Below are positions 1-64,000 of a DNA stretch of 64,000 bases, one piece after another. This DNA is from Parabacteroides sp. TM07-1AC (GTDB taxonomy: Bacteria; Bacteroidota; Bacteroidia; Bacteroidales; Tannerellaceae), in NCBI RefSeq assembly GCF_003480915.1, contig NZ_QUKD01000001.1, positions 186,001 to 250,000 of the forward strand, read 5' to 3'. The notes below the pieces were generated by a model. The model saw nothing but the letters and a program-made list of their open reading frames with translations. It was not told the origin of the DNA and did not search any database. Every line of letters begins with the position of its first letter. Positions within the stretch are counted from its first letter, which is position 1. A program made the position numbers and the translations under genes.

Positions 1-428
1 ATCTTCATCTCTATCTGCTCCAGCATCTTTTTATAGTCGCCCATCCAAATCAGGCCGTTGATGGGGATACCTGTTTCGCCACGTGAAAAAGGAGTATCCC
101 AAAGAGAAAAGTTGCCTGTCCGGAAATGACGGAAAGCTGTCTCCAGTCCGAAAAGGATAGATGGATAGGGACGGAGCGCCTCCGTATCGGGCATTCCGGT
201 CTGTTCCGTTTGTCGGCAGATGTCTGTCAATATTAGTTCATAGTCCGGCAGGTCGTCGCAACTTAATTTTGGCAGTGGAGCACATTCCCCTATACCGACT
301 CGCCCGGGAGCCTCATCAGAGGTAAGGTACAGATACCAGCTTTTGCGCGTGGTGTAAGTTCCTCTCGATGTTCCGGCTGGTTGTTTGAAATGTAGTACTT
401 TCGGTATAATTTGTATATGATAAGACAT
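1..428 (-). CDS. menC: o-succinylbenzoate synthase, N-terminal part (runs off the window)
   Basis: Partial gene reading leftwards off the window. Translating the minus strand from the ATG at 426-428 gives an open frame of about 142 residues beginning MSYHIQIIPKVLHFKQPAGT. It contains SRGTYTTRKSWYL, GIGECAPLPKLSCDDLPDY and INGLIWMGDY. The GECAPL and SRG elements are typical of the N-terminal capping domain of the enolase-superfamily enzyme MenC, which dehydrates SHCHC to o-succinylbenzoate in menaquinone synthesis. The catalytic barrel with its Lys and acidic metal ligands lies outside the window. It is the last visible gene of the men cluster, 86 bp downstream of menB, with a hairpin-forming repeat between them. 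Family call is good because of both motif and context; the C-terminus is unseen. Confidence 0.85.
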   Translation of the reverse strand, partial: MSYHIQIIPKVLHFKQPAGTSRGTYTTRKSWYLYLTSDEAPGRVGIGECAPLPKLSCDDLPDYELILTDICRQTEQTGMPDTEALRPYPSILFGLETAFRHFRTGNFSLWDTPFSRGETGIPINGLIWMGDYKKMLEQIEMK

Positions 429-514
429 AGTAGTTGACAGTTGATAGTTGACAGTTGACAGGTGCAGTTTCCGGTTATTTAACTGTCAACTGTCACTTGC
501 CAACTGTCAACTGA
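429..514. repeat. TTGACAG-type inverted repeat between menB and menC
   Basis: The left half (431-462) carries several forward copies of TTGACAG or TTGATAG. The right half (481-512) carries reverse-complement copies of AACTGTCAA. The transcript could fold into a long hairpin with a loop near 463-480. Sequences of the same family occur at 39370-39402 and 51622-51694. It sits inside the men operon, so it might tune menC expression or mRNA stability, but no function is shown. Confidence 0.75.
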
Positions 515-1339
515 TTACGGGAACTTTGGATAATCCTCAAACCGGGGACGGCGCTTTTCCAGGAATGCCTTGCCGCCTTCCTGGGCTTCTTCGGTCATGT
601 AGTAGAGCATGGTGGCATCGCCCGCCAGTTCCTGGATACCGGCTTGTCCGTCCAGTTCGGCGTTCAGGCCTGCTTTGATCATACGGAGGGCGAGCGGGCT
701 GTGCATCATCATGGTTTCAGACCATTCGACGTATTCGTCTTCCAGTTTATCCAAAGGAACAACTTTATTGACGAGGCCCATATCGAGTGCTTCCTGGGCG
801 TTATACTTACGGCAGAGGAACCAGATTTCGCGGGCTTTCTTCTGTCCGACAATGCGTGCCAGGTAAGAAGAGCCGAAGCCTGCATCGAAACTGCCTACAC
901 GGGGACCCGTCTGTCCGAAGATAGCATTCTCGGATGCAATTGTCAAGTCGCACACCACATGCAATACATGACCGCCACCGATGGCAAAACCATTCACCGC
1001 AGCAATAACCGGCTTCGGCATTGAACGGATTTGTTTTTGTACATCGAGAACATTCAGACGTGCCACACCGTCTTTACCGATATAACCGCCATGACCTTTT
1101 ACATTCATATCCCCTCCGGCACAGAATGCGGTATCGCCGGCTCCTGTCAGGACGATTACATTTATATCTTGGCGTTCGCGGCAGATATAAAGCGCGTCGC
1201 TCATTTCGGTTGTTGTAGTGGGAGTGAAGGCATTACGATAGCGTTCGCGGTTGATGGTGATGCGGGCAATGCCTTTATAGAAGTCGAAAAGAATATCTTC
1301 GTATTCTTTTATAGTTGTCCATTCTCTTTTTGTTGACAT
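515..1339 (-). CDS. menB: 1,4-dihydroxy-2-naphthoyl-CoA synthase
   Basis: This 274-residue crotonase-fold enzyme closes the second ring of the naphthoquinone, converting o-succinylbenzoyl-CoA to DHNA-CoA. Visible family marks are the oxyanion-hole segment FCAGGDM near residue 72, [20 protein letters not shown] near residues 118-137, and [16 protein letters not shown], which is characteristic of MenB among crotonases. The C-terminus has the usual FLEKRRPRF ending. The length is normal for MenB. The start lies one base after the menD stop, so the two are translationally close. It is cytoplasmic. The call is secure from motifs and from its place between menD and menC. Confidence 0.96.
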
Positions 1340-1340
1340 A

Positions 1341-3008
1341 TTATTTTTGCTTTAGTTGATGATAATACTCTTTCAGCAGGCGAACATCTTCGTCTTTATC
1401 GGTGAAAACCTCCATCAGGATCGGCTGATTCACCGGATTAGGGTCGGTAAAGACTTTCATCGCTTCTTCCAGCTCTTCCATATTCCGTACGCCCTGGTAA
1501 AGGAATCCCCGTTCGGTTGCCCAGCCTTGTGCCGATGTCTTATGCGTTGCTGTGACAAAACGGTGGGTCTTGTCAGACATAGACAGTCCGGGAAGAGCCT
1601 GGAATATCTCACCTCCGCCATTGTTCAGCAGCAGGATACGCAGATTGCAACCGAAGTTACTGTTCCAAAGCGCATTCATGTCATAAAAGAAACTCAGGTC
1701 GCCGATTACGACAAAGTTCAGCTTGTCGGATGCAACCGCATAACCGATAGCGGTAGACAAGGAACCTTCTATGCCGCTTGTTCCCCGGTTACAGCAGACT
1801 TCCACCTCTTCGGGCAAATTGTATAACTGTGCGTAACGCACCGTCGAACTGTTACCCAAATGTAAAGCGGACGGGGTAGGCAATGATTTGATCAACTCAC
1901 CGATCGCTGCCATTTCTGAGTAAGCAAATTCCGGTTGCGGAAGCTCTTTCGTATTGTTTTCCCAAACCCGGGGAAACTCAGTCGGTTTATTTTCCAGGAG
2001 ATAAGCGATTTTTTCCAAAAATTCGAACGGGTCCATCTCTATCACGGTTGTCATGGAACCATACAAGTCGGCTACTTCGCCATCCGCAGATACATGCCAG
2101 TGTTCTTTTGGAGGATTTTCCCGAAGGAATTTCTTCAAACGCTTGGAAACGATATGACCTCCATAGGTAATAACCAGCTCGGGAACCATCTTATCCAGTG
2201 TCTCTTCAGGCAAAGCATAGAGTGCTGCATCGAAATTCTTAACCGGAATGCCGGGAATTGTTTTATTGCTGGTATGTTCAGTCAGCCAGGTAAAATGTTT
2301 GTAGAGCAGTTTGGATATCTTCTTTTCAAAAAGATAGATCAGACTCATCTGACCGACAATGATCATTCGTTTGTTGTATTTGTTCAGGCGTTCGATCAGC
2401 GTATTGTATTCCCGGTCGTATACGTTCAATCCCTGATAACGGGTAATGACACGTACTTCCGGCAGTTCGGCAGTCGTAAACCGGAACAGTGGTTCTGAGA
2501 TGGGTATATTAATATGTACCGGGCCTTTACCATGATGATTCAGTTCCAGTAATGCCTCGTTGACAAGCCGGTTGCAATACCATTCATCTTCGTCAGTATG
2601 TATTTCCGGCAGGTTGACGGACTTCTTGACCAGTGAGCCGAACACACCCGGTTGCGGTAATGTCTGCCCATCCATTTGTCCGATCCATGCACCCGGACGG
2701 TCTGCCGATATCACGACAAGGGGAACATGCTGATAGTAAGCTTCCGCTACTGCCGGATGGATATTCAACAGGGCTGTACCGGAAGTGCAACAGACGGCAG
2801 CAGGTTTTCCGCCATGCAATGCGAGCCCCATCGCAAAGAATCCCGCACTTCGTTCGTCTGTTACAGGATAGCAGGTGAAGAACGGATGGTTTGCCAATGT
2901 GTGTACTATCGGAGAGTTACGGCTACCCGGACATAATACGATTTTATTTATATTATGCTCTTTGAGCAGAGCCACCAACTGAAGAATATTTTTCTTATCG
3001 GTATACAT
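1341..3008 (-). CDS. menD: 2-succinyl-5-enolpyruvyl-6-hydroxy-3-cyclohexene-1-carboxylate synthase
   Basis: This 555-residue thiamine-diphosphate enzyme adds the succinyl unit from 2-oxoglutarate to isochorismate. The N-terminal Pyr domain shows LCPGSRNSP (about residues 25-33) and [18 protein letters not shown]. The C-terminal PP domain shows [14 protein letters not shown], the cofactor and Mg binding segment of MenD. The length fits the family. It starts with ATG at 3006-3008, downstream of a -7 element of its own at 3036-3043, and is followed by menB after one base. The protein is cytoplasmic. No unusual residue was noticed. Confidence 0.96.
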
Positions 3009-3035
3009 ATCTTATTAATCTATTCTGTTTACTCA

Positions 3036-3043
3036 CAAAAGTA
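3036..3043 (-). promoter_or_regulatory. Internal promoter -7 element for menD-menB-menC
   Basis: The minus strand reads TACTTTTG, a match to the Bacteroidales -7 consensus TAnnTTTG. It lies 27 bases upstream of the menD start, in the 42-base gap after menF. It suggests menDBC can be transcribed apart from the upstream genes. No clear -33 element was identified. Confidence 0.5.
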
Positions 3044-3050
3044 CATAATT

Positions 3051-4145
3051 CTACAACAATGCCCGCATGGTTTGCAATTTGTCTTCGGTCTCCTGCCATT
3101 CATCGTTAAGCATGGAAGAAGACAATAATCCCCCTCCGGCATAAAGCGTGAATGTATCTTCTTTGATATTCATGCAACGAAGGTTGACATATAAATTGGT
3201 TCTGCCTTCCGGATTCAGCCAGCCGATGAAACCGGAATAGTAACGCCGGTCGTATCCTTCGTGCTCCAGGATAAAGCGGTAAGCATCTTCTTTAGGAAGT
3301 CCGCAAACTGCAGGAGTAGGGTGTAACAGACTGAGCAGACTGCCTAATTTGCTATTACTGTCGAGCTTGAATCTGAAATCACTTTTCAGATGGCATAATG
3401 CGCCGGCACGTGCCGAATAAGGACCTTCCATGGTTGAGTCGATACCCAGCGAAGTCAGCTGGTCGTGAATGTAAGTAGACACCAACTGTTGTTCACGTAT
3501 GTTTTTTTCATCCCAATAGGTCGGCATCTCTCCGTTTTGCAAAGGCTGTGTTCCGGCAAGGGCAACTGTATGCCATTCGCCTTGCTCTCCGGAGAGAATA
3601 ATTTCGGGTGTTCCTCCCAACCATGTTCCTGTTTGAGGAGTATGACAGAGATAGACATACGAGCGGATGTACTGTTCGCAAGCTTTGTAAAACGCTTTGG
3701 CAGGAGAGAAGCCGGCTTTCCTGTCGAGTGTCAGACTGCGTGAAAGGACTAGTTTATCGAGCGTTTTTTCCTGCAAAGGTTTGATAAAGGAACCGAAACA
3801 ATCGGTATAGTTGTCTTTTGTCTTTCTTTCGGATGAAATTTCAGTTTCATTCGGATGAAACTCTAAATCCATTCGAATGGAGTCATTCGGACAGCTCTCC
3901 GGTAACTCGGAATAATCGCGCCGGATCAGTACGATCGGACAGTCCCGGCTTACCCGAAAGGGAGCTATGACGAAACCCTGCTGTTCGTTCAGGTCTTCGA
4001 TATCATATAAAAGGCAGGCAGAACCGGAAGCTTGCATGACGAACTTGGGAGAATCTTCTCCCGGAATCCGATAAATTGCAAAACTCCGCCCCTGCCTGAT
4101 CAGTGTATCAATAATTTGGTACTTATTTGTTTCCTCTGAAATCAT
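3051..4145 (-). CDS. menF: Isochorismate synthase
   Basis: This 364-residue member of the chorismate-binding family would convert chorismate to isochorismate, the first committed step of menaquinone synthesis. The C-terminal half shows the family segments KLVLSRSLTLDR, HPTPAVCGLPKEDA and EGYDRRYYSGFIGWLNPEGR. The N-terminal part is less conserved, as usual. Its ATG overlaps the stop codon of the upstream HAD-hotdog gene as ATGA, indicating translational coupling. It is followed by menD. A salicylate- or anthranilate-type relative is possible on motif alone, but the men context settles the assignment. Confidence 0.93.
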   Translation of the reverse strand: MISEETNKYQIIDTLIRQGRSFAIYRIPGEDSPKFVMQASGSACLLYDIEDLNEQQGFVIAPFRVSRDCPIVLIRRDYSELPESCPNDSIRMDLEFHPNETEISSERKTKDNYTDCFGSFIKPLQEKTLDKLVLSRSLTLDRKAGFSPAKAFYKACEQYIRSYVYLCHTPQTGTWLGGTPEIILSGEQGEWHTVALAGTQPLQNGEMPTYWDEKNIREQQLVSTYIHDQLTSLGIDSTMEGPYSARAGALCHLKSDFRFKLDSNSKLGSLLSLLHPTPAVCGLPKEDAYRFILEHEGYDRRYYSGFIGWLNPEGRTNLYVNLRCMNIKEDTFTLYAGGGLLSSSMLNDEWQETEDKLQTMRALL

Positions 4146-5374
4146 TTCTTTTTTAATATACTATTCACTACACGTATGGAAGATACCAGTTTGTCGGTAG
4201 AGGTAAACACATCCACGTTCCATACATGTGAAGAACGGCCTTTGTGGATAATAGTCCCTACGGCACGAACGGTATCTCCTTCATGGGCCGACGACATGTG
4301 GTTGCCGCTGACCTGCATGCCGACAACGATCTCGTCCGGTTTTGCCAGGATCATGGAACCCAATCCGGCAACGGTTTCAGCCAGAGCCAACGTGGCACCA
4401 CCATGCAAGATACCGAAAGGCTGGCGTGTACGTTCGTCGACTGGCATCGTTGCTTCCACACGATCCTCGGAGGCATAGGTATATTGAATACCCAGGTTAC
4501 CCATCAATGCATGTTTGGCACGCATATTCAGCTGGTCCAAAGGAACCTCTGTCGGTTTGATGGCTGCCAGGATCGCAGTCTCCACAGCTACTGCCACACC
4601 GTCCATGTCGTTAGCCAAGGTGGTAAAATCCGTACAGCTCTTCACTGAATCGCGGGCGTTACCCATCGCAACACTGGTGCCTGCAAGCTGCAACATCGGA
4701 ACGTCGGCAATACCGTCGCCGATGGCAACAACCTGTTCGGTCGTTATTTTCAGCTTTTCCATCAATACGCCCAAGGTGTTTCCTTTGTTGATGAACTGGG
4801 GAACCACTTCCAGGTAATAATCTTCCGACCGGAATACGTCCAGTACGCCATCCAACCGTTTCTTCCAATGATTTTCCAAACCAACCAATTCCTCTTCGTT
4901 GTCACTGGCGAGGACACATTTGCAGGGACTGAAGTCGACAGCCTCCGGGAAATTATCGACACCGATCACACGCATATTGTTCAGGGCTGCTTCTTCCTTC
5001 ACATGCTTGTTGTCGGGTTTGTCGGTCAGGATATAATCTTTATGGTAAGTGAAAATGGCAAAATCGTTTTTCTTTGCTTTCTTGTCCAGATAGGGCAGCA
5101 TTTCCGGATTGATACGTTTTTCAAAAAGCAATTCACCTGTTTGTACATTGATGATCTGTCCACCGTTATATGAAAGAATGAAACCACCGTAGTGATCCAG
5201 TTCCAGAGCCTTAGCCAGCGGCATGACTCCGTTGGTCGGTCTGCCGGATGCCAATACAATATGTATTCCCATCTGCTGTACTTTCAGTAAAGCAGCCTGG
5301 GTACGGGCAGTTATCTCTTTATTACTATTGAGCAATGTCCCGTCTACGTCTAAAACTAATAATTTGTACTTCAT
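4142..5374 (-). CDS. HAD phosphatase-hotdog thioesterase fusion, probable DHNA-CoA thioesterase
   Basis: This 410-residue protein has two enzymes in one chain. Residues 1-275 are a Cof-type HAD phosphatase: LVLDVDGTLLNSN (nucleophile and acid Asp), SGRPTNG and VAIGDGIADVPML. Residues 284-410 are a PaaI/MenI-type hotdog thioesterase with PFGILHGGATLALAET; the HGG (324-326) and Glu333 fit the hotdog active site. The hotdog half is a good candidate for hydrolysing DHNA-CoA, the one men step with no other gene here. The HAD substrate is unknown. An in-frame ATG exists at 5404, but the -7 element TATATTTG (minus strand, 5402-5409) overlaps it, so the ATG at 5372-5374 is preferred. The stop overlaps the menF start. 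Confidence 0.85.
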   Translation of the reverse strand: MKYKLLVLDVDGTLLNSNKEITARTQAALLKVQQMGIHIVLASGRPTNGVMPLAKALELDHYGGFILSYNGGQIINVQTGELLFEKRINPEMLPYLDKKAKKNDFAIFTYHKDYILTDKPDNKHVKEEAALNNMRVIGVDNFPEAVDFSPCKCVLASDNEEELVGLENHWKKRLDGVLDVFRSEDYYLEVVPQFINKGNTLGVLMEKLKITTEQVVAIGDGIADVPMLQLAGTSVAMGNARDSVKSCTDFTTLANDMDGVAVAVETAILAAIKPTEVPLDQLNMRAKHALMGNLGIQYTYASEDRVEATMPVDERTRQPFGILHGGATLALAETVAGLGSMILAKPDEIVVGMQVSGNHMSSAHEGDTVRAVGTIIHKGRSSHVWNVDVFTSTDKLVSSIRVVNSILKKK

Positions 5375-5401
5375 GGCTTGCTGTTTTTTTTGTTTAGATG
5401 A

Positions 5402-5409
5402 CAAATATA
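5402..5409 (-). promoter_or_regulatory. -7 promoter element for the HAD-hotdog and men genes
   Basis: The minus strand reads TATATTTG, matching TAnnTTTG. It lies in the gap after the upstream HAD gene and about 28 bases before the chosen start. It argues against the longer open frame starting at 5404, since that codon would not be transcribed from this promoter. Confidence 0.6.
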
Positions 5410-5421
5410 CGAAAATACCGA

Positions 5422-6234
5422 TTACGCTTTCATTAAATCGTCAATGAAATGTGCAACCCCGTCTTCATCATTCGTATATCGAGTAACCTGGTCAGCGTTT
5501 GCTTTTACGGGTGGCTGGGCGTTTGCCATTGCGACTCCGAGACCTGCAAATTGGATCATTGTAAGGTCATTATATCCGTCTCCGATGGCGATGACTTCTT
5601 CCTTTTTTATACGGACACGTTCCAAAAGGCGAGCCAGGGAGGCTGCTTTGTCTATTCCTTTGGGTACGACTTCCAGATAAAAGGCTTCCGAGCGGTACAC
5701 ATTGATACGTGCCCCGACTTCCTGGCGTAATCCTTCTTCCAGCGGAACCAGGTCTTCGGGCTCGCCAACGATCAGACATTTATCGGCAGGCAACTGCAGG
5801 TCGCGTAGGAAATTATCCGTCTCTTTTACTTTCATTTTAGTAAGGAAAGATTCGTATTTGACATATTTGTCTTCCTTGTTTTCCGTCAGGATATATTTTC
5901 CGTTGTAGGAAAGGATGGTCAATCCGGCTTCGTGCGAACGTTGGTACAGCAACGGCATCATGTCCGGCGGCAATGCCTGTTCGTAGAAAACCTTGCCGGT
6001 TTTTACTTCGATCACTTTGCCTCCGTTGAAAGAAAGAATGAAGCCGCCGAACCGTTCCATCTCCAGTGTCTGGGTCAGCGGAACGATTCCGTAGGTCGGA
6101 CGTCCCGAAGCCAAAACGAGGTGGAGACCTTGTTCCTGCGCTTTTATCAGTGTATCCCGGGTATAGGGAGTTATTTCCTTTTTACTGTTTGTCAATGTTC
6201 CGTCCAGATCGAGGACTAATAACTTGTATTTCAT
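5422..6234 (-). CDS. Cof-type HAD-IIB family phosphatase
   Basis: This 270-residue cytoplasmic hydrolase shows HAD motif I LLVLDLDGTLTNSK, motif II ASGRPTYG, and motif IV AIGDGYNDLTMIQFAG. The Cof/YidA subfamily typically dephosphorylates sugar phosphates or flavin-related phosphates; the substrate here cannot be read from sequence. It resembles the HAD half of the next gene, pointing to a duplication (matching segments GGFILS, YLEVVP, AIGDG). Its ATG overlaps the stop of the upstream helicase gene as ATGA, so the two are coupled. Confidence 0.88.
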   Translation of the reverse strand: MKYKLLVLDLDGTLTNSKKEITPYTRDTLIKAQEQGLHLVLASGRPTYGIVPLTQTLEMERFGGFILSFNGGKVIEVKTGKVFYEQALPPDMMPLLYQRSHEAGLTILSYNGKYILTENKEDKYVKYESFLTKMKVKETDNFLRDLQLPADKCLIVGEPEDLVPLEEGLRQEVGARINVYRSEAFYLEVVPKGIDKAASLARLLERVRIKKEEVIAIGDGYNDLTMIQFAGLGVAMANAQPPVKANADQVTRYTNDEDGVAHFIDDLMKA

Positions 6235-8147
6235 TTTATATTTTGTTTTATCACAAGACCGTTTGCTATGATATATTTGTATAATTCTCTATAAAAGGCA
6301 TGCTTTGTCAGGGTAGAGGCATCTCCCAGGATAATCAGTTTCATGCGAGCTCTTGTAATCGCGACGTTCATACGCCGGAGGTCGTTCAGGAAACCGATGT
6401 TTCCCTGCTCGTTGGCACGTACCAGGCTGATCATGATCACATCCCGTTCCTGTCCCTGAAAACCGTCTACCGTATGGACTGTAATCAGTTTGCGGAACGG
6501 TTTGAAAAAAGCATTCCGTTTGATCAGGCCGCGGATATACTGTACCTGTGATTTATAAGGGGAGATCAGTCCGAAGTCGATACTTTCATCCAGTACGCGT
6601 TCTTTGCTGATCTTTTCGATATAGTTTTGCAGCTGTTCTACCAGTAATACCGCTTCCTGTTTATTGATGCGGCTCAGGCTTTCGGATAACTGGTCTTCTT
6701 CAAAATCGCAGTCAGCCGTGTCGTACCATACAACCGGTGTGTCGTAGGCCAGTATTCCCCGATTCTTTACTTCCGGAGCAGCCTGTAATTCATCCTGATA
6801 AAACCAGTGGGAAGGGAAACGCATGATATCGTCGTGCATGCGGTATTGTATTTTCAGCAGAGAGACCGTATCCGGTTTGTTGCCGGCTACTTTCTGCATC
6901 AGGGTACGATCCAGTCCTCCGCGTGAAGCCTCTATACATTTAATTGTAGGAGGTAACTGATGATGGTCGCCGGCAAGGATGACCCGGTCGGCTTTACCGA
7001 TAGCGATCCAGCAAGCAGCTTCGAGTGCCTGTGCAGCTTCGTCGATGAACAGTGAGGTGAAATTGCGGTTGGTCAGTACCCGGTTGGCGGAACCGACCAG
7101 CGTACAGGCTACGACACGGGCTTCGCCGAACAGTTCCGAGTCGATTTTAACCTCCAGCTCTGTCGCTCTGAAGCGAAGTCGGGAAAGCCGGTTGCGGGCT
7201 GTTTCCTTTTCGCTATGATTCTTTTTACGTAGTGACGATTGTATTTCGCGGATGGCTTTGCGTATGCCCCACAGTTCGGTATAGTCGGGATGTGATTCGA
7301 AACGGCGTTCGTAGGTAAACGAGAGCATCTTGTCGTTTACCCGGGTAGGATTACCTATTCGGAGCACATTGATACCTCGGTCGACCAGCTTTTCCGAGAT
7401 CCAGTCGACTGCCGTATTGCTTTGTGCACAAACCAATACCTGGTTCTCACGATGCAATGTTTCATAAATAGCCTCCACGAGTGTGGTCGTTTTTCCTGTT
7501 CCGGGAGGACCGTGTACGATCGAAACGTCTTTGGCTGCCAATACGTGGTTGACTGCTTCTTCCTGGGTGGTGTTCAGCCAGGGAAAGCGGATTGGAAACA
7601 GGCTGCGGCGTCCGGCTGGTGCCTTGCCGATCAGTATATCCCGTAAATCAGCCAGGCGGTTGTTTTTGGCTTTCATTACATTGGATAATGCCTGGAACAT
7701 CGTTTTATAGCTTGTCTCATCAAAATAAAGCTGGACACCTAATGAACTGTCTGCCGCCTGCAAATCGAATAATGCAGAAGGTGTCGGCAAGATAACGACC
7801 ATCCGGTCTTCCTGTACATAGCTGATAATACCTGAGAAATTGAAATAACGTGGATTCCCTGTCCCGTTCGTCGTGAAAAAGCATACCGGACGACCATACT
7901 CGAAATTATGTTCTATCTCTTTATCATCCCTGCGTTCTACCTCTATAACCAACTGATTCAGCGAATTGTAATAGCTTTTACCGGAAATGACAGGATACCA
8001 GCAAAGTCCCTGTTGTATTTTTCGGTGTATACCGATCCGTTCAGATTGTTGCCGGTAAGTTTCCTTTTCATATTCGTATTCCATTTGGAGAAGATCCAAT
8101 TGGCGTTGCAGATCCGCGATCGGAGAGATTATAGGGGTTGTCGTCAT
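6231..8147 (-). CDS. SF1B superfamily DNA/RNA helicase (UPF1/DNA2/SMUBP2-like)
   Basis: This 638-residue AAA-type helicase is common in Bacteroidales. Motifs appear in order: Walker A VHGPPGTGKTTTL, Q/Ia AQSNTAVD, Walker B LFIDEAAQALE, motif III GDHHQLPPT, motif IV QYRMHDDIM, motif V DGFQGQERDVI and motif VI NVAITRARMKL. The N-terminal 170 residues match the extra barrel domain seen in SMUBP2-like helicases. It likely unwinds DNA or RNA with 5'-3' polarity; the actual substrate is unknown. It is the first gene of the minus-strand unit, preceded by a -7 element at 8167-8174 and the repeat array at 8214-8323. Confidence 0.92.
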   Translation of the reverse strand: MTTTPIISPIADLQRQLDLLQMEYEYEKETYRQQSERIGIHRKIQQGLCWYPVISGKSYYNSLNQLVIEVERRDDKEIEHNFEYGRPVCFFTTNGTGNPRYFNFSGIISYVQEDRMVVILPTPSALFDLQAADSSLGVQLYFDETSYKTMFQALSNVMKAKNNRLADLRDILIGKAPAGRRSLFPIRFPWLNTTQEEAVNHVLAAKDVSIVHGPPGTGKTTTLVEAIYETLHRENQVLVCAQSNTAVDWISEKLVDRGINVLRIGNPTRVNDKMLSFTYERRFESHPDYTELWGIRKAIREIQSSLRKKNHSEKETARNRLSRLRFRATELEVKIDSELFGEARVVACTLVGSANRVLTNRNFTSLFIDEAAQALEAACWIAIGKADRVILAGDHHQLPPTIKCIEASRGGLDRTLMQKVAGNKPDTVSLLKIQYRMHDDIMRFPSHWFYQDELQAAPEVKNRGILAYDTPVVWYDTADCDFEEDQLSESLSRINKQEAVLLVEQLQNYIEKISKERVLDESIDFGLISPYKSQVQYIRGLIKRNAFFKPFRKLITVHTVDGFQGQERDVIMISLVRANEQGNIGFLNDLRRMNVAITRARMKLIILGDASTLTKHAFYRELYKYIIANGLVIKQNIK

Positions 8148-8166
8148 ATCACTTTCATTCAGGCGG

Positions 8167-8174
8167 CAAAGATA
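8167..8174 (-). promoter_or_regulatory. -7 promoter element for the helicase operon
   Basis: The minus strand reads TATCTTTG, a match to TAnnTTTG, 19 bases upstream of the helicase start. The tandem palindromic array begins about 40 bp further upstream and so is positioned to influence this promoter. Confidence 0.6.
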
Positions 8175-8213
8175 TTACTTATCCGAATAACATCCTGTAA
8201 CTTTTCGGTTAAA

Positions 8214-8323
8214 ACTTACTTAGTAAGTAGCCTTCAACTTACTTGATAAGTAGGGTATAGGGTTACTTACTAAGTAGACGGAAGATTACTCGATAAGTAG
8301 ATTGGGGCTTACTTGGTAAGTAG
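8214..8323. repeat. Array of five 17-bp near-palindromic units at 23-24 bp period
   Basis: Units lie at 8214-8230, 8237-8253, 8261-8277, 8284-8300 and 8307-8323. The first reads ACTTACTTAGTAAGTAG; the others vary mainly in the left arm and the central three bases. All end in TAAGTAG. Spacers are 6 or 7 bases and unrelated (ccttca, ggtatag, acggaa, attggg). The arms ACTTA and TAAGT form a dyad. The array occupies the 313-bp gap between the divergent helicase and lipoprotein genes. Regular phasing near two helical turns suggests a multi-site binding region; the bound factor is unknown. Confidence 0.85.
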
Positions 8324-8460
8324 GTTTTTGCTTTCTTGATGAAAAGAATAAACAATTATAAAAAAGTGAAACGGGTGGGGGTTTTTCTTATTTAGACTGT
8401 CATAAAAATAAGTCGGGAGAGCTTATTCTCCGGTAAACTGTAACGAAATAGTTGATATAT

Positions 8461-9117
8461 ATGAAAAAAGGATTTCTCATCGGGATGATTTTTTTGTTGG
8501 TACTGCCTGGTTGCGGGTCTATGAGGAATATGAGTTCGGAAGACAGGGCTGGTTTCGGTGCACAGGTCGGTTCTTTTATCGGCTGGATGTTTGGCGGGTT
8601 GATCGGAGAGGCAATCGATGATGATCGGGGAGGTGAAATCGGTTCGTTCATCGGTACGGCAGTCGGGGGGATTGCCGGAGCATCTATTGCTGCCAATACG
8701 GGTGAAACATATGTAGAGCGGAGTAGACCGGCAAAATATACACCTTCTTCCCATATGCTTCTTCCCGACCTCCGGATTGAAGATATTTTGCTGGAAGAGG
8801 ATAGTCTTACCTATAATCAAAAGATCGATGCCGGGGAAACTTGCCGTATCTCTTTCGTGATCATAAATAATAGTTTTCAGGAAGCAGTAAATGTACTTCC
8901 TATAGTGAAAATCAGAGAGGGGCAACATTTGGAAATATCCGATCCAGTCCGGATAGCCAGGGTTTCAAAAGATAAGCCTGTAACATATGAAGTGACAGTA
9001 CATGCTTCGCAAGAGTTACAAACGGGTGAAGCTGTTTTCAGTGTACGGCTGGAAGAGGGGCGAGGCAATGGGACGGAAGAAGAAACCTTTACGGTCGAAA
9101 CGGTTGGTGTAGATTAA
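8461..9117 (+). CDS. Glycine-zipper lipoprotein
   Basis: This 218-residue protein has a lipoprotein signal peptide ending in the lipobox LPGC (Cys at about residue 17). Residues 30-75 form two glycine-zipper stretches, GSFIGWMFGGLIGEA and GSFIGTAVGGIAGAS, separated by an acidic EAIDDDRGGE. Residues 100-218 look like a beta-sandwich domain with alternating hydrophobic strands. Glycine zippers are found in outer-membrane or membrane-associating lipoproteins; the role is unknown. The start MKKGFL at 8461 is chosen over an in-frame TTG at 8452 because it opens the signal peptide directly. It is divergent from the helicase gene. Confidence 0.8.
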   Translation: MKKGFLIGMIFLLVLPGCGSMRNMSSEDRAGFGAQVGSFIGWMFGGLIGEAIDDDRGGEIGSFIGTAVGGIAGASIAANTGETYVERSRPAKYTPSSHMLLPDLRIEDILLEEDSLTYNQKIDAGETCRISFVIINNSFQEAVNVLPIVKIREGQHLEISDPVRIARVSKDKPVTYEVTVHASQELQTGEAVFSVRLEEGRGNGTEEETFTVETVGVD

Positions 9118-9169
9118 TTATTAAGTGATAATTTTGACTATATAAAAGTCCGTGAATTAATAAAATCAT

Positions 9170-9177
9170 TACCTTTG
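9170..9177 (+). promoter_or_regulatory. -7 promoter element for the cysteine desulfidase-like gene
   Basis: The plus strand reads TACCTTTG, 29 bases upstream of the ATG at 9207. It matches TAnnTTTG well; no convincing -33 element was placed. Confidence 0.6.
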
Positions 9178-9206
9178 CCGCAATCTAACGCATAAACATA
9201 ATTATC

Positions 9207-10496
9207 ATGGATAATACGACAAAATCACAGATAATATCCCTTATACATCAGGAGGTAATTCCTGCTATCGGTTGTACGGAGCCTGTTGCTGTAGCGTTGG
9301 CTGCTGCTAAAGCTACCGAAGTTTTAGGACACTGTCCCGAAAAGATCGAAGTGTTACTGAGTGCAAACATTCTGAAAAATGCTATGGGAGTGGGAATTCC
9401 CGGAACCGGAATGGTTGGATTGCCTATTGCTGTCGCTTTGGGTACGCTGATCGGAAAGTCGGCTTATGAGCTGGAAGTCCTGCGGGATATAACCCCGGAG
9501 GCGTTGGAAGCCGGGAAAGCTATGATTGACAATAAGATTATCCATATCGCTCTAAAAGAAAATGTAGATAAATTATATATAGAAGTAATTTGTACTGCCG
9601 GGGAGGAAGCATCCAAGGTCATCATTTGCCACGAGCATACACATATAATATATGTAGAGAAAAACGGAGTGGTGCTGACGGATCTGCGAAAAGATATATC
9701 CTGCGATGCTGTATGCCATGAAGAAGAACTGAAATTATCCTTCTCTACCGTTTACGAGTTTGCAATGGAAATGCCGCTCGACGAAATACGTTTTATCCTT
9801 GAAACAGCCGACCTGAATAAGAAAGCAGCACAGGCTTCTATAAAAGGTCATTACGGTCATACCGTCAGTAAAACTGTATCCGGAGAATACGGACGGAAAT
9901 ATATGGGTGATTCAGCCTATACACATATGTTGACAATGACGGCTGCTGCCTGCGATGCCCGTATGGACGGAGCGATGATTCCGGTTATGAGTAACTCCGG
10001 TAGTGGAAACCAGGGTATTGCGGCTACATTACCGGTTTTATCTTTTGCTGAAGATATCAATTGTTCGGAAGAGCAGTTGATACGTGCCCTGACACTTAGC
10101 CATCTGATGGTTATTTATATTAAGCAGAGTCTTGGACGGTTGTCTGCCCTTTGCGGTTGTGTGGTTGCGGCTACCGGTTCCAGTTGTGGTATTACTTACC
10201 TGATGGGCGGTAGTAAGACACAGATCTCGTATGCTATCAAGAATATGATCGGAAATATTACGGGGATGATTTGTGACGGGGCTAAGCCCAGTTGTGCATT
10301 GAAAGTATCGAGTGGTGTTTCTACGGCTATGATCTCTGCATTGATGGCAATGGAAAATAAGGTTGTAACCCCTGTTGAAGGTATTATCGACGAAGATGTG
10401 GATAAATCTATCTCGAACCTGACAGCAATAGGCTCCCGTGGAATGGAAGAAACAGATAAATTGGTATTAGATATTATGACAGGCAAGTCTTGCTAA
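9207..10496 (+). CDS. L-cysteine desulfidase / serine dehydratase alpha-like family (UPF0597)
   Basis: This 429-residue protein of the CdsB/YhaM family carries the signature IGCTEP near residue 22, whose Cys is a candidate iron-sulfur ligand. It also has SGSGNQGIAATLPV in the middle and GLSRL/CGCVVAATGSS-type glycine- and cysteine-rich segments in the C-terminal half. Characterised relatives break L-cysteine into pyruvate, ammonia and sulfide with a [4Fe-4S] cluster. The length is typical. It is a single-gene unit, with its own -7 element upstream and a strong terminator downstream. The substrate (cysteine, serine or other) is inferred from the family only. Confidence 0.88.
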   Translation: MDNTTKSQIISLIHQEVIPAIGCTEPVAVALAAAKATEVLGHCPEKIEVLLSANILKNAMGVGIPGTGMVGLPIAVALGTLIGKSAYELEVLRDITPEALEAGKAMIDNKIIHIALKENVDKLYIEVICTAGEEASKVIICHEHTHIIYVEKNGVVLTDLRKDISCDAVCHEEELKLSFSTVYEFAMEMPLDEIRFILETADLNKKAAQASIKGHYGHTVSKTVSGEYGRKYMGDSAYTHMLTMTAAACDARMDGAMIPVMSNSGSGNQGIAATLPVLSFAEDINCSEEQLIRALTLSHLMVIYIKQSLGRLSALCGCVVAATGSSCGITYLMGGSKTQISYAIKNMIGNITGMICDGAKPSCALKVSSGVSTAMISALMAMENKVVTPVEGIIDEDVDKSISNLTAIGSRGMEETDKLVLDIMTGKSC

Positions 10497-10520
10497 AAGA
10501 TTGTTTTTGTTCATTACTTT

Positions 10521-10562
10521 GACCTCTCAACCTCAATTTATTGAGATTGAGAGGTTTTTTTG
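10521..10562 (+). terminator. Intrinsic terminator after the cysteine desulfidase-like gene
   Basis: The arms acctctcaa (10522-10530) and ttgagaggt (10547-10555) pair, with additional ctcaat/attgag pairing inside, followed by a run of T residues. It is a classic rho-independent terminator 25 bases after the stop. Confidence 0.9.
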
Positions 10563-10727
10563 TACCTTATAAGTTCTACTATATAAATTTTGTCAATAAA
10601 TACATCGATAAATTCGATCGGTTTCTGTAACTCTTTCGTGCGTTCAAATGTTTATCTTGTAAAGGCGTTAAGATCATGGAATATATGCTGTGTAATATAT
10701 GATACAGTTTAAGAGGAATGTAGCTCT

Positions 10728-10735
10728 TACTTTTG
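10728..10735 (+). promoter_or_regulatory. -7 promoter element for the acyl-CoA carboxylase operon
   Basis: The plus strand reads TACTTTTG, 55 bases before the first carboxylase gene. The remaining gap after the preceding terminator (10563-10727) shows no other feature I can name. Confidence 0.55.
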
Positions 10736-10790
10736 TATATGTCACCGTAGTTAAAATTTAAGTTCATCAAACAATAAACCGACAATCGCC

Positions 10791-12335
10791 ATGAAAGAAA
10801 AAATTGAACAATTGGCAGCTTTGAACCATCAGGCAGAGCTGGGAGGCGGCGAAGACCGTATCGCAAAACAACACGCAGCGGGTAAACTGACTGCCCGTGA
10901 AAGAATCGAATTACTTCTTGAAAAAGGAAGTTTTGTCGAAGTCGACAAATTTGTAACCCATCGTTGTACAGAGTTCGGATTGGAGAAACAGCGTCCGCTG
11001 GGCGATGGGGTAGTGACGGGTTACGGCTTGATAGGTAAACGTACGGTATTTGTCTTTGCCCAGGATTTTACGGTATTCGGCGGTGCTCTTTCCGAGACAT
11101 ACGCACGGAAGATCTGTAAGATCATGGATATGGCGATGCAACTGGGTGCACCGGTGATCGGTCTGAACGATTCAGGCGGAGCACGTATTCAGGAGGGTGT
11201 ACGCTCGCTGGCAGGTTATGCAGAAATCTTTTTACGTAACTCGCTGGCTTCGGGGGTTATTCCACAGATCAGTGCGATCATGGGACCGTGTGCCGGAGGT
11301 GCAGTCTATTCGCCGGCTCTGACCGATTTCATCTTTATGGTGAAAGATTCCAGCTATATGTTTATTACGGGGCCGGAAGTGGTAAAGAGTGTGACACAGG
11401 AAGAAGTCACGATGCAGGAATTGGGAGGCTCGGAAGTGCACAGCAGCCGTTCCGGAGTAGCACATTTCACAGGAGACAACGATATGGATTGTATCCTGAA
11501 GATACGCGAACTCATGTCATTCCTTCCAAGTAATAATATGGAGGAACCTCCGTTCATCCCGACGACCGACAGTGCGAACCGGATCGATGAACAGTTGAAT
11601 AATCTGATTCCGACCAATCCGAATCAGCCTTATGATATGAAAGAATTGATCGAATCGGTTGCCGACGATCATAATTTCTTTGAAGTACAGGAAGAATATG
11701 CCAAGAATATCGTTATCGGATATATCCGGTTGAATGGAAAAACGATCGGTGTTGTAGCCAATCAACCGGCTGCCCTGGCAGGAACGCTGGATATAAATGC
11801 TTCCGTGAAGGCGGCCCGTTTCGTGCGCTTCTGCGACGCTTTCAATATCCCGTTGTTGACATTGGTGGATGTGCCGGGATTCCTTCCGGGTGTTCACCAG
11901 GAATATGAAGGTATTATTCGCCACGGGGCAAAATTGCTTTATGCTTATTGTGAAGCGACGGTTCCGAAGGTAACGGTCATTACCCGTAAGGCATACGGCG
12001 GGGCCTATGATGTGATGAGCTCCAAGCATATCCGCGGTGATATCAATTTCGCTTATCCGACTGCCGAGATCGCTGTCATGGGACCGGACGGTGCCGTGAA
12101 TATCCTTTTCCGTAAAGAGCTGAAAAAAGCAGAAGACGTAGAGAAGAAACGCAAGGAATTGCAGGATGATTACCGTGAGAAATTCGCTAATCCCTACCGC
12201 GCAGCCGAACTGGGCTATGTGGACGAGATCATCGAACCGTCGGGAACACGTGCACGCCTGATCCGCAGCTTCGAACTGCTGGCTAATAAGCGGCAATCCA
12301 ATCCGCCGAAGAAACATTCCAACTTACCACTTTAA
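10791..12335 (+). CDS. Acyl-CoA carboxylase carboxyltransferase (beta) subunit, propionyl-CoA type
   Basis: This 514-residue crotonase-superfamily carboxyltransferase has the two-domain layout of PccB/MmdA. Visible segments are [19 protein letters not shown] near residues 28-46, [29 protein letters not shown] and, in the second half, VDVPGFLPG and AYGGAYDVM. It moves the carboxyl group between carboxybiotin and an acyl-CoA, most likely propionyl-CoA/methylmalonyl-CoA. The biotin carboxylase and biotin carrier follow at 13 and 15 bp, so the complex is encoded complete. The decarboxylase alternative (MmdA) is less likely because a biotin carboxylase rather than a sodium-pump membrane subunit follows. 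Confidence 0.9.
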
Positions 12336-12348
12336 TACGCGAACGATT

Positions 12349-13860
12349 ATGATTAAGAAAGTATTAGTAGCCAATCGCGGCGAAATTGCGATGCGAATCT
12401 TTCGTACCTGCCGCGTAATGAATATACCGACCGTTGCGATCTATACACATGTAGACCGGGGTGCCTTGCATGTACGATATGCCGAAGAAGCCTACTGTAT
12501 CTCGGAAGATGAAACAGACACTTCTTATCTGAAGCCCGATCTGATCCTGGCAATCGCCAAGAAAACGGGTGCAGCTATCCATCCGGGATATGGTTTTCTT
12601 TCGGAAAATGCAGATTTTGCCCGCAGATGTGAAGAAGAAGGCGTCATATTTATCGGACCGAGTGCCGATGTTATTGCCAAAATGGGGATTAAGACCGAGG
12701 CCCGCAAGATCATGAAAGCAGCCGGTGTGCCTGTCGTTCCCGGAACAGAAGAGCCGGTTAACAATATAGCCGAAGTGCGCAAGGTGGCTAAAGAGGTCGG
12801 TTATCCGATCATGCTGAAAGCATTGGCCGGAGGAGGCGGTAAAGGCATGCGTCTGGTACGTGATGATGAAGGGCTGGAAGAAGCTTTCCGCCTGTCGCGT
12901 TCCGAAGCCGGAAATTCATTCGGGAATGATGCTATTTACATTGAAAAATATATTGAGAATCCGCATCATATCGAAGTACAGGTTTTGGGAGATAAATATG
13001 GGAATGTGATCCATCTCTATGAGCGTGAATGCTCTATCCAGCGCCGTAACCAGAAAGTGATCGAGGAATCTCCGTCACCATTTGTGAAGGAAGAGACACG
13101 TAAGAAGATGTTGGCTGTGGCGGTGGAAGCCTGTAAGAAGATCGGTTATTATAGTGCCGGGACGTTGGAATTTATGATGGATAAAGACCAGAACTTCTAT
13201 TTTCTGGAAATGAATACCCGTCTGCAGGTGGAACATCCGGTGACGGAAGAGGTTACGGGTGTCGATCTGGTACGCGATATGATCCTGGTGGCTGCCGGTA
13301 ATCCGTTGCCATACAAACAGGAAGATGTGGAGTTCAGAGGGGCGGCTATCGAATGCCGTATCTATGCGGAAGACCCGGAGAATAACTTTATGCCTTCGCC
13401 GGGTATCATCAAGGTTCGTGAAGCGCCCGAAGGACGTAATGTGCGTCTGGACAGTGCCGCGTATGCCGGATTTGAAGTCTCTTTGCATTACGACCCGATG
13501 ATAGCCAAGTTGTGTACCTGGGGACGTAACCGTGAATCTGCTATCTCCAATATGGCACGTGCCTTGCGGGAATATAAGATTCTGGGGATTAAAACGACGA
13601 TCCCGTTCCATCAGCGTGTCTTGCGTAACGAGACGTTCCTGAAAGGGAATTACGATACGACTTTTATCGATACCAAATTCGATAAGGAAGATCTGAAACG
13701 TCGTCAGAACAACGATCCGCTGGTTGCCGTGATTGCCGCGGCCATCAAGCATTTCGAACAGGAGAAGGAGGCCTCTGCCCGTATGACAACAGTCCCGTTG
13801 GTAGGCGAGTCTTTATGGAAATATTACGGTAAACTGCAGATGACTGCCAATAACTATTAA
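12349..13860 (+). CDS. Biotin carboxylase subunit of acyl-CoA carboxylase
   Basis: This 503-residue ATP-grasp enzyme carboxylates the biotin carried by the next gene product, using ATP and bicarbonate. It shows KKVLVANRGEIAMRIFRTCR at the start, the glycine-rich ATP loop AGGGGKGMRLV, ECSIQRRNQKVIEE and MNTRLQVEHPVTE. The family core of about 450 residues is complete, with a C-terminal extension of about 50 residues. It is the middle gene of the carboxylase operon. It could also serve acetyl-CoA carboxylase, but the neighbours make the propionyl-type complex more likely. Confidence 0.92.
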   Translation: MIKKVLVANRGEIAMRIFRTCRVMNIPTVAIYTHVDRGALHVRYAEEAYCISEDETDTSYLKPDLILAIAKKTGAAIHPGYGFLSENADFARRCEEEGVIFIGPSADVIAKMGIKTEARKIMKAAGVPVVPGTEEPVNNIAEVRKVAKEVGYPIMLKALAGGGGKGMRLVRDDEGLEEAFRLSRSEAGNSFGNDAIYIEKYIENPHHIEVQVLGDKYGNVIHLYERECSIQRRNQKVIEESPSPFVKEETRKKMLAVAVEACKKIGYYSAGTLEFMMDKDQNFYFLEMNTRLQVEHPVTEEVTGVDLVRDMILVAAGNPLPYKQEDVEFRGAAIECRIYAEDPENNFMPSPGIIKVREAPEGRNVRLDSAAYAGFEVSLHYDPMIAKLCTWGRNRESAISNMARALREYKILGIKTTIPFHQRVLRNETFLKGNYDTTFIDTKFDKEDLKRRQNNDPLVAVIAAAIKHFEQEKEASARMTTVPLVGESLWKYYGKLQMTANNY

Positions 13861-13867
13861 AAGGAGG
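13860..13867 (+). promoter_or_regulatory. Strong Shine-Dalgarno sequence, unusual for the phylum
   Basis: The sequence aaggagga precedes the biotin carrier start by 8 bases and overlaps the end of the upstream gene. Strong SD sites are rare in Bacteroidetes, and most neighbours here lack one; it may keep carrier synthesis high relative to the enzymes. Confidence 0.6.
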
Positions 13868-13875
13868 ATCTGATT

Positions 13876-14400
13876 ATGTCAAAAGCATTAGCAACCTATT
13901 TTGCAACAGTAAACGATATGCCCGACACCGAATTCAAGGTGGAAATACTGGAAGACGGCCCGGTAAAGAAAGTCTCCGTAAACGGCAAGATATATAATGT
14001 AGATTATAATGTGGGAGGGGATAGCATCTATTCGATCATCCTCAATCATAAATCGCACGGTGTTCAGATATCCAATATATCCGACGATGTGTACGAAGTT
14101 AAGAATAAAGGCGATTATTTCCAGGTTCAGGTAATCGACGAACTGAAGAAGATGCGCCTGTCGCGTATCCAGTCGGTGGCTGTCGGCCGTCAGGTGATCA
14201 CTGCACAGATGCCGGGCGTGATCCTGAAAGTGAATGTGAAACCCGGCGATGAAGTGACTGCCGGAACTCCGCTTTGTGTATTGGTTGCCATGAAGATGGA
14301 AAACGAGATACGCAGCCCGATAGACGGGGTCGTGAAGGAGGTTTATATTACCGGTGGCGACAAAGTCGCTGTCAACGACAAAATGTTGGTGGTCGAATAA
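13876..14400 (+). CDS. Biotin carboxyl carrier subunit
   Basis: This 174-residue protein ends in a biotinyl domain. The biotin-accepting Lys lies in VAMKMENEI (about residues 136-144), and the preceding AQMPGVILKVNVKPGDEV and following SPIDGVVKEVYI complete the flattened barrel. The N-terminal 90 residues form a less conserved adaptor domain (EFKVEILEDGPVKKVSVNG) that probably docks to the carboxylase or transferase subunits. It is the last gene of the carboxylase operon and is followed by a terminator. Confidence 0.92.
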   Translation: MSKALATYFATVNDMPDTEFKVEILEDGPVKKVSVNGKIYNVDYNVGGDSIYSIILNHKSHGVQISNISDDVYEVKNKGDYFQVQVIDELKKMRLSRIQSVAVGRQVITAQMPGVILKVNVKPGDEVTAGTPLCVLVAMKMENEIRSPIDGVVKEVYITGGDKVAVNDKMLVVE

Positions 14401-14413
14401 GTGCTGTTATAAA

Positions 14414-14446
14414 ATCCGTATTTCTCAGAGGGGTACGGATTTTTAT
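14414..14446 (+). terminator. Intrinsic terminator of the carboxylase operon
   Basis: The arms aaatccgta and tacggattt pair around a loop of about 13 bases (tttctcagagggg), with trailing T residues. Confidence 0.8.
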
Positions 14447-14596
14447 TTGTCATAATTGTAAAAAGATTAGGTTCATGTAATGTTAAGCCTTTAATATTTT
14501 GGCTTGCATAATAAAATAATGCCTATATTCGCGGCGACTAAATAAAAATATTTTATTCTTAGTTAAAGACGTTTGTTTATTAAAAAAAGAGAGTTT

Positions 14597-15694
14597 ATGA
14601 AGAAAAGTTTTTTGTATTTGTTTACCGTGCTATGTACGTTAAGCTTCTTCACCGCTTGTAGCGATGACGATGATCCAAAGGATCCGAATGTGTTGGATGT
14701 TAATGCTTCTTATTCCGGCGATAAATTAAGCCTGAAGTATAGTGACGAAATGTTATTAGGTAAAGAAATTTCATTTGATACAAAAGATGGAAAGACGGCA
14801 ACTATCACAATGAAAGGGACTTTCGATATGAGTTCGATCACTGATCTGATCGGTGGAGGTTCGAAAGCGAATTTTATTCCAAGTCTTGCTCCGGGTGTTA
14901 TTCCTGGTGAAACGGTTACTACTTTGAATAACGTAGCCTTGACTCTGTCTGGTGAAACTTATACATTTGAAGGTACTGATGAGTCTAATGGACGTACAGT
15001 AAAATACACGGGTGAAGTAAAGAAAGACATGCTGACCATGGCTGTGAATGTAACCATGCCGACAAATCCGTTAACGGAAGGTAAATTGTGGAAAATGACA
15101 GGTTCTGTCTTTGCTTGGAAATCTAGTGAAAAGTTGCCGATCGGAGATGGTGGATGGGAAACAGAAAATGCAGCTGCACTATTGAATCAAATGTTTATCT
15201 CTCCGGAATTGATGAAGGTGCTGGCTGATGTTACTTTTTTACCCGATGGAAATGTCGTTGCTACATATGGGAAAGATGGCTTGAAATCGCCTATCAATCT
15301 AGCAAACTATTATATCAAAAGTAGTAAACTGTATGTTACACTGAACATCGACATGATTATTATGACAGCTACGAAAGCTAACAATGCCGATTTGATGGAA
15401 CTGGTAACAGCATTGCTTCAAACTCCTTTGATGGGCGCACTGAGCGAAGGTTTCCCGTTGAACTATACAGTTGAAAACGGTGTTGCCACTATATCTCTCG
15501 ACCAAGAATTCATCCTGCCGATCTTGAAAGTTCTTTTAAGCAGTAAATATGTAACAGATATGATTGGCGAACTGATTGCAAGTAATCCGGATATGGCTGC
15601 AATGGCCCCGATGATACAGGCTATTCTAGGGGAACTACCAGCTGTTTTGGAAGGAACTACAGAATTAACATTCGGTTTGACTTTGCAAAAATAA
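14597..15694 (+). CDS. Secreted lipoprotein, DUF4925-like
   Basis: This 365-residue protein begins MKKSFLYLFTVLCTLSFFTAC with a lipobox Cys followed by an acidic SDDDDPKDP stretch, which resembles surface-export signals of Bacteroidetes lipoproteins. The rest is beta-rich with repeated strand pairs (YSGDKLSLKYS, GETYTFEGTDESNGRTVKYTG), compatible with a calycin-like or DUF4925 fold. The C-terminal half lists long hydrophobic-polar helices. The start at 14597 is taken in place of the longer frame from 14573, because it opens the signal peptide. Function is unknown; the next gene is a second lipoprotein of related N-terminal style, so the pair may act together. Confidence 0.7.
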   Translation: MKKSFLYLFTVLCTLSFFTACSDDDDPKDPNVLDVNASYSGDKLSLKYSDEMLLGKEISFDTKDGKTATITMKGTFDMSSITDLIGGGSKANFIPSLAPGVIPGETVTTLNNVALTLSGETYTFEGTDESNGRTVKYTGEVKKDMLTMAVNVTMPTNPLTEGKLWKMTGSVFAWKSSEKLPIGDGGWETENAAALLNQMFISPELMKVLADVTFLPDGNVVATYGKDGLKSPINLANYYIKSSKLYVTLNIDMIIMTATKANNADLMELVTALLQTPLMGALSEGFPLNYTVENGVATISLDQEFILPILKVLLSSKYVTDMIGELIASNPDMAAMAPMIQAILGELPAVLEGTTELTFGLTLQK

Positions 15695-15718
15695 ACCAGG
15701 TATTTCGATTTTATAGTA

Positions 15719-15757
15719 AAGAGGAGGATGTGTAAACCCACAATCCTCCTCTTTTTG
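15719..15757 (+). terminator. Intrinsic terminator after the first lipoprotein
   Basis: The arms gaggaggat (15721-15729) and atcctcctc (15743-15751) form a strong stem, followed by a T run. The remaining gap to 15943 contains a further inverted repeat, ttcggga/tcccgaa (15854-15871), and a possible -7 element TATCTTCG at 15880-15887. Confidence 0.88.
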
Positions 15758-15943
15758 TTTATATGAATCTATTTTAACAGAATCCGGATTCTGTTGTTTT
15801 TGATACGATGGCGAGAGTTGATAGATAACTGGAGAAATTCTTGCTTGTCGTATTCGGGAAGATATCCCGAAAAACTTCCTATCTTCGTGCATCTAATGAA
15901 TGATTTATTACTAATTAAAAGGTATTAGTTTACTTACAAATTT

Positions 15944-17413
15944 ATGAAAACAAAATTACTTTATTTTTTTAGCATGCTTTGCATGTTCGGCCTGTTTTCG
16001 GCTTGTAGTGATGACGATAAGGTGGAACCTATCGGAACTGAATTTGATGGTGTTTACAAAGGAACACTCGACGTAGACCTCGACGGAACGAAAGTAGGAG
16101 AAAATCTTCCACAAAAAATGTATGTAACCAAAGTTGGCGACAACCAAATCAAGATGGAACTGAAGAACTTCAGTTTTGGGGCGATGGCACTTGGAAACAT
16201 TTCCGTAGACAAATGTAATGTAGAAAAACAAGGCGATAATGCCTGTAAATTCGACGGCGAAGATACGCTGGATTTACCTATTGTTGGCGAATGTAATGTG
16301 GTGATGACCGGTACTATTGCCGGTGAAAAACTGGATATGGTTATCAACGTGAAAGCAACCCAGTCGGGTGCAGCTATCACAGTGAAGGTTGATTTCAAAG
16401 GAACGAAACTGGCAGCAGACCAGAGTTCGGAAGCGAAGATCACAGAGCTTACTTTCGATAGTAAAGAAGTTGTTTCGCTGCCGGCAATTGACGGAACAAA
16501 CATAACCTTTATGGTTTCAGATACCATCAAGGCGGAAGAATTAGCCGCATTGGTTCCTACCATCAAGATTTCCGATAAAGCAACGATCACTCCGGCAAGC
16601 GGTGTGGCGCAGGATTTCTCTAAACCTGTCACTTATACGGTTATTTCGGAAGATGGAATCACGACGACAACTTATACCGTTTCTGTAGCAGGTAAAATGC
16701 AGAAATATTCGTTAGACGAATGGGTGAATAAGGGTACCGGTAAAGCGGCTTATCAGACTCCGTATCCGGATGATAAATTGGCGACAAGCAGTGCTGGTGC
16801 CAGCTATTTGGCATTATTTGGCTATACAGACGAATTTCCGGTTGTTCCAACAGAAGACGCTGTTAAAGGTATGGCAGCGAAACTGACGACAAAGAATACA
16901 TCGGATATTTCTTTAGCACCTGCTATTACTTCCGGTTCTCTGTATACCGGACGTTTTGCAATCGATCCTTTTAATCAGTTAAACAGCACGAAATTCGGTA
17001 TTATGTGTGATAAGAAACCGTTACTTTTTAACGGATACTATAAATATACTCCGGGCGAATTGTTCCTCGATGGTTCTGATAAAAAGAATATTGTAGAACA
17101 TCCGGAATTAACGGACGAATGCAGTATAAAGGGTGTTTTGTATGAAGTAGCTGACGAAAGCGAAACGTTGACTGGTCTGAACATCGGCAATTCCGAAAAG
17201 ATTGTAGCTGTAGCATCACTGGCTGACGGAACAGCAAAAGCGGAATATACTCCTTTCAGTCTCGAATTTAAATTCCTGACAGGCAAGACCTATGATTCGA
17301 CTAAATTGTATAAGCTGGCACTGATCTTTTCTTCCAGCAGCAAAGGTGATGCTTTCCAGGGGGCTCCCGGAAGTACATTGTATATAGATGAATTAGAGGT
17401 TGTTTTTGAATAA
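15944..17413 (+). CDS. Lipoprotein with calycin-like and PCMD-type domains
   Basis: This 489-residue protein starts with a lipoprotein signal (FGLFSAC at about residues 15-21, then SDDDK). Residues 30-155 look like the calycin-like beta-barrel domain (EFDGVYKGTLDVDLDG, MTGTIAGEKLDMVINV). Residues 165-245 resemble a DUF5018-like sandwich (ITELTFDSKEVVSLPAIDG, TTYTVSVAG). Residues 255-489 match the PCMD pattern (putative carbohydrate metabolism domain): LDEWVNKG, PYPDDKLATSS, SLYTGRFAIDP and a C-terminal ALIFSSSSKGDAFQGAPGS. PCMD proteins are surface or periplasmic glycan-related proteins in Bacteroides. The ligand is unknown. Domain names are from memory and should be taken as likely, not certain. 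Confidence 0.75.
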   Translation: MKTKLLYFFSMLCMFGLFSACSDDDKVEPIGTEFDGVYKGTLDVDLDGTKVGENLPQKMYVTKVGDNQIKMELKNFSFGAMALGNISVDKCNVEKQGDNACKFDGEDTLDLPIVGECNVVMTGTIAGEKLDMVINVKATQSGAAITVKVDFKGTKLAADQSSEAKITELTFDSKEVVSLPAIDGTNITFMVSDTIKAEELAALVPTIKISDKATITPASGVAQDFSKPVTYTVISEDGITTTTYTVSVAGKMQKYSLDEWVNKGTGKAAYQTPYPDDKLATSSAGASYLALFGYTDEFPVVPTEDAVKGMAAKLTTKNTSDISLAPAITSGSLYTGRFAIDPFNQLNSTKFGIMCDKKPLLFNGYYKYTPGELFLDGSDKKNIVEHPELTDECSIKGVLYEVADESETLTGLNIGNSEKIVAVASLADGTAKAEYTPFSLEFKFLTGKTYDSTKLYKLALIFSSSSKGDAFQGAPGSTLYIDELEVVFE

Positions 17414-17448
17414 GATACTATTCACGAAATGATGTTGCGTCAAAACAA

Positions 17449-17556
17449 ATAAACCGGACGCAGACTACATAGAAGAGCACAGATTATCGCAGATTTATTT
17501 TATAATTAAATATCTGCGTAACTCTGTGCTCGTCTGCGTTATCTGCGTCCGGTAAA
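17449..17556. repeat. Long imperfect inverted repeat between convergent genes
   Basis: The outer arms accggacgcagac (17453-17465) and ctgcgtccggt (17542-17552) pair, as do the inner arms starting gagcacag (17475-17494) and ending ctgtgctc (17512-17531), with an AT-rich loop near 17495-17511. The motif cgcag/ctgcg recurs several times inside. It lies between the convergent lipoprotein and LptF/G genes and could terminate both transcripts, or be a copy of a dispersed palindromic element. Confidence 0.8.
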
Positions 17557-17603
17557 TCCCGTTTTTGACATACTTTCCCGTTTTGCTATGAAAGCCTTTT
17601 TGA

Positions 17604-18689
17604 TTATCTCGGTGCTTTCCGATACAGATAAATAGCAATGAATGTATAAAGAATATTCGGAATCCAGGAGGCCACCATCGCACTTACGTATCCGTTGATT
17701 GCGAAAGTAGATGTAACCGTGGTAAACAGAATATAAGAGAAACTTAAAGCCAGTCCGATACCGATATTCAATCCCATGCCCCCTTTGATTTTGCGGGAAG
17801 AAAGTGAGGCTCCGATAGAGGTCAGAATAAACGCAGCCATAATAGAGGCGAAACGTTTGTGATATTCGATTTGGAAAGTCTGTATATTGCCGATGCCACG
17901 TGTTTTCTGTCGGTCGATATATTCTGCTAATTGAGGCGAAGTCATTGTTTCGCAATCGTTTACCGAGATCAGGAAATCGGACGGTATGATTGTCAGAGTC
18001 GTGTCTTTACGTGAACCATGCGTGATATGTTCGCGCATCCCGTCAAAGTCGCGGATCATATAATCGATGACGGTCCATTGGTATAGCGAATCATATTTGA
18101 TCGAGTTGGCTGTCAGTTTTGAGATCAACTTCTTCCCTTCGAAATGTTCCAAAGAGAAACGGTAACCCATATTCGGACGTGCATCGTAACGGTCGAAATA
18201 AGCAATCACACCCGGTTCCACTTCAATCTGTATGTTCCGGGCATATTCCACTTTTTTGTTCCTGATATACTTGTTCTGGAAGTCGATACGTGTACTGTTG
18301 GCGGGAGGAATGATGAAAGCACTCAGTATGAAACTGGCTGTCGCGATAATTGCTGCCGAAATGGCGTAGGGCAACATCAATCGCCGGAAACTCATTCCAC
18401 TTGCCAGCATAGCGATGATCTCGGAATTGTCCGCCAGCTTCGAAGTAAAGAAGATAACTGCGATGAATGTGAACAGCGGACTGAACAGGTTGGCAAAATA
18501 CGGAATGAAGTTCATGTAATAATCCAGGATGATTGCCTGCAAAGGTACATCCGGCTTCAGGAACTTGTCGATCTTTTCGTTTATATCGAATACGACGGAG
18601 ATAGAGATAATCAGAATAATCGCGAAAACATACGTTCCGAGAAATTGCTTGATGATGTACCAGTCTATCCGTTTTAATTTAAAATTCAT
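17604..18689 (-). CDS. LptF/LptG family permease (YjgP/YjgQ)
   Basis: This 361-residue inner-membrane protein has the six-helix layout of LptF/G: an N-terminal pair (WYIIKQFLGTYVFAIILIISIS and a second hydrophobic segment after DYYMNFIPYF), a periplasmic beta-jellyroll domain (about residues 135-270) and C-terminal helices. EYHKRFASIMAAFILTSIGASLSSR is a typical family segment at the end of the periplasmic domain. It moves lipopolysaccharide out of the inner membrane with LptB. Which of LptF or LptG it is cannot be settled here. Its ATG overlaps the tgt stop by one base (TAATG), so it is cotranslated with tgt. Confidence 0.92.
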   Translation of the reverse strand: MNFKLKRIDWYIIKQFLGTYVFAIILIISISVVFDINEKIDKFLKPDVPLQAIILDYYMNFIPYFANLFSPLFTFIAVIFFTSKLADNSEIIAMLASGMSFRRLMLPYAISAAIIATASFILSAFIIPPANSTRIDFQNKYIRNKKVEYARNIQIEVEPGVIAYFDRYDARPNMGYRFSLEHFEGKKLISKLTANSIKYDSLYQWTVIDYMIRDFDGMREHITHGSRKDTTLTIIPSDFLISVNDCETMTSPQLAEYIDRQKTRGIGNIQTFQIEYHKRFASIMAAFILTSIGASLSSRKIKGGMGLNIGIGLALSFSYILFTTVTSTFAINGYVSAMVASWIPNILYTFIAIYLYRKAPR

Positions 18690-19819
18690 TATAATCTATT
18701 GTTTAGTTGCTGTACCATGCCGCTTTTCCAGGTACCGAAGTCGCCGGCAATGATGTGGCGGCGTGCCTCTTTTACCAGCCACAGGTAAAAAGCCAGGTTA
18801 TGGATAGAAGCGATCTGCAGACCCAGCATTTCGTTTGCCTTGATCAGGTGATGCAGATATGCTTTGCTGTAGAGCGTGTCGACTAGCGAATGACCGTCCG
18901 GATCGACAGGGGAGAAGTCGTCTTCCCATTTCTTGTTGCGCAGGTTGATCGTGCCATATTGCGTGAAGATCTGTCCGTTGCGTCCGTTACGGGTCGGCAT
19001 GATACAGTCGAACATATCTATACCACGTTCGATTCCCTCCAGCAGGTTGATCGGCGTACCGACTCCCATCAGGTAACGGGGTTTGTCTTTGGGTAATATT
19101 TCATTGACTACCTCGATCATTTCGTACATCTTCTCCGTCGGTTCGCCGACAGCCAGGCCACCGATGGCGTTTCCGTCAGCGCCTTTCTTTGCCACATTTT
19201 CTGCCGCTTGACGGCGCAGGTCAGGATACACGCAACCTTGTACGATGGGGAAGAGGCATTGCCCGTAGCCATATTTCGGTTCGGTAGAGTTGAAGCGTTC
19301 GAAACAACGGTCCAGCCAACGTTCGGTCAGTCCCAAAGATTTTTTTGCATAATCGTAATCCGCGTCTCCCGGGCAGCATTCATCGAAAGCCATAATGATA
19401 TCGGCACCGATGATGCGTTGGATATCCATTACTTTTTCCGGGGTGAAGAGGTGTTTCGAACCGTCGATATGCGAACGGAATTCGGCTCCTTCCTCATGCA
19501 ATTTGCGATTGTCGGAAAGCGAGAACACCTGGAAACCTCCGCTATCGGTCAGGATAGGCCGGTCCCATGTATTGAATTTGTGCAATCCGCCAGCTTTTTC
19601 CAGGATTTCAAGACCCGGACGCAGGTAAAGATGATAGGTGTTACCGAGGATGATCTGGGCATTGATATCCTCTTTCAACTCGGTCATGTGGACGCCTTTC
19701 ACTGTGCCTTGTGTTCCGACAGGCATAAAAATGGGCGTCTCGATTACCCCGTGATCGGTAGTAATCAAGCCCGCCCTTGCATTTGTTTTAGTATCGTTGT
19801 GTTGTAATTCGAATTTCAT
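18689..19819 (-). CDS. tgt: tRNA-guanine transglycosylase
   Basis: This 376-residue TIM-barrel enzyme swaps guanine-34 for preQ1 in GUN-anticodon tRNAs. Catalytic-face motifs are present: LTDSGGFQVFSL, MAFDECCPG, GGLAVGEP, LMGVGTP and FDCIMPTRNGRNG. Oddly, the zinc site of bacterial Tgt, CxCxxC after a DP pair, reads DPDGHSLVD here, so the three Cys positions are Gly309, Ser311 and Asp314, while the following SKAYLHHL and the His at 340 are kept. The length is normal, and nothing else suggests decay. I recall the same in other Bacteroidetes orthologues but could not check. A -7 element TATCTTTG lies upstream; lptF/G follows. Confidence 0.94.
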   Translation of the reverse strand: MKFELQHNDTKTNARAGLITTDHGVIETPIFMPVGTQGTVKGVHMTELKEDINAQIILGNTYHLYLRPGLEILEKAGGLHKFNTWDRPILTDSGGFQVFSLSDNRKLHEEGAEFRSHIDGSKHLFTPEKVMDIQRIIGADIIMAFDECCPGDADYDYAKKSLGLTERWLDRCFERFNSTEPKYGYGQCLFPIVQGCVYPDLRRQAAENVAKKGADGNAIGGLAVGEPTEKMYEMIEVVNEILPKDKPRYLMGVGTPINLLEGIERGIDMFDCIMPTRNGRNGQIFTQYGTINLRNKKWEDDFSPVDPDGHSLVDTLYSKAYLHHLIKANEMLGLQIASIHNLAFYLWLVKEARRHIIAGDFGTWKSGMVQQLNNRL

Positions 19820-19840
19820 TACTTATCTTCGCTTTGGGCG

Positions 19841-19848
19841 CAAAGATA
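19841..19848 (-). promoter_or_regulatory. -7 promoter element for tgt-lptF/G
   Basis: The minus strand reads TATCTTTG, 21 bases upstream of the tgt start, in the 40-base gap behind the polyferredoxin gene. Confidence 0.6.
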
Positions 19849-19859
19849 GTATTTTTCTA

Positions 19860-21467
19860 TCAGAATCCGAAGTCATCGACTTCTACGTTTTTGACTTCTT
19901 CCTCTTCCGGTAAAACAATGGTCTGATGCACTACATTCGACTTCACGATAATAGCCCGCATCGGACGCACCGGACAGATCGATTCGCATCCGCCACAACC
20001 TACACATAAGTCAGGATTTACCTGCGGAATGGTCAGTGTCCCTTCATAAGGCACCATGTGTACAGCCTGGGTCGGACAGTGTTCGGAGCAGGCTCCGCAG
20101 TCGGTTCCTTCCGTCTTCACAATACACCGGTTGATAAAGAAAGTTGCAATACCCACCTGCAACGATTTCTTTTCTTCCACCGTGATAGGCTGAATAGCCC
20201 CAGCCGGACAAACTTCCGAGCATATCGTACACTCATAATTACAATAACTGCTGATGTAAGCCATACGTGGCTTCAACAGATAATCGAAACCATATTCCAG
20301 TCCGGCAGGACGTAATACTTGGCTCGGACATTTCACGACGCAGATATGGCATCCCGTACATTTGTCTTTGAAACGTTCCAGGCTCAATGATCCGGGAGGG
20401 GTGATGGGCGGCCATTTTTTACGTCCTTTTCTCTTTCCATGACCATTTCCATTTCCGTGTCCTTCGCATTGTTCGACACCTTCCGCGATAGCCGATACGA
20501 TTGGCAGCGTGGCTGCAACAGTTGCTCCGGTTGCCAGGAAAGTACGACGGCTGTTTACTGCCGGTTGCTGTTCCATTTTCATAGCAACTTCAGTAATCGC
20601 TTTCTCTTCTTTCCGGAAAGGAGGGTTGAAACGATATTGCAGACCACCTTTGGAACAAGAAGAAACGCAGTTGAAACAATCCACGCAACGAGAAGTATCG
20701 ACAGTCAGATTCTTGGCGTCGATCGCTTCTGCTTTGCAGGTATGTTCACAGTTTCCGCAATGGGTACAAGCCCCTTTATCGAATGATATACGGAAGAATG
20801 AATAACGTGACACCAGACTAAGCAATGCACCTACCGGGCATAATGAGTTACAAAACAAACGTCCGCGGAAAATAACCAAAACGGCAAAAACAACCAGAGC
20901 CACAATACCGGATACCAGGCCGGCAATACTTACCGTGCTGATCGTTACGTGGAACAATGAATAGTTATCCATTTTCATCAGCCAGTCGGCCAATACATTG
21001 TTCCCCCACATAACAGAAGGGCGGAACAGGTTTGCCGCAATGCGTCCGAAGTTACTATACGGATCGAGCAACAGGCATAAACCGGAGAATCCCAGTAGGG
21101 CAGTTATCGCAGTGGCCGCCAGCAACACATATCGTACCCAGTTCAATGGCTTATGATATTTAAATCGCCGTACTCCTTTTTTCTTCTTTTTCCCTATGCA
21201 GAACAGGCGGTTGATGATATCCTGGAAAACTCCCGCAGGACATAATACTGAACAGTAAATACGTCCGAATACCAATGTCAGGAGAAGCAATACGGCTACA
21301 ATCCCGAACATACCCGCAAGGATAGCCGGCAATAACTGTGCATGCAGTAATCTGTGTACGCCGACCGGCATCTTATTCGTGAAGTCCAGAAAGAAAAGAA
21401 GTATAGGTATAAAAAACAGGGCTGCGAGGAGTACCCGCAGTCCTTTTAAGTAATTAGGTCGCTTCAT
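19860..21467 (-). CDS. Membrane polyferredoxin, NapH-like plus NapG-like halves
   Basis: This 535-residue protein looks like two electron carriers in series. Residues 1-220 are a NapH/CcoG-like membrane part with four or five helices and two CxxxCP motifs (YCSVLCP near 71, FCNSLCP near 206). Residues 234-275 carry two ferredoxin-type clusters (CTHCGNCEHTC, CVDCFNCVSSC). An internal twin-arginine-like segment, SRRTFLATGATVAATLP, follows at 306-322. Residues 350-535 carry further Cys motifs (CTGCHICVVKC, CTICSEVC, CGACSEHC, CVGCGGCESIC). It probably passes electrons between the quinone pool and a periplasmic partner. The DUF362 gene lies one base upstream and is a likely partner. The redox reaction is unknown. 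Confidence 0.85.
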   Translation of the reverse strand: MKRPNYLKGLRVLLAALFFIPILLFFLDFTNKMPVGVHRLLHAQLLPAILAGMFGIVAVLLLLTLVFGRIYCSVLCPAGVFQDIINRLFCIGKKKKKGVRRFKYHKPLNWVRYVLLAATAITALLGFSGLCLLLDPYSNFGRIAANLFRPSVMWGNNVLADWLMKMDNYSLFHVTISTVSIAGLVSGIVALVVFAVLVIFRGRLFCNSLCPVGALLSLVSRYSFFRISFDKGACTHCGNCEHTCKAEAIDAKNLTVDTSRCVDCFNCVSSCSKGGLQYRFNPPFRKEEKAITEVAMKMEQQPAVNSRRTFLATGATVAATLPIVSAIAEGVEQCEGHGNGNGHGKRKGRKKWPPITPPGSLSLERFKDKCTGCHICVVKCPSQVLRPAGLEYGFDYLLKPRMAYISSYCNYECTICSEVCPAGAIQPITVEEKKSLQVGIATFFINRCIVKTEGTDCGACSEHCPTQAVHMVPYEGTLTIPQVNPDLCVGCGGCESICPVRPMRAIIVKSNVVHQTIVLPEEEEVKNVEVDDFGF

Positions 21468-22400
21468 TTATATTTTAATACGTTTGATATTGATTTTCTT
21501 CAAATCCGTTGATCCCAGTTTAAGCTCTTCGCCTTTACCGATATGGCTTACTGCTTCCATGTCCAGTTTCTTTACCTGGTTGAATAAAGCGAGGGCTGCC
21601 GTGTCGATTGCAACGATGTTAGGAGATACGATTATTGATTTCAATGTCGCTACATCGGCTGCACTTTTACCCTGCGGCCCGTTCTGATGCATCATCCGGT
21701 AAGCATCCACGATATTCAGAACCGGTTTCTTTTGCCAGGTACAGATGTCGGCGATACATTGCTGCAAGTCGTTCTGATGGAAGAAACGACGGTCCCATAC
21801 GATCCCCATGTAATTCTTCATGGCACAGGAAAGTTTTGCCCCGCCATGATTCTTCAGGATAGGCACATTGATCCAGGCGTCCGCTTCGATCAGTGCTTCG
21901 TGTATCTTGGCAGACTTTACTTTTACTCCGTTGGGGATGGATACTTCTTTGAAATATTTCTCATCGTTGCCAGGCATGATGATACCTCCGGCTTCTTTTA
22001 CGGCAGCAGCTATACCACTGCTCTCATAACATTTCTGCCAATTATCGCAGGTATGGTCGAAAACAGTTACTTTCTCTGCTCCGGCTGCCAGGCATTTTTT
22101 CACCAATGCTTTGATAAGCTGCGGGTTGGTATTTCCTGCCAGTTCCGGTGTACGGTCCCATCCGATATTCGGTTTGATAACCACTTTTTGCCCTTTCTTG
22201 ATGTAATTACCGATTCCCCCCAGGGTTTCCAATGCTTTATCGAGCATCGCCTCAGGTTCGCCACCCATCACAGCTACCATTTCGGGAGCCTGCTCTACTG
22301 CCATGGTGTTGGTCGACAATGCTGCTTGCAGCCCTTTAAAGTCTATGGATAATGCGGCACCAGCTACTACACTGGTCTTTAAGAAATCACGACGTTTCAT
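21468..22400 (-). CDS. DUF362 protein with Tat-type signal
   Basis: This 310-residue protein opens MKRRDFLKTSVVAGAALSI, a twin-arginine signal that suggests export of a folded, cofactor-bearing protein. The body is DUF362-like: VVIKPNIGWDR, VFDHTCDNW, ILKNHGGAKLSCAMKNYMGIVWDR and NIVDAYRMMHQNGPQG. Such proteins often sit beside ferredoxins and may themselves hold iron-sulfur clusters. It is the first gene of a two-gene unit with the polyferredoxin, separated by no spacer. The reaction is unknown. The -7 element TACCTTTG lies 40 bases upstream. Confidence 0.82.
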   Translation of the reverse strand: MKRRDFLKTSVVAGAALSIDFKGLQAALSTNTMAVEQAPEMVAVMGGEPEAMLDKALETLGGIGNYIKKGQKVVIKPNIGWDRTPELAGNTNPQLIKALVKKCLAAGAEKVTVFDHTCDNWQKCYESSGIAAAVKEAGGIIMPGNDEKYFKEVSIPNGVKVKSAKIHEALIEADAWINVPILKNHGGAKLSCAMKNYMGIVWDRRFFHQNDLQQCIADICTWQKKPVLNIVDAYRMMHQNGPQGKSAADVATLKSIIVSPNIVAIDTAALALFNQVKKLDMEAVSHIGKGEELKLGSTDLKKINIKRIKI

Positions 22401-22439
22401 TTTGTTGTAATTGGTTATTAGAATTGTTTATAGATGTAA

Positions 22440-22476
22440 CAAAGGTAGTAATTCTCTGAATTATAGTGTATCTTTG
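22440..22476. promoter_or_regulatory. Back-to-back promoters for DUF362 and the divergent gene
   Basis: The minus strand has TACCTTTG at 22440-22447, facing the DUF362 gene. The plus strand has TATCTTTG at 22469-22476, facing the gene at 22498. The two -7 elements are only 21 bp apart, so each promoter's upstream region overlaps the other's and they may compete or be coregulated. Confidence 0.6.
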
Positions 22477-22497
22477 CCCGTAAAAAATATTAATTTA

Positions 22498-23295
22498 ATG
22501 GAATTATATGCTTATATATCACTGCATTCCTTTGTCGAAGGATGCGTGGTAACTACCGGGGAACCGGCACTTACTTTACAGGCTGATAATTTATTATATA
22601 CCGTTCCTCAGGAAGAATATCAATATGGATTGTCGCTGCTCCGGAAGGCGATAGGAGAGTATGAAATACAAAAAGGAATTCCGGCAGAAGAGAGTAAACA
22701 GGCTATTCCTTTTTTTCGTGAGAAGCGTCGTATGCTGATCGGGCCGGAAATGGATATTTATAAATTGTCTTTCTATGAAAATGAAACCGAACTCCCGGAA
22801 AAGGTAAAGTCCGCTAAACAACCCTACCTGCGTTTGTCTTTCGATTATGAGCAACAGGCGGAACATTGCCTTTTCGAAAACATGTTCCTGGTTCGTTGTA
22901 AATACGATGAAAGACAGGTACTCGATAACTTTATTACGCAAATGGAGCGTGAATACGATAAGTTCTTTTTCGATGATGAACACAGCGGCTTTACATCCGA
23001 TTCCCGTTTCTTCTCGCTTTTATGTAATGCTTGTCTGGAAGTAAAGGAACCGTCGTGTGCACCGGAAAAAGAATGGCGTTTGGCGGTCCTTCGTAGTCCG
23101 GTCGATGCCGGTTACCGGTATGAGAACGGGCAACTGAGACCTTTCGTTCCCATTTCTTTGCCGCTGAATGTTATCCGTAAAGTCACTTTACTCGACAGTG
23201 AAAAAGAAGAATTGAACTTTAGTGCCCTTGCCGGTTTTATGCAACGCATCGGTTTGTCGCCGGAACGTTACCTGGAAGGATTGCTGGAAGAATAA
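22498..23295 (+). CDS. Conserved-looking protein of unknown function
   Basis: This 265-residue soluble protein is not one I recognise. It has no signal peptide or membrane helix. The C-terminal part (EKEWRLAVLRSPVDAG, FVPISLPLNVIRKVTLLD) faintly resembles DUF2971 proteins, but the N-terminal hallmarks of that family are not seen. The open frame continues upstream to 22411, but the -7 element TATCTTTG at 22469-22476 lies inside that extension, so the ATG at 22498 (MELYAYISLHSF) is the better start. It is transcribed alone and closed by a strong terminator. Confidence 0.75.
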   Translation: MELYAYISLHSFVEGCVVTTGEPALTLQADNLLYTVPQEEYQYGLSLLRKAIGEYEIQKGIPAEESKQAIPFFREKRRMLIGPEMDIYKLSFYENETELPEKVKSAKQPYLRLSFDYEQQAEHCLFENMFLVRCKYDERQVLDNFITQMEREYDKFFFDDEHSGFTSDSRFFSLLCNACLEVKEPSCAPEKEWRLAVLRSPVDAGYRYENGQLRPFVPISLPLNVIRKVTLLDSEKEELNFSALAGFMQRIGLSPERYLEGLLEE

Positions 23296-23324
23296 ATAAT
23301 TCATATTTACATTTTGCTATTTTA

Positions 23325-23374
23325 TCTCCTTAGCCAGTCTTCTGCATGAAGGCTTGGTTAAGGAGATCTTTTTT
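23325..23374 (+). terminator. Intrinsic terminator before the integrase region
   Basis: The arms ctccttagccagtcttc and gaaggcttggttaaggag (23327-23365) pair with few mismatches and are followed by atctttttt. Confidence 0.85.
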
Positions 23375-23599
23375 ATGCGTTTCTCCCGACGTTCAGTAAA
23401 TACAGAAAGATAACCTGAAAGCTGAACTGATAAATTTTTGTTCTTATCAGCTGATGACCTGCCAGGTAATTAAAGAACCTGTTAGCCTTTACCACTGAAA
23501 GACAAACATATTGTCATTATATATTGAGTCCTGTTTTTTCTCATTGTAGAGATAAAAAGGGAAGATTTCGATCCGTTTTCTTACCCGAAGAGACCATTT

Positions 23600-23780
23600 C
23601 CTGCTTTTACCTGCCGGTGTATTCCCGTCACCCGGCAGGTAATTTTATTTATCTGCCGGGTAAATCACTGTCAGCTGCCGGGAAAAATAAATTATGAGCC
23701 GGGTGAAGAGAACTATGACCGTGCAAAAAAGGTTTATAGGGGAAGAAATGGGAGCGGAACAGGGTGAAATTACCCTGAAA
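23600..23780. repeat. Cluster of CTGCCGGG-type hairpins upstream of the integrase
   Basis: The pair acccggcag/ctgccgggt (23630-23661) forms a hairpin with a 14-base AT-rich loop. Further copies of ctgccgg lie near 23611 and 23674, a partial one (gccggg) at 23698, and a separate palindrome cagggt/accctg at 23760-23777. The whole gap 23375-23890 contains no gene I trust. The cluster may be recombinase binding sites, decayed element ends or transcript structure. Confidence 0.65.
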
Positions 23781-23827
23781 GCGTTCTCCATGGAAAAAGT
23801 GATGTTACAAATAATGGAATAAAATGA

Positions 23828-23835
23828 TATATTTG
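23828..23835 (+). promoter_or_regulatory. -7 promoter element for the integrase gene
   Basis: The plus strand reads TATATTTG, 55 bases before the integrase ATG at 23891. Confidence 0.55.
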
Positions 23836-23890
23836 ATTTTAATTCCTGTAAAAGTATAACATTTTGATTTACTAATATAAACAATCATGT

Positions 23891-24874
23891 ATGGAAATAA
23901 CAAAAGAAAACAATCAGAAGAAAAAAGGGCTTTTTCTGCATGAATATGTCGGTCGACGGGCAGAAAGCAAGCGACTGATGGGAAAAGACAGTACGGCTGA
24001 TCTTTATCAGGCGGCCGGTCATCATTTCTTTGTCTTCTTGGGAAACAGAGATATTCGGGTCTGTGACGTAACGGCGACTCAGGTGAACGATTTTCAGGCT
24101 TACTTGCAGGCAAAAGGATTAAAGATCAATACGATCAACAGCTACCTGAGCAGTCTCCGGGCGATATACAATGCTGCTTTCGACGACAAACCGTTTAAAA
24201 GAAAACTGCATCCGTTCCACAAACTGAGACTGAAACGCGATATGACAGTCAAAAAGCCATTGTCGGACCAGCAGGTGAAAAAGATGGCGACAGCCGATTT
24301 TCGTGACCGTCCCGATCTGACCCTGGCAACGGATCTGGCACTCTTCAGCTTTATGGCGTATGGCATGCCTTTCGTAGACATGGTGCACTTGACGCGGAAG
24401 AATATCCATGGACAGGCTATCGTGTACAACCGGCATAAGACCGGTATAGAGATACGTGTCGAGATCACTTCCGGCATGTGGCAGATGATCCGTAAATATG
24501 AATCATCGGGCAGCGATTACCTTTTCCCTGTGATGTTTGCTTCGGCTACTCACCGTCAGTACAAGTCCATGCTGTCTGCTCATAACGAAACGTTGAAACA
24601 GGTGGGTCAGCTATTAGGTATTCATAATAACCTTACCTCGTATGTGATGCGTTATACCTGGGCCTCCGAAGCCCGTCGGCTGCATGTGGATATCGCCGTG
24701 ATCAGCCAGGCATTAGGGCATACGAACGAAAAAACGACGCGTGGCTACTTCAACCGACTCGACCAGCCTGAACTCGATCAGGCGAATCAAAAGATAACGA
24801 GCCCGATTTGTAAAATACTGTCGGATAAGCAGAAACGCATAAATTGGCGGGGAATTGAAGGAACTTATTTATGA
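23891..24874 (+). CDS. Tyrosine recombinase, probable DNA invertase of the fimbrial switch
   Basis: This 327-residue site-specific recombinase has a SAM-like N-terminal DNA-binding domain (about 15-110) and a catalytic domain (125-300). Catalytic positions: Lys183, Arg254 in SYVMRYTWAS, His277 in LGHTNEKTT, and the nucleophile Tyr286 in RGYFNRLD. The usual first Arg, expected in an RGM-F-VDM context, is Tyr157 here (AYGMPFVDM); this may mark a subfamily or shift of the catalytic residue. The last codons and stop lie inside the left inverted repeat (24861-24880), so inversion leaves its C-terminus unchanged. Position and repeats make it the likely invertase of the adjacent promoter segment. 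It is not part of a larger integrative element that I can see. Confidence 0.9.
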   Translation: MEITKENNQKKKGLFLHEYVGRRAESKRLMGKDSTADLYQAAGHHFFVFLGNRDIRVCDVTATQVNDFQAYLQAKGLKINTINSYLSSLRAIYNAAFDDKPFKRKLHPFHKLRLKRDMTVKKPLSDQQVKKMATADFRDRPDLTLATDLALFSFMAYGMPFVDMVHLTRKNIHGQAIVYNRHKTGIEIRVEITSGMWQMIRKYESSGSDYLFPVMFASATHRQYKSMLSAHNETLKQVGQLLGIHNNLTSYVMRYTWASEARRLHVDIAVISQALGHTNEKTTRGYFNRLDQPELDQANQKITSPICKILSDKQKRINWRGIEGTYL

Positions 24875-24880
24875 AATAAG
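24861..24880. repeat. Left arm (L1) of the invertible segment
   Basis: The 20-base sequence gaacttatttatgaaataag is the exact reverse complement of 25281-25300. Its core CTTATTTATGAAATAAG (24864-24880) is itself a dyad with a central ATG, the form expected of a tyrosine recombinase crossover site. It overlaps the integrase stop codon (TGA at 24872-24874). Confidence 0.92.
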
Positions 24881-24886
24881 GGGTAG

Positions 24887-24903
24887 CTTATTTATGAAAT
24901 AAG
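24887..24903. repeat. Second, direct copy (L2) of the recombination-site core
   Basis: The core CTTATTTATGAAATAAG is repeated exactly 23 bp to the right of L1 in the same orientation. It could act as an alternative crossover partner for the right arm, or allow a 23-bp deletion with L1. Confidence 0.85.
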
Positions 24904-24968
24904 AACAATTACGAAATGAACATTGATTCTTATTCGCTTTTGTCTTAATACCTAATACTAGATGTCCA

Positions 24969-24976
24969 CAAAGGTA
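24969..24976 (-). promoter_or_regulatory. -7 promoter element inside the invertible segment
   Basis: The minus strand reads TACCTTTG, an exact fit to TAnnTTTG. The sequence about 20 bases upstream is T-rich but lacks a clear TTTG -33 element. As given, it fires towards the integrase 3' end. Confidence 0.7.
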
Positions 24977-25280
24977 AGAAGATTAGAAAAAATAAAGAAA
25001 AAATCATCGTACTTTTTATGTGTATAGGTAATAAAGAAAATCTGGTATTAGCGTTTTGTCTGTAATTTACAATTTTTTAGCCGGTAATAGCTTGTTTATA
25101 TTGAATTTGATAAAATGAGAATATAATCGGTCATCCCTTCTTGTGTTTTAACAGCTGTTATGTGAAAGTAACAGTGGATTTATACTCTTTTAAACACAAT
25201 TGAAAGATAAAATAAAAGAAAAACTATCCTATTGTCTTTCAGTCTTTCTTTCTCGGTGTGGCTTTTTCGGGCTGATAAAA

Positions 25281-25300
25281 CTTATTTCATAAATAAGTTC
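25281..25300. repeat. Right arm (R) of the invertible segment
   Basis: The sequence cttatttcataaataagttc is the exact reverse complement of 24861-24880. The core spans 25281-25297 and has a central CAT, that is, the opposite orientation to L1 and L2. It ends 22 bases before the HU-like start codon. Confidence 0.92.
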
Positions 25301-25322
25301 AAACAAAACAACACACATTAGT

Positions 25323-25616
25323 ATGAATAAAAGAACCCTTGAATCCAAAGTGTCCGCGAAATTGGGGATCCCTCAATACAAAGTGAACCTGTTCATCAAT
25401 ACGTTACTGGACTCCATAACGGAATCCCTGGAACAGAACGAAGAAGTCTCTATCCGTGGCTTTGGAACATTCCTGCCTAAAAGGCAAAAAACACGTCCCG
25501 TCCGCAATCCCCAAAATGGAGAACCCTGCATGCTGGAGCCTTCCGTCACCGTCAAATTCAGCGTAGGCAGCGACCTGAAAAAACGGCTGAATGAAGACAG
25601 CCATATCCAAAAGTAA
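25323..25616 (+). CDS. HU-family DNA-binding protein, first gene of the switched operon
   Basis: This 97-residue protein has the HU/IHF fold: a helical N-terminus (ESKVSAKLGIPQYKVNLFINTLLDSITESL), the signature VSIRGFGTFLPKRQK and an arm around RPVRNPQNGEP. The arm keeps the Arg-Asn-Pro turn that kinks DNA. Its start is 22 bases after the right recombination arm, so it is the first gene read when the switch is ON. It may be a nucleoid protein that affects inversion or the operon, but that is inference. The next gene follows after 30 bases. Confidence 0.9.
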   Translation: MNKRTLESKVSAKLGIPQYKVNLFINTLLDSITESLEQNEEVSIRGFGTFLPKRQKTRPVRNPQNGEPCMLEPSVTVKFSVGSDLKKRLNEDSHIQK

Positions 25617-25645
25617 ACAAGAATAATAACCAATAAAACAGCCAT

Positions 25646-26236
25646 ATGAAAAAGAATTTCCTTTTGCTGATTTTCAGCCTCCTGACCATTGGTCTTTCTG
25701 CACAAAACGAACTGTCGGAAAGCAAGGGTTCGGTTGCCGGTATCAAAACCAACCTTCCCTATTGGGGTACGGCTACATTTAACCTGGGTGCCGAAGTTCG
25801 CCTTGCCCGTCACTGGAGCCTGGAAGCGGAAGTCGGCCTGAATCCGTTCGACGGAAAGGAGAACGACGGCAGCTACGGCAAGTCCCTGAAACATCTGCGC
25901 GTTCATCCCGAACTGCGTTACTGGTTCTGCGAAACCTTCTACAAACATTTTATCGGACTGCATGTACCATACCTGTTGTACAACGTATCGGACATCAAGC
26001 TCCTGGGAACGGAGAACGAACGTCACCAGGGTTGGGGAGCCGGTGTGGGTATCAGCTACGGGTATTCCTGGATCCTTTCCAAGCACTGGAATATGGAAGC
26101 GACCGTCGGTGTGGGTTATCTCTACCTCGAATCGGATAAGTATCCCTGCACCAACTGCGGCAGCAAGATCGAGACCGTCAAGAAACATTATTTCGGTCCC
26201 ACCCAAGCGGCTGTCAGTCTGATTTATCAATTCTAA
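25646..26236 (+). CDS. Outer-membrane beta-barrel protein, DUF3575 family
   Basis: This 196-residue protein has a cleavable signal peptide (MKKNFLLLIFSLLTIGLSAQ) and a series of amphipathic strands ending in Phe (SLIYQF), as outer-membrane barrels do. Features of DUF3575 are GIKTNLPYWGTATFNLGAEV, WSLEAEVGLNPF and the Cys pair CTNC near residue 170. These proteins are regularly encoded next to DUF3868 and Mfa-type fimbrial genes in Bacteroidales. A role in fimbrial assembly or anchoring is likely but unproven. Confidence 0.85.
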   Translation: MKKNFLLLIFSLLTIGLSAQNELSESKGSVAGIKTNLPYWGTATFNLGAEVRLARHWSLEAEVGLNPFDGKENDGSYGKSLKHLRVHPELRYWFCETFYKHFIGLHVPYLLYNVSDIKLLGTENERHQGWGAGVGISYGYSWILSKHWNMEATVGVGYLYLESDKYPCTNCGSKIETVKKHYFGPTQAAVSLIYQF

Positions 26237-26249
26237 AATCTGAAAACGT

Positions 26250-27683
26250 ATGAAAAAGAAAGAGATAACCATTATAACCGCCGGTCTGTTGCTCTCTGCT
26301 CTGACTGCCGGTGCACAGGAGATTAAGATCAAAGACAAGATAGTAGAAAAGGCCGACACTTCACTGGTGATCGGCATGACGTTCGACCTCGACAGCCTTG
26401 AAGTGCGGGGCGACCGCAGTATCGTCTGTACGCCGGTGATCGTCCGCGACGACAGCATACGACCACTCACTCCGGTGATCATCAATGGCCGCAGCCGTCA
26501 TATATTATATGAACGTACCGGCCGTAATCTTATAGAAAACAAGGAAATCGAGTTGCGCCGCCGCAACGGTGAGGAGCAGAAGGTGGACTATCAGACCCGC
26601 ACTCCGTTTGCCAAATGGATGGAAAAGTCGGAAGTCGCCCTTATCACCGATGAATGCGGTTGCGGGTGGGACTCCTTGCAAAGCACCCGTTCCCCGTTGT
26701 TCGCCATCAACCTGGCTGAACCCATTGTCCTGAAACCCTTCCTTTGCTATCAAACGCCAAAAGTCGAAGCAGTAAAAGCCAGGGCGAAAGAGGGAAGCGC
26801 TTTTCTCGATTTCCCGGTGAATAAGACAACCATTTATCCGGATTATCGCAATAACCCTCAGGAGTTGAGAGCGATACGGGAGACTGTCGAGTCGGTACGT
26901 AACGATAAGTATGCCACTATCACCGAAGTATATATCAAAGGCTATGCCTCTCCCGAAGGTAGTTATTCCAACAATGCCTACCTGGCAGAAAACCGTGCCA
27001 AGGCATTGCGCGATTACGTAAAAGGCCTGTATCATTTCGACCGGGCGGCATTTACGGTCGACTTCGAACCGGAAGACTGGGCAGGGCTGGAGAAACGGCT
27101 GGAAACGATGTCGTTGCCGGACAAGGCAGAACTGCTTGCCATCATCCGCGCCGACGAACCTTCTGATTTGGATAAAAAGGAATGGAAGCTCAAGACACTG
27201 AATGGCGGAACTTCTTATAAAACATTGCTTAGTGAGGTTTATCCTGCTCTTCGTCATTCTGACTATGCGGTGAAATATACGATCCGCAACTTCACGGTCG
27301 AAGAGGCGAAAGAACTGCTCTATACTGATCCGAAGCAACTGAGTTTAAGTGAAATGTTCCAGGTAGCGCAAACCTACGAACCGGGCAGCCGGCAGTATAG
27401 CGAGGTGTTCGAAATCGCCGTTCGCATGTATCCGGACGACTCTGTTTCCAATCTGAACGCCGCTAACACGGCCATCAGTAACAAGCAATTGGCCCAGGCG
27501 AAGCGCTATCTGAATAAGACAACCGATTCTTCGGAGAAACAGTTGGCCCTTGCCTCCATCGCCATGCTGGAAGGCAATTTGGATCAGGCAGAACAGTTGC
27601 TTAATTCATTGAAAGGTAAATCCGACGTATCGGAAGCTGTCGATAAGAATCTGGAACAGATTCGTCTTAAACGGGAAGAATAA
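26250..27683 (+). CDS. DUF3868 / OmpA-like fimbrial accessory protein
   Basis: This 477-residue exported protein has a signal peptide ending near AGAQ, an N-terminal DUF3868-type domain (about 20-160), and an OmpA-like segment (ITEVYIKGYASPEG..., AENRAKALRDYV, about 225-260) that could bind peptidoglycan. The last 130 residues form TPR-like helices (SEMFQVAQTY, NLNAANTAISNKQLAQAKRYL). It is found with the DUF3575 barrel in Mfa-type loci, and the pair may couple fimbriae to the cell envelope. The gap to the previous gene is 13 bases. Confidence 0.85.
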   Translation: MKKKEITIITAGLLLSALTAGAQEIKIKDKIVEKADTSLVIGMTFDLDSLEVRGDRSIVCTPVIVRDDSIRPLTPVIINGRSRHILYERTGRNLIENKEIELRRRNGEEQKVDYQTRTPFAKWMEKSEVALITDECGCGWDSLQSTRSPLFAINLAEPIVLKPFLCYQTPKVEAVKARAKEGSAFLDFPVNKTTIYPDYRNNPQELRAIRETVESVRNDKYATITEVYIKGYASPEGSYSNNAYLAENRAKALRDYVKGLYHFDRAAFTVDFEPEDWAGLEKRLETMSLPDKAELLAIIRADEPSDLDKKEWKLKTLNGGTSYKTLLSEVYPALRHSDYAVKYTIRNFTVEEAKELLYTDPKQLSLSEMFQVAQTYEPGSRQYSEVFEIAVRMYPDDSVSNLNAANTAISNKQLAQAKRYLNKTTDSSEKQLALASIAMLEGNLDQAEQLLNSLKGKSDVSEAVDKNLEQIRLKREE

Positions 27684-27743
27684 TTAACTGTAAATGTGAC
27701 AAAACGGAGTTTTGACACACCGCTACGACATAAACGATAAATT

Positions 27744-29648
27744 ATGGATCATAAATATAAACTATCATCCTTGCTGGCCGCCTGCCTGTTGCTCACTTCC
27801 TGCTCCGACGAAATCCGGATAGGGCAGGGAGATGACGAGAATGGGAGAGGGGACTACGAAACCTATCTTCAACTGACTGTCCGTTGCCCCGAAGCAACAG
27901 GAGGCAGTCTGCCAACCCGTTCGAACCCCACCGGCGGCGAGAACGGCGACGGCCATGAACCCGGCCAGGCCTACGAGACGCATATCGACGACCTGCTGCT
28001 GCTTTTCTACCAGGGCGACAACAAAGCCAATTCTCCGGCCTCGACGCCGATCGACAAGATCATGTACTTCAGCCGCGATAACTTTAACGAAGAGGACAAC
28101 CGGTTGAACCCCGTCAAAGTCGGTCTCCCCGGCGGGGAATACGACCTGTTGGTCATTACTAACACCGGCGACCTTCGCCCTCAATTACAGGGCAAGACGT
28201 TGGGCAGTATCCGCGACTACCTGCAAAAACGTGCCTGGACGGAGAAGGAGGGCAAATACTCCCGCTTTGTCATGTCGTCCAATGGCCATACCAACGACCG
28301 TGTTACGCTTTGCGGCGATAATACGGCCACGAACCCCGCCTGTGCCACTGTCGAAGTGGAACGCCATGCCGCCCGCATCGACTACCGTACGGCCTACGAC
28401 ATCTATGACGTGACCGACGAGAAGTTCGGCAAAGCGCAGGTCTCCATCACCGGCGCCATGTTGATCAACAACCTCAGTGCCGGCAGCTATATGCTGAAAC
28501 GCGTACAGGCAGCCGATGCCGCCACCGGCGAATACGGCAATGCCTCGACTACGGAATACCTGGGTTTGGAACTGCCTGAGTTCGGCGACCATCAGATCAA
28601 CTATGTAATCGATCCGTGGAGCTATCTAAAGACAACAGCCAACGTGAACAGGAAAGTGTTCAACCCGGATGCACCGGGTGCGGGAAGCCGGCCGCTTCGC
28701 AACCTGTACGAAAACTACCTGACTGCCTACGGCACTTCGACGGCCAACTGGAAATTCCCGGCCGGCTTGGGCGAGCGCGTCGGAGACTGGTATCGTATCG
28801 GCTATACACTGGAGAACACCGTTTCGAAAGCCAATCAGAGCCGTTTTATCAATATGGGTGTTGTATTTAAGGCGCATTATACGCCTGGCAAATGGTGGGT
28901 ATATGATCCGGCAACCAAAAAGATAGTCGAAACCGCTTCATCCGACGGTAAGCCGTTTACCTTCTTCTCCTTTGGCGGTAAATTGTACGGAACGCCTGAA
29001 GCCGCCATGTTGGCGTACGCTCCAAGCGGAACCGACCTGTTTAGTTATTCTTTTTCCGGCAAAACCTGGGCGGACGTTCAGACATTGGCGGGAAAGATCA
29101 AGGAAGGCGATCCGGTCGGCTACAGGAAGCATCTGCTCCGCTCATTGGGAGGCAAGACGCTGACAGCCACGTTGACAACCTCGGAAGCTGCTTCTCTCAG
29201 CTGGTCTTCCTATATGAAGACAACTTACGGTTACAGCTTGGAGAACGGCAAACCGGTCATTAATCAGAACGGCAAGGATACCCGCCGGCTATTGGCTTTC
29301 TACGGTCTGCATACGTATGCGGACGGTGTCTGCTATTATCCTTGGTGGATCCGCCACTCGAACAACAACGCTTCGACAAAGGGAATTATGGAATACGCTA
29401 TCGTGCGCAACAACATTTATAAGTTGCGTATCAGCGACATCTACGGCCTGGGGTATGACATTCCGTATGAACCACCGTTCGATCCGGAAGAGCCGATTAA
29501 GCCTCCGGTGGATACGGAAGACCCGGAAGATCCCGATAAACCTGGCCCTGGTCCTGGTCCAGATCCCGACCCTACCCCTAAACTATTAAATATAAAGGTG
29601 ACCGTAGTCAATTGGATCAAACTGGATCCGGAATATGTCTATCTGTAA
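27744..29648 (+). CDS. Mfa1-like major fimbrillin
   Basis: This 634-residue lipoprotein has a lipobox LLTSC near residue 21 and a candidate processing site at LPTRSN near residue 58, where an Arg-type protease could free the strand-acceptor groove. The C-terminal part shows the Mfa1 pattern: LLAFYGLHTYADGVCYYPWW, IMEYAIVRNNIYKLRISDIY and a Pro-rich linker (PGPGPGPDPDP) before the last strand NIKVTVVNWIKL. By analogy with Porphyromonas Mfa1, it would polymerise by strand exchange into the fimbrial shaft. It is longer than Mfa1 (about 560) because of the Pro-rich tail. The gap to the previous gene is 60 bases. Confidence 0.85.
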   Translation: MDHKYKLSSLLAACLLLTSCSDEIRIGQGDDENGRGDYETYLQLTVRCPEATGGSLPTRSNPTGGENGDGHEPGQAYETHIDDLLLLFYQGDNKANSPASTPIDKIMYFSRDNFNEEDNRLNPVKVGLPGGEYDLLVITNTGDLRPQLQGKTLGSIRDYLQKRAWTEKEGKYSRFVMSSNGHTNDRVTLCGDNTATNPACATVEVERHAARIDYRTAYDIYDVTDEKFGKAQVSITGAMLINNLSAGSYMLKRVQAADAATGEYGNASTTEYLGLELPEFGDHQINYVIDPWSYLKTTANVNRKVFNPDAPGAGSRPLRNLYENYLTAYGTSTANWKFPAGLGERVGDWYRIGYTLENTVSKANQSRFINMGVVFKAHYTPGKWWVYDPATKKIVETASSDGKPFTFFSFGGKLYGTPEAAMLAYAPSGTDLFSYSFSGKTWADVQTLAGKIKEGDPVGYRKHLLRSLGGKTLTATLTTSEAASLSWSSYMKTTYGYSLENGKPVINQNGKDTRRLLAFYGLHTYADGVCYYPWWIRHSNNNASTKGIMEYAIVRNNIYKLRISDIYGLGYDIPYEPPFDPEEPIKPPVDTEDPEDPDKPGPGPGPDPDPTPKLLNIKVTVVNWIKLDPEYVYL

Positions 29649-29680
29649 ACAAACTGAAAACGAATCAAATAAAGCATAGA

Positions 29681-30700
29681 ATGAAAACATATATAAAGAA
29701 CCAACCAGCCGGAATAGGCGTATGGATGATAGCCAGCCTGTTCTTTTTACTCGGTTTCGCTTCGTGCGATTATATCCACGACGACCTGCCGCTGTGTAAG
29801 CATACGCTTAGTTTTGTCTACACCCATAATATGAAGTTTGCCGACGCTTTCGCCCACGAGATGGAATGCCAGGAGCGAGCCAAACAGGTCGAACTTTATA
29901 TCTACGACAAAGAGGGCACCTTCCTCTCGTCGTGCACCATCGCCGGTGAGGAGCTGAAGGCCAACCGCATCGAACTCGACCTACAGCCGGGCACCTACCG
30001 CCTGCTTGCCTGGGCGGGACTGAACGAGCAGGATTATACCTGGAACGCCCCGAAGGCCGACAGCCAACTGTCCGATTTCCGCCTGACCGTCAAACAGGAG
30101 CAACAGACCGTCGACCGTGAACTGCTCGGCCTCTTCCAGGGTCAGCTGACGCTCGAAATCCCCGAAGGCGGCGAAACGCATACCGACTTCCCGTTGGTCA
30201 AGAACACCAACAAACTGCGCTTCATCCTGATCGACGCCAACCCGGGAACGTCTCTCAACGCCGACGACTTCCAGATCCGGGCGACCACTACCAACGGCGA
30301 CCTCGACGCCGCCAACCAGCCGGTAGCCGACACCCGTCTCACCTGGCTTCCTTATTATAAAGGCATCAAGCAAATCGCTTCTGCCACCGGTACGACCACC
30401 TATCCGGCCGTTTGTGCCGAACTGAACACACTCCGTCTGATCAAAGGCGGCAAAGGAACCCTGCATCTGCGCTACAGCCAAGAGACAACCGACTTCCTGG
30501 CGGTAGACCTTGCCGACTTCCTCTGCCTGACGCAGATGGAATCGCATCAGCTGGACGCACAAGAATATCTCGACCGCCAGGACGAATACGTAGTCACCAT
30601 CTACATCGACACCACCGGCGGCAAGGCCCATTGCCTGGAAGTGATCGTGAACGACTGGGTGATCCGCCTGGATGACACCAACTTAAAGGAGGAGATTTAA
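29681..30700 (+). CDS. Mfa2/FimB-like fimbrial anchor subunit
   Basis: This 339-residue lipoprotein (lipobox GFASC) carries the start CDYIHDDLPLCKHTLSFVY, diagnostic of the FimB/Mfa2 family, which anchors the fimbria in the outer membrane and limits its length. The two transthyretin-like domains follow (AKQVELYIYD..., LRFILIDAN..., TIYIDTTGGKAHCLEVIVNDW). The start ATG at 29681 is chosen over the longer frame from 29612, which overlaps the upstream gene. Base composition is clearly more GC-rich than in the two genes that follow. It ends 3 bases before the next gene. Confidence 0.85.
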   Translation: MKTYIKNQPAGIGVWMIASLFFLLGFASCDYIHDDLPLCKHTLSFVYTHNMKFADAFAHEMECQERAKQVELYIYDKEGTFLSSCTIAGEELKANRIELDLQPGTYRLLAWAGLNEQDYTWNAPKADSQLSDFRLTVKQEQQTVDRELLGLFQGQLTLEIPEGGETHTDFPLVKNTNKLRFILIDANPGTSLNADDFQIRATTTNGDLDAANQPVADTRLTWLPYYKGIKQIASATGTTTYPAVCAELNTLRLIKGGKGTLHLRYSQETTDFLAVDLADFLCLTQMESHQLDAQEYLDRQDEYVVTIYIDTTGGKAHCLEVIVNDWVIRLDDTNLKEEI

Positions 30701-30703
30701 ACC

Positions 30704-32020
30704 ATGAGACGAAACAAACTGAATACCCGACTGGCCGGCTGCCTCTTGTTGTTGCTGGCCTTCCTTTCCGCCTGCTCCCACGAAGAAGGCCCGACCCCTT
30801 CGCCCGATTCCGGCTTGGTCACCCTCTCGCTGCAAGTGAAAACAAGTGAACTTCCGGCAACGAAAGGCGAGGGAGAGGATACGGAAGCATTAAAGAATGA
30901 ATACATCCATTCGTTAATCGTTTTATTGGCTAAGGATGAAACTATTGTAGAAAGGTGGGATGTAAAAGAGGGAAAGGGGGCTTCAAGAGAGACCTGGGCT
31001 TCTGACCAAATCTCCTTGGAAACAGGCAGCTATGTTGCGTATGCCTTTGCCAATATGGAAAGCCTGCCGGATGAAGGGGGGAGTTTTCTTAACACATTGA
31101 CGGAGACTCAGTCTATCAGCGATTTGGAAACGAAAGTAGTAACGATGTTCAATGGTACTAACTCTTATAATCCGGAAACAGGAACTTACCTTCCCATGAG
31201 CCGCCGTTATCCTTTTAACTTAACAGAGAATACGACAGTAACCATCCCCTTGGTAAGAATGCTCAGTCGGGTAGAAGTATCCGTAGAAAGGGATGGAGAA
31301 AGACAAGAACCCATTTCAAATTTCTCCTTCTCCGGCTTTGTGGATAAGATGAACTTGTTTGTTGATCCGTATGAGTTAAACGATGTAATGGAGTATAATG
31401 AAGATGGAAAGTTAAAGACTCCGGTAGATGCTAGTATGGTTACAGATGGATATAAAAAAAATGGGACGTGGAATGGAGATCCTTTCTATTTCTACGTCAG
31501 CGAAACAATAGGTGACTTCAAAATTAATTTAAACTTGGATGACACTCCAATCGGCGAGCGTACACTCACTCGAACCGTCCTAGTCCGCAACCGTATCTGG
31601 CCGATTCATCTGATTATAAAAGATACGCAATGCAAATTCAAATTTGAAGCTTATAACCAGCCCATCGGAGGAGCACCGGAGTACATCAAACCTATTACGG
31701 ACGAACAGAACAACTACAACCTTCCTGTCAAAGGTGGAGGAAACTTTACGTTGACATTGGAAGGGGTTTATCCGACTGGGGCATCTAGTAATGAACTAAC
31801 CATTACTGGGTGGGAAATTGAAGACTGGGAGTCTGTTAAAAACAGTATTTATTCAAAAAGTGAGGGGAAAAGTGAGGGCTCTCCACTTAAAATAGCAGGT
31901 CGCATACCATCTAAAGCGAAAGATATACCAATGACAGTCGTTGCAACAGAGGAGAATGGAAAAAAACATACATTCACCTTCAACCTAAGTGCAACAGATC
32001 TCTTTGAATTAAACCAATAA
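30704..32020 (+). CDS. Minor fimbrillin / tip-type lipoprotein
   Basis: This 438-residue lipoprotein (lipobox FLSAC) has fimbrillin features: an early strand LVTLSLQVKTSE, an Arg-type processing context (ATKGEGE), PLVRMLSRVEVSV, and the late motif TVLVRNRIWPIHLIIKD. It is likely an accessory subunit near the tip. From about 30850 the codon use turns AT-rich in contrast to the first 150 bp, suggesting that most of the chain was replaced by recombination. The exact position in the fimbria is inferred from gene order (after Mfa2-like). Confidence 0.78.
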   Translation: MRRNKLNTRLAGCLLLLLAFLSACSHEEGPTPSPDSGLVTLSLQVKTSELPATKGEGEDTEALKNEYIHSLIVLLAKDETIVERWDVKEGKGASRETWASDQISLETGSYVAYAFANMESLPDEGGSFLNTLTETQSISDLETKVVTMFNGTNSYNPETGTYLPMSRRYPFNLTENTTVTIPLVRMLSRVEVSVERDGERQEPISNFSFSGFVDKMNLFVDPYELNDVMEYNEDGKLKTPVDASMVTDGYKKNGTWNGDPFYFYVSETIGDFKINLNLDDTPIGERTLTRTVLVRNRIWPIHLIIKDTQCKFKFEAYNQPIGGAPEYIKPITDEQNNYNLPVKGGGNFTLTLEGVYPTGASSNELTITGWEIEDWESVKNSIYSKSEGKSEGSPLKIAGRIPSKAKDIPMTVVATEENGKKHTFTFNLSATDLFELNQ

Positions 32021-32024
32021 CAAG

Positions 32025-35000
32025 ATGAAACATACAAGAATACATATAAATAAAAAAGCCCGCAGCCTGTTCCTGCTTTTAGGAATGCTGGCTGTGACGG
32101 TGTGGGGATATGGGAAGGACTCGGGAACTCTGAGTACTGACCATGTTACGCCTTTTGATTTAGCGTTTAATAATTTAAGAAATGAAGGTGACCCTTCTTC
32201 TAAAAATAAGTACCAAGGCTTTGTCCACGAAAAAGAAGAAATCATCTATTTGGCTCCCGGAGATAGGGTAATGGTTGAGTTATGTGGCACAGGAGGTGCA
32301 CAGATAGACGATTATGTAAGATGGTACGTAGACCCTAATGCAACATATTTAAAAGATATAAAAGAGTATATGGATGTATATAGTCCTGTGAATAAAATCT
32401 TGGGAAATAAAGGTGAAGATGCAATGTTATCACCTAAGAAGGATAGTAAAAGTGGATATGACACTCAGTCTAGGTATCTTTATTATAAAGAAGAAGACAA
32501 GGACGAATTTGTTACAGGATATTTGCATCATACAGGGAGTTCTAATCCACAACTTCGTTATGTATATTTAAAAGCACCGAAAAAGTTTGAATCTGATGAA
32601 TATGTTATCTACTGTGATCTTGGTAAAACTCTAAAATGGAATGAACATCTACATGATGAACTAACCGCCGGAACATACATAGCTAACCGAATCAATTTAC
32701 GGCGCAAATATATTATTAGACCTGCTAAAAAGATGGCAGATGCTATACAAAAATATAATAAAGGTGAAGATTTAGGAGAAGAAGCCTCCTTTTTCGGCAA
32801 ATACGAGATTCATGCACCAATAGAAGCCAATTATATAACTTTGCGATTGCCTCACGCATTGAGTAATTATTATACAGGTTCTGGAACGGCTTTGAAAAAA
32901 CCTGAATACTTGTATTGGAGCTTTTACAAAAATGGCGAAGAGACTCCAGTTTATCAAGTTAAAACGGAGTATGAGAATGGGTATACTGATGGAGGAGGAG
33001 TAACATCTGAATGGAAGCAATGGGATGGACTAATTAAATTAGGTAGTCACAATGTCCATCTCCGTGCCCATGTCCTTGACGTGGCAATGAATATGCTGAA
33101 AATAGAAGATAAGACAACCCGACAGACATATACTGTTGTAGCTGCATTGGGAGATGAAAATAAGGCAGATACTGAAAAAGAGATAGTCACCATCACTCTG
33201 AATTTAGAGCCGAATTATAAGGCACTGACTGAAAAAGACTTTACGACAGCAAACAACCTTTATCAATTCCGTTCGGAAGAAATCTTGGAAAAATATTACA
33301 AATCCTTGGGGAATATTTCTTTTAATAATAATGAACAAGGAAAAGGAGAAGGATATAATGGGGAAAAAATAGTTGATAACCAAAGAAACTGTATACTCGA
33401 AAAATCAACACCATTAACGAATAAGAATAATATGGGTGTCGTACCTTTGCAACAAAACTATTCTAATTATGGGTTTGGAGCTCTTGCGAATAACAATACT
33501 AATAACAATGATATTAACCTAAGCGTATCAGGGTCTTACCAGCCCGGTCGTGGAGAATATGCCTTTATGCGGTCTATAGGGGTAGATGGTATTAATGGTA
33601 ATGGGCAGTCTCTGAAAGACGAGGTAATGGTGGATAACAATGGCCCTTGGTATCATTTTACACCAAGCGAGGATGATACTTGGGGGCGTTCTCCCTTCTA
33701 TGTTTACGACCGACGTTATCAAGTTCTTAAAGAGCACGGCTTCTTCATGTATGTCGATGCCGATGAATCCCCAGACTTGATTACCTTATTGCCGATAGAC
33801 AACGCGGATATTACGTTGTGTAATGAAACACAAATTGTAGTGACTGCTTGGGTGTGTAATTTGAATAGATCCTCAAGTACGAAAAAAAGATTGATATCTG
33901 TGTCTGAGATTAAAGAAACACCTCATCAAGTCGATGGAAAGATTGAGGACGGAGAGGGTTCTATCCAATATCCCAAAGTAGCCGGAACAGACCTTGGCTT
34001 TACTTTCAAAGCTTTAAACCAGGATACTAACCAGGAAGAAATCATCTACAAATATTATAGTGGAGAGATTGAAAATAATGTGCGAACGGCTGATCCAAAT
34101 GATGCACAATATAATAATAATAAAGGAGCCATACCAGCCGAATGGCAACAAATCTACATGTCATTCACTATCCCCAGTAAGAATTACACGAATTACAAAC
34201 TCGAAGTAGCCAGCAACTGTCTGCATACCGATGGGGGCGACTTTGCCATCGACGATATCCGGGTGTATATGTCGCAGCCCCAAGTGAACTCCGTTCAGGA
34301 AAACCTGTGTGATGAAACATCTAGTCTTCTTATCAAGGCCAACTACGATCTGTTGCTGAATAATATTGGTTTGAATGAACAAAAGATGAATTTATCTGAG
34401 AGTGAGAAGATTCCTACTTGGTCACAACAGTCTTGGGAGTTAACAGCAGATGGAGACCACGGTGGCGATCCCCGCCATTATCACATGTATTATACGGTTG
34501 CTCAAAAGTATACACCTACTGAGCAAGATAACAAAACAGATAACGGATTCATCTCTGCCGATCAGAAAGGCTGGGTCGTGAAATATGGTGAGGACTATTG
34601 GAGATATTTGTTTTTAAATTATAATAACGAAGATAATTATGCTCCAAATGGTGCTGAAGATGCCTTTGGAACGGCTATCATTTCTGTGAATAAGTGGGAT
34701 ATACCAACATTTGAAGAGGTAGAAAAGGTTAAAAAAGAGATGGAGGATCGGAAGCTACAATTAGAAGATACAGAGATAGCTAAAAAGCTACGAACCCACG
34801 AACTCGCTTGGCTCGATACCGAAAATGATCAATACGTTGTTTTAGGTAAGTTAGCTATCGACTATGGTATTTTAACAGCAGGACACGAGTATTATATCCA
34901 ACTCTTTCCGCATTTTATGACAGGAGTTGAGCGCCCCATGCCATCCGACAAATGTGCCATCTCCAATAAATTTAAAGTGGAAAAGTCGCATACGATTTAT

Positions 35001-37979
35001 GTAAAGGCAGATGTGACAGGGGATGGTAAAGAATTAGATGGAACTACGATAGTCCCTGACGATGCATTCCTTTCCAGCGATCTGAAGATTTTGGATCTTA
35101 GCGAAAGGACAACAGACGGCGATGATGGCATTCCAACTGTCGGGAAATGGATAACCATAAAGGATATGTATTTCGATTGGTATTTGGGGGAGAAGGATGA
35201 GACAATCATGGATGCGTTGAGTATGTTCCGTAAGTACTATCAAAGTGAGATAGAAATAGACCAGATTAACGGAACGGAAGATTTTACAAATGTTATGGCA
35301 CAGTCTATTAAGGATGCTATTACTGCTGGCAAATTATATCTTTTTCAAAATCAATTATCTCTTAAGGATATTGATGAGAACGTCGACTATTCAACCATTA
35401 CACTGTTTCCGATTGATTTGGCTACAGCTATAAATACAGTCGGTGTTACAACTGACCCAGCAGGTTGGAGACCGGAAGAAGGTAAAGTTTATCAATACTG
35501 CGACGGCCCGTTCCAATTCTCCGTTCGCACTGGCGATCTTATCCCAGCAAGCGTCAACAGCATAATCCGTATTGGCTCTTGGCAGTTGGAAGAGTTGAAA
35601 AATGATAACCAAAAGTATTTGCGTATTCCTGTGTTTAATGCGGTTGGTAAATTAGAGGCAGCTATTAACACGGATGTTGTCTTAGCTGCAATTGATGAGA
35701 AGATAGTAAAGTCTACTTCAAACCCTGTTGTTGCTAAATTAAAGACGTTGGTTGTAAATGCTGAAAATAAAGTAGATGATGCAGATAATATTACTGACGA
35801 CAAAATCAGCAAACTAGACCCTACAAGTAATTATCTCGATTTGGTATTTACAGGTGATGGGGTTAATCAAAAAGTTTTCGAAGAAGGCCATACCTACACC
35901 GTTAAATTCCACTACCAAAAAGTAGGGGCTTCGGGCACTAAGGCTAATGATAAAACAGCCGAACTACACATCAAAGTCGTCCCCAAATACCTGACTTGGA
36001 ATGGCTCTGTAAGCTCCGACTGGAATGACGATGCGAACTGGGAACGTTCTAATCGAACAGATGATCTTTACTTTGACAATGGAGGTCCGCAACCTGATTT
36101 CAAGAAAGCCTTTGCTCCCATGAAAGGTTCCTATGTAACCATGAAGAAAATGGACGAAGGAACTGCGACAGTATTAGGACCTTTAGGCGATAAAAATGGA
36201 TTAGGATTAGGTCAAGAGTTTGTTCTCAATCTAGAGGATAATGACATCCAATACGAAGTAGTGGCAGAAGATCCGTATGTCAATGATGAGTCAACAAACA
36301 GAAGTACAGATATTTGGCATGCTTCAGATCCAAACGACGGCAACCGCTACTACGCCATCTACTACTACGGCAACTGGTGTAAAGAGATCTACTTCAAGCC
36401 CGAAGCCATGTTGCAATACCAGCAACATCTGACATACGACAAAGCCTGGGTAGACTTCGAACTGACACCGGAACGTTGGTATCTGCTCTCTTCCCCATTG
36501 CAAGATGTGGTTTCGGGAGATATGTATTTGCCGGCAACGTCAGGTAAATTATTTGGCAGACAGGAGACGGAGGCGTTTAAAGATATCGAATATGATTATC
36601 AAAATAAAGGCAACGACCGCTTCAACCCGGCCGTCTACCAAAGAACGTGGAATGGTGCGGCTACTAATTATGGTTTCGATATGAATAAGTCTGATCTTAT
36701 CATTCAAGGTGACTGGAGTAACCTGCATAACGATGTATATAAATCATATATACCGGGAACAGGATTCTCTGTCGGTGTACAGTTAAGGAGTGGAGAGATT
36801 CAGGAACCGAATACAAAAACGTTGTTCCGCCTGCCGAAAGCAGATGAGAAATATCAACTGCAAAGTAGTGAAAATACTGGTAGTTATACAGAAGTTACTC
36901 TACCTGATGATATAAAGGAGTTGCAACGTTCAAACAAGTTAGTAGAAATTAAGGGCGATAAGGTAGAAATAACAATACCGACAAGTATAACCCGACAAAC
37001 AACGAATGAAGACTACCACCTAATCGGTAATCCGTTTATGGCAGCATTGGATATGTCTGAGTTCTTAAAAGAGAATACAGACAAGATAGAAAATGTAATT
37101 CGTTTGTTTACTGAAGAAGGGGAAAAGGTATATACCGTTACTGAAGATGGAACTACACTTTCCAACACTCCGGAGCAGATTTTCACTATCGCCCCTTTGC
37201 AAGGTTTCATGGTGAAAAAGACTGGAACTGATGAGGCTACAATCACTTTCAACACCAGCATGACAACCGTCGAGGAGGGTTCCGCCACACTCCGCTCTTT
37301 GCTGGCGGATGCCGAGCCGAAAGCCGCTTTCCCGCAACTGTTCATAACGGCTGAACGTGACGGGCAACAGAGTTCAGCGATGGTTGCCTGTCGCGAAGAG
37401 GTTTCGGTGGGCTATCGGGATGGTGAAGACATCGTTATGATTACGGATCCCGATCGCATGGAAGTGCCGACCGTCTATACATTGGCGGGCAATCGGGCGG
37501 TCATAATCCATTCAACACCGGATATGCACAATATACCATTGGGTATTTACAGTGACAGCAAGGATCCGGTGGTTGTTCGTTTCAGCGGTGTGGAAGCGTT
37601 TAGCGTTCCGGTCTATCTGTATGATGCCGAAACCCAAACGTCGACACTGATCGCATCGAGCAATCAGGAGCTGCCCCTTTCCGGCAACACCCACGGCCGC
37701 TACTTCCTGCGCTCCGACTACGTGCCGACCGACAACGATGTAGTGAAGGCAAAGGGAGCCATATCGATCTACTCGATGATGCCGGGGCAGGTGATTGTTT
37801 CGTCCATCGACCCGCTGACCCGTATTTGGGTCTACAACCTCTCCGGACAGTTGGTTACCAGCCGAAACAACTTGAATACACCGACTGCTTATATAGATGG
37901 ACTGCTCCCCGGTCAAATCTATATCGTAAAGGCTGAGACTGCCAGCCAGGTACAGACGGAGAAAGTGGAAGTCCGATAA
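32025..37979 (+). CDS. Giant (1984 residue) surface adhesin of the fimbrial operon
   Basis: The N-terminus has a signal peptide (LFLLLGMLAVTVWGYG). Residues 30-1300 are beta-rich repeats without a family I recognise, and include the segment DGGDFAIDDIRVYMSQPQ, typical of carbohydrate-binding jellyrolls. About residue 1324 has LTWNGSVSSDWNDDANWE, then RWYLLSSPLQDVVSGDMYLP and YHLIGNPFMAALD, all common in gliding or type IX cargo adhesins. The last 70 residues (IWVYNLSGQLV..., GLLPGQIYIVKAE..., EKVEVR) look like a type IX C-terminal sorting domain. This parallels Porphyromonas Mfa5, a large tip protein with such a domain at the end of the mfa locus, though no vWA domain is evident. Composition alternates between AT-rich and GC-rich blocks. 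Confidence 0.8.
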   Translation: MKHTRIHINKKARSLFLLLGMLAVTVWGYGKDSGTLSTDHVTPFDLAFNNLRNEGDPSSKNKYQGFVHEKEEIIYLAPGDRVMVELCGTGGAQIDDYVRWYVDPNATYLKDIKEYMDVYSPVNKILGNKGEDAMLSPKKDSKSGYDTQSRYLYYKEEDKDEFVTGYLHHTGSSNPQLRYVYLKAPKKFESDEYVIYCDLGKTLKWNEHLHDELTAGTYIANRINLRRKYIIRPAKKMADAIQKYNKGEDLGEEASFFGKYEIHAPIEANYITLRLPHALSNYYTGSGTALKKPEYLYWSFYKNGEETPVYQVKTEYENGYTDGGGVTSEWKQWDGLIKLGSHNVHLRAHVLDVAMNMLKIEDKTTRQTYTVVAALGDENKADTEKEIVTITLNLEPNYKALTEKDFTTANNLYQFRSEEILEKYYKSLGNISFNNNEQGKGEGYNGEKIVDNQRNCILEKSTPLTNKNNMGVVPLQQNYSNYGFGALANNNTNNNDINLSVSGSYQPGRGEYAFMRSIGVDGINGNGQSLKDEVMVDNNGPWYHFTPSEDDTWGRSPFYVYDRRYQVLKEHGFFMYVDADESPDLITLLPIDNADITLCNETQIVVTAWVCNLNRSSSTKKRLISVSEIKETPHQVDGKIEDGEGSIQYPKVAGTDLGFTFKALNQDTNQEEIIYKYYSGEIENNVRTADPNDAQYNNNKGAIPAEWQQIYMSFTIPSKNYTNYKLEVASNCLHTDGGDFAIDDIRVYMSQPQVNSVQENLCDETSSLLIKANYDLLLNNIGLNEQKMNLSESEKIPTWSQQSWELTADGDHGGDPRHYHMYYTVAQKYTPTEQDNKTDNGFISADQKGWVVKYGEDYWRYLFLNYNNEDNYAPNGAEDAFGTAIISVNKWDIPTFEEVEKVKKEMEDRKLQLEDTEIAKKLRTHELAWLDTENDQYVVLGKLAIDYGILTAGHEYYIQLFPHFMTGVERPMPSDKCAISNKFKVEKSHTIYVKADVTGDGKELDGTTIVPDDAFLSSDLKILDLSERTTDGDDGIPTVGKWITIKDMYFDWYLGEKDETIMDALSMFRKYYQSEIEIDQINGTEDFTNVMAQSIKDAITAGKLYLFQNQLSLKDIDENVDYSTITLFPIDLATAINTVGVTTDPAGWRPEEGKVYQYCDGPFQFSVRTGDLIPASVNSIIRIGSWQLEELKNDNQKYLRIPVFNAVGKLEAAINTDVVLAAIDEKIVKSTSNPVVAKLKTLVVNAENKVDDADNITDDKISKLDPTSNYLDLVFTGDGVNQKVFEEGHTYTVKFHYQKVGASGTKANDKTAELHIKVVPKYLTWNGSVSSDWNDDANWERSNRTDDLYFDNGGPQPDFKKAFAPMKGSYVTMKKMDEGTATVLGPLGDKNGLGLGQEFVLNLEDNDIQYEVVAEDPYVNDESTNRSTDIWHASDPNDGNRYYAIYYYGNWCKEIYFKPEAMLQYQQHLTYDKAWVDFELTPERWYLLSSPLQDVVSGDMYLPATSGKLFGRQETEAFKDIEYDYQNKGNDRFNPAVYQRTWNGAATNYGFDMNKSDLIIQGDWSNLHNDVYKSYIPGTGFSVGVQLRSGEIQEPNTKTLFRLPKADEKYQLQSSENTGSYTEVTLPDDIKELQRSNKLVEIKGDKVEITIPTSITRQTTNEDYHLIGNPFMAALDMSEFLKENTDKIENVIRLFTEEGEKVYTVTEDGTTLSNTPEQIFTIAPLQGFMVKKTGTDEATITFNTSMTTVEEGSATLRSLLADAEPKAAFPQLFITAERDGQQSSAMVACREEVSVGYRDGEDIVMITDPDRMEVPTVYTLAGNRAVIIHSTPDMHNIPLGIYSDSKDPVVVRFSGVEAFSVPVYLYDAETQTSTLIASSNQELPLSGNTHGRYFLRSDYVPTDNDVVKAKGAISIYSMMPGQVIVSSIDPLTRIWVYNLSGQLVTSRNNLNTPTAYIDGLLPGQIYIVKAETASQVQTEKVEVR

Positions 37980-38006
37980 CCCCTCTACATCTCTGAATAT
38001 TAGAAA

Positions 38007-38048
38007 AAGCTGTGTTCTACTCTAATGGACACGGCTTCTTTTGTTTTT
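38007..38048 (+). terminator. Intrinsic terminator of the fimbrial operon
   Basis: The arms aagctgtgt and acacggctt (38008-38036) pair around tctactctaatgg, followed by a T-rich tail. Confidence 0.8.
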
Positions 38049-38172
38049 TACTACAAACACGCTTATTTTTCCATTGTAGAAAGCCACATCGATCGTATGA
38101 AGGTTCCGACAATCCGTACCTGTCAGCCAGGGCAGGCAAGGGAATTTATCCTTGCCAGTAAATAATAAAGAT

Positions 38173-38703
38173 ATGTACGAAGAATTAAAAGCCCTTTTCG
38201 GCAAAGAGACTCCATCCGTGAGAAAGTTTCAAAAAATCCTGAACGAGTTGCCACCCGCCCGTCGTCTGTATTATCTTCAATTGGCTTATAAGGCTGCCTT
38301 TTGCGAATGGAACGTGATGAATGTGCGCTACCGTTTGTTTTTGACTCACCTGTTTACCCGTGACTGGCAGCGTACGCTAAACTTTCTGCTGGAAAGTACT
38401 GTGCTCGGCACGTTGCAGTTCGACTTGCAGGAGCCGGAGATCATCCAGCGGTTTATCGGGCAACTGGAGAATCCGGAGTACAGCCCGAATCCTTCTTTTC
38501 TCCATCTTGCCTTTTCGCTGGCGCTGGTTTTTCCTTATCCCTGGTCGATTGGGTATCTGGGTGATAAGTTGCGGACACAAATCCTGACCTCGGAGGATCT
38601 TCTCCGATTGAATAAAGATACGCTTTTGGGTAGTGATCCGGGAGATAAATTCTATCGTGACTATAAAGAAGCAATGAAAAACAGAGACAGGAAACTTCGC
38701 TGA
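38173..38703 (+). CDS. Uncharacterised 176-residue protein
   Basis: I do not recognise this family. It is a soluble, mostly helical protein with an amphipathic N-terminus (MYEELKALFGKETPSVRKFQ), a Trp/Tyr-rich middle (AFCEWNVMNVRYRLFLTH) and a basic C-terminus (YKEAMKNRDRKLR). The start at 38173 is used; an in-frame TTG at 38152 lies in the right arm of a small hairpin (ggcaagg/ccttgcc, 38135-38156) and is less likely. It stands between the fimbrial terminator and the HU-like cassette. Nothing indicates the function. The following 225 bases to 38928 contain no other gene I can support. Confidence 0.65.
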   Translation: MYEELKALFGKETPSVRKFQKILNELPPARRLYYLQLAYKAAFCEWNVMNVRYRLFLTHLFTRDWQRTLNFLLESTVLGTLQFDLQEPEIIQRFIGQLENPEYSPNPSFLHLAFSLALVFPYPWSIGYLGDKLRTQILTSEDLLRLNKDTLLGSDPGDKFYRDYKEAMKNRDRKLR

Positions 38704-38928
38704 AGTATTGGTTGGAAGGAACGGGAACATTGTATAAAATGAATGCAAAAAAACCGGAGATGATGATGCCACGATAATAACAGCAAAGAGTGGATAAGAG
38801 GGGCTATTGTCTGTATGTACAACTATAGCGTGCAGAGTTGTCGTTATTATGGCAGAATCTGTTTTTCTTACTCTTATATATTGTCAGTGTGTCCCGATTA
38901 CGGGCATATAACTACAAATATAGGTATT

Positions 38929-39369
38929 ATGGCAATGAAGTTTAAATTGGTTACCAGAAAAAACATGGGGCCGGATCAGAAAGACATTCCTGAGAAGAAG
39001 TATGCGCAGATGGTGTGTGGCGATTATGTTCCTTTTGAAGATTTTTTGGAGGAAGTAGGCGATAGCACCGGGGTGGGTAGCGCTGGCTCGAAAGCAGTGA
39101 TTGACCGTATGGTGGTGGTTTTGGTTCGTCATCTGCGGCATGGGCGTAGAGTCCAGGTGGGGGAATTGGGGCATTTCCGGTATAACTTCGGTTCGTCGGG
39201 AGTCGAGAAAGAGGATGATTTTGTCACCAGTATGATCCGCGAACCTCGTGTTCGTTTCTATCCGGGGAAAGCATTGCGTGTAGCGAAGAGTCGTACGAGC
39301 TTCGAGAAGATTTCCCTTACTGAAAAAGCTGAAGAAGGGGATGATGACGACAGACCGGTGATCGAGTGA
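38929..39369 (+). CDS. HU-related (HU_rel type) DNA-binding protein
   Basis: This 146-residue protein belongs to the longer histone-like family common in Bacteroidales. It has the opening MAMKFKLVTRKNMG, a central helical part, the DNA-binding segment VQVGELGHFRYNFGSSG and the basic RVRFYPGKALRVAKSR. The tail is acidic (EEGDDDDR). The longer frame from 38815 adds an implausible Cys/Tyr-rich leader, so the ATG at 38929 is chosen. It heads a cassette with a small membrane protein and an endolysin-like gene, an arrangement seen repeatedly in this phylum. A TTGACAG repeat starts right after the stop. Confidence 0.85.
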   Translation: MAMKFKLVTRKNMGPDQKDIPEKKYAQMVCGDYVPFEDFLEEVGDSTGVGSAGSKAVIDRMVVVLVRHLRHGRRVQVGELGHFRYNFGSSGVEKEDDFVTSMIREPRVRFYPGKALRVAKSRTSFEKISLTEKAEEGDDDDRPVIE

Positions 39370-39402
39370 GTTGACAGTTGACAAGTGACAGTTGACAGTT
39401 AA
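39370..39402 (+). repeat. TTGACAG-type direct repeat
   Basis: Three TTGACAG copies and one degenerate copy (gtgacag) are in direct orientation just after the HU-related gene stop. It is one-sided, unlike the hairpin forms at 429-514 and 51622-51694. Confidence 0.75.
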
Positions 39403-39414
39403 AAGACGGAGATT

Positions 39415-39618
39415 ATGAAACGGTTGACGGTTCAGTTGATTATTGCAATCCTGCTCACATTGAGCGGGATTGTTCTTCTCTTCAGCGGATTCTGGATCGA
39501 TCCTCAGGGATTGATCGATAGTAGCGTATTGGTGGCTTTCGGGGAGATCAGTACGTTTGCGGGTGCCCTTTTCGGGGTGGATTATTCCTATAAATTTAAA
39601 ATCAAAAACAATGAATAA
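39415..39618 (+). CDS. Small membrane protein, possibly holin-like
   Basis: This 67-residue protein has two hydrophobic segments (LIIAILLTLSGIVLLFSGFWI and VLVAFGEISTFAGALFGVDY) and a Lys-rich C-terminus (YKFKIKNNE). Size and topology fit a holin, and it precedes an endolysin-type gene with an 8-base overlap. It is a cassette member rather than an evident phage remnant. Function is inferred only. Confidence 0.65.
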   Translation: MKRLTVQLIIAILLTLSGIVLLFSGFWIDPQGLIDSSVLVAFGEISTFAGALFGVDYSYKFKIKNNE

Positions 39619-40495
39619 CACAAATCACAAAACCATGTTGAGCGAACATTTCTCGCTCGAAGAATTTACTTATAGCCGCATCGCTGTGGAGAATGCACTG
39701 GATAATACGCCGCCTGCCGAAGCAAAGTCGGCTTTGCAGCATCTGGTCACCTGTCTGCTGGAGCCTTTACGCCAATTATATAAAGCTCCGATTGCTATCC
39801 TGAGTGGATATCGCAGTGAAACGGTAAACCGTCTGGCGGGTGGTGTTCCTGCGAGCCAGCACCGGAAAGGGGAAGCCGCGGATTGTTATGTTGTCGGAGG
39901 TCCGGAGAAGCTGCTCTCTCTTTTGAAAAGTTCGGGATTGGTTTTCGATCAGGCTATTTTGTATAAGCGGCGTCGTTTCCTGCATCTTTCATTGAAAAAG
40001 GAGGGGAGAAACCGGATGCAGGTGCTGGTTTATATGGTTTGTGTGATTTGTTTGTTTTCGGGGTGCGGCATAAGGAGGAATGTAAAACAATCGGAAAATT
40101 ACAGTCATGAAGATTCGGCTTATTGGGTTTGTAATGACAGCTTATTATTACAAAAACATTCCATTCTGCGTGATTCCTTATCCTGGGAAGTAAAACGAAT
40201 AGAATATCTTCCGCCGGATAGTTCCGGCAGGCAGTATCTGCAAAGTGTCGCTATCGCCCGGCTTCTTCATTCTGGTAGCAGAACGGATAGTCTTACTGCT
40301 CGATCCTCTTCGCAACAATCTTATTCCACACGTATGGTTGAGCAAGTTTATACACAGAAAGATCGCTCTGTAATAAGTCGTAGAGCGATCTTTTGGTTTA
40401 CTGTTAGTGTTTGTCTTCTTATTATGGGGATTATTTATGTCAGAAGAAAGCGATTTCTTTATAATATGTATTGTAACCTTTTCCGGAGAACTTGA
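39611..40495 (+). CDS. M15-type peptidase fused to a lipobox and membrane segment
   Basis: This 294-residue protein starts with a phage-endolysin-like M15A domain (residues 8-135: LSEHFSLEEFTYSRIA, AILSGYRSETVNRLAGG, SQHRKGEAADCYV, RRRFLHLSL), with the His and Asp metal ligands in HRKGEAAD and LHLSL. It then runs on in frame through a lipoprotein-like signal (VCLIC-type segment ending FSGCG), a polar linker and a C-terminal helix (AIFWFTVSVCLLIMGIIYV). The second half resembles spanin-type or membrane lipoproteins encoded separately elsewhere, so this may be a fusion through loss of a stop codon. A peptidoglycan-cleaving role is likely. Confidence 0.75.
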   Translation: MNNTNHKTMLSEHFSLEEFTYSRIAVENALDNTPPAEAKSALQHLVTCLLEPLRQLYKAPIAILSGYRSETVNRLAGGVPASQHRKGEAADCYVVGGPEKLLSLLKSSGLVFDQAILYKRRRFLHLSLKKEGRNRMQVLVYMVCVICLFSGCGIRRNVKQSENYSHEDSAYWVCNDSLLLQKHSILRDSLSWEVKRIEYLPPDSSGRQYLQSVAIARLLHSGSRTDSLTARSSSQQSYSTRMVEQVYTQKDRSVISRRAIFWFTVSVCLLIMGIIYVRRKRFLYNMYCNLFRRT

Positions 40496-40564
40496 GAGAA
40501 CACAATCTGTAATTTGGGTTATATTACCCGTAATTCGTCTACAAATAATCTCTTTGTGACCAGC

Positions 40565-40572
40565 TACTTTTG
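40565..40572 (+). promoter_or_regulatory. -7 promoter element for the DUF3737-patB pair
   Basis: The plus strand reads TACTTTTG, 26 bases before the DUF3737 start. Confidence 0.6.
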
Positions 40573-40598
40573 TAACATGAAAAATAATTAATTGAATT

Positions 40599-41465
40599 AT
40601 GGAAATTATTAAGAACAAAGAGTATGAAGGCGAACGTCCTTTATTTGCTACACACGATTTACAACTGGAAAATGTAACGATTCATACTGGCGAATCTGCT
40701 TTAAAAGAATGCAGTAATATCATTGCGGTAAACTGCCGCTTCGAGGGTAAATATCCCTTTTGGCATAACGATGGTTTTATCGTGAAGAATTGCCTTTTTA
40801 CCGATGGTGCACGCGCTGCCCTGTGGTATTCACGGAACCTGCAAATGAGTGACACTATTGTAGAAGCTCCGAAGATGTTCCGTGATATGGATGGGATCAA
40901 GTTAGAGAATGTGCGACTATCCAATGCGTTGGAAACGCTCTGGCATTGCCGTAACGTAGAACTGAAGAATGTACAGATCGACAAAGCAGATTACCTGTTT
41001 ATGCACGGAGAGAATATCCGTATTGAGAATTACAGTCAGAATGGAAACTATTCATTCCAGTATTGTAAGAATGTAGAAATCCGTAATGCCGTTATCAATT
41101 CGAAAGATGCTTTCTGGAACACTGAAAATGTGACCGTGTATGATTCCGAACTGACCGGTGAATATCTGGGATGGCACTCACATAACCTGCGTCTGGTAAA
41201 TTGCAAGATATCCGGGACACAAGCCCTTTGCTATGCGCATGACCTGGTAATGGAGAACTGTACAATGGCGGATGATGCTGATCTCTGTTTTGAATATAGC
41301 AGTGTGCAGGCAACTATTAATAGCCCTGTACATAGCGTGAAGAATCCGCGTACCGGACGTATCACGGCTGAATATTACAATGAAATCATCATCGATGAAA
41401 ACATCCTGAAGCCGGCAAACTGTGAACTGAGACTGTGGGATAACGTAACTTGCTTCAATCAATGA
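40599..41465 (+). CDS. DUF3737 right-handed beta-helix protein
   Basis: This 288-residue soluble protein is built of short repeated strands of the pattern xNVxIxN or LENVxL (LENVTIHTGESALKECSNI, LKNVQIDKADYLFMHGENI, VTVYDSELTGEYLGWHSHNL), typical of the pentapeptide/beta-helix family DUF3737. No catalytic motif or signal peptide is seen. Its stop overlaps the start of the PatB-type lyase (ATGA). The same pairing is common in Bacteroides, which suggests a shared pathway, but its biochemical role is unknown. Confidence 0.9.
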   Translation: MEIIKNKEYEGERPLFATHDLQLENVTIHTGESALKECSNIIAVNCRFEGKYPFWHNDGFIVKNCLFTDGARAALWYSRNLQMSDTIVEAPKMFRDMDGIKLENVRLSNALETLWHCRNVELKNVQIDKADYLFMHGENIRIENYSQNGNYSFQYCKNVEIRNAVINSKDAFWNTENVTVYDSELTGEYLGWHSHNLRLVNCKISGTQALCYAHDLVMENCTMADDADLCFEYSSVQATINSPVHSVKNPRTGRITAEYYNEIIIDENILKPANCELRLWDNVTCFNQ

Positions 41466-42619
41466 AATACAATTTTGACGAACTGATTCCCCGTCGCAGA
41501 AGTAACTCCTATAAATGGGATACGGCGAAAGAAGAGGATGTCCTGCCCATGTGGGTAGCCGATATGGATTTCCGTACGGCTCCCTGTGTGGTTGATGCAT
41601 TGCGCAGGCGGGTGGAACATGGCATTTTCGGTTATACCAAAGTGCCGGCCGCTTATTATGAAGCTGTAACGAACTGGTTCACGAGACGGCATGGTTGGCT
41701 GATAGAGGAAGACTGGATTATTTATACTTCAGGGGTAGTTCCGGCCTTGTCTGCTGTAATCAAAGCACTCACCCTGCCGGGCGATCGTGTATTGGTACAG
41801 ACACCGGTCTATAATTGCTTTTTCTCCTCTATTCGAAATAACGGTTGCGAAGTGGCCGTCAATCCTCTTCTTTATACCGATGGAACTTACCGGATTGATT
41901 TCGAAGGTTTGGAAAGAGAAGCCTCCGACCCAAAAGTCAAATTATTACTTTTATGTAACCCACATAATCCGGCAGGCAGGGTTTGGACCCGGGAGGAACT
42001 GACGCGTATCGGCGAGATTTGTTTTCGGAATGATGTATTGGTTATCGCCGATGAAATTCATTGTGAATTGGTTTTCCCGGGACATACTTATACGCCTTTC
42101 GCCTCCATTTCGAAAGACTTCCTGATGAATTCCGTTACCTGCATTTCACCGAGTAAGGCATTCAACCTGGCGGGATTACAGATAGCAAACATTATTTCTG
42201 CTAATGAATATGTACGTATGAAAATAGACAAGGCCATCAATGCCAACGAGGTCTGCGATGTGAATCCTTTTGGTGTTGAAGCCTTGATTGCCGCTTACAA
42301 TGAGGGTGCAGAATGGCTGGAAGAACTTAAACAATACCTGCTGGATAATTACAATTATCTGAAAAGTTATTTTGAAAAATATCTTCCCCATTTGAAAGTA
42401 TTACCATTGGAAGGCACTTATCTGGTTTGGGTAGATTGTTCTGCCCTGAAACAATCTTCAGAAGAAATAGTAAAAACTTTGCTGGATAAGGAAAAGCTGT
42501 TGGTAAACGACGGGAATATGTATGGTGAAGCTGGTAAAGATTTCATTCGCATCAATATTGCTTGTCCGAGAGCACTTCTGATCGATGGTTTGGGCAGGCT
42601 TAAGCGTGTACTGAATTAG
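41462..42619 (+). CDS. PatB/MalY-type C-S lyase (PLP-dependent)
   Basis: This 385-residue fold-type I enzyme carries VLPMWVADMDFRTAP, YTSGVVPALSAVIKAL, NPHNPAGRVWTREEL, the cofactor Asp in VIADEIHCELVF and the PLP Lys in CISPSKAFNLAGLQ. It would cleave cystathionine or related C-S substrates to thiol, pyruvate and ammonia. The ATG at 41462 is preferred to the in-frame start at 41450, since it overlaps the DUF3737 stop. The gene ends convergently with the beta-lactamase gene, overlapping by four bases. Confidence 0.9.
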   Translation: MKYNFDELIPRRRSNSYKWDTAKEEDVLPMWVADMDFRTAPCVVDALRRRVEHGIFGYTKVPAAYYEAVTNWFTRRHGWLIEEDWIIYTSGVVPALSAVIKALTLPGDRVLVQTPVYNCFFSSIRNNGCEVAVNPLLYTDGTYRIDFEGLEREASDPKVKLLLLCNPHNPAGRVWTREELTRIGEICFRNDVLVIADEIHCELVFPGHTYTPFASISKDFLMNSVTCISPSKAFNLAGLQIANIISANEYVRMKIDKAINANEVCDVNPFGVEALIAAYNEGAEWLEELKQYLLDNYNYLKSYFEKYLPHLKVLPLEGTYLVWVDCSALKQSSEEIVKTLLDKEKLLVNDGNMYGEAGKDFIRINIACPRALLIDGLGRLKRVLN

Positions 42620-43518
42620 TTATAAGACTCAGTGAAATATTTATAAATCACCTCAGATATAGAGGATATGATCTTTGCATTTGTTTCCATGCTCTCATTC
42701 GAATCTTTGATAAATACAGCAACAGTGTATCTGCTTCCATTCGGGAGCAGAACAAAACCGATATCGTTTGTTCCAATGAATTGTCCCTTTGCATTCAGAT
42801 CGCTGGTACCGGTTTTGTGTCCTATCACTGCGTCAGTTTTTAATAATGGCTGGGGGAGACGGTCTTTTCCGGTTTCACATTCGATCATGATGTTTTTGAG
42901 GAATTCCTGATATTCATCTTTGAATAATGACCGGGTAAGTAGAATTTCTAATAAACGGGCAGCTTCCAACGGTGTACTCCAGTTCAGGTAGCAAGCAGAT
43001 AAATCCTGATGCATATCATCTTCGGTGATTACAATGGAAAATTGCTGTATACCTAATGAACGGATATATTTGTCCGCAACTGAAGGACCACCTATATATT
43101 TGAATAAGACGTCGCAGGCAATATTGTCACTTAGCTGAATAATGTATTTCAACAGTTCGTTGATCGGAAGGGAAATATTACCCTGGGGATATTTATCGCG
43201 TAACGGACTGTAAGTGTTTTCAATTATATCCTCTTTCTCAATCCGTATTGGGGTATCGAGAGGCAGATTATTTTGCTGCAGATAATTGAGTACCGCCAAT
43301 GCCTGATGAAACTTGAATACACTCATCATCGGATACCGGTCTTCATTATTAATGGTAACAGTATCTTTACCATTTAATATGATACCTACACCTATCCGGG
43401 CTTTTTTATCTTTGATAATTTCCTGAATATTGGCTTTTAATTGCTCTGATTGTGCTTGTAAACCAGTTATGTAACAGAGGCTGCAAAGGGCGAGAAGAAT
43501 AATACGTAAGTGTTTCAT
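42616..43518 (-). CDS. Class A beta-lactamase, CfxA/CepA-like (subclass A2)
   Basis: This 300-residue exported enzyme has a signal peptide (MKHLRIILLALCSLCYITGLQAQ). Active-site motifs are Ser66-Val-Phe-Lys69, Ser130-Asp131-Asn132 and Lys235-Thr236-Gly237 (GHKTGTSD). The omega-loop Glu could not be placed with certainty; ITEDDMHQD at 164-172 and LNWSTP at 178-183 lie in that region. It should hydrolyse penicillins or cephalosporins in the periplasm. It lies 20 bases downstream of a membrane-bound winged-helix regulator, in the same orientation and so probably the same transcript. The chromosomal setting and similar base use suggest an intrinsic gene. Confidence 0.9.
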   Translation of the reverse strand: MKHLRIILLALCSLCYITGLQAQSEQLKANIQEIIKDKKARIGVGIILNGKDTVTINNEDRYPMMSVFKFHQALAVLNYLQQNNLPLDTPIRIEKEDIIENTYSPLRDKYPQGNISLPINELLKYIIQLSDNIACDVLFKYIGGPSVADKYIRSLGIQQFSIVITEDDMHQDLSACYLNWSTPLEAARLLEILLTRSLFKDEYQEFLKNIMIECETGKDRLPQPLLKTDAVIGHKTGTSDLNAKGQFIGTNDIGFVLLPNGSRYTVAVFIKDSNESMETNAKIISSISEVIYKYFTESYN

Positions 43519-43538
43519 GAATATAAAATAAATAGCTT

Positions 43539-44456
43539 TTATACCGCAAGGCTTTCTTTTATTTCCAACTGATAAGCTCTTCCTCTGTCGGTCGTTATTT
43601 TCAGATTGCTGTTATCCTCCACCAACGGACGCAGGCGGCGGATCAAAGTGTTCAGTGTTTCGTCGGCATTGTCTTTACCCGGCCATAGCGTATCACAGAT
43701 ATCTGCTCTGGGCAGGATATGAGAGGAGGAAAGGAAAAACATTTCCATAACCTTATATTGTTGCGGGGTAAGTTTCAATTTCTCCCGGTCTTCTTTATAG
43801 AAGCAGGCATGGCGACAAGAGAATGTAAGATTACCGAAAACCAGTGTTTTCTCTTCTTGTGGCAGACTTGTGCTTCTGCGACGGAATAAAAAGATAGAAA
43901 GGGCACCGGACAGGATAGCTGCTATCAGCAGTACTAAAGGAGTCCGTTTATCTGTAAGTGCCAGAATATCCTTAGTCGAATAATTGATATATCCTTGAAA
44001 AGATATTCCTAATTCTTCCTGTGATGCTTCGGGGAGATTTAAATTAGCGCTCAGCCAGATAACGGTATCGCTTGCCAGGTAATTCTGTGCCTGATCTTTT
44101 TCAGGAGTTACGTATGCGATAGATTTATCCGTCGCTTTCTTATTTTTTACGTGAACGATAATACCGCTTTTCTCTTTCAGCTGTTCAAACTTCAATGCTT
44201 CGGCAAAATCTTTATTATAACTCTCGATAGAAACCGGATTTCCGAAAACGGCAGACAAGCGCGAATAAGTCTTGAGTGTATCCTGGTTCATCCATTGTTC
44301 GGAGTTTTGCATAATGGTCTGCTGCAATGCCTGGTTCAGATCCGAAACGATTGCTTTCTGTGTTTCCGAATAATTGTGAAAGCCGAAACTGAATGATAGT
44401 ACAAGCATGCAGGCTGTAAAAATAACCGATAGATTTGCTGCTAACCGTGTGTTCAT
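43539..44456 (-). CDS. Membrane-anchored winged-helix regulator
   Basis: This 305-residue protein has a membrane helix at residues 8-27, a periplasmic part at 28-171, a second helix at 172-191, and an OmpR/PhoB-type winged helix at about 205-300 (LKLTPQQYKVMEMFFLSSSHILPRADICDTLW, TLIRRLRPLV, KITTDRGRAYQL). No kinase or receiver is present, so it is a one-component system with the reverse domain order of ToxR/CadC (sensor first, DNA-binding domain last). It is the first gene of a pair with the class A beta-lactamase, which makes an envelope or beta-lactam response plausible but unproven. Confidence 0.85.
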   Translation of the reverse strand: MNTRLAANLSVIFTACMLVLSFSFGFHNYSETQKAIVSDLNQALQQTIMQNSEQWMNQDTLKTYSRLSAVFGNPVSIESYNKDFAEALKFEQLKEKSGIIVHVKNKKATDKSIAYVTPEKDQAQNYLASDTVIWLSANLNLPEASQEELGISFQGYINYSTKDILALTDKRTPLVLLIAAILSGALSIFLFRRRSTSLPQEEKTLVFGNLTFSCRHACFYKEDREKLKLTPQQYKVMEMFFLSSSHILPRADICDTLWPGKDNADETLNTLIRRLRPLVEDNSNLKITTDRGRAYQLEIKESLAV

Positions 44457-44477
44457 CGTTTTTCTTTTATTAACGCC

Positions 44478-44529
44478 CGAAGATAAGAATTTATTGTAAG
44501 ATTCGGATAAATAAAAATTAGTACCTTTG
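44478..44529. promoter_or_regulatory. Divergent promoters between the regulator and pcrA
   Basis: The minus strand has TATCTTCG at 44478-44485, facing the regulator-beta-lactamase pair. The plus strand has TACCTTTG at 44522-44529, facing pcrA 22 bases later. Both fit the -7 pattern, the former with one mismatch. Confidence 0.5.
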
Positions 44530-44551
44530 TATTCCTAAAAAGAGAAGGTAC

Positions 44552-46888
44552 GTGGAAGAATATCTGGATCAACTGAATGAGAGTCAGCGCGAAGCTGTTA
44601 TATATAACGAGGGACCGTCGCTGGTGATTGCCGGCGCCGGTTCCGGTAAGACAAGAGTACTTACTTATAAGATTGCTTATCTGGTACATCTGGGGTTGGC
44701 ACCTCAAAGCATTCTGGCACTTACTTTTACCAACAAAGCGGCGCGTGAAATGAAAGAACGTATTGCCAAGATAACCGGTGACCAGACGGCACGCCGGTTG
44801 TGGATGGGAACGTTCCACTCGATCTTCTCACGTATCCTTCGTTATGAAGCAGAACATATCGGTTATCCTTCCAATTTCACGATTTACGATGCTGCCGATT
44901 CGAAAAGTTTATTGAAGGCTATTATCAAAGAGATGCAGCTGGACGACAAAGTGTATCGTATCGGAATGATACAAAGCCGCATTTCGAATGCTAAGAATGC
45001 GCTGGTTACTTGGAAGGCTTACGAGCAGTCTAAGGAGTTGATGCAACACGATATAGACTCGAAAGTCCCTTTGTTGCGTGAAATATATAAACGTTATCAG
45101 AATCGTTGCCAGCAGGCAGGAGCGATGGATTTCGACGATTTGTTGCTTCAGACGAATATCCTGTTCCGCGATCATCCGCAGGTATTGGATAAATACCGTA
45201 GCTTTTTTCAGTTTGTATTGGTCGACGAGTATCAGGATACCAACTTTGCCCAACATTTGATCGTCCAGAAGCTTTGTGAGCAACACCGCCGTATTTGTGT
45301 GGTGGGAGATGATGCTCAGAGTATCTATTCTTTCCGCGGAGCCAATATCGATAATATCCTGCAATTCAAAAATCAATATCCGGGTTGCCGTATCTTTAAA
45401 CTGGAACGTAATTATCGTTCTACACAGAATATTGTGAATGCAGCAAACAGCTTGATCCATAAAAATAAAGAACAGATATTCAAGAACGTATATTCAGAAA
45501 AGGAGCAAGGCAGTAAAGTCCGTGTCTCTTCTTCCTATTCCGATTATGAAGAAGGATACGCTGTGGCCGCTATGATCAATGAAATGCGGATGCGCAAGGA
45601 TTATGATTATTCCGAATTTGCCATCCTGTACCGGACAAATGCCCAGTCTCGTATTTTGGAAGAGGCGCTTCGCAAAAGAGGAATACCTTATAAGATATAC
45701 GGCGGTTTGTCTTTCTATCAGCGTAAAGAGGTGAAAGATGTGATTTCATATTTACGTCTGATTATCAATCCTCATGATGAGGAAGCATTCAAACGTGTTA
45801 TTAATTATCCATCGAGAGGGATCGGGGACACGACGGTTAATAAAATAATTAGTGCTGCGACCGAAAATAACGTAAGTCTTTGGACGGTTTTGAATGCTCC
45901 AATAGACTATGCGTTGCCGATCAATAGCGGTACAGCGAAGAAATTATCTGATTTCCGTGAAATGATCGAACGTTTTATACAAGAGAATGAACGTCTTTCC
46001 GCAGAAGAAATGGCGGCAATGGTTGTGAAGGAAAGTGGAATAGTCAGTTCACTTTTTCAGGATCGTTCGGTAGAAGGAATCAGTAAGCAGGAGAATCTGC
46101 AGGAATTATTGAAAGGTATCGCCGAGTTCTGTGAACTGAGACGTGAGGAAGGTGTCGAACAGGTTTCTTTGGCGGACTTCCTTTCCGAAGTATCTTTGTT
46201 GACCGATCAGGATAATGACAAAGACGAACAGGCGAATAAAGTAACTATGATGACGGTTCATGCTGCCAAAGGGCTGGAATTCAGGAATGTGTTTGTTGTC
46301 GGTTTGGAAGAAGAGTTGTTCCCGTCTTCCATGTCGAAAGATAATCCGCGTGCGGTGGAGGAAGAGCGCCGTTTATTTTATGTGGCAATCACTCGTGCCG
46401 AGGAAAACTGTGTGCTGACTTATGCGAAGAGCCGTTTTCGGAACGGACAGAGTGCCATGTGTTCTCCCAGTCGTTTCCTGAAAGATATCGATGTGCAATT
46501 TTTGGAACTTCCGGCTGATACGTCGGCAGATACGTTTGCTGTTGCTCGCGAACGGTTCGAGCGTCCGGCTTTTTCTTCTCCGTTCCAGCAGCCGCGGGCT
46601 GTGGAGAAAGAAGAATCTTCTTTCATTTCTCCGGTGGCGCAGGCACAGCAACGTCAACGTCTGACAAGAGTAGAAACAGCAACTTCCAAGCCTGTGACGT
46701 CTTCTGCTCCCGCATCCGATCTTTCCGGCTTACGTGTCGGAGCCAAAGTACGTCATGATCGTTTCGGTGAAGGAGAGGTTATTGCTATTGAGGGAGATGG
46801 TGGCAATGCTAAAGCAACGGTGGCATTCATCCATTTTGGACAAAAGCAATTGCTACTAAAGTTTGCCCGGTTGACAATTGTTGAATAA
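44552..46888 (+). CDS. pcrA: UvrD/PcrA-type SF1A helicase
   Basis: This 778-residue 3'-5' DNA helicase acts in repair and replication restart. Motifs in order: Q/I LNESQREAVIYNEGPSLVIA with AGAGSGKTRVL, II FVLVDEYQDTN, III GDDAQSIYSFRGA, IV LERNYRSTQNI, V TMMTVHAAKGLEF and VI FYVAITRAEE. The C-terminal tail ends in a Tudor-like domain (GAKVRHDRFGEGEVIAIEG...), as in PcrA and UvrD. The start codon is GTG at 44552, fixed by the fact that motif Q is close to the N-terminus and the -7 element lies 22 bases before. It ends two bases from the convergent TlpA-like gene. Confidence 0.94.
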   Translation: MEEYLDQLNESQREAVIYNEGPSLVIAGAGSGKTRVLTYKIAYLVHLGLAPQSILALTFTNKAAREMKERIAKITGDQTARRLWMGTFHSIFSRILRYEAEHIGYPSNFTIYDAADSKSLLKAIIKEMQLDDKVYRIGMIQSRISNAKNALVTWKAYEQSKELMQHDIDSKVPLLREIYKRYQNRCQQAGAMDFDDLLLQTNILFRDHPQVLDKYRSFFQFVLVDEYQDTNFAQHLIVQKLCEQHRRICVVGDDAQSIYSFRGANIDNILQFKNQYPGCRIFKLERNYRSTQNIVNAANSLIHKNKEQIFKNVYSEKEQGSKVRVSSSYSDYEEGYAVAAMINEMRMRKDYDYSEFAILYRTNAQSRILEEALRKRGIPYKIYGGLSFYQRKEVKDVISYLRLIINPHDEEAFKRVINYPSRGIGDTTVNKIISAATENNVSLWTVLNAPIDYALPINSGTAKKLSDFREMIERFIQENERLSAEEMAAMVVKESGIVSSLFQDRSVEGISKQENLQELLKGIAEFCELRREEGVEQVSLADFLSEVSLLTDQDNDKDEQANKVTMMTVHAAKGLEFRNVFVVGLEEELFPSSMSKDNPRAVEEERRLFYVAITRAEENCVLTYAKSRFRNGQSAMCSPSRFLKDIDVQFLELPADTSADTFAVARERFERPAFSSPFQQPRAVEKEESSFISPVAQAQQRQRLTRVETATSKPVTSSAPASDLSGLRVGAKVRHDRFGEGEVIAIEGDGGNAKATVAFIHFGQKQLLLKFARLTIVE

Positions 46889-46889
46889 G

Positions 46890-48359
46890 TTATAACAGGT
46901 TGTTTATTTTTTGTTTGGTATGTGGGTTGCTGGGGCGTACCACTGTTCCGTAATCTACAATAACTCCTTCGCGGTTGATCAACAGGTAGTGAGGATACCC
47001 TTTTAGTGCCAGTCGATTTTGTATTTTCAAAAACGAGTTATTATCAGTCATGTCGGTATAATGCAAGCATTCTATTCCGGACTGTTTGAGTTCTTGTCGT
47101 TTGATAATATCTTCATATGTTTTTTTGTCTTCTTTAGAACCACTGGCACAGATGCTTATCATGGCAACATCTTCCGGAGAATATTCTTTACGAAGTTTTT
47201 TTAATGGCTCCATTTCTGCTAAACAAGGTGGGCAAAAGGTTGTCCAAAAGTCTATATAGATAACTTTCCCTTTATGTTTGTCTAATATATCATAGATCGG
47301 TTTCATGTAATCCATATGAGTTTCTAAAACCTGTTTGTCGGAATAATTGCCGTAAAGCATGTAGTCGGATACGGTACGCGGATTTTTTAGAAAGTCTTTT
47401 TTATTTTGGAAAGCCGCATGAAGTGTCTGCTTTAAAACCGGGATATGTACGATTGAGTCCAGTTGGCCCCGTCGTTGGGAGAAGAGTAAAGTGTCGTTAG
47501 CCTCCAATGATTGGGAGACGGATGCTGCAAAAATATACTGTTTGGTATTCTTTCCAGTTGGATAGTTTATAAAGTCATCGAACGTAGCTCTCTTATTTTC
47601 TTTGTAGAAGGTCTTGCTGAAGATAAAAGAGTTGACGACTTCTGCCAATTTGAATATGTTGGATGGAATAATTTCGCCTTCGAAAAGGGAGTCCGTTTTA
47701 GCTAATAGCTCCTGTTCGTTGTATCCGGATATATCTTTTTTTCTCCAAAGTTGTTCGTTTAGGTAGTCGATCAAACATCTATAATAATCAATCTTTAATA
47801 ATTTGTCGGTATATTCCTGGATTACATTGTCTGGCTGGAAGGTTTCGATAAATTCCTGTCTGCGTTTTAAACGTTGCTGATATTCTTGCTGAAGTTCTTT
47901 ATTGAATGCTTCCGGCTCTTGATCCCGTCGGATAGAATAGACTTCTATGTAATAACGTCCGCTTTGTGCAAACATATTTATCAGTTGATTCCTTTTCTCT
48001 TCATTTCCGAATACTTTTGGATTTAATAAGTCTTTAAAATTTATTTCCACATGCAGGCTGTCGCCCGGACTGACGAGTAGGTGATCGGCATATTTATGGA
48101 TTTGCACATTGCGCAGTTGTGCATATGGAGAAAAACGAAACGAAAAACTTCCGTCTTCAGCAATAGGGACAATATACTTTGTCTCCTGACCACGGAAAAA
48201 CGGAACGATGAGTGTTAAGTCTTTTTCCTGCGGGTAAAAATCACTGTTCAAGACTTTTCCGGTAATAATAACTTTCTTCGAGTAATCCTTATATTCTTTG
48301 TCGGATGAATTACAAGACAGGCATAAAAAAGGAATCAGAGGTAATAATAGTCGTTTCAT
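46890..48359 (-). CDS. TlpA-like thioredoxin-domain lipoprotein
   Basis: This 489-residue lipoprotein (lipobox FLCLSC) has an N-terminal beta-domain of the DUF4369-like type, a helical middle (about 130-330) and a C-terminal thioredoxin/AhpC-type domain with the active-site CPPC in FWTTFCPPCLAEMEPL near residue 370. In Bacteroidetes such proteins reduce disulfides or cytochrome-linked cysteines in the periplasm; the client is unknown. The gene is transcribed from a -7 element TACTTTTG at 48389-48396 and ends two bases from pcrA. Confidence 0.88.
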   Translation of the reverse strand: MKRLLLPLIPFLCLSCNSSDKEYKDYSKKVIITGKVLNSDFYPQEKDLTLIVPFFRGQETKYIVPIAEDGSFSFRFSPYAQLRNVQIHKYADHLLVSPGDSLHVEINFKDLLNPKVFGNEEKRNQLINMFAQSGRYYIEVYSIRRDQEPEAFNKELQQEYQQRLKRRQEFIETFQPDNVIQEYTDKLLKIDYYRCLIDYLNEQLWRKKDISGYNEQELLAKTDSLFEGEIIPSNIFKLAEVVNSFIFSKTFYKENKRATFDDFINYPTGKNTKQYIFAASVSQSLEANDTLLFSQRRGQLDSIVHIPVLKQTLHAAFQNKKDFLKNPRTVSDYMLYGNYSDKQVLETHMDYMKPIYDILDKHKGKVIYIDFWTTFCPPCLAEMEPLKKLRKEYSPEDVAMISICASGSKEDKKTYEDIIKRQELKQSGIECLHYTDMTDNNSFLKIQNRLALKGYPHYLLINREGVIVDYGTVVRPSNPHTKQKINNLL

Positions 48360-48388
48360 GGTATTCGGGATTACAGGTACTTTGTAAA

Positions 48389-48396
48389 CAAAAGTA
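48389..48396 (-). promoter_or_regulatory. -7 promoter element for the TlpA-like gene
   Basis: The minus strand reads TACTTTTG, 29 bases upstream of the start. Confidence 0.6.
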
Positions 48397-48439
48397 CGAT
48401 TTTATATCGAGTAAGGAGTACGAATCTAATAAAAATCTA

Positions 48440-48463
48440 TACTTTTGTAGTACTAACTACTAA
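48440..48463 (+). promoter_or_regulatory. Rightward promoter with BlaI-like dyad operator
   Basis: The plus strand reads TACTTTTG (48440-48447), followed at once by TAGTACTAACTACTA (48449-48463), a dyad with arms TAGTA and TACTA. The expected start point lies inside the dyad, as for a repressor-controlled promoter. Similar dyads lie in front of the nearby blaI gene. No open frame follows on the plus strand, which points to an RNA product. Confidence 0.5.
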
Positions 48464-48580
48464 TAAATAAAAGTATTCCCTTTTTCGAGAGGGCGGGGCA
48501 TGTTATCTTTATTATCGCCTGGCAGCATTTTGAAGATTTCATGCCTTCTTTGTGTCTACTCAAAAAAGGGAATATGTGTT
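48464..48580 (+). ncRNA. Possible structured small RNA (strand tentative)
   Basis: The segment can fold with a long closing stem, tattccctttttc (48474-48485) against the aaaaagggaata arm (48563-48574), and an inner stem ggcatg/catgcc (48497-48502 with 48540-48545). It follows the dyad-controlled promoter at 48440. An elongated RNA with a closing stem and inner loops recalls 6S-type RNAs, but no family match can be claimed. There is no T-tract after the right arm. It could instead be 3' structure of the minus-strand blaI-M56 transcript. Confidence 0.35.
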
Positions 48581-48592
48581 AAACCGGATTGA

Positions 48593-49927
48593 CTATTGTA
48601 ATCTGAAAATAACAGGAACTGTATAAGCAATTCTTATAATTTCGCCATCCTTATTTTTACCCGGAGTCCATTTGGGCATTGACTTTGCAACCCGCACAGC
48701 TTCTGCATCTAAAGATGGAGAGACGCTGCGTGCTACTTTGATATCTGATATACTACCGTCTTTTTCTACGATAAATGTCAGGGTCACTCTTCCTTCTTCT
48801 TTCTTTTCAAAAGCTTCAGCCGGATATTTTATACTTGTGGCTAAAAACTGCAATAGTTTTCCCTGTCCACCAGGAAATTCAGGCATTACTTCACAAACAG
48901 TGTACACTTTATCATCCTGAGGTAGCGATACCTCCTCTGTTTTTTCCGGGACAAACTCGGGAGTCGTGACAGTAACAGGTGCTTTAGAGGCTTCCGTTGT
49001 CCGGTTATTTACAATCCGGGCCATTACATCGATGTTGTTGAATAGCAACATGGCAGCGGCCACCGGAATTAATGCCAGATACTTTACTTTTCCGACATTC
49101 TTCGTTCTTTTTTTGTTTAACATAGAAATTCTCTTTTTTAATGGTAAGACACTAAAATTATTATATAGATTTGCTATAGCCATATTTGAATGCTCCATTC
49201 CTATAAGGTGATACTGATATTCTTTTTTATTATATCCGGCATACATAACCTCTTGATCTGCCAAATATTCCAGATTTATATTAATCTCCTTCTTAAAGTA
49301 CCAGGCAAACGGATTTATCCAACAAATAATCGAAACAAGTTCCCCAAGTAAAACATCGAAAGAATGCATTTGCCGGGTATGTGCCGTTTCATGCTGAAGT
49401 ATTTCTCCCAGTACAAGTTTGTTTTGAGGTTTGGTTGGAATAAAGATCCATTTGAAGAAAGAGTAAGGTTCTTCTGTTTCCGGAATCAGACATACTTTAA
49501 TTCCGTTTATCAAGCCCTTTTTACTCCGACGATAAGTGACGAACAAGTTTATCATTTCAGCAAAACACCGGATGGTTAAGAGCAAGACTCCGGCTAAGTA
49601 AACTATGATAAAACAGTTCATTACGACTTTTCCCCAATCTGCATTTACTTCCTCGGTTGTCTTGTTTATGTGGGTTGTTGCTTCGACGATAATATCTTTA
49701 GGTAAAATCGTTGAATAATAGGATACCATTTCCGATATAGTCGGGCGTGTCGACAACCAATTGCTGATATCTGGCAATTGATATAGAAAAGCAACCAGTA
49801 ACATACCTAATAACGTTATTCGTCTCAGTCCGAAAAATGTATCATTACGGAACAACAGACGGTAGCTTATATAAAGTAAAGCCAACGCCAGGTTTGCCTT
49901 GATAAAATAGATAAATAGCGGCGTCAT
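48593..49927 (-). CDS. BlaR1-like M56 metalloprotease with TonB C-terminal domain
   Basis: This 444-residue inner-membrane protein has N-terminal helices (LFIYFIKANLALALLYISY and others), the cytoplasmic M56 zinc motif HETAH (179-183) with a following Glu in LEYLADQEV, a further helix at about 285-302, and a TonB-type C-terminal domain (about 345-444: FPGGQGKLLQFLATSIKYP, GRVTLTFIVEKDGSI). There is no penicillin-binding sensor domain, so the signal is not simply beta-lactam acylation. It is cotranscribed 17 bases behind blaI and likely inactivates it by proteolysis. Confidence 0.88.
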   Translation of the reverse strand: MTPLFIYFIKANLALALLYISYRLLFRNDTFFGLRRITLLGMLLVAFLYQLPDISNWLSTRPTISEMVSYYSTILPKDIIVEATTHINKTTEEVNADWGKVVMNCFIIVYLAGVLLLTIRCFAEMINLFVTYRRSKKGLINGIKVCLIPETEEPYSFFKWIFIPTKPQNKLVLGEILQHETAHTRQMHSFDVLLGELVSIICWINPFAWYFKKEININLEYLADQEVMYAGYNKKEYQYHLIGMEHSNMAIANLYNNFSVLPLKKRISMLNKKRTKNVGKVKYLALIPVAAAMLLFNNIDVMARIVNNRTTEASKAPVTVTTPEFVPEKTEEVSLPQDDKVYTVCEVMPEFPGGQGKLLQFLATSIKYPAEAFEKKEEGRVTLTFIVEKDGSISDIKVARSVSPSLDAEAVRVAKSMPKWTPGKNKDGEIIRIAYTVPVIFRLQ

Positions 49928-49944
49928 AACAGTTTGCTTTTTAA

Positions 49945-50304
49945 TTATTCTTCGTTTTCAATCAAATCCATCAGATCCTGCAAGTCGCTTTTGGACAGCT
50001 TCCGGTCTTTCACAAAGAAAGATACCATTTCCTTATACGAACCGGTGAAATAATCTCTGACCACATTCGACATAAAGGTCCGCTTGTATTCCGTTTCCTT
50101 GACCAACGGGGAAAATTCGGTAATCGTTCCGTACTTTTTCGGAGAAACATATTTTTTGCGCTCCAAATTGCGTATAACGGAGGCGACACTGGTATAAGGA
50201 GGACGAGGTTCCGGTATTTCATTCAGTATGTCCCGAATGAAACAAGGCCCTAACTTCCATATATACAACATAATCTCTTCTTCTTGTGCTGTCAATCGTT
50301 CCAT
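49945..50304 (-). CDS. BlaI/MecI-family transcriptional repressor
   Basis: This 119-residue winged-helix protein has the BlaI order: LTAQEEEIMLYIWKLGPCFIRDILNEI, SVASVIRNLERKKYVSPKKYG and a C-terminal dimerisation helix (FTGSYKEMVSFFVKDRKLSK). It would bind TACTA/TAGTA dyads as a dimer and be cleaved by the partner M56 protease. Two such dyads lie upstream, the outer one over its own -7 element, indicating autoregulation. The M56 gene follows after 17 bases. Confidence 0.92.
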   Translation of the reverse strand: MERLTAQEEEIMLYIWKLGPCFIRDILNEIPEPRPPYTSVASVIRNLERKKYVSPKKYGTITEFSPLVKETEYKRTFMSNVVRDYFTGSYKEMVSFFVKDRKLSKSDLQDLMDLIENEE

Positions 50305-50324
50305 TTGTTCGTAATTTTCTGATT

Positions 50325-50366
50325 AATAGTCTACTATTTTTTAGCAAAGCTACTAATATTTAGTAG
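50325..50366. promoter_or_regulatory. blaI promoter with two dyad operators
   Basis: A proximal dyad AATAGTCTACTATT spans 50325-50338 and a perfect dyad CTACTAATATTTAGTAG spans 50350-50366. Between and overlapping the latter, the minus strand has the -7 element TAGCTTTG (50345-50352). Binding at either dyad would block the blaI-M56 promoter. Confidence 0.75.
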
Positions 50367-50455
50367 TAATGCAAGAGGAGAGCTTGTAAATATTGTTAAT
50401 TGACAAAGAATGAGTGTTTACAAGTGGATGGATAGTATATTATGAAATATAACAT

Positions 50456-50463
50456 TATCTTTG
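50456..50463 (+). promoter_or_regulatory. -7 promoter element for nspC
   Basis: The plus strand reads TATCTTTG, 25 bases before the nspC start. Confidence 0.6.
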
Positions 50464-50488
50464 CTGCTTATTTAATAGAAAAGAGTAA

Positions 50489-51628
50489 ATGATCGATTTC
50501 AATGTAATACCATCTCCTTGTTATGTGATGGAAGAGAAACTGCTCCGTAATAATCTGTCACTTATTAAGAGTGTGAAGGAGCGGGCAGGAGTGAATATAA
50601 TTCTTGCATTCAAAGCATTCGCTTTATGGAAATCTTTTCCGATCGTTCGTGAATATATACCGTATTCAACAGCCAGTTCGAAGTTTGAAGCACAGTTGGC
50701 TTTTGAAGAAATGGGAAGTCCGGCTCATACCTATTCACCGGCTTATACAGAAGCTGATTTTCCTGCCATATTGAAATATAGCAGTCATATAACTTTCAAC
50801 TCGTTGTCCCAGTTCGAACGTTTTTATCCGATGGTAAAAGCGGATGGGAACCGTGTCTCATGCGGCTTGCGTATCAATCCGGAATATTCGGATGTGGAAA
50901 CAGAGTTGTATAATCCTTGTGCACCGGGTTCGAGAATGGGCATTATTTCCGATCTTTTAGGAGATAAGTTGCCGGAAGGAGTGGAAGGGTTGCATTTCCA
51001 TACACTTTGTGAATCATCTTCATATGATTTGGAAAAAACATTAGGGGAAGTGGAAAAACGTTTCGCTCGTTTTTTACCACATATCAAATGGTTGAATATG
51101 GGAGGCGGACATTTGATGACACGTAAAGGATACGATACGGAACATCTGATAGCTTTACTTCTGTCTTTCAAGGCTAAGTATCCTAATTTAGAGATTATTA
51201 TGGAGCCAGGAAGTGCTTTTGCCTGGCAAACGGGATTCCTGTTGACTACTGTGGTGGATATCGTAGAGAATCATGGTATAAAAACTGCTATTATCGATGC
51301 TTCATTTACCTGCCATATGCCGGACTGTCTGGAAATGCCGTATAAACCGGCTATCCGTAATGCCACTGACGCGGTCGAAGGGAAACCGACTTATCGTATC
51401 GGCGGAAACAGTTGTCTGAGTGGTGATTATATGGGCGACTGGTCGTTTGAGGAACCGTTGAAAATAGGTGATAAGATCATTTTTGAAGATATGATCCATT
51501 ATACGATCGTAAAGACATCCATGTTCAACGGTATCCCGCATCCGTCATTGGCTCTTTGGAGCAAAGACGACGAATTGATAATATACAGGACATTTGGTTA
51601 TGAGGATTATAAAGGGAGAAACAGTTGA
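50489..51628 (+). CDS. nspC: Carboxynorspermidine decarboxylase
   Basis: This 379-residue fold-type III PLP decarboxylase makes norspermidine or spermidine from the carboxylated precursor. Visible features: PSPCYVMEEKLLRNN at the start, the PLP Lys in ILAFKAFALW (about residue 41), GLRINPEYS, GLHFHTLCE, the glycine-rich phosphate loop LNMGGGHLMTRKGYD and the second active-site Cys in NSCLSGDYMGD (about residue 311). The length fits NspC. The last codons and the stop lie in a TTGACAG repeat, which supplies the TGA codon. It is transcribed alone. Confidence 0.93.
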   Translation: MIDFNVIPSPCYVMEEKLLRNNLSLIKSVKERAGVNIILAFKAFALWKSFPIVREYIPYSTASSKFEAQLAFEEMGSPAHTYSPAYTEADFPAILKYSSHITFNSLSQFERFYPMVKADGNRVSCGLRINPEYSDVETELYNPCAPGSRMGIISDLLGDKLPEGVEGLHFHTLCESSSYDLEKTLGEVEKRFARFLPHIKWLNMGGGHLMTRKGYDTEHLIALLLSFKAKYPNLEIIMEPGSAFAWQTGFLLTTVVDIVENHGIKTAIIDASFTCHMPDCLEMPYKPAIRNATDAVEGKPTYRIGGNSCLSGDYMGDWSFEEPLKIGDKIIFEDMIHYTIVKTSMFNGIPHPSLALWSKDDELIIYRTFGYEDYKGRNS

Positions 51629-51694
51629 CAGGTGATAGTTGACAGTTTACAGATTTTGGATAACTTTCCACTGTCAACTGTCAACTGTCAACTA
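51622..51694. repeat. TTGACAG-type inverted repeat overlapping the nspC stop
   Basis: Forward copies agttgacag lie at 51622-51651 and reverse copies actgtcaac at 51671-51694, separated by about 19 bases. The nspC stop codon is the TGA of the first copy. A strong hairpin is expected; it may help terminate nspC. Same family as 429-514. Confidence 0.8.
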
Positions 51695-51752
51695 AAAAAG
51701 TTGTAACTTAGCGGTCTCATTCTAAGCAGAAATAAATTAAGCGGATTAATAT

Positions 51753-52706
51753 ATGGGTATTTTTAGCTTTTTCAGTAAAGAAAAAAAGGAAACTTTAGAC
51801 AAAGGGTTATCTAAGACCAAAGAAAATGTTTTTTCTAAAATCACCAGGGCTATTGCCGGTAAGAGCAAAGTCGATGATGAAGTGTTGGATAATTTGGAAG
51901 AGGTACTTATCACTTCTGATGTCGGTGTAGATACAACGTTGAAGATCATCGAGCGTATCGAGAAACGTGTGGCCCGGGATAAGTATGTGACTACCCAGGA
52001 ACTGACAACGTTATTGCGGGATGAAATCGCAACTCTGCTGACCGAGAATAATACGGAAGATGCCGAAAGCTTTACTGTGCCGGAAGATAAAAAGCCCTAT
52101 GTAATCATGGTTGTCGGAGTAAACGGAGTAGGTAAGACCACGACAATCGGAAAACTCGCTTATCAGTTCAAGAAAGCAGGAAAGAACGTTTATCTGGGAG
52201 CTGCCGATACATTTCGTGCAGCAGCAGTGGAACAGCTGGTTATATGGAGTGAACGTGTGGGTGTTCCTATCGTAAAACAAAAAATGGGTTCTGACCCTGC
52301 ATCAGTGGCATTCGATACACTTAGCTCAGCTAAAGCGAATGGTGCCGATGTTGTTATTATAGATACGGCAGGCCGTTTGCATAATAAGATAAATCTGATG
52401 AATGAGCTGACTAAGATCAAAAATGTGATGAAGAAGGTCATTCCTGATGCTCCGCATGAAGTTCTGTTGGTGCTGGATGGTTCTACAGGGCAGAATGCTT
52501 TTGAACAAGCCAAACAATTTACTGCTGCTACGGAAGTAAATGCACTGGCAGTCACAAAATTGGACGGAACAGCTAAAGGAGGTGTGGTAATAGGCATTTC
52601 CGATCACTTCCGTATCCCGGTGAAATATATTGGTTTGGGTGAAGGTATGGAAGATCTGCAGGTCTTTAATAAAAAGGAATTTGTCAATTCATTATTTGGA
52701 GAATAA
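51753..52706 (+). CDS. ftsY: Signal recognition particle receptor
   Basis: This 317-residue SRP-type GTPase docks ribosome-SRP complexes to the membrane. The N domain (residues 1-100) is followed by the G domain with GVNGVGKTTTIGKLAYQF, DTFRAAAVEQL, VIIDTAGRLHNK and TKLDGTAKGGV. The acidic A domain of E. coli FtsY is absent; the first 15 residues (FSFFSKEKKETL) form a short membrane-targeting helix, as in many other bacteria. rimO follows after three bases, so the two are cotranscribed. Confidence 0.96.
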   Translation: MGIFSFFSKEKKETLDKGLSKTKENVFSKITRAIAGKSKVDDEVLDNLEEVLITSDVGVDTTLKIIERIEKRVARDKYVTTQELTTLLRDEIATLLTENNTEDAESFTVPEDKKPYVIMVVGVNGVGKTTTIGKLAYQFKKAGKNVYLGAADTFRAAAVEQLVIWSERVGVPIVKQKMGSDPASVAFDTLSSAKANGADVVIIDTAGRLHNKINLMNELTKIKNVMKKVIPDAPHEVLLVLDGSTGQNAFEQAKQFTAATEVNALAVTKLDGTAKGGVVIGISDHFRIPVKYIGLGEGMEDLQVFNKKEFVNSLFGE

Positions 52707-52709
52707 CTT

Positions 52710-54008
52710 TTGAAAAAGAATAAAGTAGATATAATAACGCTTGGTTGTTCGAAGAATCTGGTCGATTCGGAACAGTTGATGCGTCAGTTTGTAGCGAATG
52801 GTTATACGGTCGAACATGATCCTCATAAAATAAACGGAGAGATCGTGGTTGTAAATACCTGCGGTTTTATTGGCGATGCCCAGGAAGAGTCGATCAATAT
52901 GATTTTGGAATTGGGTGAAGCCAAGAAAAAAGGAAAGATCGGCCAACTATATGTCATGGGATGCCTTACGGAACGATTCCTGGAGGAAATGAAGCAGGAG
53001 CTGCCTGAAGTGGATCGTTTTTACGGCAAATTTAACTGGAAACAGCTTCTGTCCGATATTGGCAAATCCTACCATCGTGAACTGGCTTCCGACCGTGTGT
53101 TGACAACTCCGAAGCATTATGCCTTTCTGAAGATTGCGGAAGGATGTAACCGTACTTGTTCATATTGCGCGATCCCTATCAGTACCGGACATTATCAATC
53201 TCTTCCGATGGAACAGATCGAAGAGGAAGTTCGTTTGCTTGTAGCCCAGGGTGTAAAAGAGTTTCAGGTGATAGCACAGGATCTGACCTATTATGGACTG
53301 GACTTATATAAAAGGTATGCGCTGCCGGAGTTGGTCGAGCGTATTTCCGATATTCCTGGTGTAGAATGGATCCGTCTGCATTACGGTTATCCTTCCCATT
53401 TTCCTTATGACCTGTTGCGGGTGATGCGTGAGCGTGATAATGTCTGCAAATATCTGGATATAGCCTTGCAGCATATCAGCGATCCTATGTTGAAAATGAT
53501 GCGTCGTAATATAACGAAAGAAGAAACATATGCCTTGTTGGAACGCATCCGTAGAGAGGTGCCGGGCATTCATCTTCGTACAACCTTGATGGTCGGTCAT
53601 CCGGGAGAAACGGAACAGGACTTTGAAGAGCTGGTCGAATTTGTGAAGAAAGCACGTTTTGAACGTATGGGAGCTTTCGCTTACAGCCACGAAGAAGGCA
53701 CTTATTCTTTCAAAAATTATACGGATGATGTTCCGTCTGAAGTGAAACAGGAACGTCTGGATTATTTGATGCGGATACAAGAACGTATCTCAGCCGAGAT
53801 AAATGAAGAAAAAGTAGGCCGGACTTTTAAAATAATACTTGATCGGGAGGATGAAGATTATTATGTCGGACGTACCGAATTCGACTCACCCGAGGTTGAC
53901 CCGGAAATCCTTGTTTTTAAAGAACAATCGCTGAATCCGGGAGATTTTTATAACGTAAATATCGAAGAATCACAGGCTTTTGACCTTTACGGAAAAGTGT
54001 TGCTTTGA
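52710..54008 (+). CDS. rimO: Ribosomal protein S12 methylthiotransferase
   Basis: This 432-residue radical SAM enzyme adds a methylthio group to Asp88 of S12. It has the UPF0004 domain (ITLGCSKNLVDSE, VVNTCGFI, MGCLTERF, giving the three auxiliary cluster Cys), the radical SAM motif CNRTCSYCAIP, and a C-terminal TRAM domain (residues about 370-432). RimO is favoured over MiaB by LGCSKNLVDSEQL. The start is TTG at 52710, chosen because no ATG fits before the first motif and homologues begin MKKNKVDI-like. It follows ftsY by three bases. Confidence 0.94.
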   Translation: MKKNKVDIITLGCSKNLVDSEQLMRQFVANGYTVEHDPHKINGEIVVVNTCGFIGDAQEESINMILELGEAKKKGKIGQLYVMGCLTERFLEEMKQELPEVDRFYGKFNWKQLLSDIGKSYHRELASDRVLTTPKHYAFLKIAEGCNRTCSYCAIPISTGHYQSLPMEQIEEEVRLLVAQGVKEFQVIAQDLTYYGLDLYKRYALPELVERISDIPGVEWIRLHYGYPSHFPYDLLRVMRERDNVCKYLDIALQHISDPMLKMMRRNITKEETYALLERIRREVPGIHLRTTLMVGHPGETEQDFEELVEFVKKARFERMGAFAYSHEEGTYSFKNYTDDVPSEVKQERLDYLMRIQERISAEINEEKVGRTFKIILDREDEDYYVGRTEFDSPEVDPEILVFKEQSLNPGDFYNVNIEESQAFDLYGKVLL

Positions 54009-54085
54009 TATAAAAACCATTAATAAGTTTGTCTGTTTACAAAAAAATAACTAATATCGCTGCTGAATCTATTGATGAAGCAAGT

Positions 54086-54376
54086 ATGAAAAACAAAGAA
54101 CTGATAACAGAGTTGTCTGCAAAATTAGGATGGACTTCACAGGAGGTGACAGAAATGTTGTCTGCTTTTGGAGCTGTGGTCGGTTCGAAGTTGATGGATA
54201 ATGATGCTGTCTATTTACAGGGATTTGGTCTGTTTGAAATCAAAAAGAAGGCAGAGCGTATATCTGTAAATCCGGCAACAGGAAAGCGTTATCTGGTGCC
54301 TCCGAAGCTAGTGCCTGTTTTCAAGCCCGGGGCAACCATTAAATCTAAACTAAAAGAATTGAGCGACAATGAATAG
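54086..54376 (+). CDS. HU-family DNA-binding protein
   Basis: This 96-residue protein matches HU in length and pattern: KELITELSAKLGWTSQEVTEMLSAF, VYLQGFGLFEIKKKAERISVNPATGKR and the basic C-terminus. The ATG at 54086 is used in place of an in-frame TTG at 54029, which would add 19 residues not seen in HU. It overlaps the next gene (HU-TM-LysM) by eight bases, so the two HU-domain proteins are made together. Confidence 0.88.
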   Translation: MKNKELITELSAKLGWTSQEVTEMLSAFGAVVGSKLMDNDAVYLQGFGLFEIKKKAERISVNPATGKRYLVPPKLVPVFKPGATIKSKLKELSDNE

Positions 54377-55622
54377 TCGGCTAACGATACAAGACCTGGC
54401 TGGTTTACTCGCCGAGCGTACCGGAAAGGAAAGGAGTAGCTCTGAGCAATTCCTCCGGGAGTTTATTACAATCGTATCACAGGGTGTTTTCACAGATAAA
54501 ATAGCCAAAGTGAAGGGATTGGGAACCTTTAAAATTGTTTTGGTAGAAAAACGGGAAAGTATTCATGTGAATACAGGAGAGCGTTTTACAATTCCGGCAC
54601 ATTATAAGTTCTCTTTTCTGCCTGATAAGGAGTTGCGTGAATTGGTAAATAAGCCATTTTCCTTCTTCGAGACGGAAGAACTGAATGAGGGTGTTGATTT
54701 TACGGATCTGGATATATCTAAGGAGGCTGAAGATAAAGAAATTGAAGACGAGTCGGTTGAAGAGATACTTCCTTCTTCTGTTCCGGATGAAACAGAAGAA
54801 GTAGTCGAGTCTGATTTACAAACTGCAGAGATTGTAGAAAATAAGACGGAAGAAATAGCTGATGAACCCATTGAACAGAAACCGGCCGAAATAAAAGAAG
54901 CGGAAGAACCTGTTCCTGAAGAACCTCAGGAGACTGTAGAGGAGCCTGCTGAGACGGAACAGTCGGAGCCCGAAACTGAAAAGGCTGCAGAAGAACCGAC
55001 TGAACAGTCAGAAGAAGAAACACAGCAACCATCTATAGCAACTGATTTTAGTGAAACGGATTACCAGTTTGAAGACGAAGAATCGGCTCCGTCCCATTGG
55101 GTGAGAGTCTGGGTTTCGGTTGGTGTCGTAGCCCTGGTTGCCGTGGCAAGTTTCTTTTTGTATCAGAATCGTAGCTTCTTCCTGGGACCGGAAATACCGA
55201 AAGCCTCTTCATTGGTTGGTAATTCCTTGCCGGGTTCGGCAGTTGCTTCCCCCGATACTGTTCAAATAGAAAATACAGACGAAGTCATTGCTGTGGAAGA
55301 AGAGAAGCCGGATACAGTTTCTACCGTATCTCCGGAACAAACAACTGAACCTGCTACGCAAACGCCTAAGGTTTTGGCTAAAGTGAAAATAGAGCCTGGA
55401 AGCCGGTTGACTTTGATTTCCCTTGAATATTATGGAAGTAAGATCTTTTGGGTTTACCTGTATGAGTTCAATAAATCGGTGATCAAAGATCCTAACAACG
55501 TTCCGGTAGGCACTGAAATACAAGTCCCTGCTCCGGAAGTATACGGTATAGACAGATATAGTCGTGCTTCCGTAGATAAAGCAGCGGCACGTCAGACAGA
55601 AATACTGAGCGGAAATTTGTAA
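54369..55622 (+). CDS. Membrane-anchored HU-domain protein with LysM-like C-terminus
   Basis: This 417-residue protein combines an HU-type domain (residues 1-100: LTIQDLAGLLAERTGKERSS, VKGLGTFKIVLVEKRESI, NTGERFTIPAHYKFSFLPD), a long Glu/Pro-rich acidic stretch (105-240), one membrane helix at about 245-265 (WVSVGVVALVAVASFFLYQ), a Ser/Thr-rich linker and a LysM-like domain (about 337-395: KIEPGSRLTLISLEYYGSKIFWVYLYEFN). Topology would place HU in the cytoplasm and LysM outside, a possible link between nucleoid and cell wall. The domain order is unusual, though similar proteins may occur across the order. The start overlaps the previous HU gene. Confidence 0.85.
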   Translation: MNSRLTIQDLAGLLAERTGKERSSSEQFLREFITIVSQGVFTDKIAKVKGLGTFKIVLVEKRESIHVNTGERFTIPAHYKFSFLPDKELRELVNKPFSFFETEELNEGVDFTDLDISKEAEDKEIEDESVEEILPSSVPDETEEVVESDLQTAEIVENKTEEIADEPIEQKPAEIKEAEEPVPEEPQETVEEPAETEQSEPETEKAAEEPTEQSEEETQQPSIATDFSETDYQFEDEESAPSHWVRVWVSVGVVALVAVASFFLYQNRSFFLGPEIPKASSLVGNSLPGSAVASPDTVQIENTDEVIAVEEEKPDTVSTVSPEQTTEPATQTPKVLAKVKIEPGSRLTLISLEYYGSKIFWVYLYEFNKSVIKDPNNVPVGTEIQVPAPEVYGIDRYSRASVDKAAARQTEILSGNL

Positions 55623-55719
55623 CTAAAAATCCACCTTTTTAAGTAAAATAAAACAAAATAGTTATCGTTGGGTTAGTATTATTTAACTGCAAAAGTGAAG
55701 GATACGAATTTAACATTTC

Positions 55720-55727
55720 TAATTTTG
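55720..55727 (+). promoter_or_regulatory. -7 promoter element for the Bat operon
   Basis: The plus strand reads TAATTTTG, 51 bases before the moxR start. The gap 55623-55778 contains no other feature. Confidence 0.55.
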
Positions 55728-55778
55728 TGCAACCATAAAAACAAGCAGAAACAATAAACAATATAAATAGAAAAATCT

Positions 55779-56774
55779 ATGAGTCAGACAGTAGACATTC
55801 GTGAGTTGAATGAACGGATTGAGAGTAAAAGTTCGTTCGTAAACATGATTACGATGGGCATGGACCAGGTAATTGTAGGACAGAAGCATTTGGTGGAATC
55901 TTTATTGATCGGTCTGCTTTCAGATGGGCATATCCTTCTTGAAGGTGTACCCGGTTTGGCTAAGACCTTGGCCATTAAAACATTGTCTTCACTGATCGAT
56001 GCAAAATACAGTCGAATACAGTTTACACCGGACTTGCTGCCGGCCGACGTGATCGGTACTATGATTTATAGTCAGAAAAGCGAAGAATTTCAGGTAAAAC
56101 AAGGCCCGGTCTTCGCTAATTTTGTGTTGGCGGATGAAATTAACCGTGCACCGGCTAAAGTTCAGAGTGCACTTTTGGAAGCCATGCAGGAACGCCAGGT
56201 GACAATCAGCGAAAATACGTATAAACTGCCGGAACCGTTCCTGGTAATGGCTACGCAGAACCCGATCGAGCAGGAAGGTACTTATCCGCTGCCGGAAGCG
56301 CAGGTCGACCGTTTCATGATGAAAGTGATCATTAACTATCCGAAGAAAGAGGAAGAAAAGTTGATCATCCGTCAGAATATCTCCGGCGTGAAACCGGACA
56401 TCAAACCGATCCTGACAAAGAATGAAATTCTGGAAGCCCGTAAAGTGGTCCGCGAAGTATATTTGGACGAAAAGATCGAACGATATATCGTCGATATCGT
56501 ATTTGCTACCCGTTTCCCGCAGGAACATGGTTTGGCAAACCTGTCTAACATGATTTCTTTCGGTGCATCTCCCCGTGCTTCTATCAATCTGGCACTGGCT
56601 GCACGTGCTTACGCATTCATCAAACGCAGAGGTTATGTGATTCCTGAAGATATCCGTGCCGTGTGTCATGACGTGATGCGTCACCGTATCGGTTTGAGTT
56701 ATGAAGCGGAAGCCAATAATTTGACATCAGAGGAGGTTATCAGCGAAATCCTTAATAAGGTAGAAGTACCTTAA
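55779..56774 (+). CDS. MoxR-family AAA ATPase of the Bat operon
   Basis: This 331-residue AAA+ ATPase shows Walker A LEGVPGLAKTLAIKTL, LLPADVIGTMIYSQ, Walker B LADEINRAPAKVQSALLEAM, sensor VMATQNPIEQEGTYPLPEAQVDRF and the C-terminal lid. MoxR ATPases work with vWA proteins as chaperone-like complexes. It is the first gene of the Bat (aerotolerance) operon. It is separated from the DUF58 gene by a 125-bp gap with a hairpin. Confidence 0.93.
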   Translation: MSQTVDIRELNERIESKSSFVNMITMGMDQVIVGQKHLVESLLIGLLSDGHILLEGVPGLAKTLAIKTLSSLIDAKYSRIQFTPDLLPADVIGTMIYSQKSEEFQVKQGPVFANFVLADEINRAPAKVQSALLEAMQERQVTISENTYKLPEPFLVMATQNPIEQEGTYPLPEAQVDRFMMKVIINYPKKEEEKLIIRQNISGVKPDIKPILTKNEILEARKVVREVYLDEKIERYIVDIVFATRFPQEHGLANLSNMISFGASPRASINLALAARAYAFIKRRGYVIPEDIRAVCHDVMRHRIGLSYEAEANNLTSEEVISEILNKVEVP

Positions 56775-56829
56775 TTTTAATCCCATCCGGGTGAAAAATA
56801 AATTTCTCTCGGATGAAAATTGATTTTCT

Positions 56830-56870
56830 TCCGAAAGGAATCTTTTTTCCGTTCGGAAGAAATAAGAGAT
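56830..56870 (+). other. Hairpin between moxR and the DUF58 gene
   Basis: The arms tttcttccg and cggaagaaa pair around a loop that also holds ttttttcc. It may be an attenuator or an mRNA processing site, giving different levels of moxR and the genes downstream. Confidence 0.5.
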
Positions 56871-56899
56871 ACAGTGATTAAATAATTAAAAGGATTACG

Positions 56900-57769
56900 A
56901 TGGAAACAAGTGAACTATTAAAAAAAGTCCGGCGAATCGAGATAAAGACCCGTGGCTTGTCGCGCAATATTTTTGCAGGACAATACCATTCGGCGTTTAA
57001 AGGTCGTGGTATGGCGTTCAGTGAAGTTCGCGAATACCAGTACGGCGACGATATCCGCGATATCGACTGGAATGTGACGGCTCGTTATGTTCGCCCTTAC
57101 GTAAAGGTGTTTGAAGAAGAGCGAGAGCTGACCGTGATGTTGCTGATCGACGTGTCGGGTAGTAGAGACTTTGGTTCCGTGAACGTAATGAAGAAAGAGG
57201 TGATTACCGAGATTGCTGCTACACTGGCGTTTTCTGCCATACAGAACAACGATAAGATCGGTGTGGTGTTCTTCTCTGACAAAATAGAGAAATTTATCCC
57301 TCCGCAGAAAGGGAAAAAGCATATTCTTTATATCATTCGCGAACTGATTGATTTCAAACCTCAGGATACGAAGACCGATATCGGTCAGGTTCTGAAATTC
57401 CTGACCAACGCCATTAAGAAACGTTGTACGACATTTCTGATATCCGACTTTATCGATAAGGAAGGTTTCAAGGACGCCCTGACGATTGCCAACCGCAAAC
57501 ATGACGTGGTGGCTATTCAGGTATATGACCGTCGGGAAACCGAATTGCCGTCTGTCGGACTGATGAAAATAAAAGATGCTGAAACTGGAGCAGAACGCTG
57601 GATCGACAGTTCTTCTGCCCGTGTCCGTGAAGCCTATAAGGAATGGTGGGACCGTCGGCAGGCAGCGATGAGCGATTCGTTCAAGAAATGCCGTGTCGAT
57701 TCAGTGTCTATTCGTACGGAAGATGATTATGTGAAAGCATTGATTGCTCTTTTTGATAAACGTAGTTAA
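56900..57769 (+). CDS. DUF58 domain protein of the Bat operon
   Basis: This 289-residue protein has the DUF58 core: FAGQYHSAFKGRGMAFSEVREYQYGDDIRDIDWNVTAR with the start of a degenerate vWA fold (LLIDVSGSRDFG). DUF58 proteins partner MoxR ATPases. It follows moxR in the operon and ends two bases before the next gene. Biochemical role is unknown. Confidence 0.92.
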   Translation: METSELLKKVRRIEIKTRGLSRNIFAGQYHSAFKGRGMAFSEVREYQYGDDIRDIDWNVTARYVRPYVKVFEEERELTVMLLIDVSGSRDFGSVNVMKKEVITEIAATLAFSAIQNNDKIGVVFFSDKIEKFIPPQKGKKHILYIIRELIDFKPQDTKTDIGQVLKFLTNAIKKRCTTFLISDFIDKEGFKDALTIANRKHDVVAIQVYDRRETELPSVGLMKIKDAETGAERWIDSSSARVREAYKEWWDRRQAAMSDSFKKCRVDSVSIRTEDDYVKALIALFDKRS

Positions 57770-57771
57770 GC

Positions 57772-58776
57772 ATGCAAAAGAAAATTATGAATAAAGGCTT
57801 TCTGTTTCTGCTTCTGATTCTGCTGGCGGGAGGGAAGATGTTTGCGCAGCGGACACTGATCGATGTGAAGCTCGACTCGGCTGCCATTCTGATCGGGGAA
57901 CAGACGGTTTTACATTTGACGGTTACAACAGATAAGGATAAATCGGTTCAGATTGTGATCCCCAATGATACGCTGATGCGTGGGGTAGAGGTTCTGAGCC
58001 TTTCCAAAGCGGACTCGTCGGTGATAGAGAATGACCGCTTGCTCATCAAGCAGGATATTCTGGTTACTTCGTTCGATTCGTCTTTGTATTTATTGCCGCC
58101 GTTCAAAGTGATCGACGGGATGGATACGGTTTATTCCAATCAGGTAGCCCTGAAAGTTTCGACCATTCCTGTGAATGTGGACAAACCGGAAGAGTTCTAT
58201 GATATAAAGGATATCTGGAAGCCACCTTTCGTACTGGCTGATTATTATCCGATTATCTATGGGATTTTACTGGCTCTTTTCCTGATTTGCGTGATTGCTT
58301 ATATCATCAAACGTATACGCAACAAGCAATCTCTTATCCCATTCAAGAAGCCGGAACCGAAACTTCCGCCTCATGAACAGGCTATCAAGGAACTGGATGA
58401 GATCAAACAGCAGAAACTATGGCAGCAGGGACGCAGCAAGGAATACTATACACTGATTACTGAAACATTACGTCGCTATATTGTCGATCGTTTCGACATC
58501 AATGCGATGGAAATGACTTCCGGTGAAATTTTGGATATCATCCGCAAGCAGCATGAAGCTGATTCCGTATACGAAAATCTGAAACAGATATTGAACCTGT
58601 CTGATTTCGTGAAATTCGCTAAAATGAATCCGCTCCCTGATGAGAATGACCTGAGTATGGTAAATGCATACTTGTTTATTAATCAGACGAAGATTGAAGA
58701 AGTTGTCACTCCTGAGGCTGCAGAGGCCGAAGAAAAGGCAACAGAAACAAACGATTCTAATATAACAAAAGAATAA
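57772..58776 (+). CDS. Bat operon membrane protein (BatD-like / DUF4381-like)
   Basis: This 334-residue protein has a signal peptide (MNKGFLFLLLILLAGGKMFAQ), a periplasmic beta-domain (residues 27-150), a membrane helix near 163-183 and a cytoplasmic tail (HEQAIKELDEIKQQKLW, TLRRYIVDRFDINAMEMTSGEIL). That tail is homologous-looking to the tail of BatD, which has the same DVLRAL/YLSDK pattern. It lies between DUF58 and batA, where a small accessory component of the complex is expected. Name not assigned. Confidence 0.75.
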   Translation: MQKKIMNKGFLFLLLILLAGGKMFAQRTLIDVKLDSAAILIGEQTVLHLTVTTDKDKSVQIVIPNDTLMRGVEVLSLSKADSSVIENDRLLIKQDILVTSFDSSLYLLPPFKVIDGMDTVYSNQVALKVSTIPVNVDKPEEFYDIKDIWKPPFVLADYYPIIYGILLALFLICVIAYIIKRIRNKQSLIPFKKPEPKLPPHEQAIKELDEIKQQKLWQQGRSKEYYTLITETLRRYIVDRFDINAMEMTSGEILDIIRKQHEADSVYENLKQILNLSDFVKFAKMNPLPDENDLSMVNAYLFINQTKIEEVVTPEAAEAEEKATETNDSNITKE

Positions 58777-58777
58777 A

Positions 58778-59764
58778 ATGGTATTTGCAAATCCTACATA
58801 TCTGTATTTGTTATTGCTGCTTATCCCGATGATAGGATGGTATATCTGGAAGCTCTGCAAAAGTCAGGCTAGTTTGCAGGTATCTTCTTCGGAAGCATTC
58901 GATGCACCGGGGGCAACTTCGTGGAAAGTGTATCTGCGGCATGTCCCTTTTGTCCTGAGAATGGCAGCAATAGCTGTACTTATTATTATATTGGCACGTC
59001 CGCAGTCGACGAATAGCTGGCAGAACACTTCTACGGAAGGTATCGACATTGTCATGGCGATGGATATTTCCAGTAGTATGTTAGCACAGGACTTTAAGCC
59101 GAACCGTCTGGAAGCATCCAAAGATGTGGCAGCTTCCTTCATCAACGGTCGTCCGAACGATAACATCGGACTGGTGGTTTTTGCGGCTGAAAGTTTTACG
59201 CAATGTCCGCTTACAACCGACCATACCGTGCTGTTGAATCTGTTCAAGGATATCCAACCGGGTATTATCCAGGATGGAACAGCGATCGGTTTGGGACTGG
59301 CAAATTCGGTAAGTCGTATCAAAGACAGCCAGGCTAAATCGAAAGTGATCATCTTGCTTACCGACGGTGTGAACAATGCCGGCGAGATCGCCCCTGTTAC
59401 GGCAGCTGAAATTGCCAAAACATTCGGTATACGTATTTATGCGATCGGGGTGGGGACACAAGGTTCTGCTCCTTATCCTTTCCAGACCGCATTCGGCGTA
59501 CAATATCAGAATATTCCTGTCGAGATCGATGAACCGACTTTGAAGCAGATCGCAGCAACGACCGGCGGACAGTATTTCCGTGCAACGGATAATACAAGTC
59601 TGAAGGAAATCTATTCTGAGATCGACAAGATGGAAAAGACCAAGATCAGTGTACAGCAATACAGCAAGAAACAGGAAGAATATAAGAACTGGGCTTTGCT
59701 GTTATTCGCTTTGCTTTTGGTTGAGATTTTATTGAGAAATACATTGTTAAGAAATATACCGTAA
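58778..59764 (+). CDS. batA: BatA, vWA domain membrane protein
   Basis: This 328-residue protein has N-terminal membrane helices (TYLYLLLLLIPMIGWYIWKL and VLRMAAIAVLIIILA), a vWA domain with MIDAS motif DISSSM (about residues 95-100) and LTDGVNN, and a C-terminal helix (NWALLLFALLLVEILL). It is one of the two membrane-anchored vWA proteins of the Bacteroides aerotolerance system. It precedes the batB-batC fusion by 12 bases. The function in oxygen tolerance is from the family; mechanism is unclear. Confidence 0.9.
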   Translation: MVFANPTYLYLLLLLIPMIGWYIWKLCKSQASLQVSSSEAFDAPGATSWKVYLRHVPFVLRMAAIAVLIIILARPQSTNSWQNTSTEGIDIVMAMDISSSMLAQDFKPNRLEASKDVAASFINGRPNDNIGLVVFAAESFTQCPLTTDHTVLLNLFKDIQPGIIQDGTAIGLGLANSVSRIKDSQAKSKVIILLTDGVNNAGEIAPVTAAEIAKTFGIRIYAIGVGTQGSAPYPFQTAFGVQYQNIPVEIDEPTLKQIAATTGGQYFRATDNTSLKEIYSEIDKMEKTKISVQQYSKKQEEYKNWALLLFALLLVEILLRNTLLRNIP

Positions 59765-59776
59765 ATAGAAAGGCTT

Positions 59777-61510
59777 ATGTTTCGTTTTGCACATCCGGAC
59801 TTTTTGTACTTGCTTTTCATCCTTCCGGTACTCATTGCATTTTATGTCTATGCAATGATTCTGAAGAAAAAAGCAATAAAGAAATATGGTAATCCCGAAT
59901 TATTGGCAGAGTTGATGCCGGAGGTTTCTCCCAAGCGTCAGCATCTGAAGTTTTGGCTATTGTTCGGAGCCATCACAATGGTTATCTTTGTTATTGCCGG
60001 GCCGCAGTTCGGCTCCAAGTTGGAAACTGTAAAACGGCAGGGTGTGGAGATCATGGTCTGTCTGGACGTGTCCAACTCCATGCTGGCAGAAGATGTTTCG
60101 CCCAACCGATTGGATAAAGCTAAACAGATGCTGTCGAAACTGACGGATGGATTTAAAGATGACAAGATGGGACTGATCGTTTTTGCCGGTGATGCTTTCA
60201 CACAGCTTCCGATCACTTCCGATTATATTTCAGCCAAGATGTTCCTTTCGTCTATCAATCCGTCGATGGTTTCGACACAGGGCACGGCAATCGGATCGGC
60301 TATCAACCTGGCGATGCGCTCGTTTACTCCGAGTGAGACATCCGATAAAACGATAATCCTGATCACTGACGGTGAGAACCATGAAGACGATGCGGTGAAA
60401 GCGGCTACAGCAGCTGCAGAAAAGAATATCCATGTAAATATTGTCGGTATGGGTGACCCGAAAGGTTCGCCGATCCCTGTAGCAGGAGCCAACAATTATA
60501 TGAAGGATAAAGACGGCAATGTCGTTATCACGAAGTTGAACGAACAGATGTGCCAGGAAATTGCTGCTGCAGGTAATGGCATGTATGTACGTGCGGATAA
60601 TACCAACTCAGCATTGAAGGCATTGCAGAAAGAGATAGAGAAGATGAATAAATCGGAACTCGACAGCAAAGTCTATTCCGAATATAACGAACAATTTCAG
60701 ACACTGGCATGGATCGTACTGATCCTGTTGATAGCAGACTTCCTTACATTAGACAGGAAGAATCGTATTTTCAGAAAAGTAAAATTGTTCTCTTTAATTT
60801 TCCTGTTTTGCTCGGGAGCGATGTATGCCCAAAAGGCTGAACGTAAGAATGTACGGGAAGGAAACAAGTTGTACAGCAACGAGAAGTTTACCGAATCGGA
60901 AATCGCTTACCGTAAAAGCTTGGAGGTAAATCCCCGTTCTGTTGAAGGTACTTACAACCTGGGAAATGCTTTATATAAACAGAAAAAGTTTCCGGAAGCA
61001 GCCGAGCAATATCAGTTGCTGACCGGACAGGCAGAGAAGATGGTCGAAACAGAAGAGGGGAAAGCCCGTCTTGCCGGTGTCTTCCATAATCTGGGTGATA
61101 TCAGTATGCAGAGTAAAGAATATGCCAAGAGCGTGGAAGCATTCAAACAATCCCTGCGTCTGAATCCGCAGGATGATGAGACCCGCTACAATCTGGCATT
61201 GGCACAGAAGTTGCTCGAAGATCAGCAAAATCAGGATCAGGATCAAAACCAGGATCAGCAGAACGAGGATAAAAAAGAAGATCAGGAAAATAAAGATGAT
61301 CAACAGCAACAAGACCAGCAGCAACAGCAGCAGGATGACCAAAAAGAAAATAAGACTCAGCAAGAACAGCAGCAGAATGAACAAATGAGTCAGGACAACG
61401 CTCAGCAGATGTTGGATGCATTCCTGCAAGACGAAAAGAATACGCAGGAAAAAGTGAAGAAGGCACAGGCCCAACAACAGCAGCGTCGTAAAACAGATAA
61501 AGAGTGGTAA
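59777..61510 (+). CDS. BatB-BatC fusion (vWA plus TPR with Gln-rich tail)
   Basis: This 577-residue protein joins two parts normally encoded as batB and batC. Residues 1-335 are the vWA protein: helices near 9-28 and 55-75, MIDAS DVSNSM (about 96-101), ILITDGENH and a C-terminal helix (LAWIVLILLIADFLTL). After DRKNRIFRK a second signal-like segment (LFSLIFLFCSGAMYAQ) leads into TPRs (about 355-470: EGNKLYSNEKFTESEIAYRKSL, YNLGNALYKQKKFPEAAEQY). The last 100 residues are Gln/Asp/Lys-rich and low in complexity. The fusion seems real, as there is no stop between the halves. The end overlaps the upstream of batD. Confidence 0.88.
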   Translation: MFRFAHPDFLYLLFILPVLIAFYVYAMILKKKAIKKYGNPELLAELMPEVSPKRQHLKFWLLFGAITMVIFVIAGPQFGSKLETVKRQGVEIMVCLDVSNSMLAEDVSPNRLDKAKQMLSKLTDGFKDDKMGLIVFAGDAFTQLPITSDYISAKMFLSSINPSMVSTQGTAIGSAINLAMRSFTPSETSDKTIILITDGENHEDDAVKAATAAAEKNIHVNIVGMGDPKGSPIPVAGANNYMKDKDGNVVITKLNEQMCQEIAAAGNGMYVRADNTNSALKALQKEIEKMNKSELDSKVYSEYNEQFQTLAWIVLILLIADFLTLDRKNRIFRKVKLFSLIFLFCSGAMYAQKAERKNVREGNKLYSNEKFTESEIAYRKSLEVNPRSVEGTYNLGNALYKQKKFPEAAEQYQLLTGQAEKMVETEEGKARLAGVFHNLGDISMQSKEYAKSVEAFKQSLRLNPQDDETRYNLALAQKLLEDQQNQDQDQNQDQQNEDKKEDQENKDDQQQQDQQQQQQDDQKENKTQQEQQQNEQMSQDNAQQMLDAFLQDEKNTQEKVKKAQAQQQQRRKTDKEW

Positions 61511-61542
61511 TAGATACAGAAAACAGAAAAAACAACAATATA

Positions 61543-63357
61543 ATGAGAAAATTAGCTTTCTTATTCGTTCTCTTTCTAACAGCCGGGATGATGGCAAAGG
61601 CCGCTGACGTGACCTTCAAAGCTGTCGCTCCGAGTGCTGTTGTGATGGGGCAACAATTCAGATTAGCATACACCGTAAATGCAGAAGCGAAGGCCAGCGA
61701 TCTTCGTATACCTGAACTTGCGGATTTTGATGTCTTGATGGGACCTTCTACTTCCAGTAGTATGAGTACTCAGATTATCAACGGAAATGTATCATCTGAG
61801 ACGGCATTCACATTTACTTATATCCTGATGCCTAAAAAGGAAGGTACATTCAATATCGGGGCAGCATCCATAAAAGTAAAAGGAGCGAATTATACATCCA
61901 ATGCGCTAAGCATTAATGTGCTTCCTCCTGATAAGGCAGCAGAAGCAGCCGGTGGTACTGGTTCCGGACAGTCCGCTTCCATAGGAAAAGACGATTATTT
62001 TGTAAGGATGGAAGTTTCCGACCGTAGTGTGTATGAGCAGGAAGGTTTTTTGGTGACGTTCAAATTGTATGCAGCGCGTATGTGCGGATTGGATAATGCT
62101 AAATTCCCGGAGTTTGAAGGTTTCCTGGCACAAGAGATCGAGCAACCGAATCCACAATGGATACAAGCACATTATAATGGTCGTAATTATTTTACCGTTG
62201 TTTTGAAACAAACGGTTCTTTATCCGCAGCGTTCCGGAAAACTTACTATAGAAAGCGGGAAATTCGATGCTGTTATTCGTGTTCCGACCCAGCGGAAAAT
62301 ACGTAGTATCTTTGATGACTTTGCCGATACGTATGATAATGTAAAGAAAATATTGGTTTCAAGTCCTGTTACGATCGATGTGAAAGCGTTGCCATCGGGA
62401 AAACCGGCTTCATTCTCCGGTGCAGTGGGTAATTTCACCATGACATCGGACATTAATTCCAATAATGTAAAAACAAATGATGCGGTAACGATCAAACTGA
62501 AAATTACAGGTAACGGTAATATCAAACTGATAAAGAATCCGGAAGTTGTCTTCCCGAACGATTTCGATATTTTCGATCCGAAAGTAGAAACAGACGTGAA
62601 AACGACAGCAGCCGGAGTCAGTGGTAGCAAAACGATCGAATACATGGCTATTCCTCGTTATGCCGGCGATTTTGAAATACCGGCTATCTCTTTCTCTTAT
62701 TTCGACCCTAAATCTGCCACTTATAAAACATTGAAATCGGAACCTTATAAGTTGCATGTAGAGCAGGGCGAAGGAGGAAGCAGCAGCTCTCCGGTCGTTT
62801 CAAACTTCAGTAACAAGGAAAGTGTGAAGTATCTTGGCAAAGATATTCGTTTCTTGAAAGTAAAAGACTTCAATTTCGTTGCCAATAACGACATCTTCTT
62901 CGGATCGTTCATGTATTACATGTGCTATCTCGTTCCGGCAATTTTGTTCATAGTCTTTTTCTTCATTTACCGCAAGCAGGTGAAAGAGAATTCCAATATC
63001 GCATTAGTCCGTACCAAAAAGGCCAATAAGATCGCTGTAAAGAGATTGAAGAACGCCGGTAAGCTGATGAAGGAAAACAAGAAAGAAGAGTTCTACGATG
63101 AAGTTCTACGTGCATTGTGGGGATATCTGAGTGATAAACTCAATATATCTCAGGCAAGCCTTACCAAGGACAATGTCGAGACCGAGTTGACCAGATATGG
63201 CGTGGATGAAGCCTTGATAAACGAATTTATGGATATTCTGAATACCTGCGAGTTTGCCCGTTATGCACCGGCACAGGCTTCGGATGCTATGGATAAATTA
63301 TATGAGTTAACCGTAGATGCCATTGGTAAGATGGAGAATACAATTAAAAAGCAATAA
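61543..63357 (+). CDS. batD: BatD, oxygen-tolerance membrane protein
   Basis: This 604-residue protein has a signal peptide (LAFLFVLFLTAGMMAKA), a chain of periplasmic Ig-like domains (VTFKAVAPSAVVMGQQFRLAYTVNA, MSTQIINGNVSSETAFTFTYIL, DYFVRMEVSDRSVYEQEGFLV) and a C-terminal helix (FMYYMCYLVPAILFIVFFFIY, near 465-485) with a cytoplasmic tail similar to the tail of the accessory protein upstream of batA (FYDEVLRALWGYLSDKLNISQ). It matches BatD in length and order. The ATG at 61543 opens the signal peptide and is preferred over the frame start at 61504. Confidence 0.9.
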   Translation: MRKLAFLFVLFLTAGMMAKAADVTFKAVAPSAVVMGQQFRLAYTVNAEAKASDLRIPELADFDVLMGPSTSSSMSTQIINGNVSSETAFTFTYILMPKKEGTFNIGAASIKVKGANYTSNALSINVLPPDKAAEAAGGTGSGQSASIGKDDYFVRMEVSDRSVYEQEGFLVTFKLYAARMCGLDNAKFPEFEGFLAQEIEQPNPQWIQAHYNGRNYFTVVLKQTVLYPQRSGKLTIESGKFDAVIRVPTQRKIRSIFDDFADTYDNVKKILVSSPVTIDVKALPSGKPASFSGAVGNFTMTSDINSNNVKTNDAVTIKLKITGNGNIKLIKNPEVVFPNDFDIFDPKVETDVKTTAAGVSGSKTIEYMAIPRYAGDFEIPAISFSYFDPKSATYKTLKSEPYKLHVEQGEGGSSSSPVVSNFSNKESVKYLGKDIRFLKVKDFNFVANNDIFFGSFMYYMCYLVPAILFIVFFFIYRKQVKENSNIALVRTKKANKIAVKRLKNAGKLMKENKKEEFYDEVLRALWGYLSDKLNISQASLTKDNVETELTRYGVDEALINEFMDILNTCEFARYAPAQASDAMDKLYELTVDAIGKMENTIKKQ

Positions 63358-63358
63358 A

Positions 63359-64000
63359 ATGAAGACGAGTATAAAGATGAAAAAAATATTGTTTTTTCTA
63401 TTGATTCAGTGTCTGGCATTAACAGCTTATGCGCAGGATGCAGCGATCAAAGAAGCTGAAGCTGCATATACGAAAGAGGATTATGGAAAAGCAATCGAAT
63501 TATATGAAGGGATACTGAAAAGTAATGGCGATTCTCCTGAGATATTCTATAATTTGGGAAACGCCTATTATAAAGCAGGTAAGATAGCCTCTGCTATCTT
63601 GAATTACGAACGGGCACTTGCCTTGGATCCGGGTGACAGCGATGTCCGCTTTAACCTGCAGATGGCGCGTCAGAAGACAGTTGACAAAATTGAACCTGTT
63701 GACGGATTTTTCCTGTCCAGATGGTTTGATTCTATCCAGAATATGGGGGCAGCCGACTCATGGGCTAAAACAGGAATTGTTTGCTTCATTCTGTTTATCG
63801 GGTGTTTGATCTTATTTTTCTTTTCAAAGCAGATTCGCTTGAAGAAGGTCGGTTTCTATTTGGGAGTATTGCTTCTGTTGTGTGTGATCATTTCAAACAT
63901 TTTTGCAAGAAACCAGAAGAATGAGCTTGTAAACCGTACACATGCTATCGTTTTTGCTCCAACGGTGACTGTGAAAAGTTCTCCTGATGCAAGTGGCACT
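63359..64000 (+). CDS. batE: BatE, TPR/SH3 protein, 3' end cut by the window
   Basis: This partial gene (about 214 residues visible) has a signal peptide (KKILFFLLIQCLALTAYAQ), two or three TPRs (AAYTKEDYGKAIELYEG, FYNLGNAYYKAGKIASAILNYERALALDPG), two membrane helices (TGIVCFILFIGCLILFFF and VGFYLGVLLLLCVIISNIF) and the start of an SH3-like domain (IVFAPTVTVKSSPDASGT). This is the BatE layout. A second in-frame ATG at 63377 is an alternative start. It is the last visible Bat gene. Confidence 0.88.
   Translation, partial: MKTSIKMKKILFFLLIQCLALTAYAQDAAIKEAEAAYTKEDYGKAIELYEGILKSNGDSPEIFYNLGNAYYKAGKIASAILNYERALALDPGDSDVRFNLQMARQKTVDKIEPVDGFFLSRWFDSIQNMGAADSWAKTGIVCFILFIGCLILFFFSKQIRLKKVGFYLGVLLLLCVIISNIFARNQKNELVNRTHAIVFAPTVTVKSSPDASGT

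Follow-up and report, generated by a model that had tools for sequence, protein, structure and literature searches.

In Bacteroides fragilis, Weinacht et al. in 2004 reportedly described switches of outer surface proteins that are operated by tyrosine recombinases (Tsr). The consulted part of a review describes tyrosine recombinases that invert surface-protein regions in this species, and a phase-variable locus with a match to a fimbrial protein (PMC12632263). In Parabacteroides distasonis, invertible capsule (CPS) promoters carry a 17-bp repeat with a 6 + 5 + 6 layout, GCTACTYRGNRAGTAGC, behind an integrase (PMC12118408, in excerpt), and the genome of this species holds numerous inversion sites (PMC5903667, in excerpt). 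The Mpi system of B. fragilis likewise acts on invertible regions of surface loci (excerpts of PMC5903667 and PMC12632263), but it consists of one serine recombinase for many loci (PMC5903667). In Escherichia coli, the recombinases FimB and FimE invert fimS, a short element (314 bp according to an abstract) controlling fimbriae, and recombinase expression depends on the orientation of the element, as stated in the excerpted text of PMC3911127.

The window analyzed here (the whole 64-kb stretch of DNA, from a Parabacteroides near P. faecis) carries a tyrosine recombinase gene, a segment between inverted repeats and a fimbrial operon, in that order; we consider it very probable that the segment is an ON/OFF promoter switch of the operon, inverted by the adjacent recombinase. 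The locus resembles the B. fragilis Tsr switches, as they are portrayed in the available excerpts, in pairing a tyrosine recombinase with an invertible region controlling a surface locus, but belongs to a different genus and is likened to them by description, not by repeat sequence. In contrast to Mpi, the enzyme adjacent to the segment is of the tyrosine type, and a tyrosine recombinase lies beside each switch examined here. The E. coli fim system, to which the locus is likened without direct sequence comparison, differs in having two recombinases. Moreover, the fimbriae and the promoter type of fim are unrelated to those of the window switch. From the P. distasonis CPS switches the locus differs in its site letters and in what it controls, namely fimbriae here versus capsule operons with a NusG-type first gene; the consulted part of that source makes no mention of a second tandem site, whereas the window has one (PMC12118408). 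Subject searches by topic rather than by motif letters, within the open-licence literature and with subscription papers outside their scope, returned no description of the CTTATTnnnnnAATAAG motif or of the fimbrial switch. An initial sequence-only reading had noted that invertible promoters of surface loci are established in Bacteroides. The kind, tyrosine-recombinase invertible promoters of Bacteroidales, is known; the Parabacteroides fimbrial switch is a new addition to it.

Two perfect 20-bp arms, at 24861-24880 (plus strand) and 25281-25300 (minus strand), lie 400 nt apart, as the sequence-only reading had proposed. They form the longest perfect inverted repeat in the window (spacing 80-1500) and exceed the chance level obtained from 100 simulated first-order Markov windows, in which the longest repeat per window averaged 13.1 bp and reached at most 16 bp. 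The arms share a 17-mer core, CTTATTTATGAAATAAG, with a 7-bp palindrome around ATG, and this core occurs three times in the window: site 1 (24864-24880, within the outer left arm) and site 2 (24887-24903, plus strand) run in the same direction across a 6-bp linker (GGGTAG), and site 3 (25281-25297, within the right arm) runs in the opposite direction. Site 2, a direct copy of site 1 that the earlier reading had missed while describing the outer pair correctly, pairs with the same right arm as the outer site. The core invertible segment (24904-25280) comprises 377 bp with 71% AT, and no open reading frame of at least 80 aa is listed between the left and right sites. An Rfam scan of the window gave zero matches at gathering scores.

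Exactly one match to TAnnTTTG, the Bacteroidota-type -7 box, is present in the 377-bp core (TACCTTTG, 24969-24976, minus strand); it faces the recombinase gene and stands 65 bases away from the inner left site. The putative -33 element is weak (TTTC, 20 nt upstream), and the promoter call is a sequence match only; this sole full match points leftward, as noted before, so that the operon would be OFF as given. The first gene starts only 22 bases after the right arm, and the operon's own promoter must therefore lie in or beyond the segment.

Beyond the segment, seven co-oriented reading frames (25323-37979, plus strand, with gaps of -37 to 60 bases) make up the Mfa-type fimbrial operon that had been recognized at the outset. 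In order, they encode an HU/IHF-family DNA-binding protein (25323-25616; PF00216), a DUF3575 protein (25646-26236; PF12099, E 7.9e-67), a DUF3868 protein with a weak OmpA match (26250-27683; PF12984), an Mfa1-family fimbria major subunit (27744-29648; NF038041 above cut-off, PF15495), an Mfa2 anchor protein (29612-30700; PF08842, E 1.3e-54, start codon as mechanically listed), a FimA-like pilin that is possibly a tip or accessory protein (30704-32020; PF06321 barely above cut-off, with a weak FimD-tip match below cut-off) and a protein of 1984 aa (32025-37979). The stalk pilin, the Mfa2 anchor and the further pilin, found in one gene run (NF038041, PF08842, PF06321), place the operon with type V (Mfa/FimA-type) fimbriae. 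In domain searches the 1984-aa protein, a candidate surface adhesin, matched no Pfam family at E 0.001, and its C-terminus gave weak matches, below cut-offs, to type IX secretion sorting domains. An HU-HIG protein (PF18291) is encoded shortly after the operon, at 38815-39369.

The recombinase was searched for in 38 genus genomes, 25 of which contributed a total of 73 matches at E 1e-50. The resulting survey set of 61 loci combines 59 of the 73 matched regions with the window and a P. faecis JCM 18682 locus (L001); the 14 regions left out were mostly weaker matches or fragments, one of them (G001:C53, L002) a close relative. In the wider family, at least 19 of 123 genomes match the recombinase at E 1e-70, and these 19 all fall within the genus set (G001-G038). 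In 52 of the 61 loci, an inverted pair of at least 15 bp begins no more than 60 bases from the recombinase stop. Because choosing perfect repeats favors matching arms, we also used an arms-only search (CTTATT, any five bases, AATAAG; no selection on repeats), which found a pair of CTTATTnnnnnAATAAG sites next to the stop codon of the recombinase gene in 52 of 61 loci, window included. Two loci distinguish the two sets of 52: L090, where the pair has other letters and no site matching CTTATT-nnnnn-AATAAG was found, and L072, where the sites lie farther from the stop. In every one of the 52 two-site loci from the arms-only search, the left and right centers are identical; the loci have 15 kinds of center between them, and matches would be expected in 0.15 of cases if centers were dealt at random. 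Strand exchange across the center requires such matching.

Among the other loci, L060, L067, L097 and L105 have a left site only, with the contig end beyond it, and neither the site motif nor an inverted pair was found at L068, L095, L107 and L109. In L002 (64 bases), L060, L067 (97 bases), L097 and L105, the draft contig stops between 64 and 149 bases after the recombinase stop codon, as would happen if assembly were broken by repeats or by mixed orientations. Tandem second sites recur in L051, L052, L055, L059, L064, L066, L067, L069 and L070, on the left, the right or both sides, with differing linkers of 6-17 bp. Regarding the genes served, a blastp cluster identified as DUF3575 (by Pfam on one member, L073) occurs among the first six downstream reading frames in 30 of 52 loci, to which the window is added by Pfam, and eight loci have a common first gene, a glycosyltransferase of family 4 in the scanned member (L087). 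Judging from these gene contents, the same switch type seems to serve fimbriae often and glycan loci too. A group with segments of about 375 bp (L073 and relatives) was considered as capsule loci and set aside, as Pfam in L073 returned DUF3575 and fimbrillin-like proteins.

The probable invertase of the window (23891-24874, plus strand; PF13102 and PF00589) is a tyrosine recombinase of 327 aa with 98% identity to the P. faecis JCM 18682 protein of L001. Its TGA stop codon lies inside the left arm, within the first site, and all 327 codons are unchanged after inversion in silico, in agreement with the earlier claim that inversion would spare the C-terminus. Catalytic columns were placed via alignment to XerD, whose catalytic residue identities, underlying our column labels, we take to be those commonly assigned. 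Across the 61 loci, K183, R254 and H277 do not vary, nor does an additional R181, and the putative nucleophile column (Tyr286) holds Tyr in 60 of 61. The first catalytic Arg of the RKHRH-Y set (Box I position) is absent from all 61, its column showing P, A, T or S; in 61/61, Tyr stands where the first histidine would be. By analogy, the downstream R181 may replace the missing first Arg, as in the CTnDOT integrase, for which the consulted part of the source describes a missing first arginine substituted by a downstream one (PMC8138268). Loci with this atypical residue set have inverted, so that the set is no argument against activity. Four of the 61 recombinases (L071, L085, L088 and L103) contain internal stops with intact repeat pairs beside them; three of these loci are OFF and one is not callable, and they are possibly locked switches.

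Inversion was observed directly among relatives. In four pairs of homologous loci (L059/L066, L061/L062, L064/L065 and L078/L082), both flanks align in the plus orientation and the segment in the minus orientation; the L059/L066 inversion occurs within one genome, and the L064/L065 flanks have 96% identity. The switch family inverts in nature, and we infer that the window's own segment does so too. The sequence-only reading, which had proposed the switch and recommended a comparison of sister assemblies, is thus supported by the four inverted pairs and by the matched centers in 52/52 loci, but the two close relatives, P. faecis L001 (95%) and L051 of genome G038 (97%), carry the segment in the window's own orientation. 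One and the same doublet is found on one side in L067 and on the other in L069 (50/50 bp as reverse-complement). We rejected this exchange of sides as proof of the use of all three sites, because the L067 contig breaks off soon after the recombinase gene and both sides of L064 bear doublets; loss of one copy would also fit.

A search with the segment DNA across the 38 genus genomes gave one full match, in G038. This genome aligns to window positions 17604-27584 at 93% and resumes from 38116; the stretch between (27584-38116, pilin genes and the 1984-aa gene) had no blastn match at E 1e-20 to L113/L114 of G038. As G038 is collinear on both sides with the pilin stretch unmatched, the switch is conserved and the structural genes differ. 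In P. faecis, a 366-aa protein (L001, 6408-7508) follows the right arm in place of the window's HU gene; it has several helix-turn-helix matches, the best to sigma-70 region 4, and the first genes of L059, L063, L066 and L070 belong to the same blastp cluster. Homology between the window and L001 is limited at 23247 on the left and at 25309 on the right, 12 bases beyond the right site. Cross-locus exchange at the sites was considered as the cause of L001's different operon and rejected, as the breaks are not at a site. Within viral contigs, neither the recombinase protein nor one internal segment pattern found a match, and a search of a plasmid collection gave none, so these sources added no strain copies of the segment.

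Taken as a switch, the locus would work as follows. The recombinase would bind the half-palindromic 17-bp sites (CTTATT-nnnnn-AATAAG) and exchange strands in the site center, for which both sites must have the same center. In the given orientation the promoter would fire leftward and enter the recombinase gene at its 3′ end, leaving the operon OFF. If site 3 recombined with one or other of the left sites, the promoter would be turned toward the HU gene; in silico, the box then lies 107 bases before its ATG for the inner site and 130 for the outer arms, the latter being the distance of about 130 bases anticipated by the initial reading.

Other readings of the same DNA have to be weighed. The operon may possibly be transcribed by read-through from the recombinase promoter, a view consistent with plus-strand terminator-like matches in 23300-38900 lying inside the operon; the total of terminator-like matches, 17, is not above the 15.1 found in shuffles. 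The repeats could alternatively be relics of a fixed or decayed switch, such that the window copy no longer inverts; the shared orientation in the window, L001 and L051 would agree with this, as would the internal stops in 4/61 recombinases, but the window recombinase is intact with its active-site columns conserved, the arms are perfect, and decay would erode the matching centers found in all 52 loci, which together make this reading improbable. It is more improbable still, to the point of being hardly credible, that the inverted repeats are a transcription terminator or mobile-element attachment sites. As RNA, the two left sites in tandem are able to fold (z -3.84), and the enzyme belongs to an integrase-type recombinase family, yet no intrinsic terminator was called at these sites, the left and right sites are inverted rather than direct with no reading frame of the size given above listed between them, and the four naturally inverted pairs in relatives contradict such a role for the switch family.

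With the preferred reading of a promoter switch, orientation can be called across the family from the position of the box. A TAnnTTTG box pointing outward, 40-95 bases from the recombinase-side arm, is present in 37 of 52 segments, window included, compared to a shuffle level with a mean of 2.1 and a maximum of 7 (300 shuffles); actual distances are 41-85 bases, and the 40-95 base rule was chosen after the positions were seen. An operon-side box occurs in 2 of 52 segments (L064 and L082), a number not above the shuffle level, and these two loci are independently inverted relative to L065 and L078; a callable box by the same rule is missing in 13 of 52. Callable loci thus divide into 37 OFF and 2 ON (39 of the 52; binomial P-value 2.8e-9, uncorrected for kinship). 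Grouping the segments by similarity gave 22 clusters, 13 of them callable, with 11 all-OFF, 2 mixed and 0 all-ON. By genome, the regions fetched were OFF in 12/12 cases for G010 and in 6/6 for G001, and the 11 of G038 comprised 9 OFF and 2 not callable; all orientation counts are single snapshots of assembled genomes. That most callable loci are OFF, their promoters facing the recombinase gene, is unexpected.

This bias could be explained if the OFF-state promoter also yielded antisense RNA into the recombinase mRNA and so stabilized OFF, with the ON state dropping the antisense and favoring flip-back. We regard such an OFF-biased switch as a tentative and rather unlikely reading. Beyond the counts above, including those by cluster and by genome, it is consistent with the position of the box close to the recombinase-side arm, with the lack of any called terminator-like site on the minus strand from 23300 to 24960, and with a precedent in E. 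coli, where fimS orientation controls fimE expression (PMC3911127, in excerpt). On the other side, growth conditions or selection could give an equal bias in assemblies that record one snapshot each, and the distance rule was fixed with the positions in view. Bolder and doubtful is the proposal that recombinase-linked switches genus-wide rest OFF by design, the promoter serving as an antisense brake on its own recombinase, and that in copies like the window's the tandem second site would create four arrangements instead of two, including two ON forms whose leaders would differ in length by 23 nt.

The 37:2 bias raises the question of how surface-fimbria expression is kept rare. If it is true that the promoter represses its own recombinase, this would be a parallel, in a very distant phylum, to the orientational control of fimE. 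Overall, these loci give Parabacteroides a defined family of mainly fimbrial switches, whose clear site motif, CTTATTnnnnnAATAAG, is searchable in any genome or metagenome.
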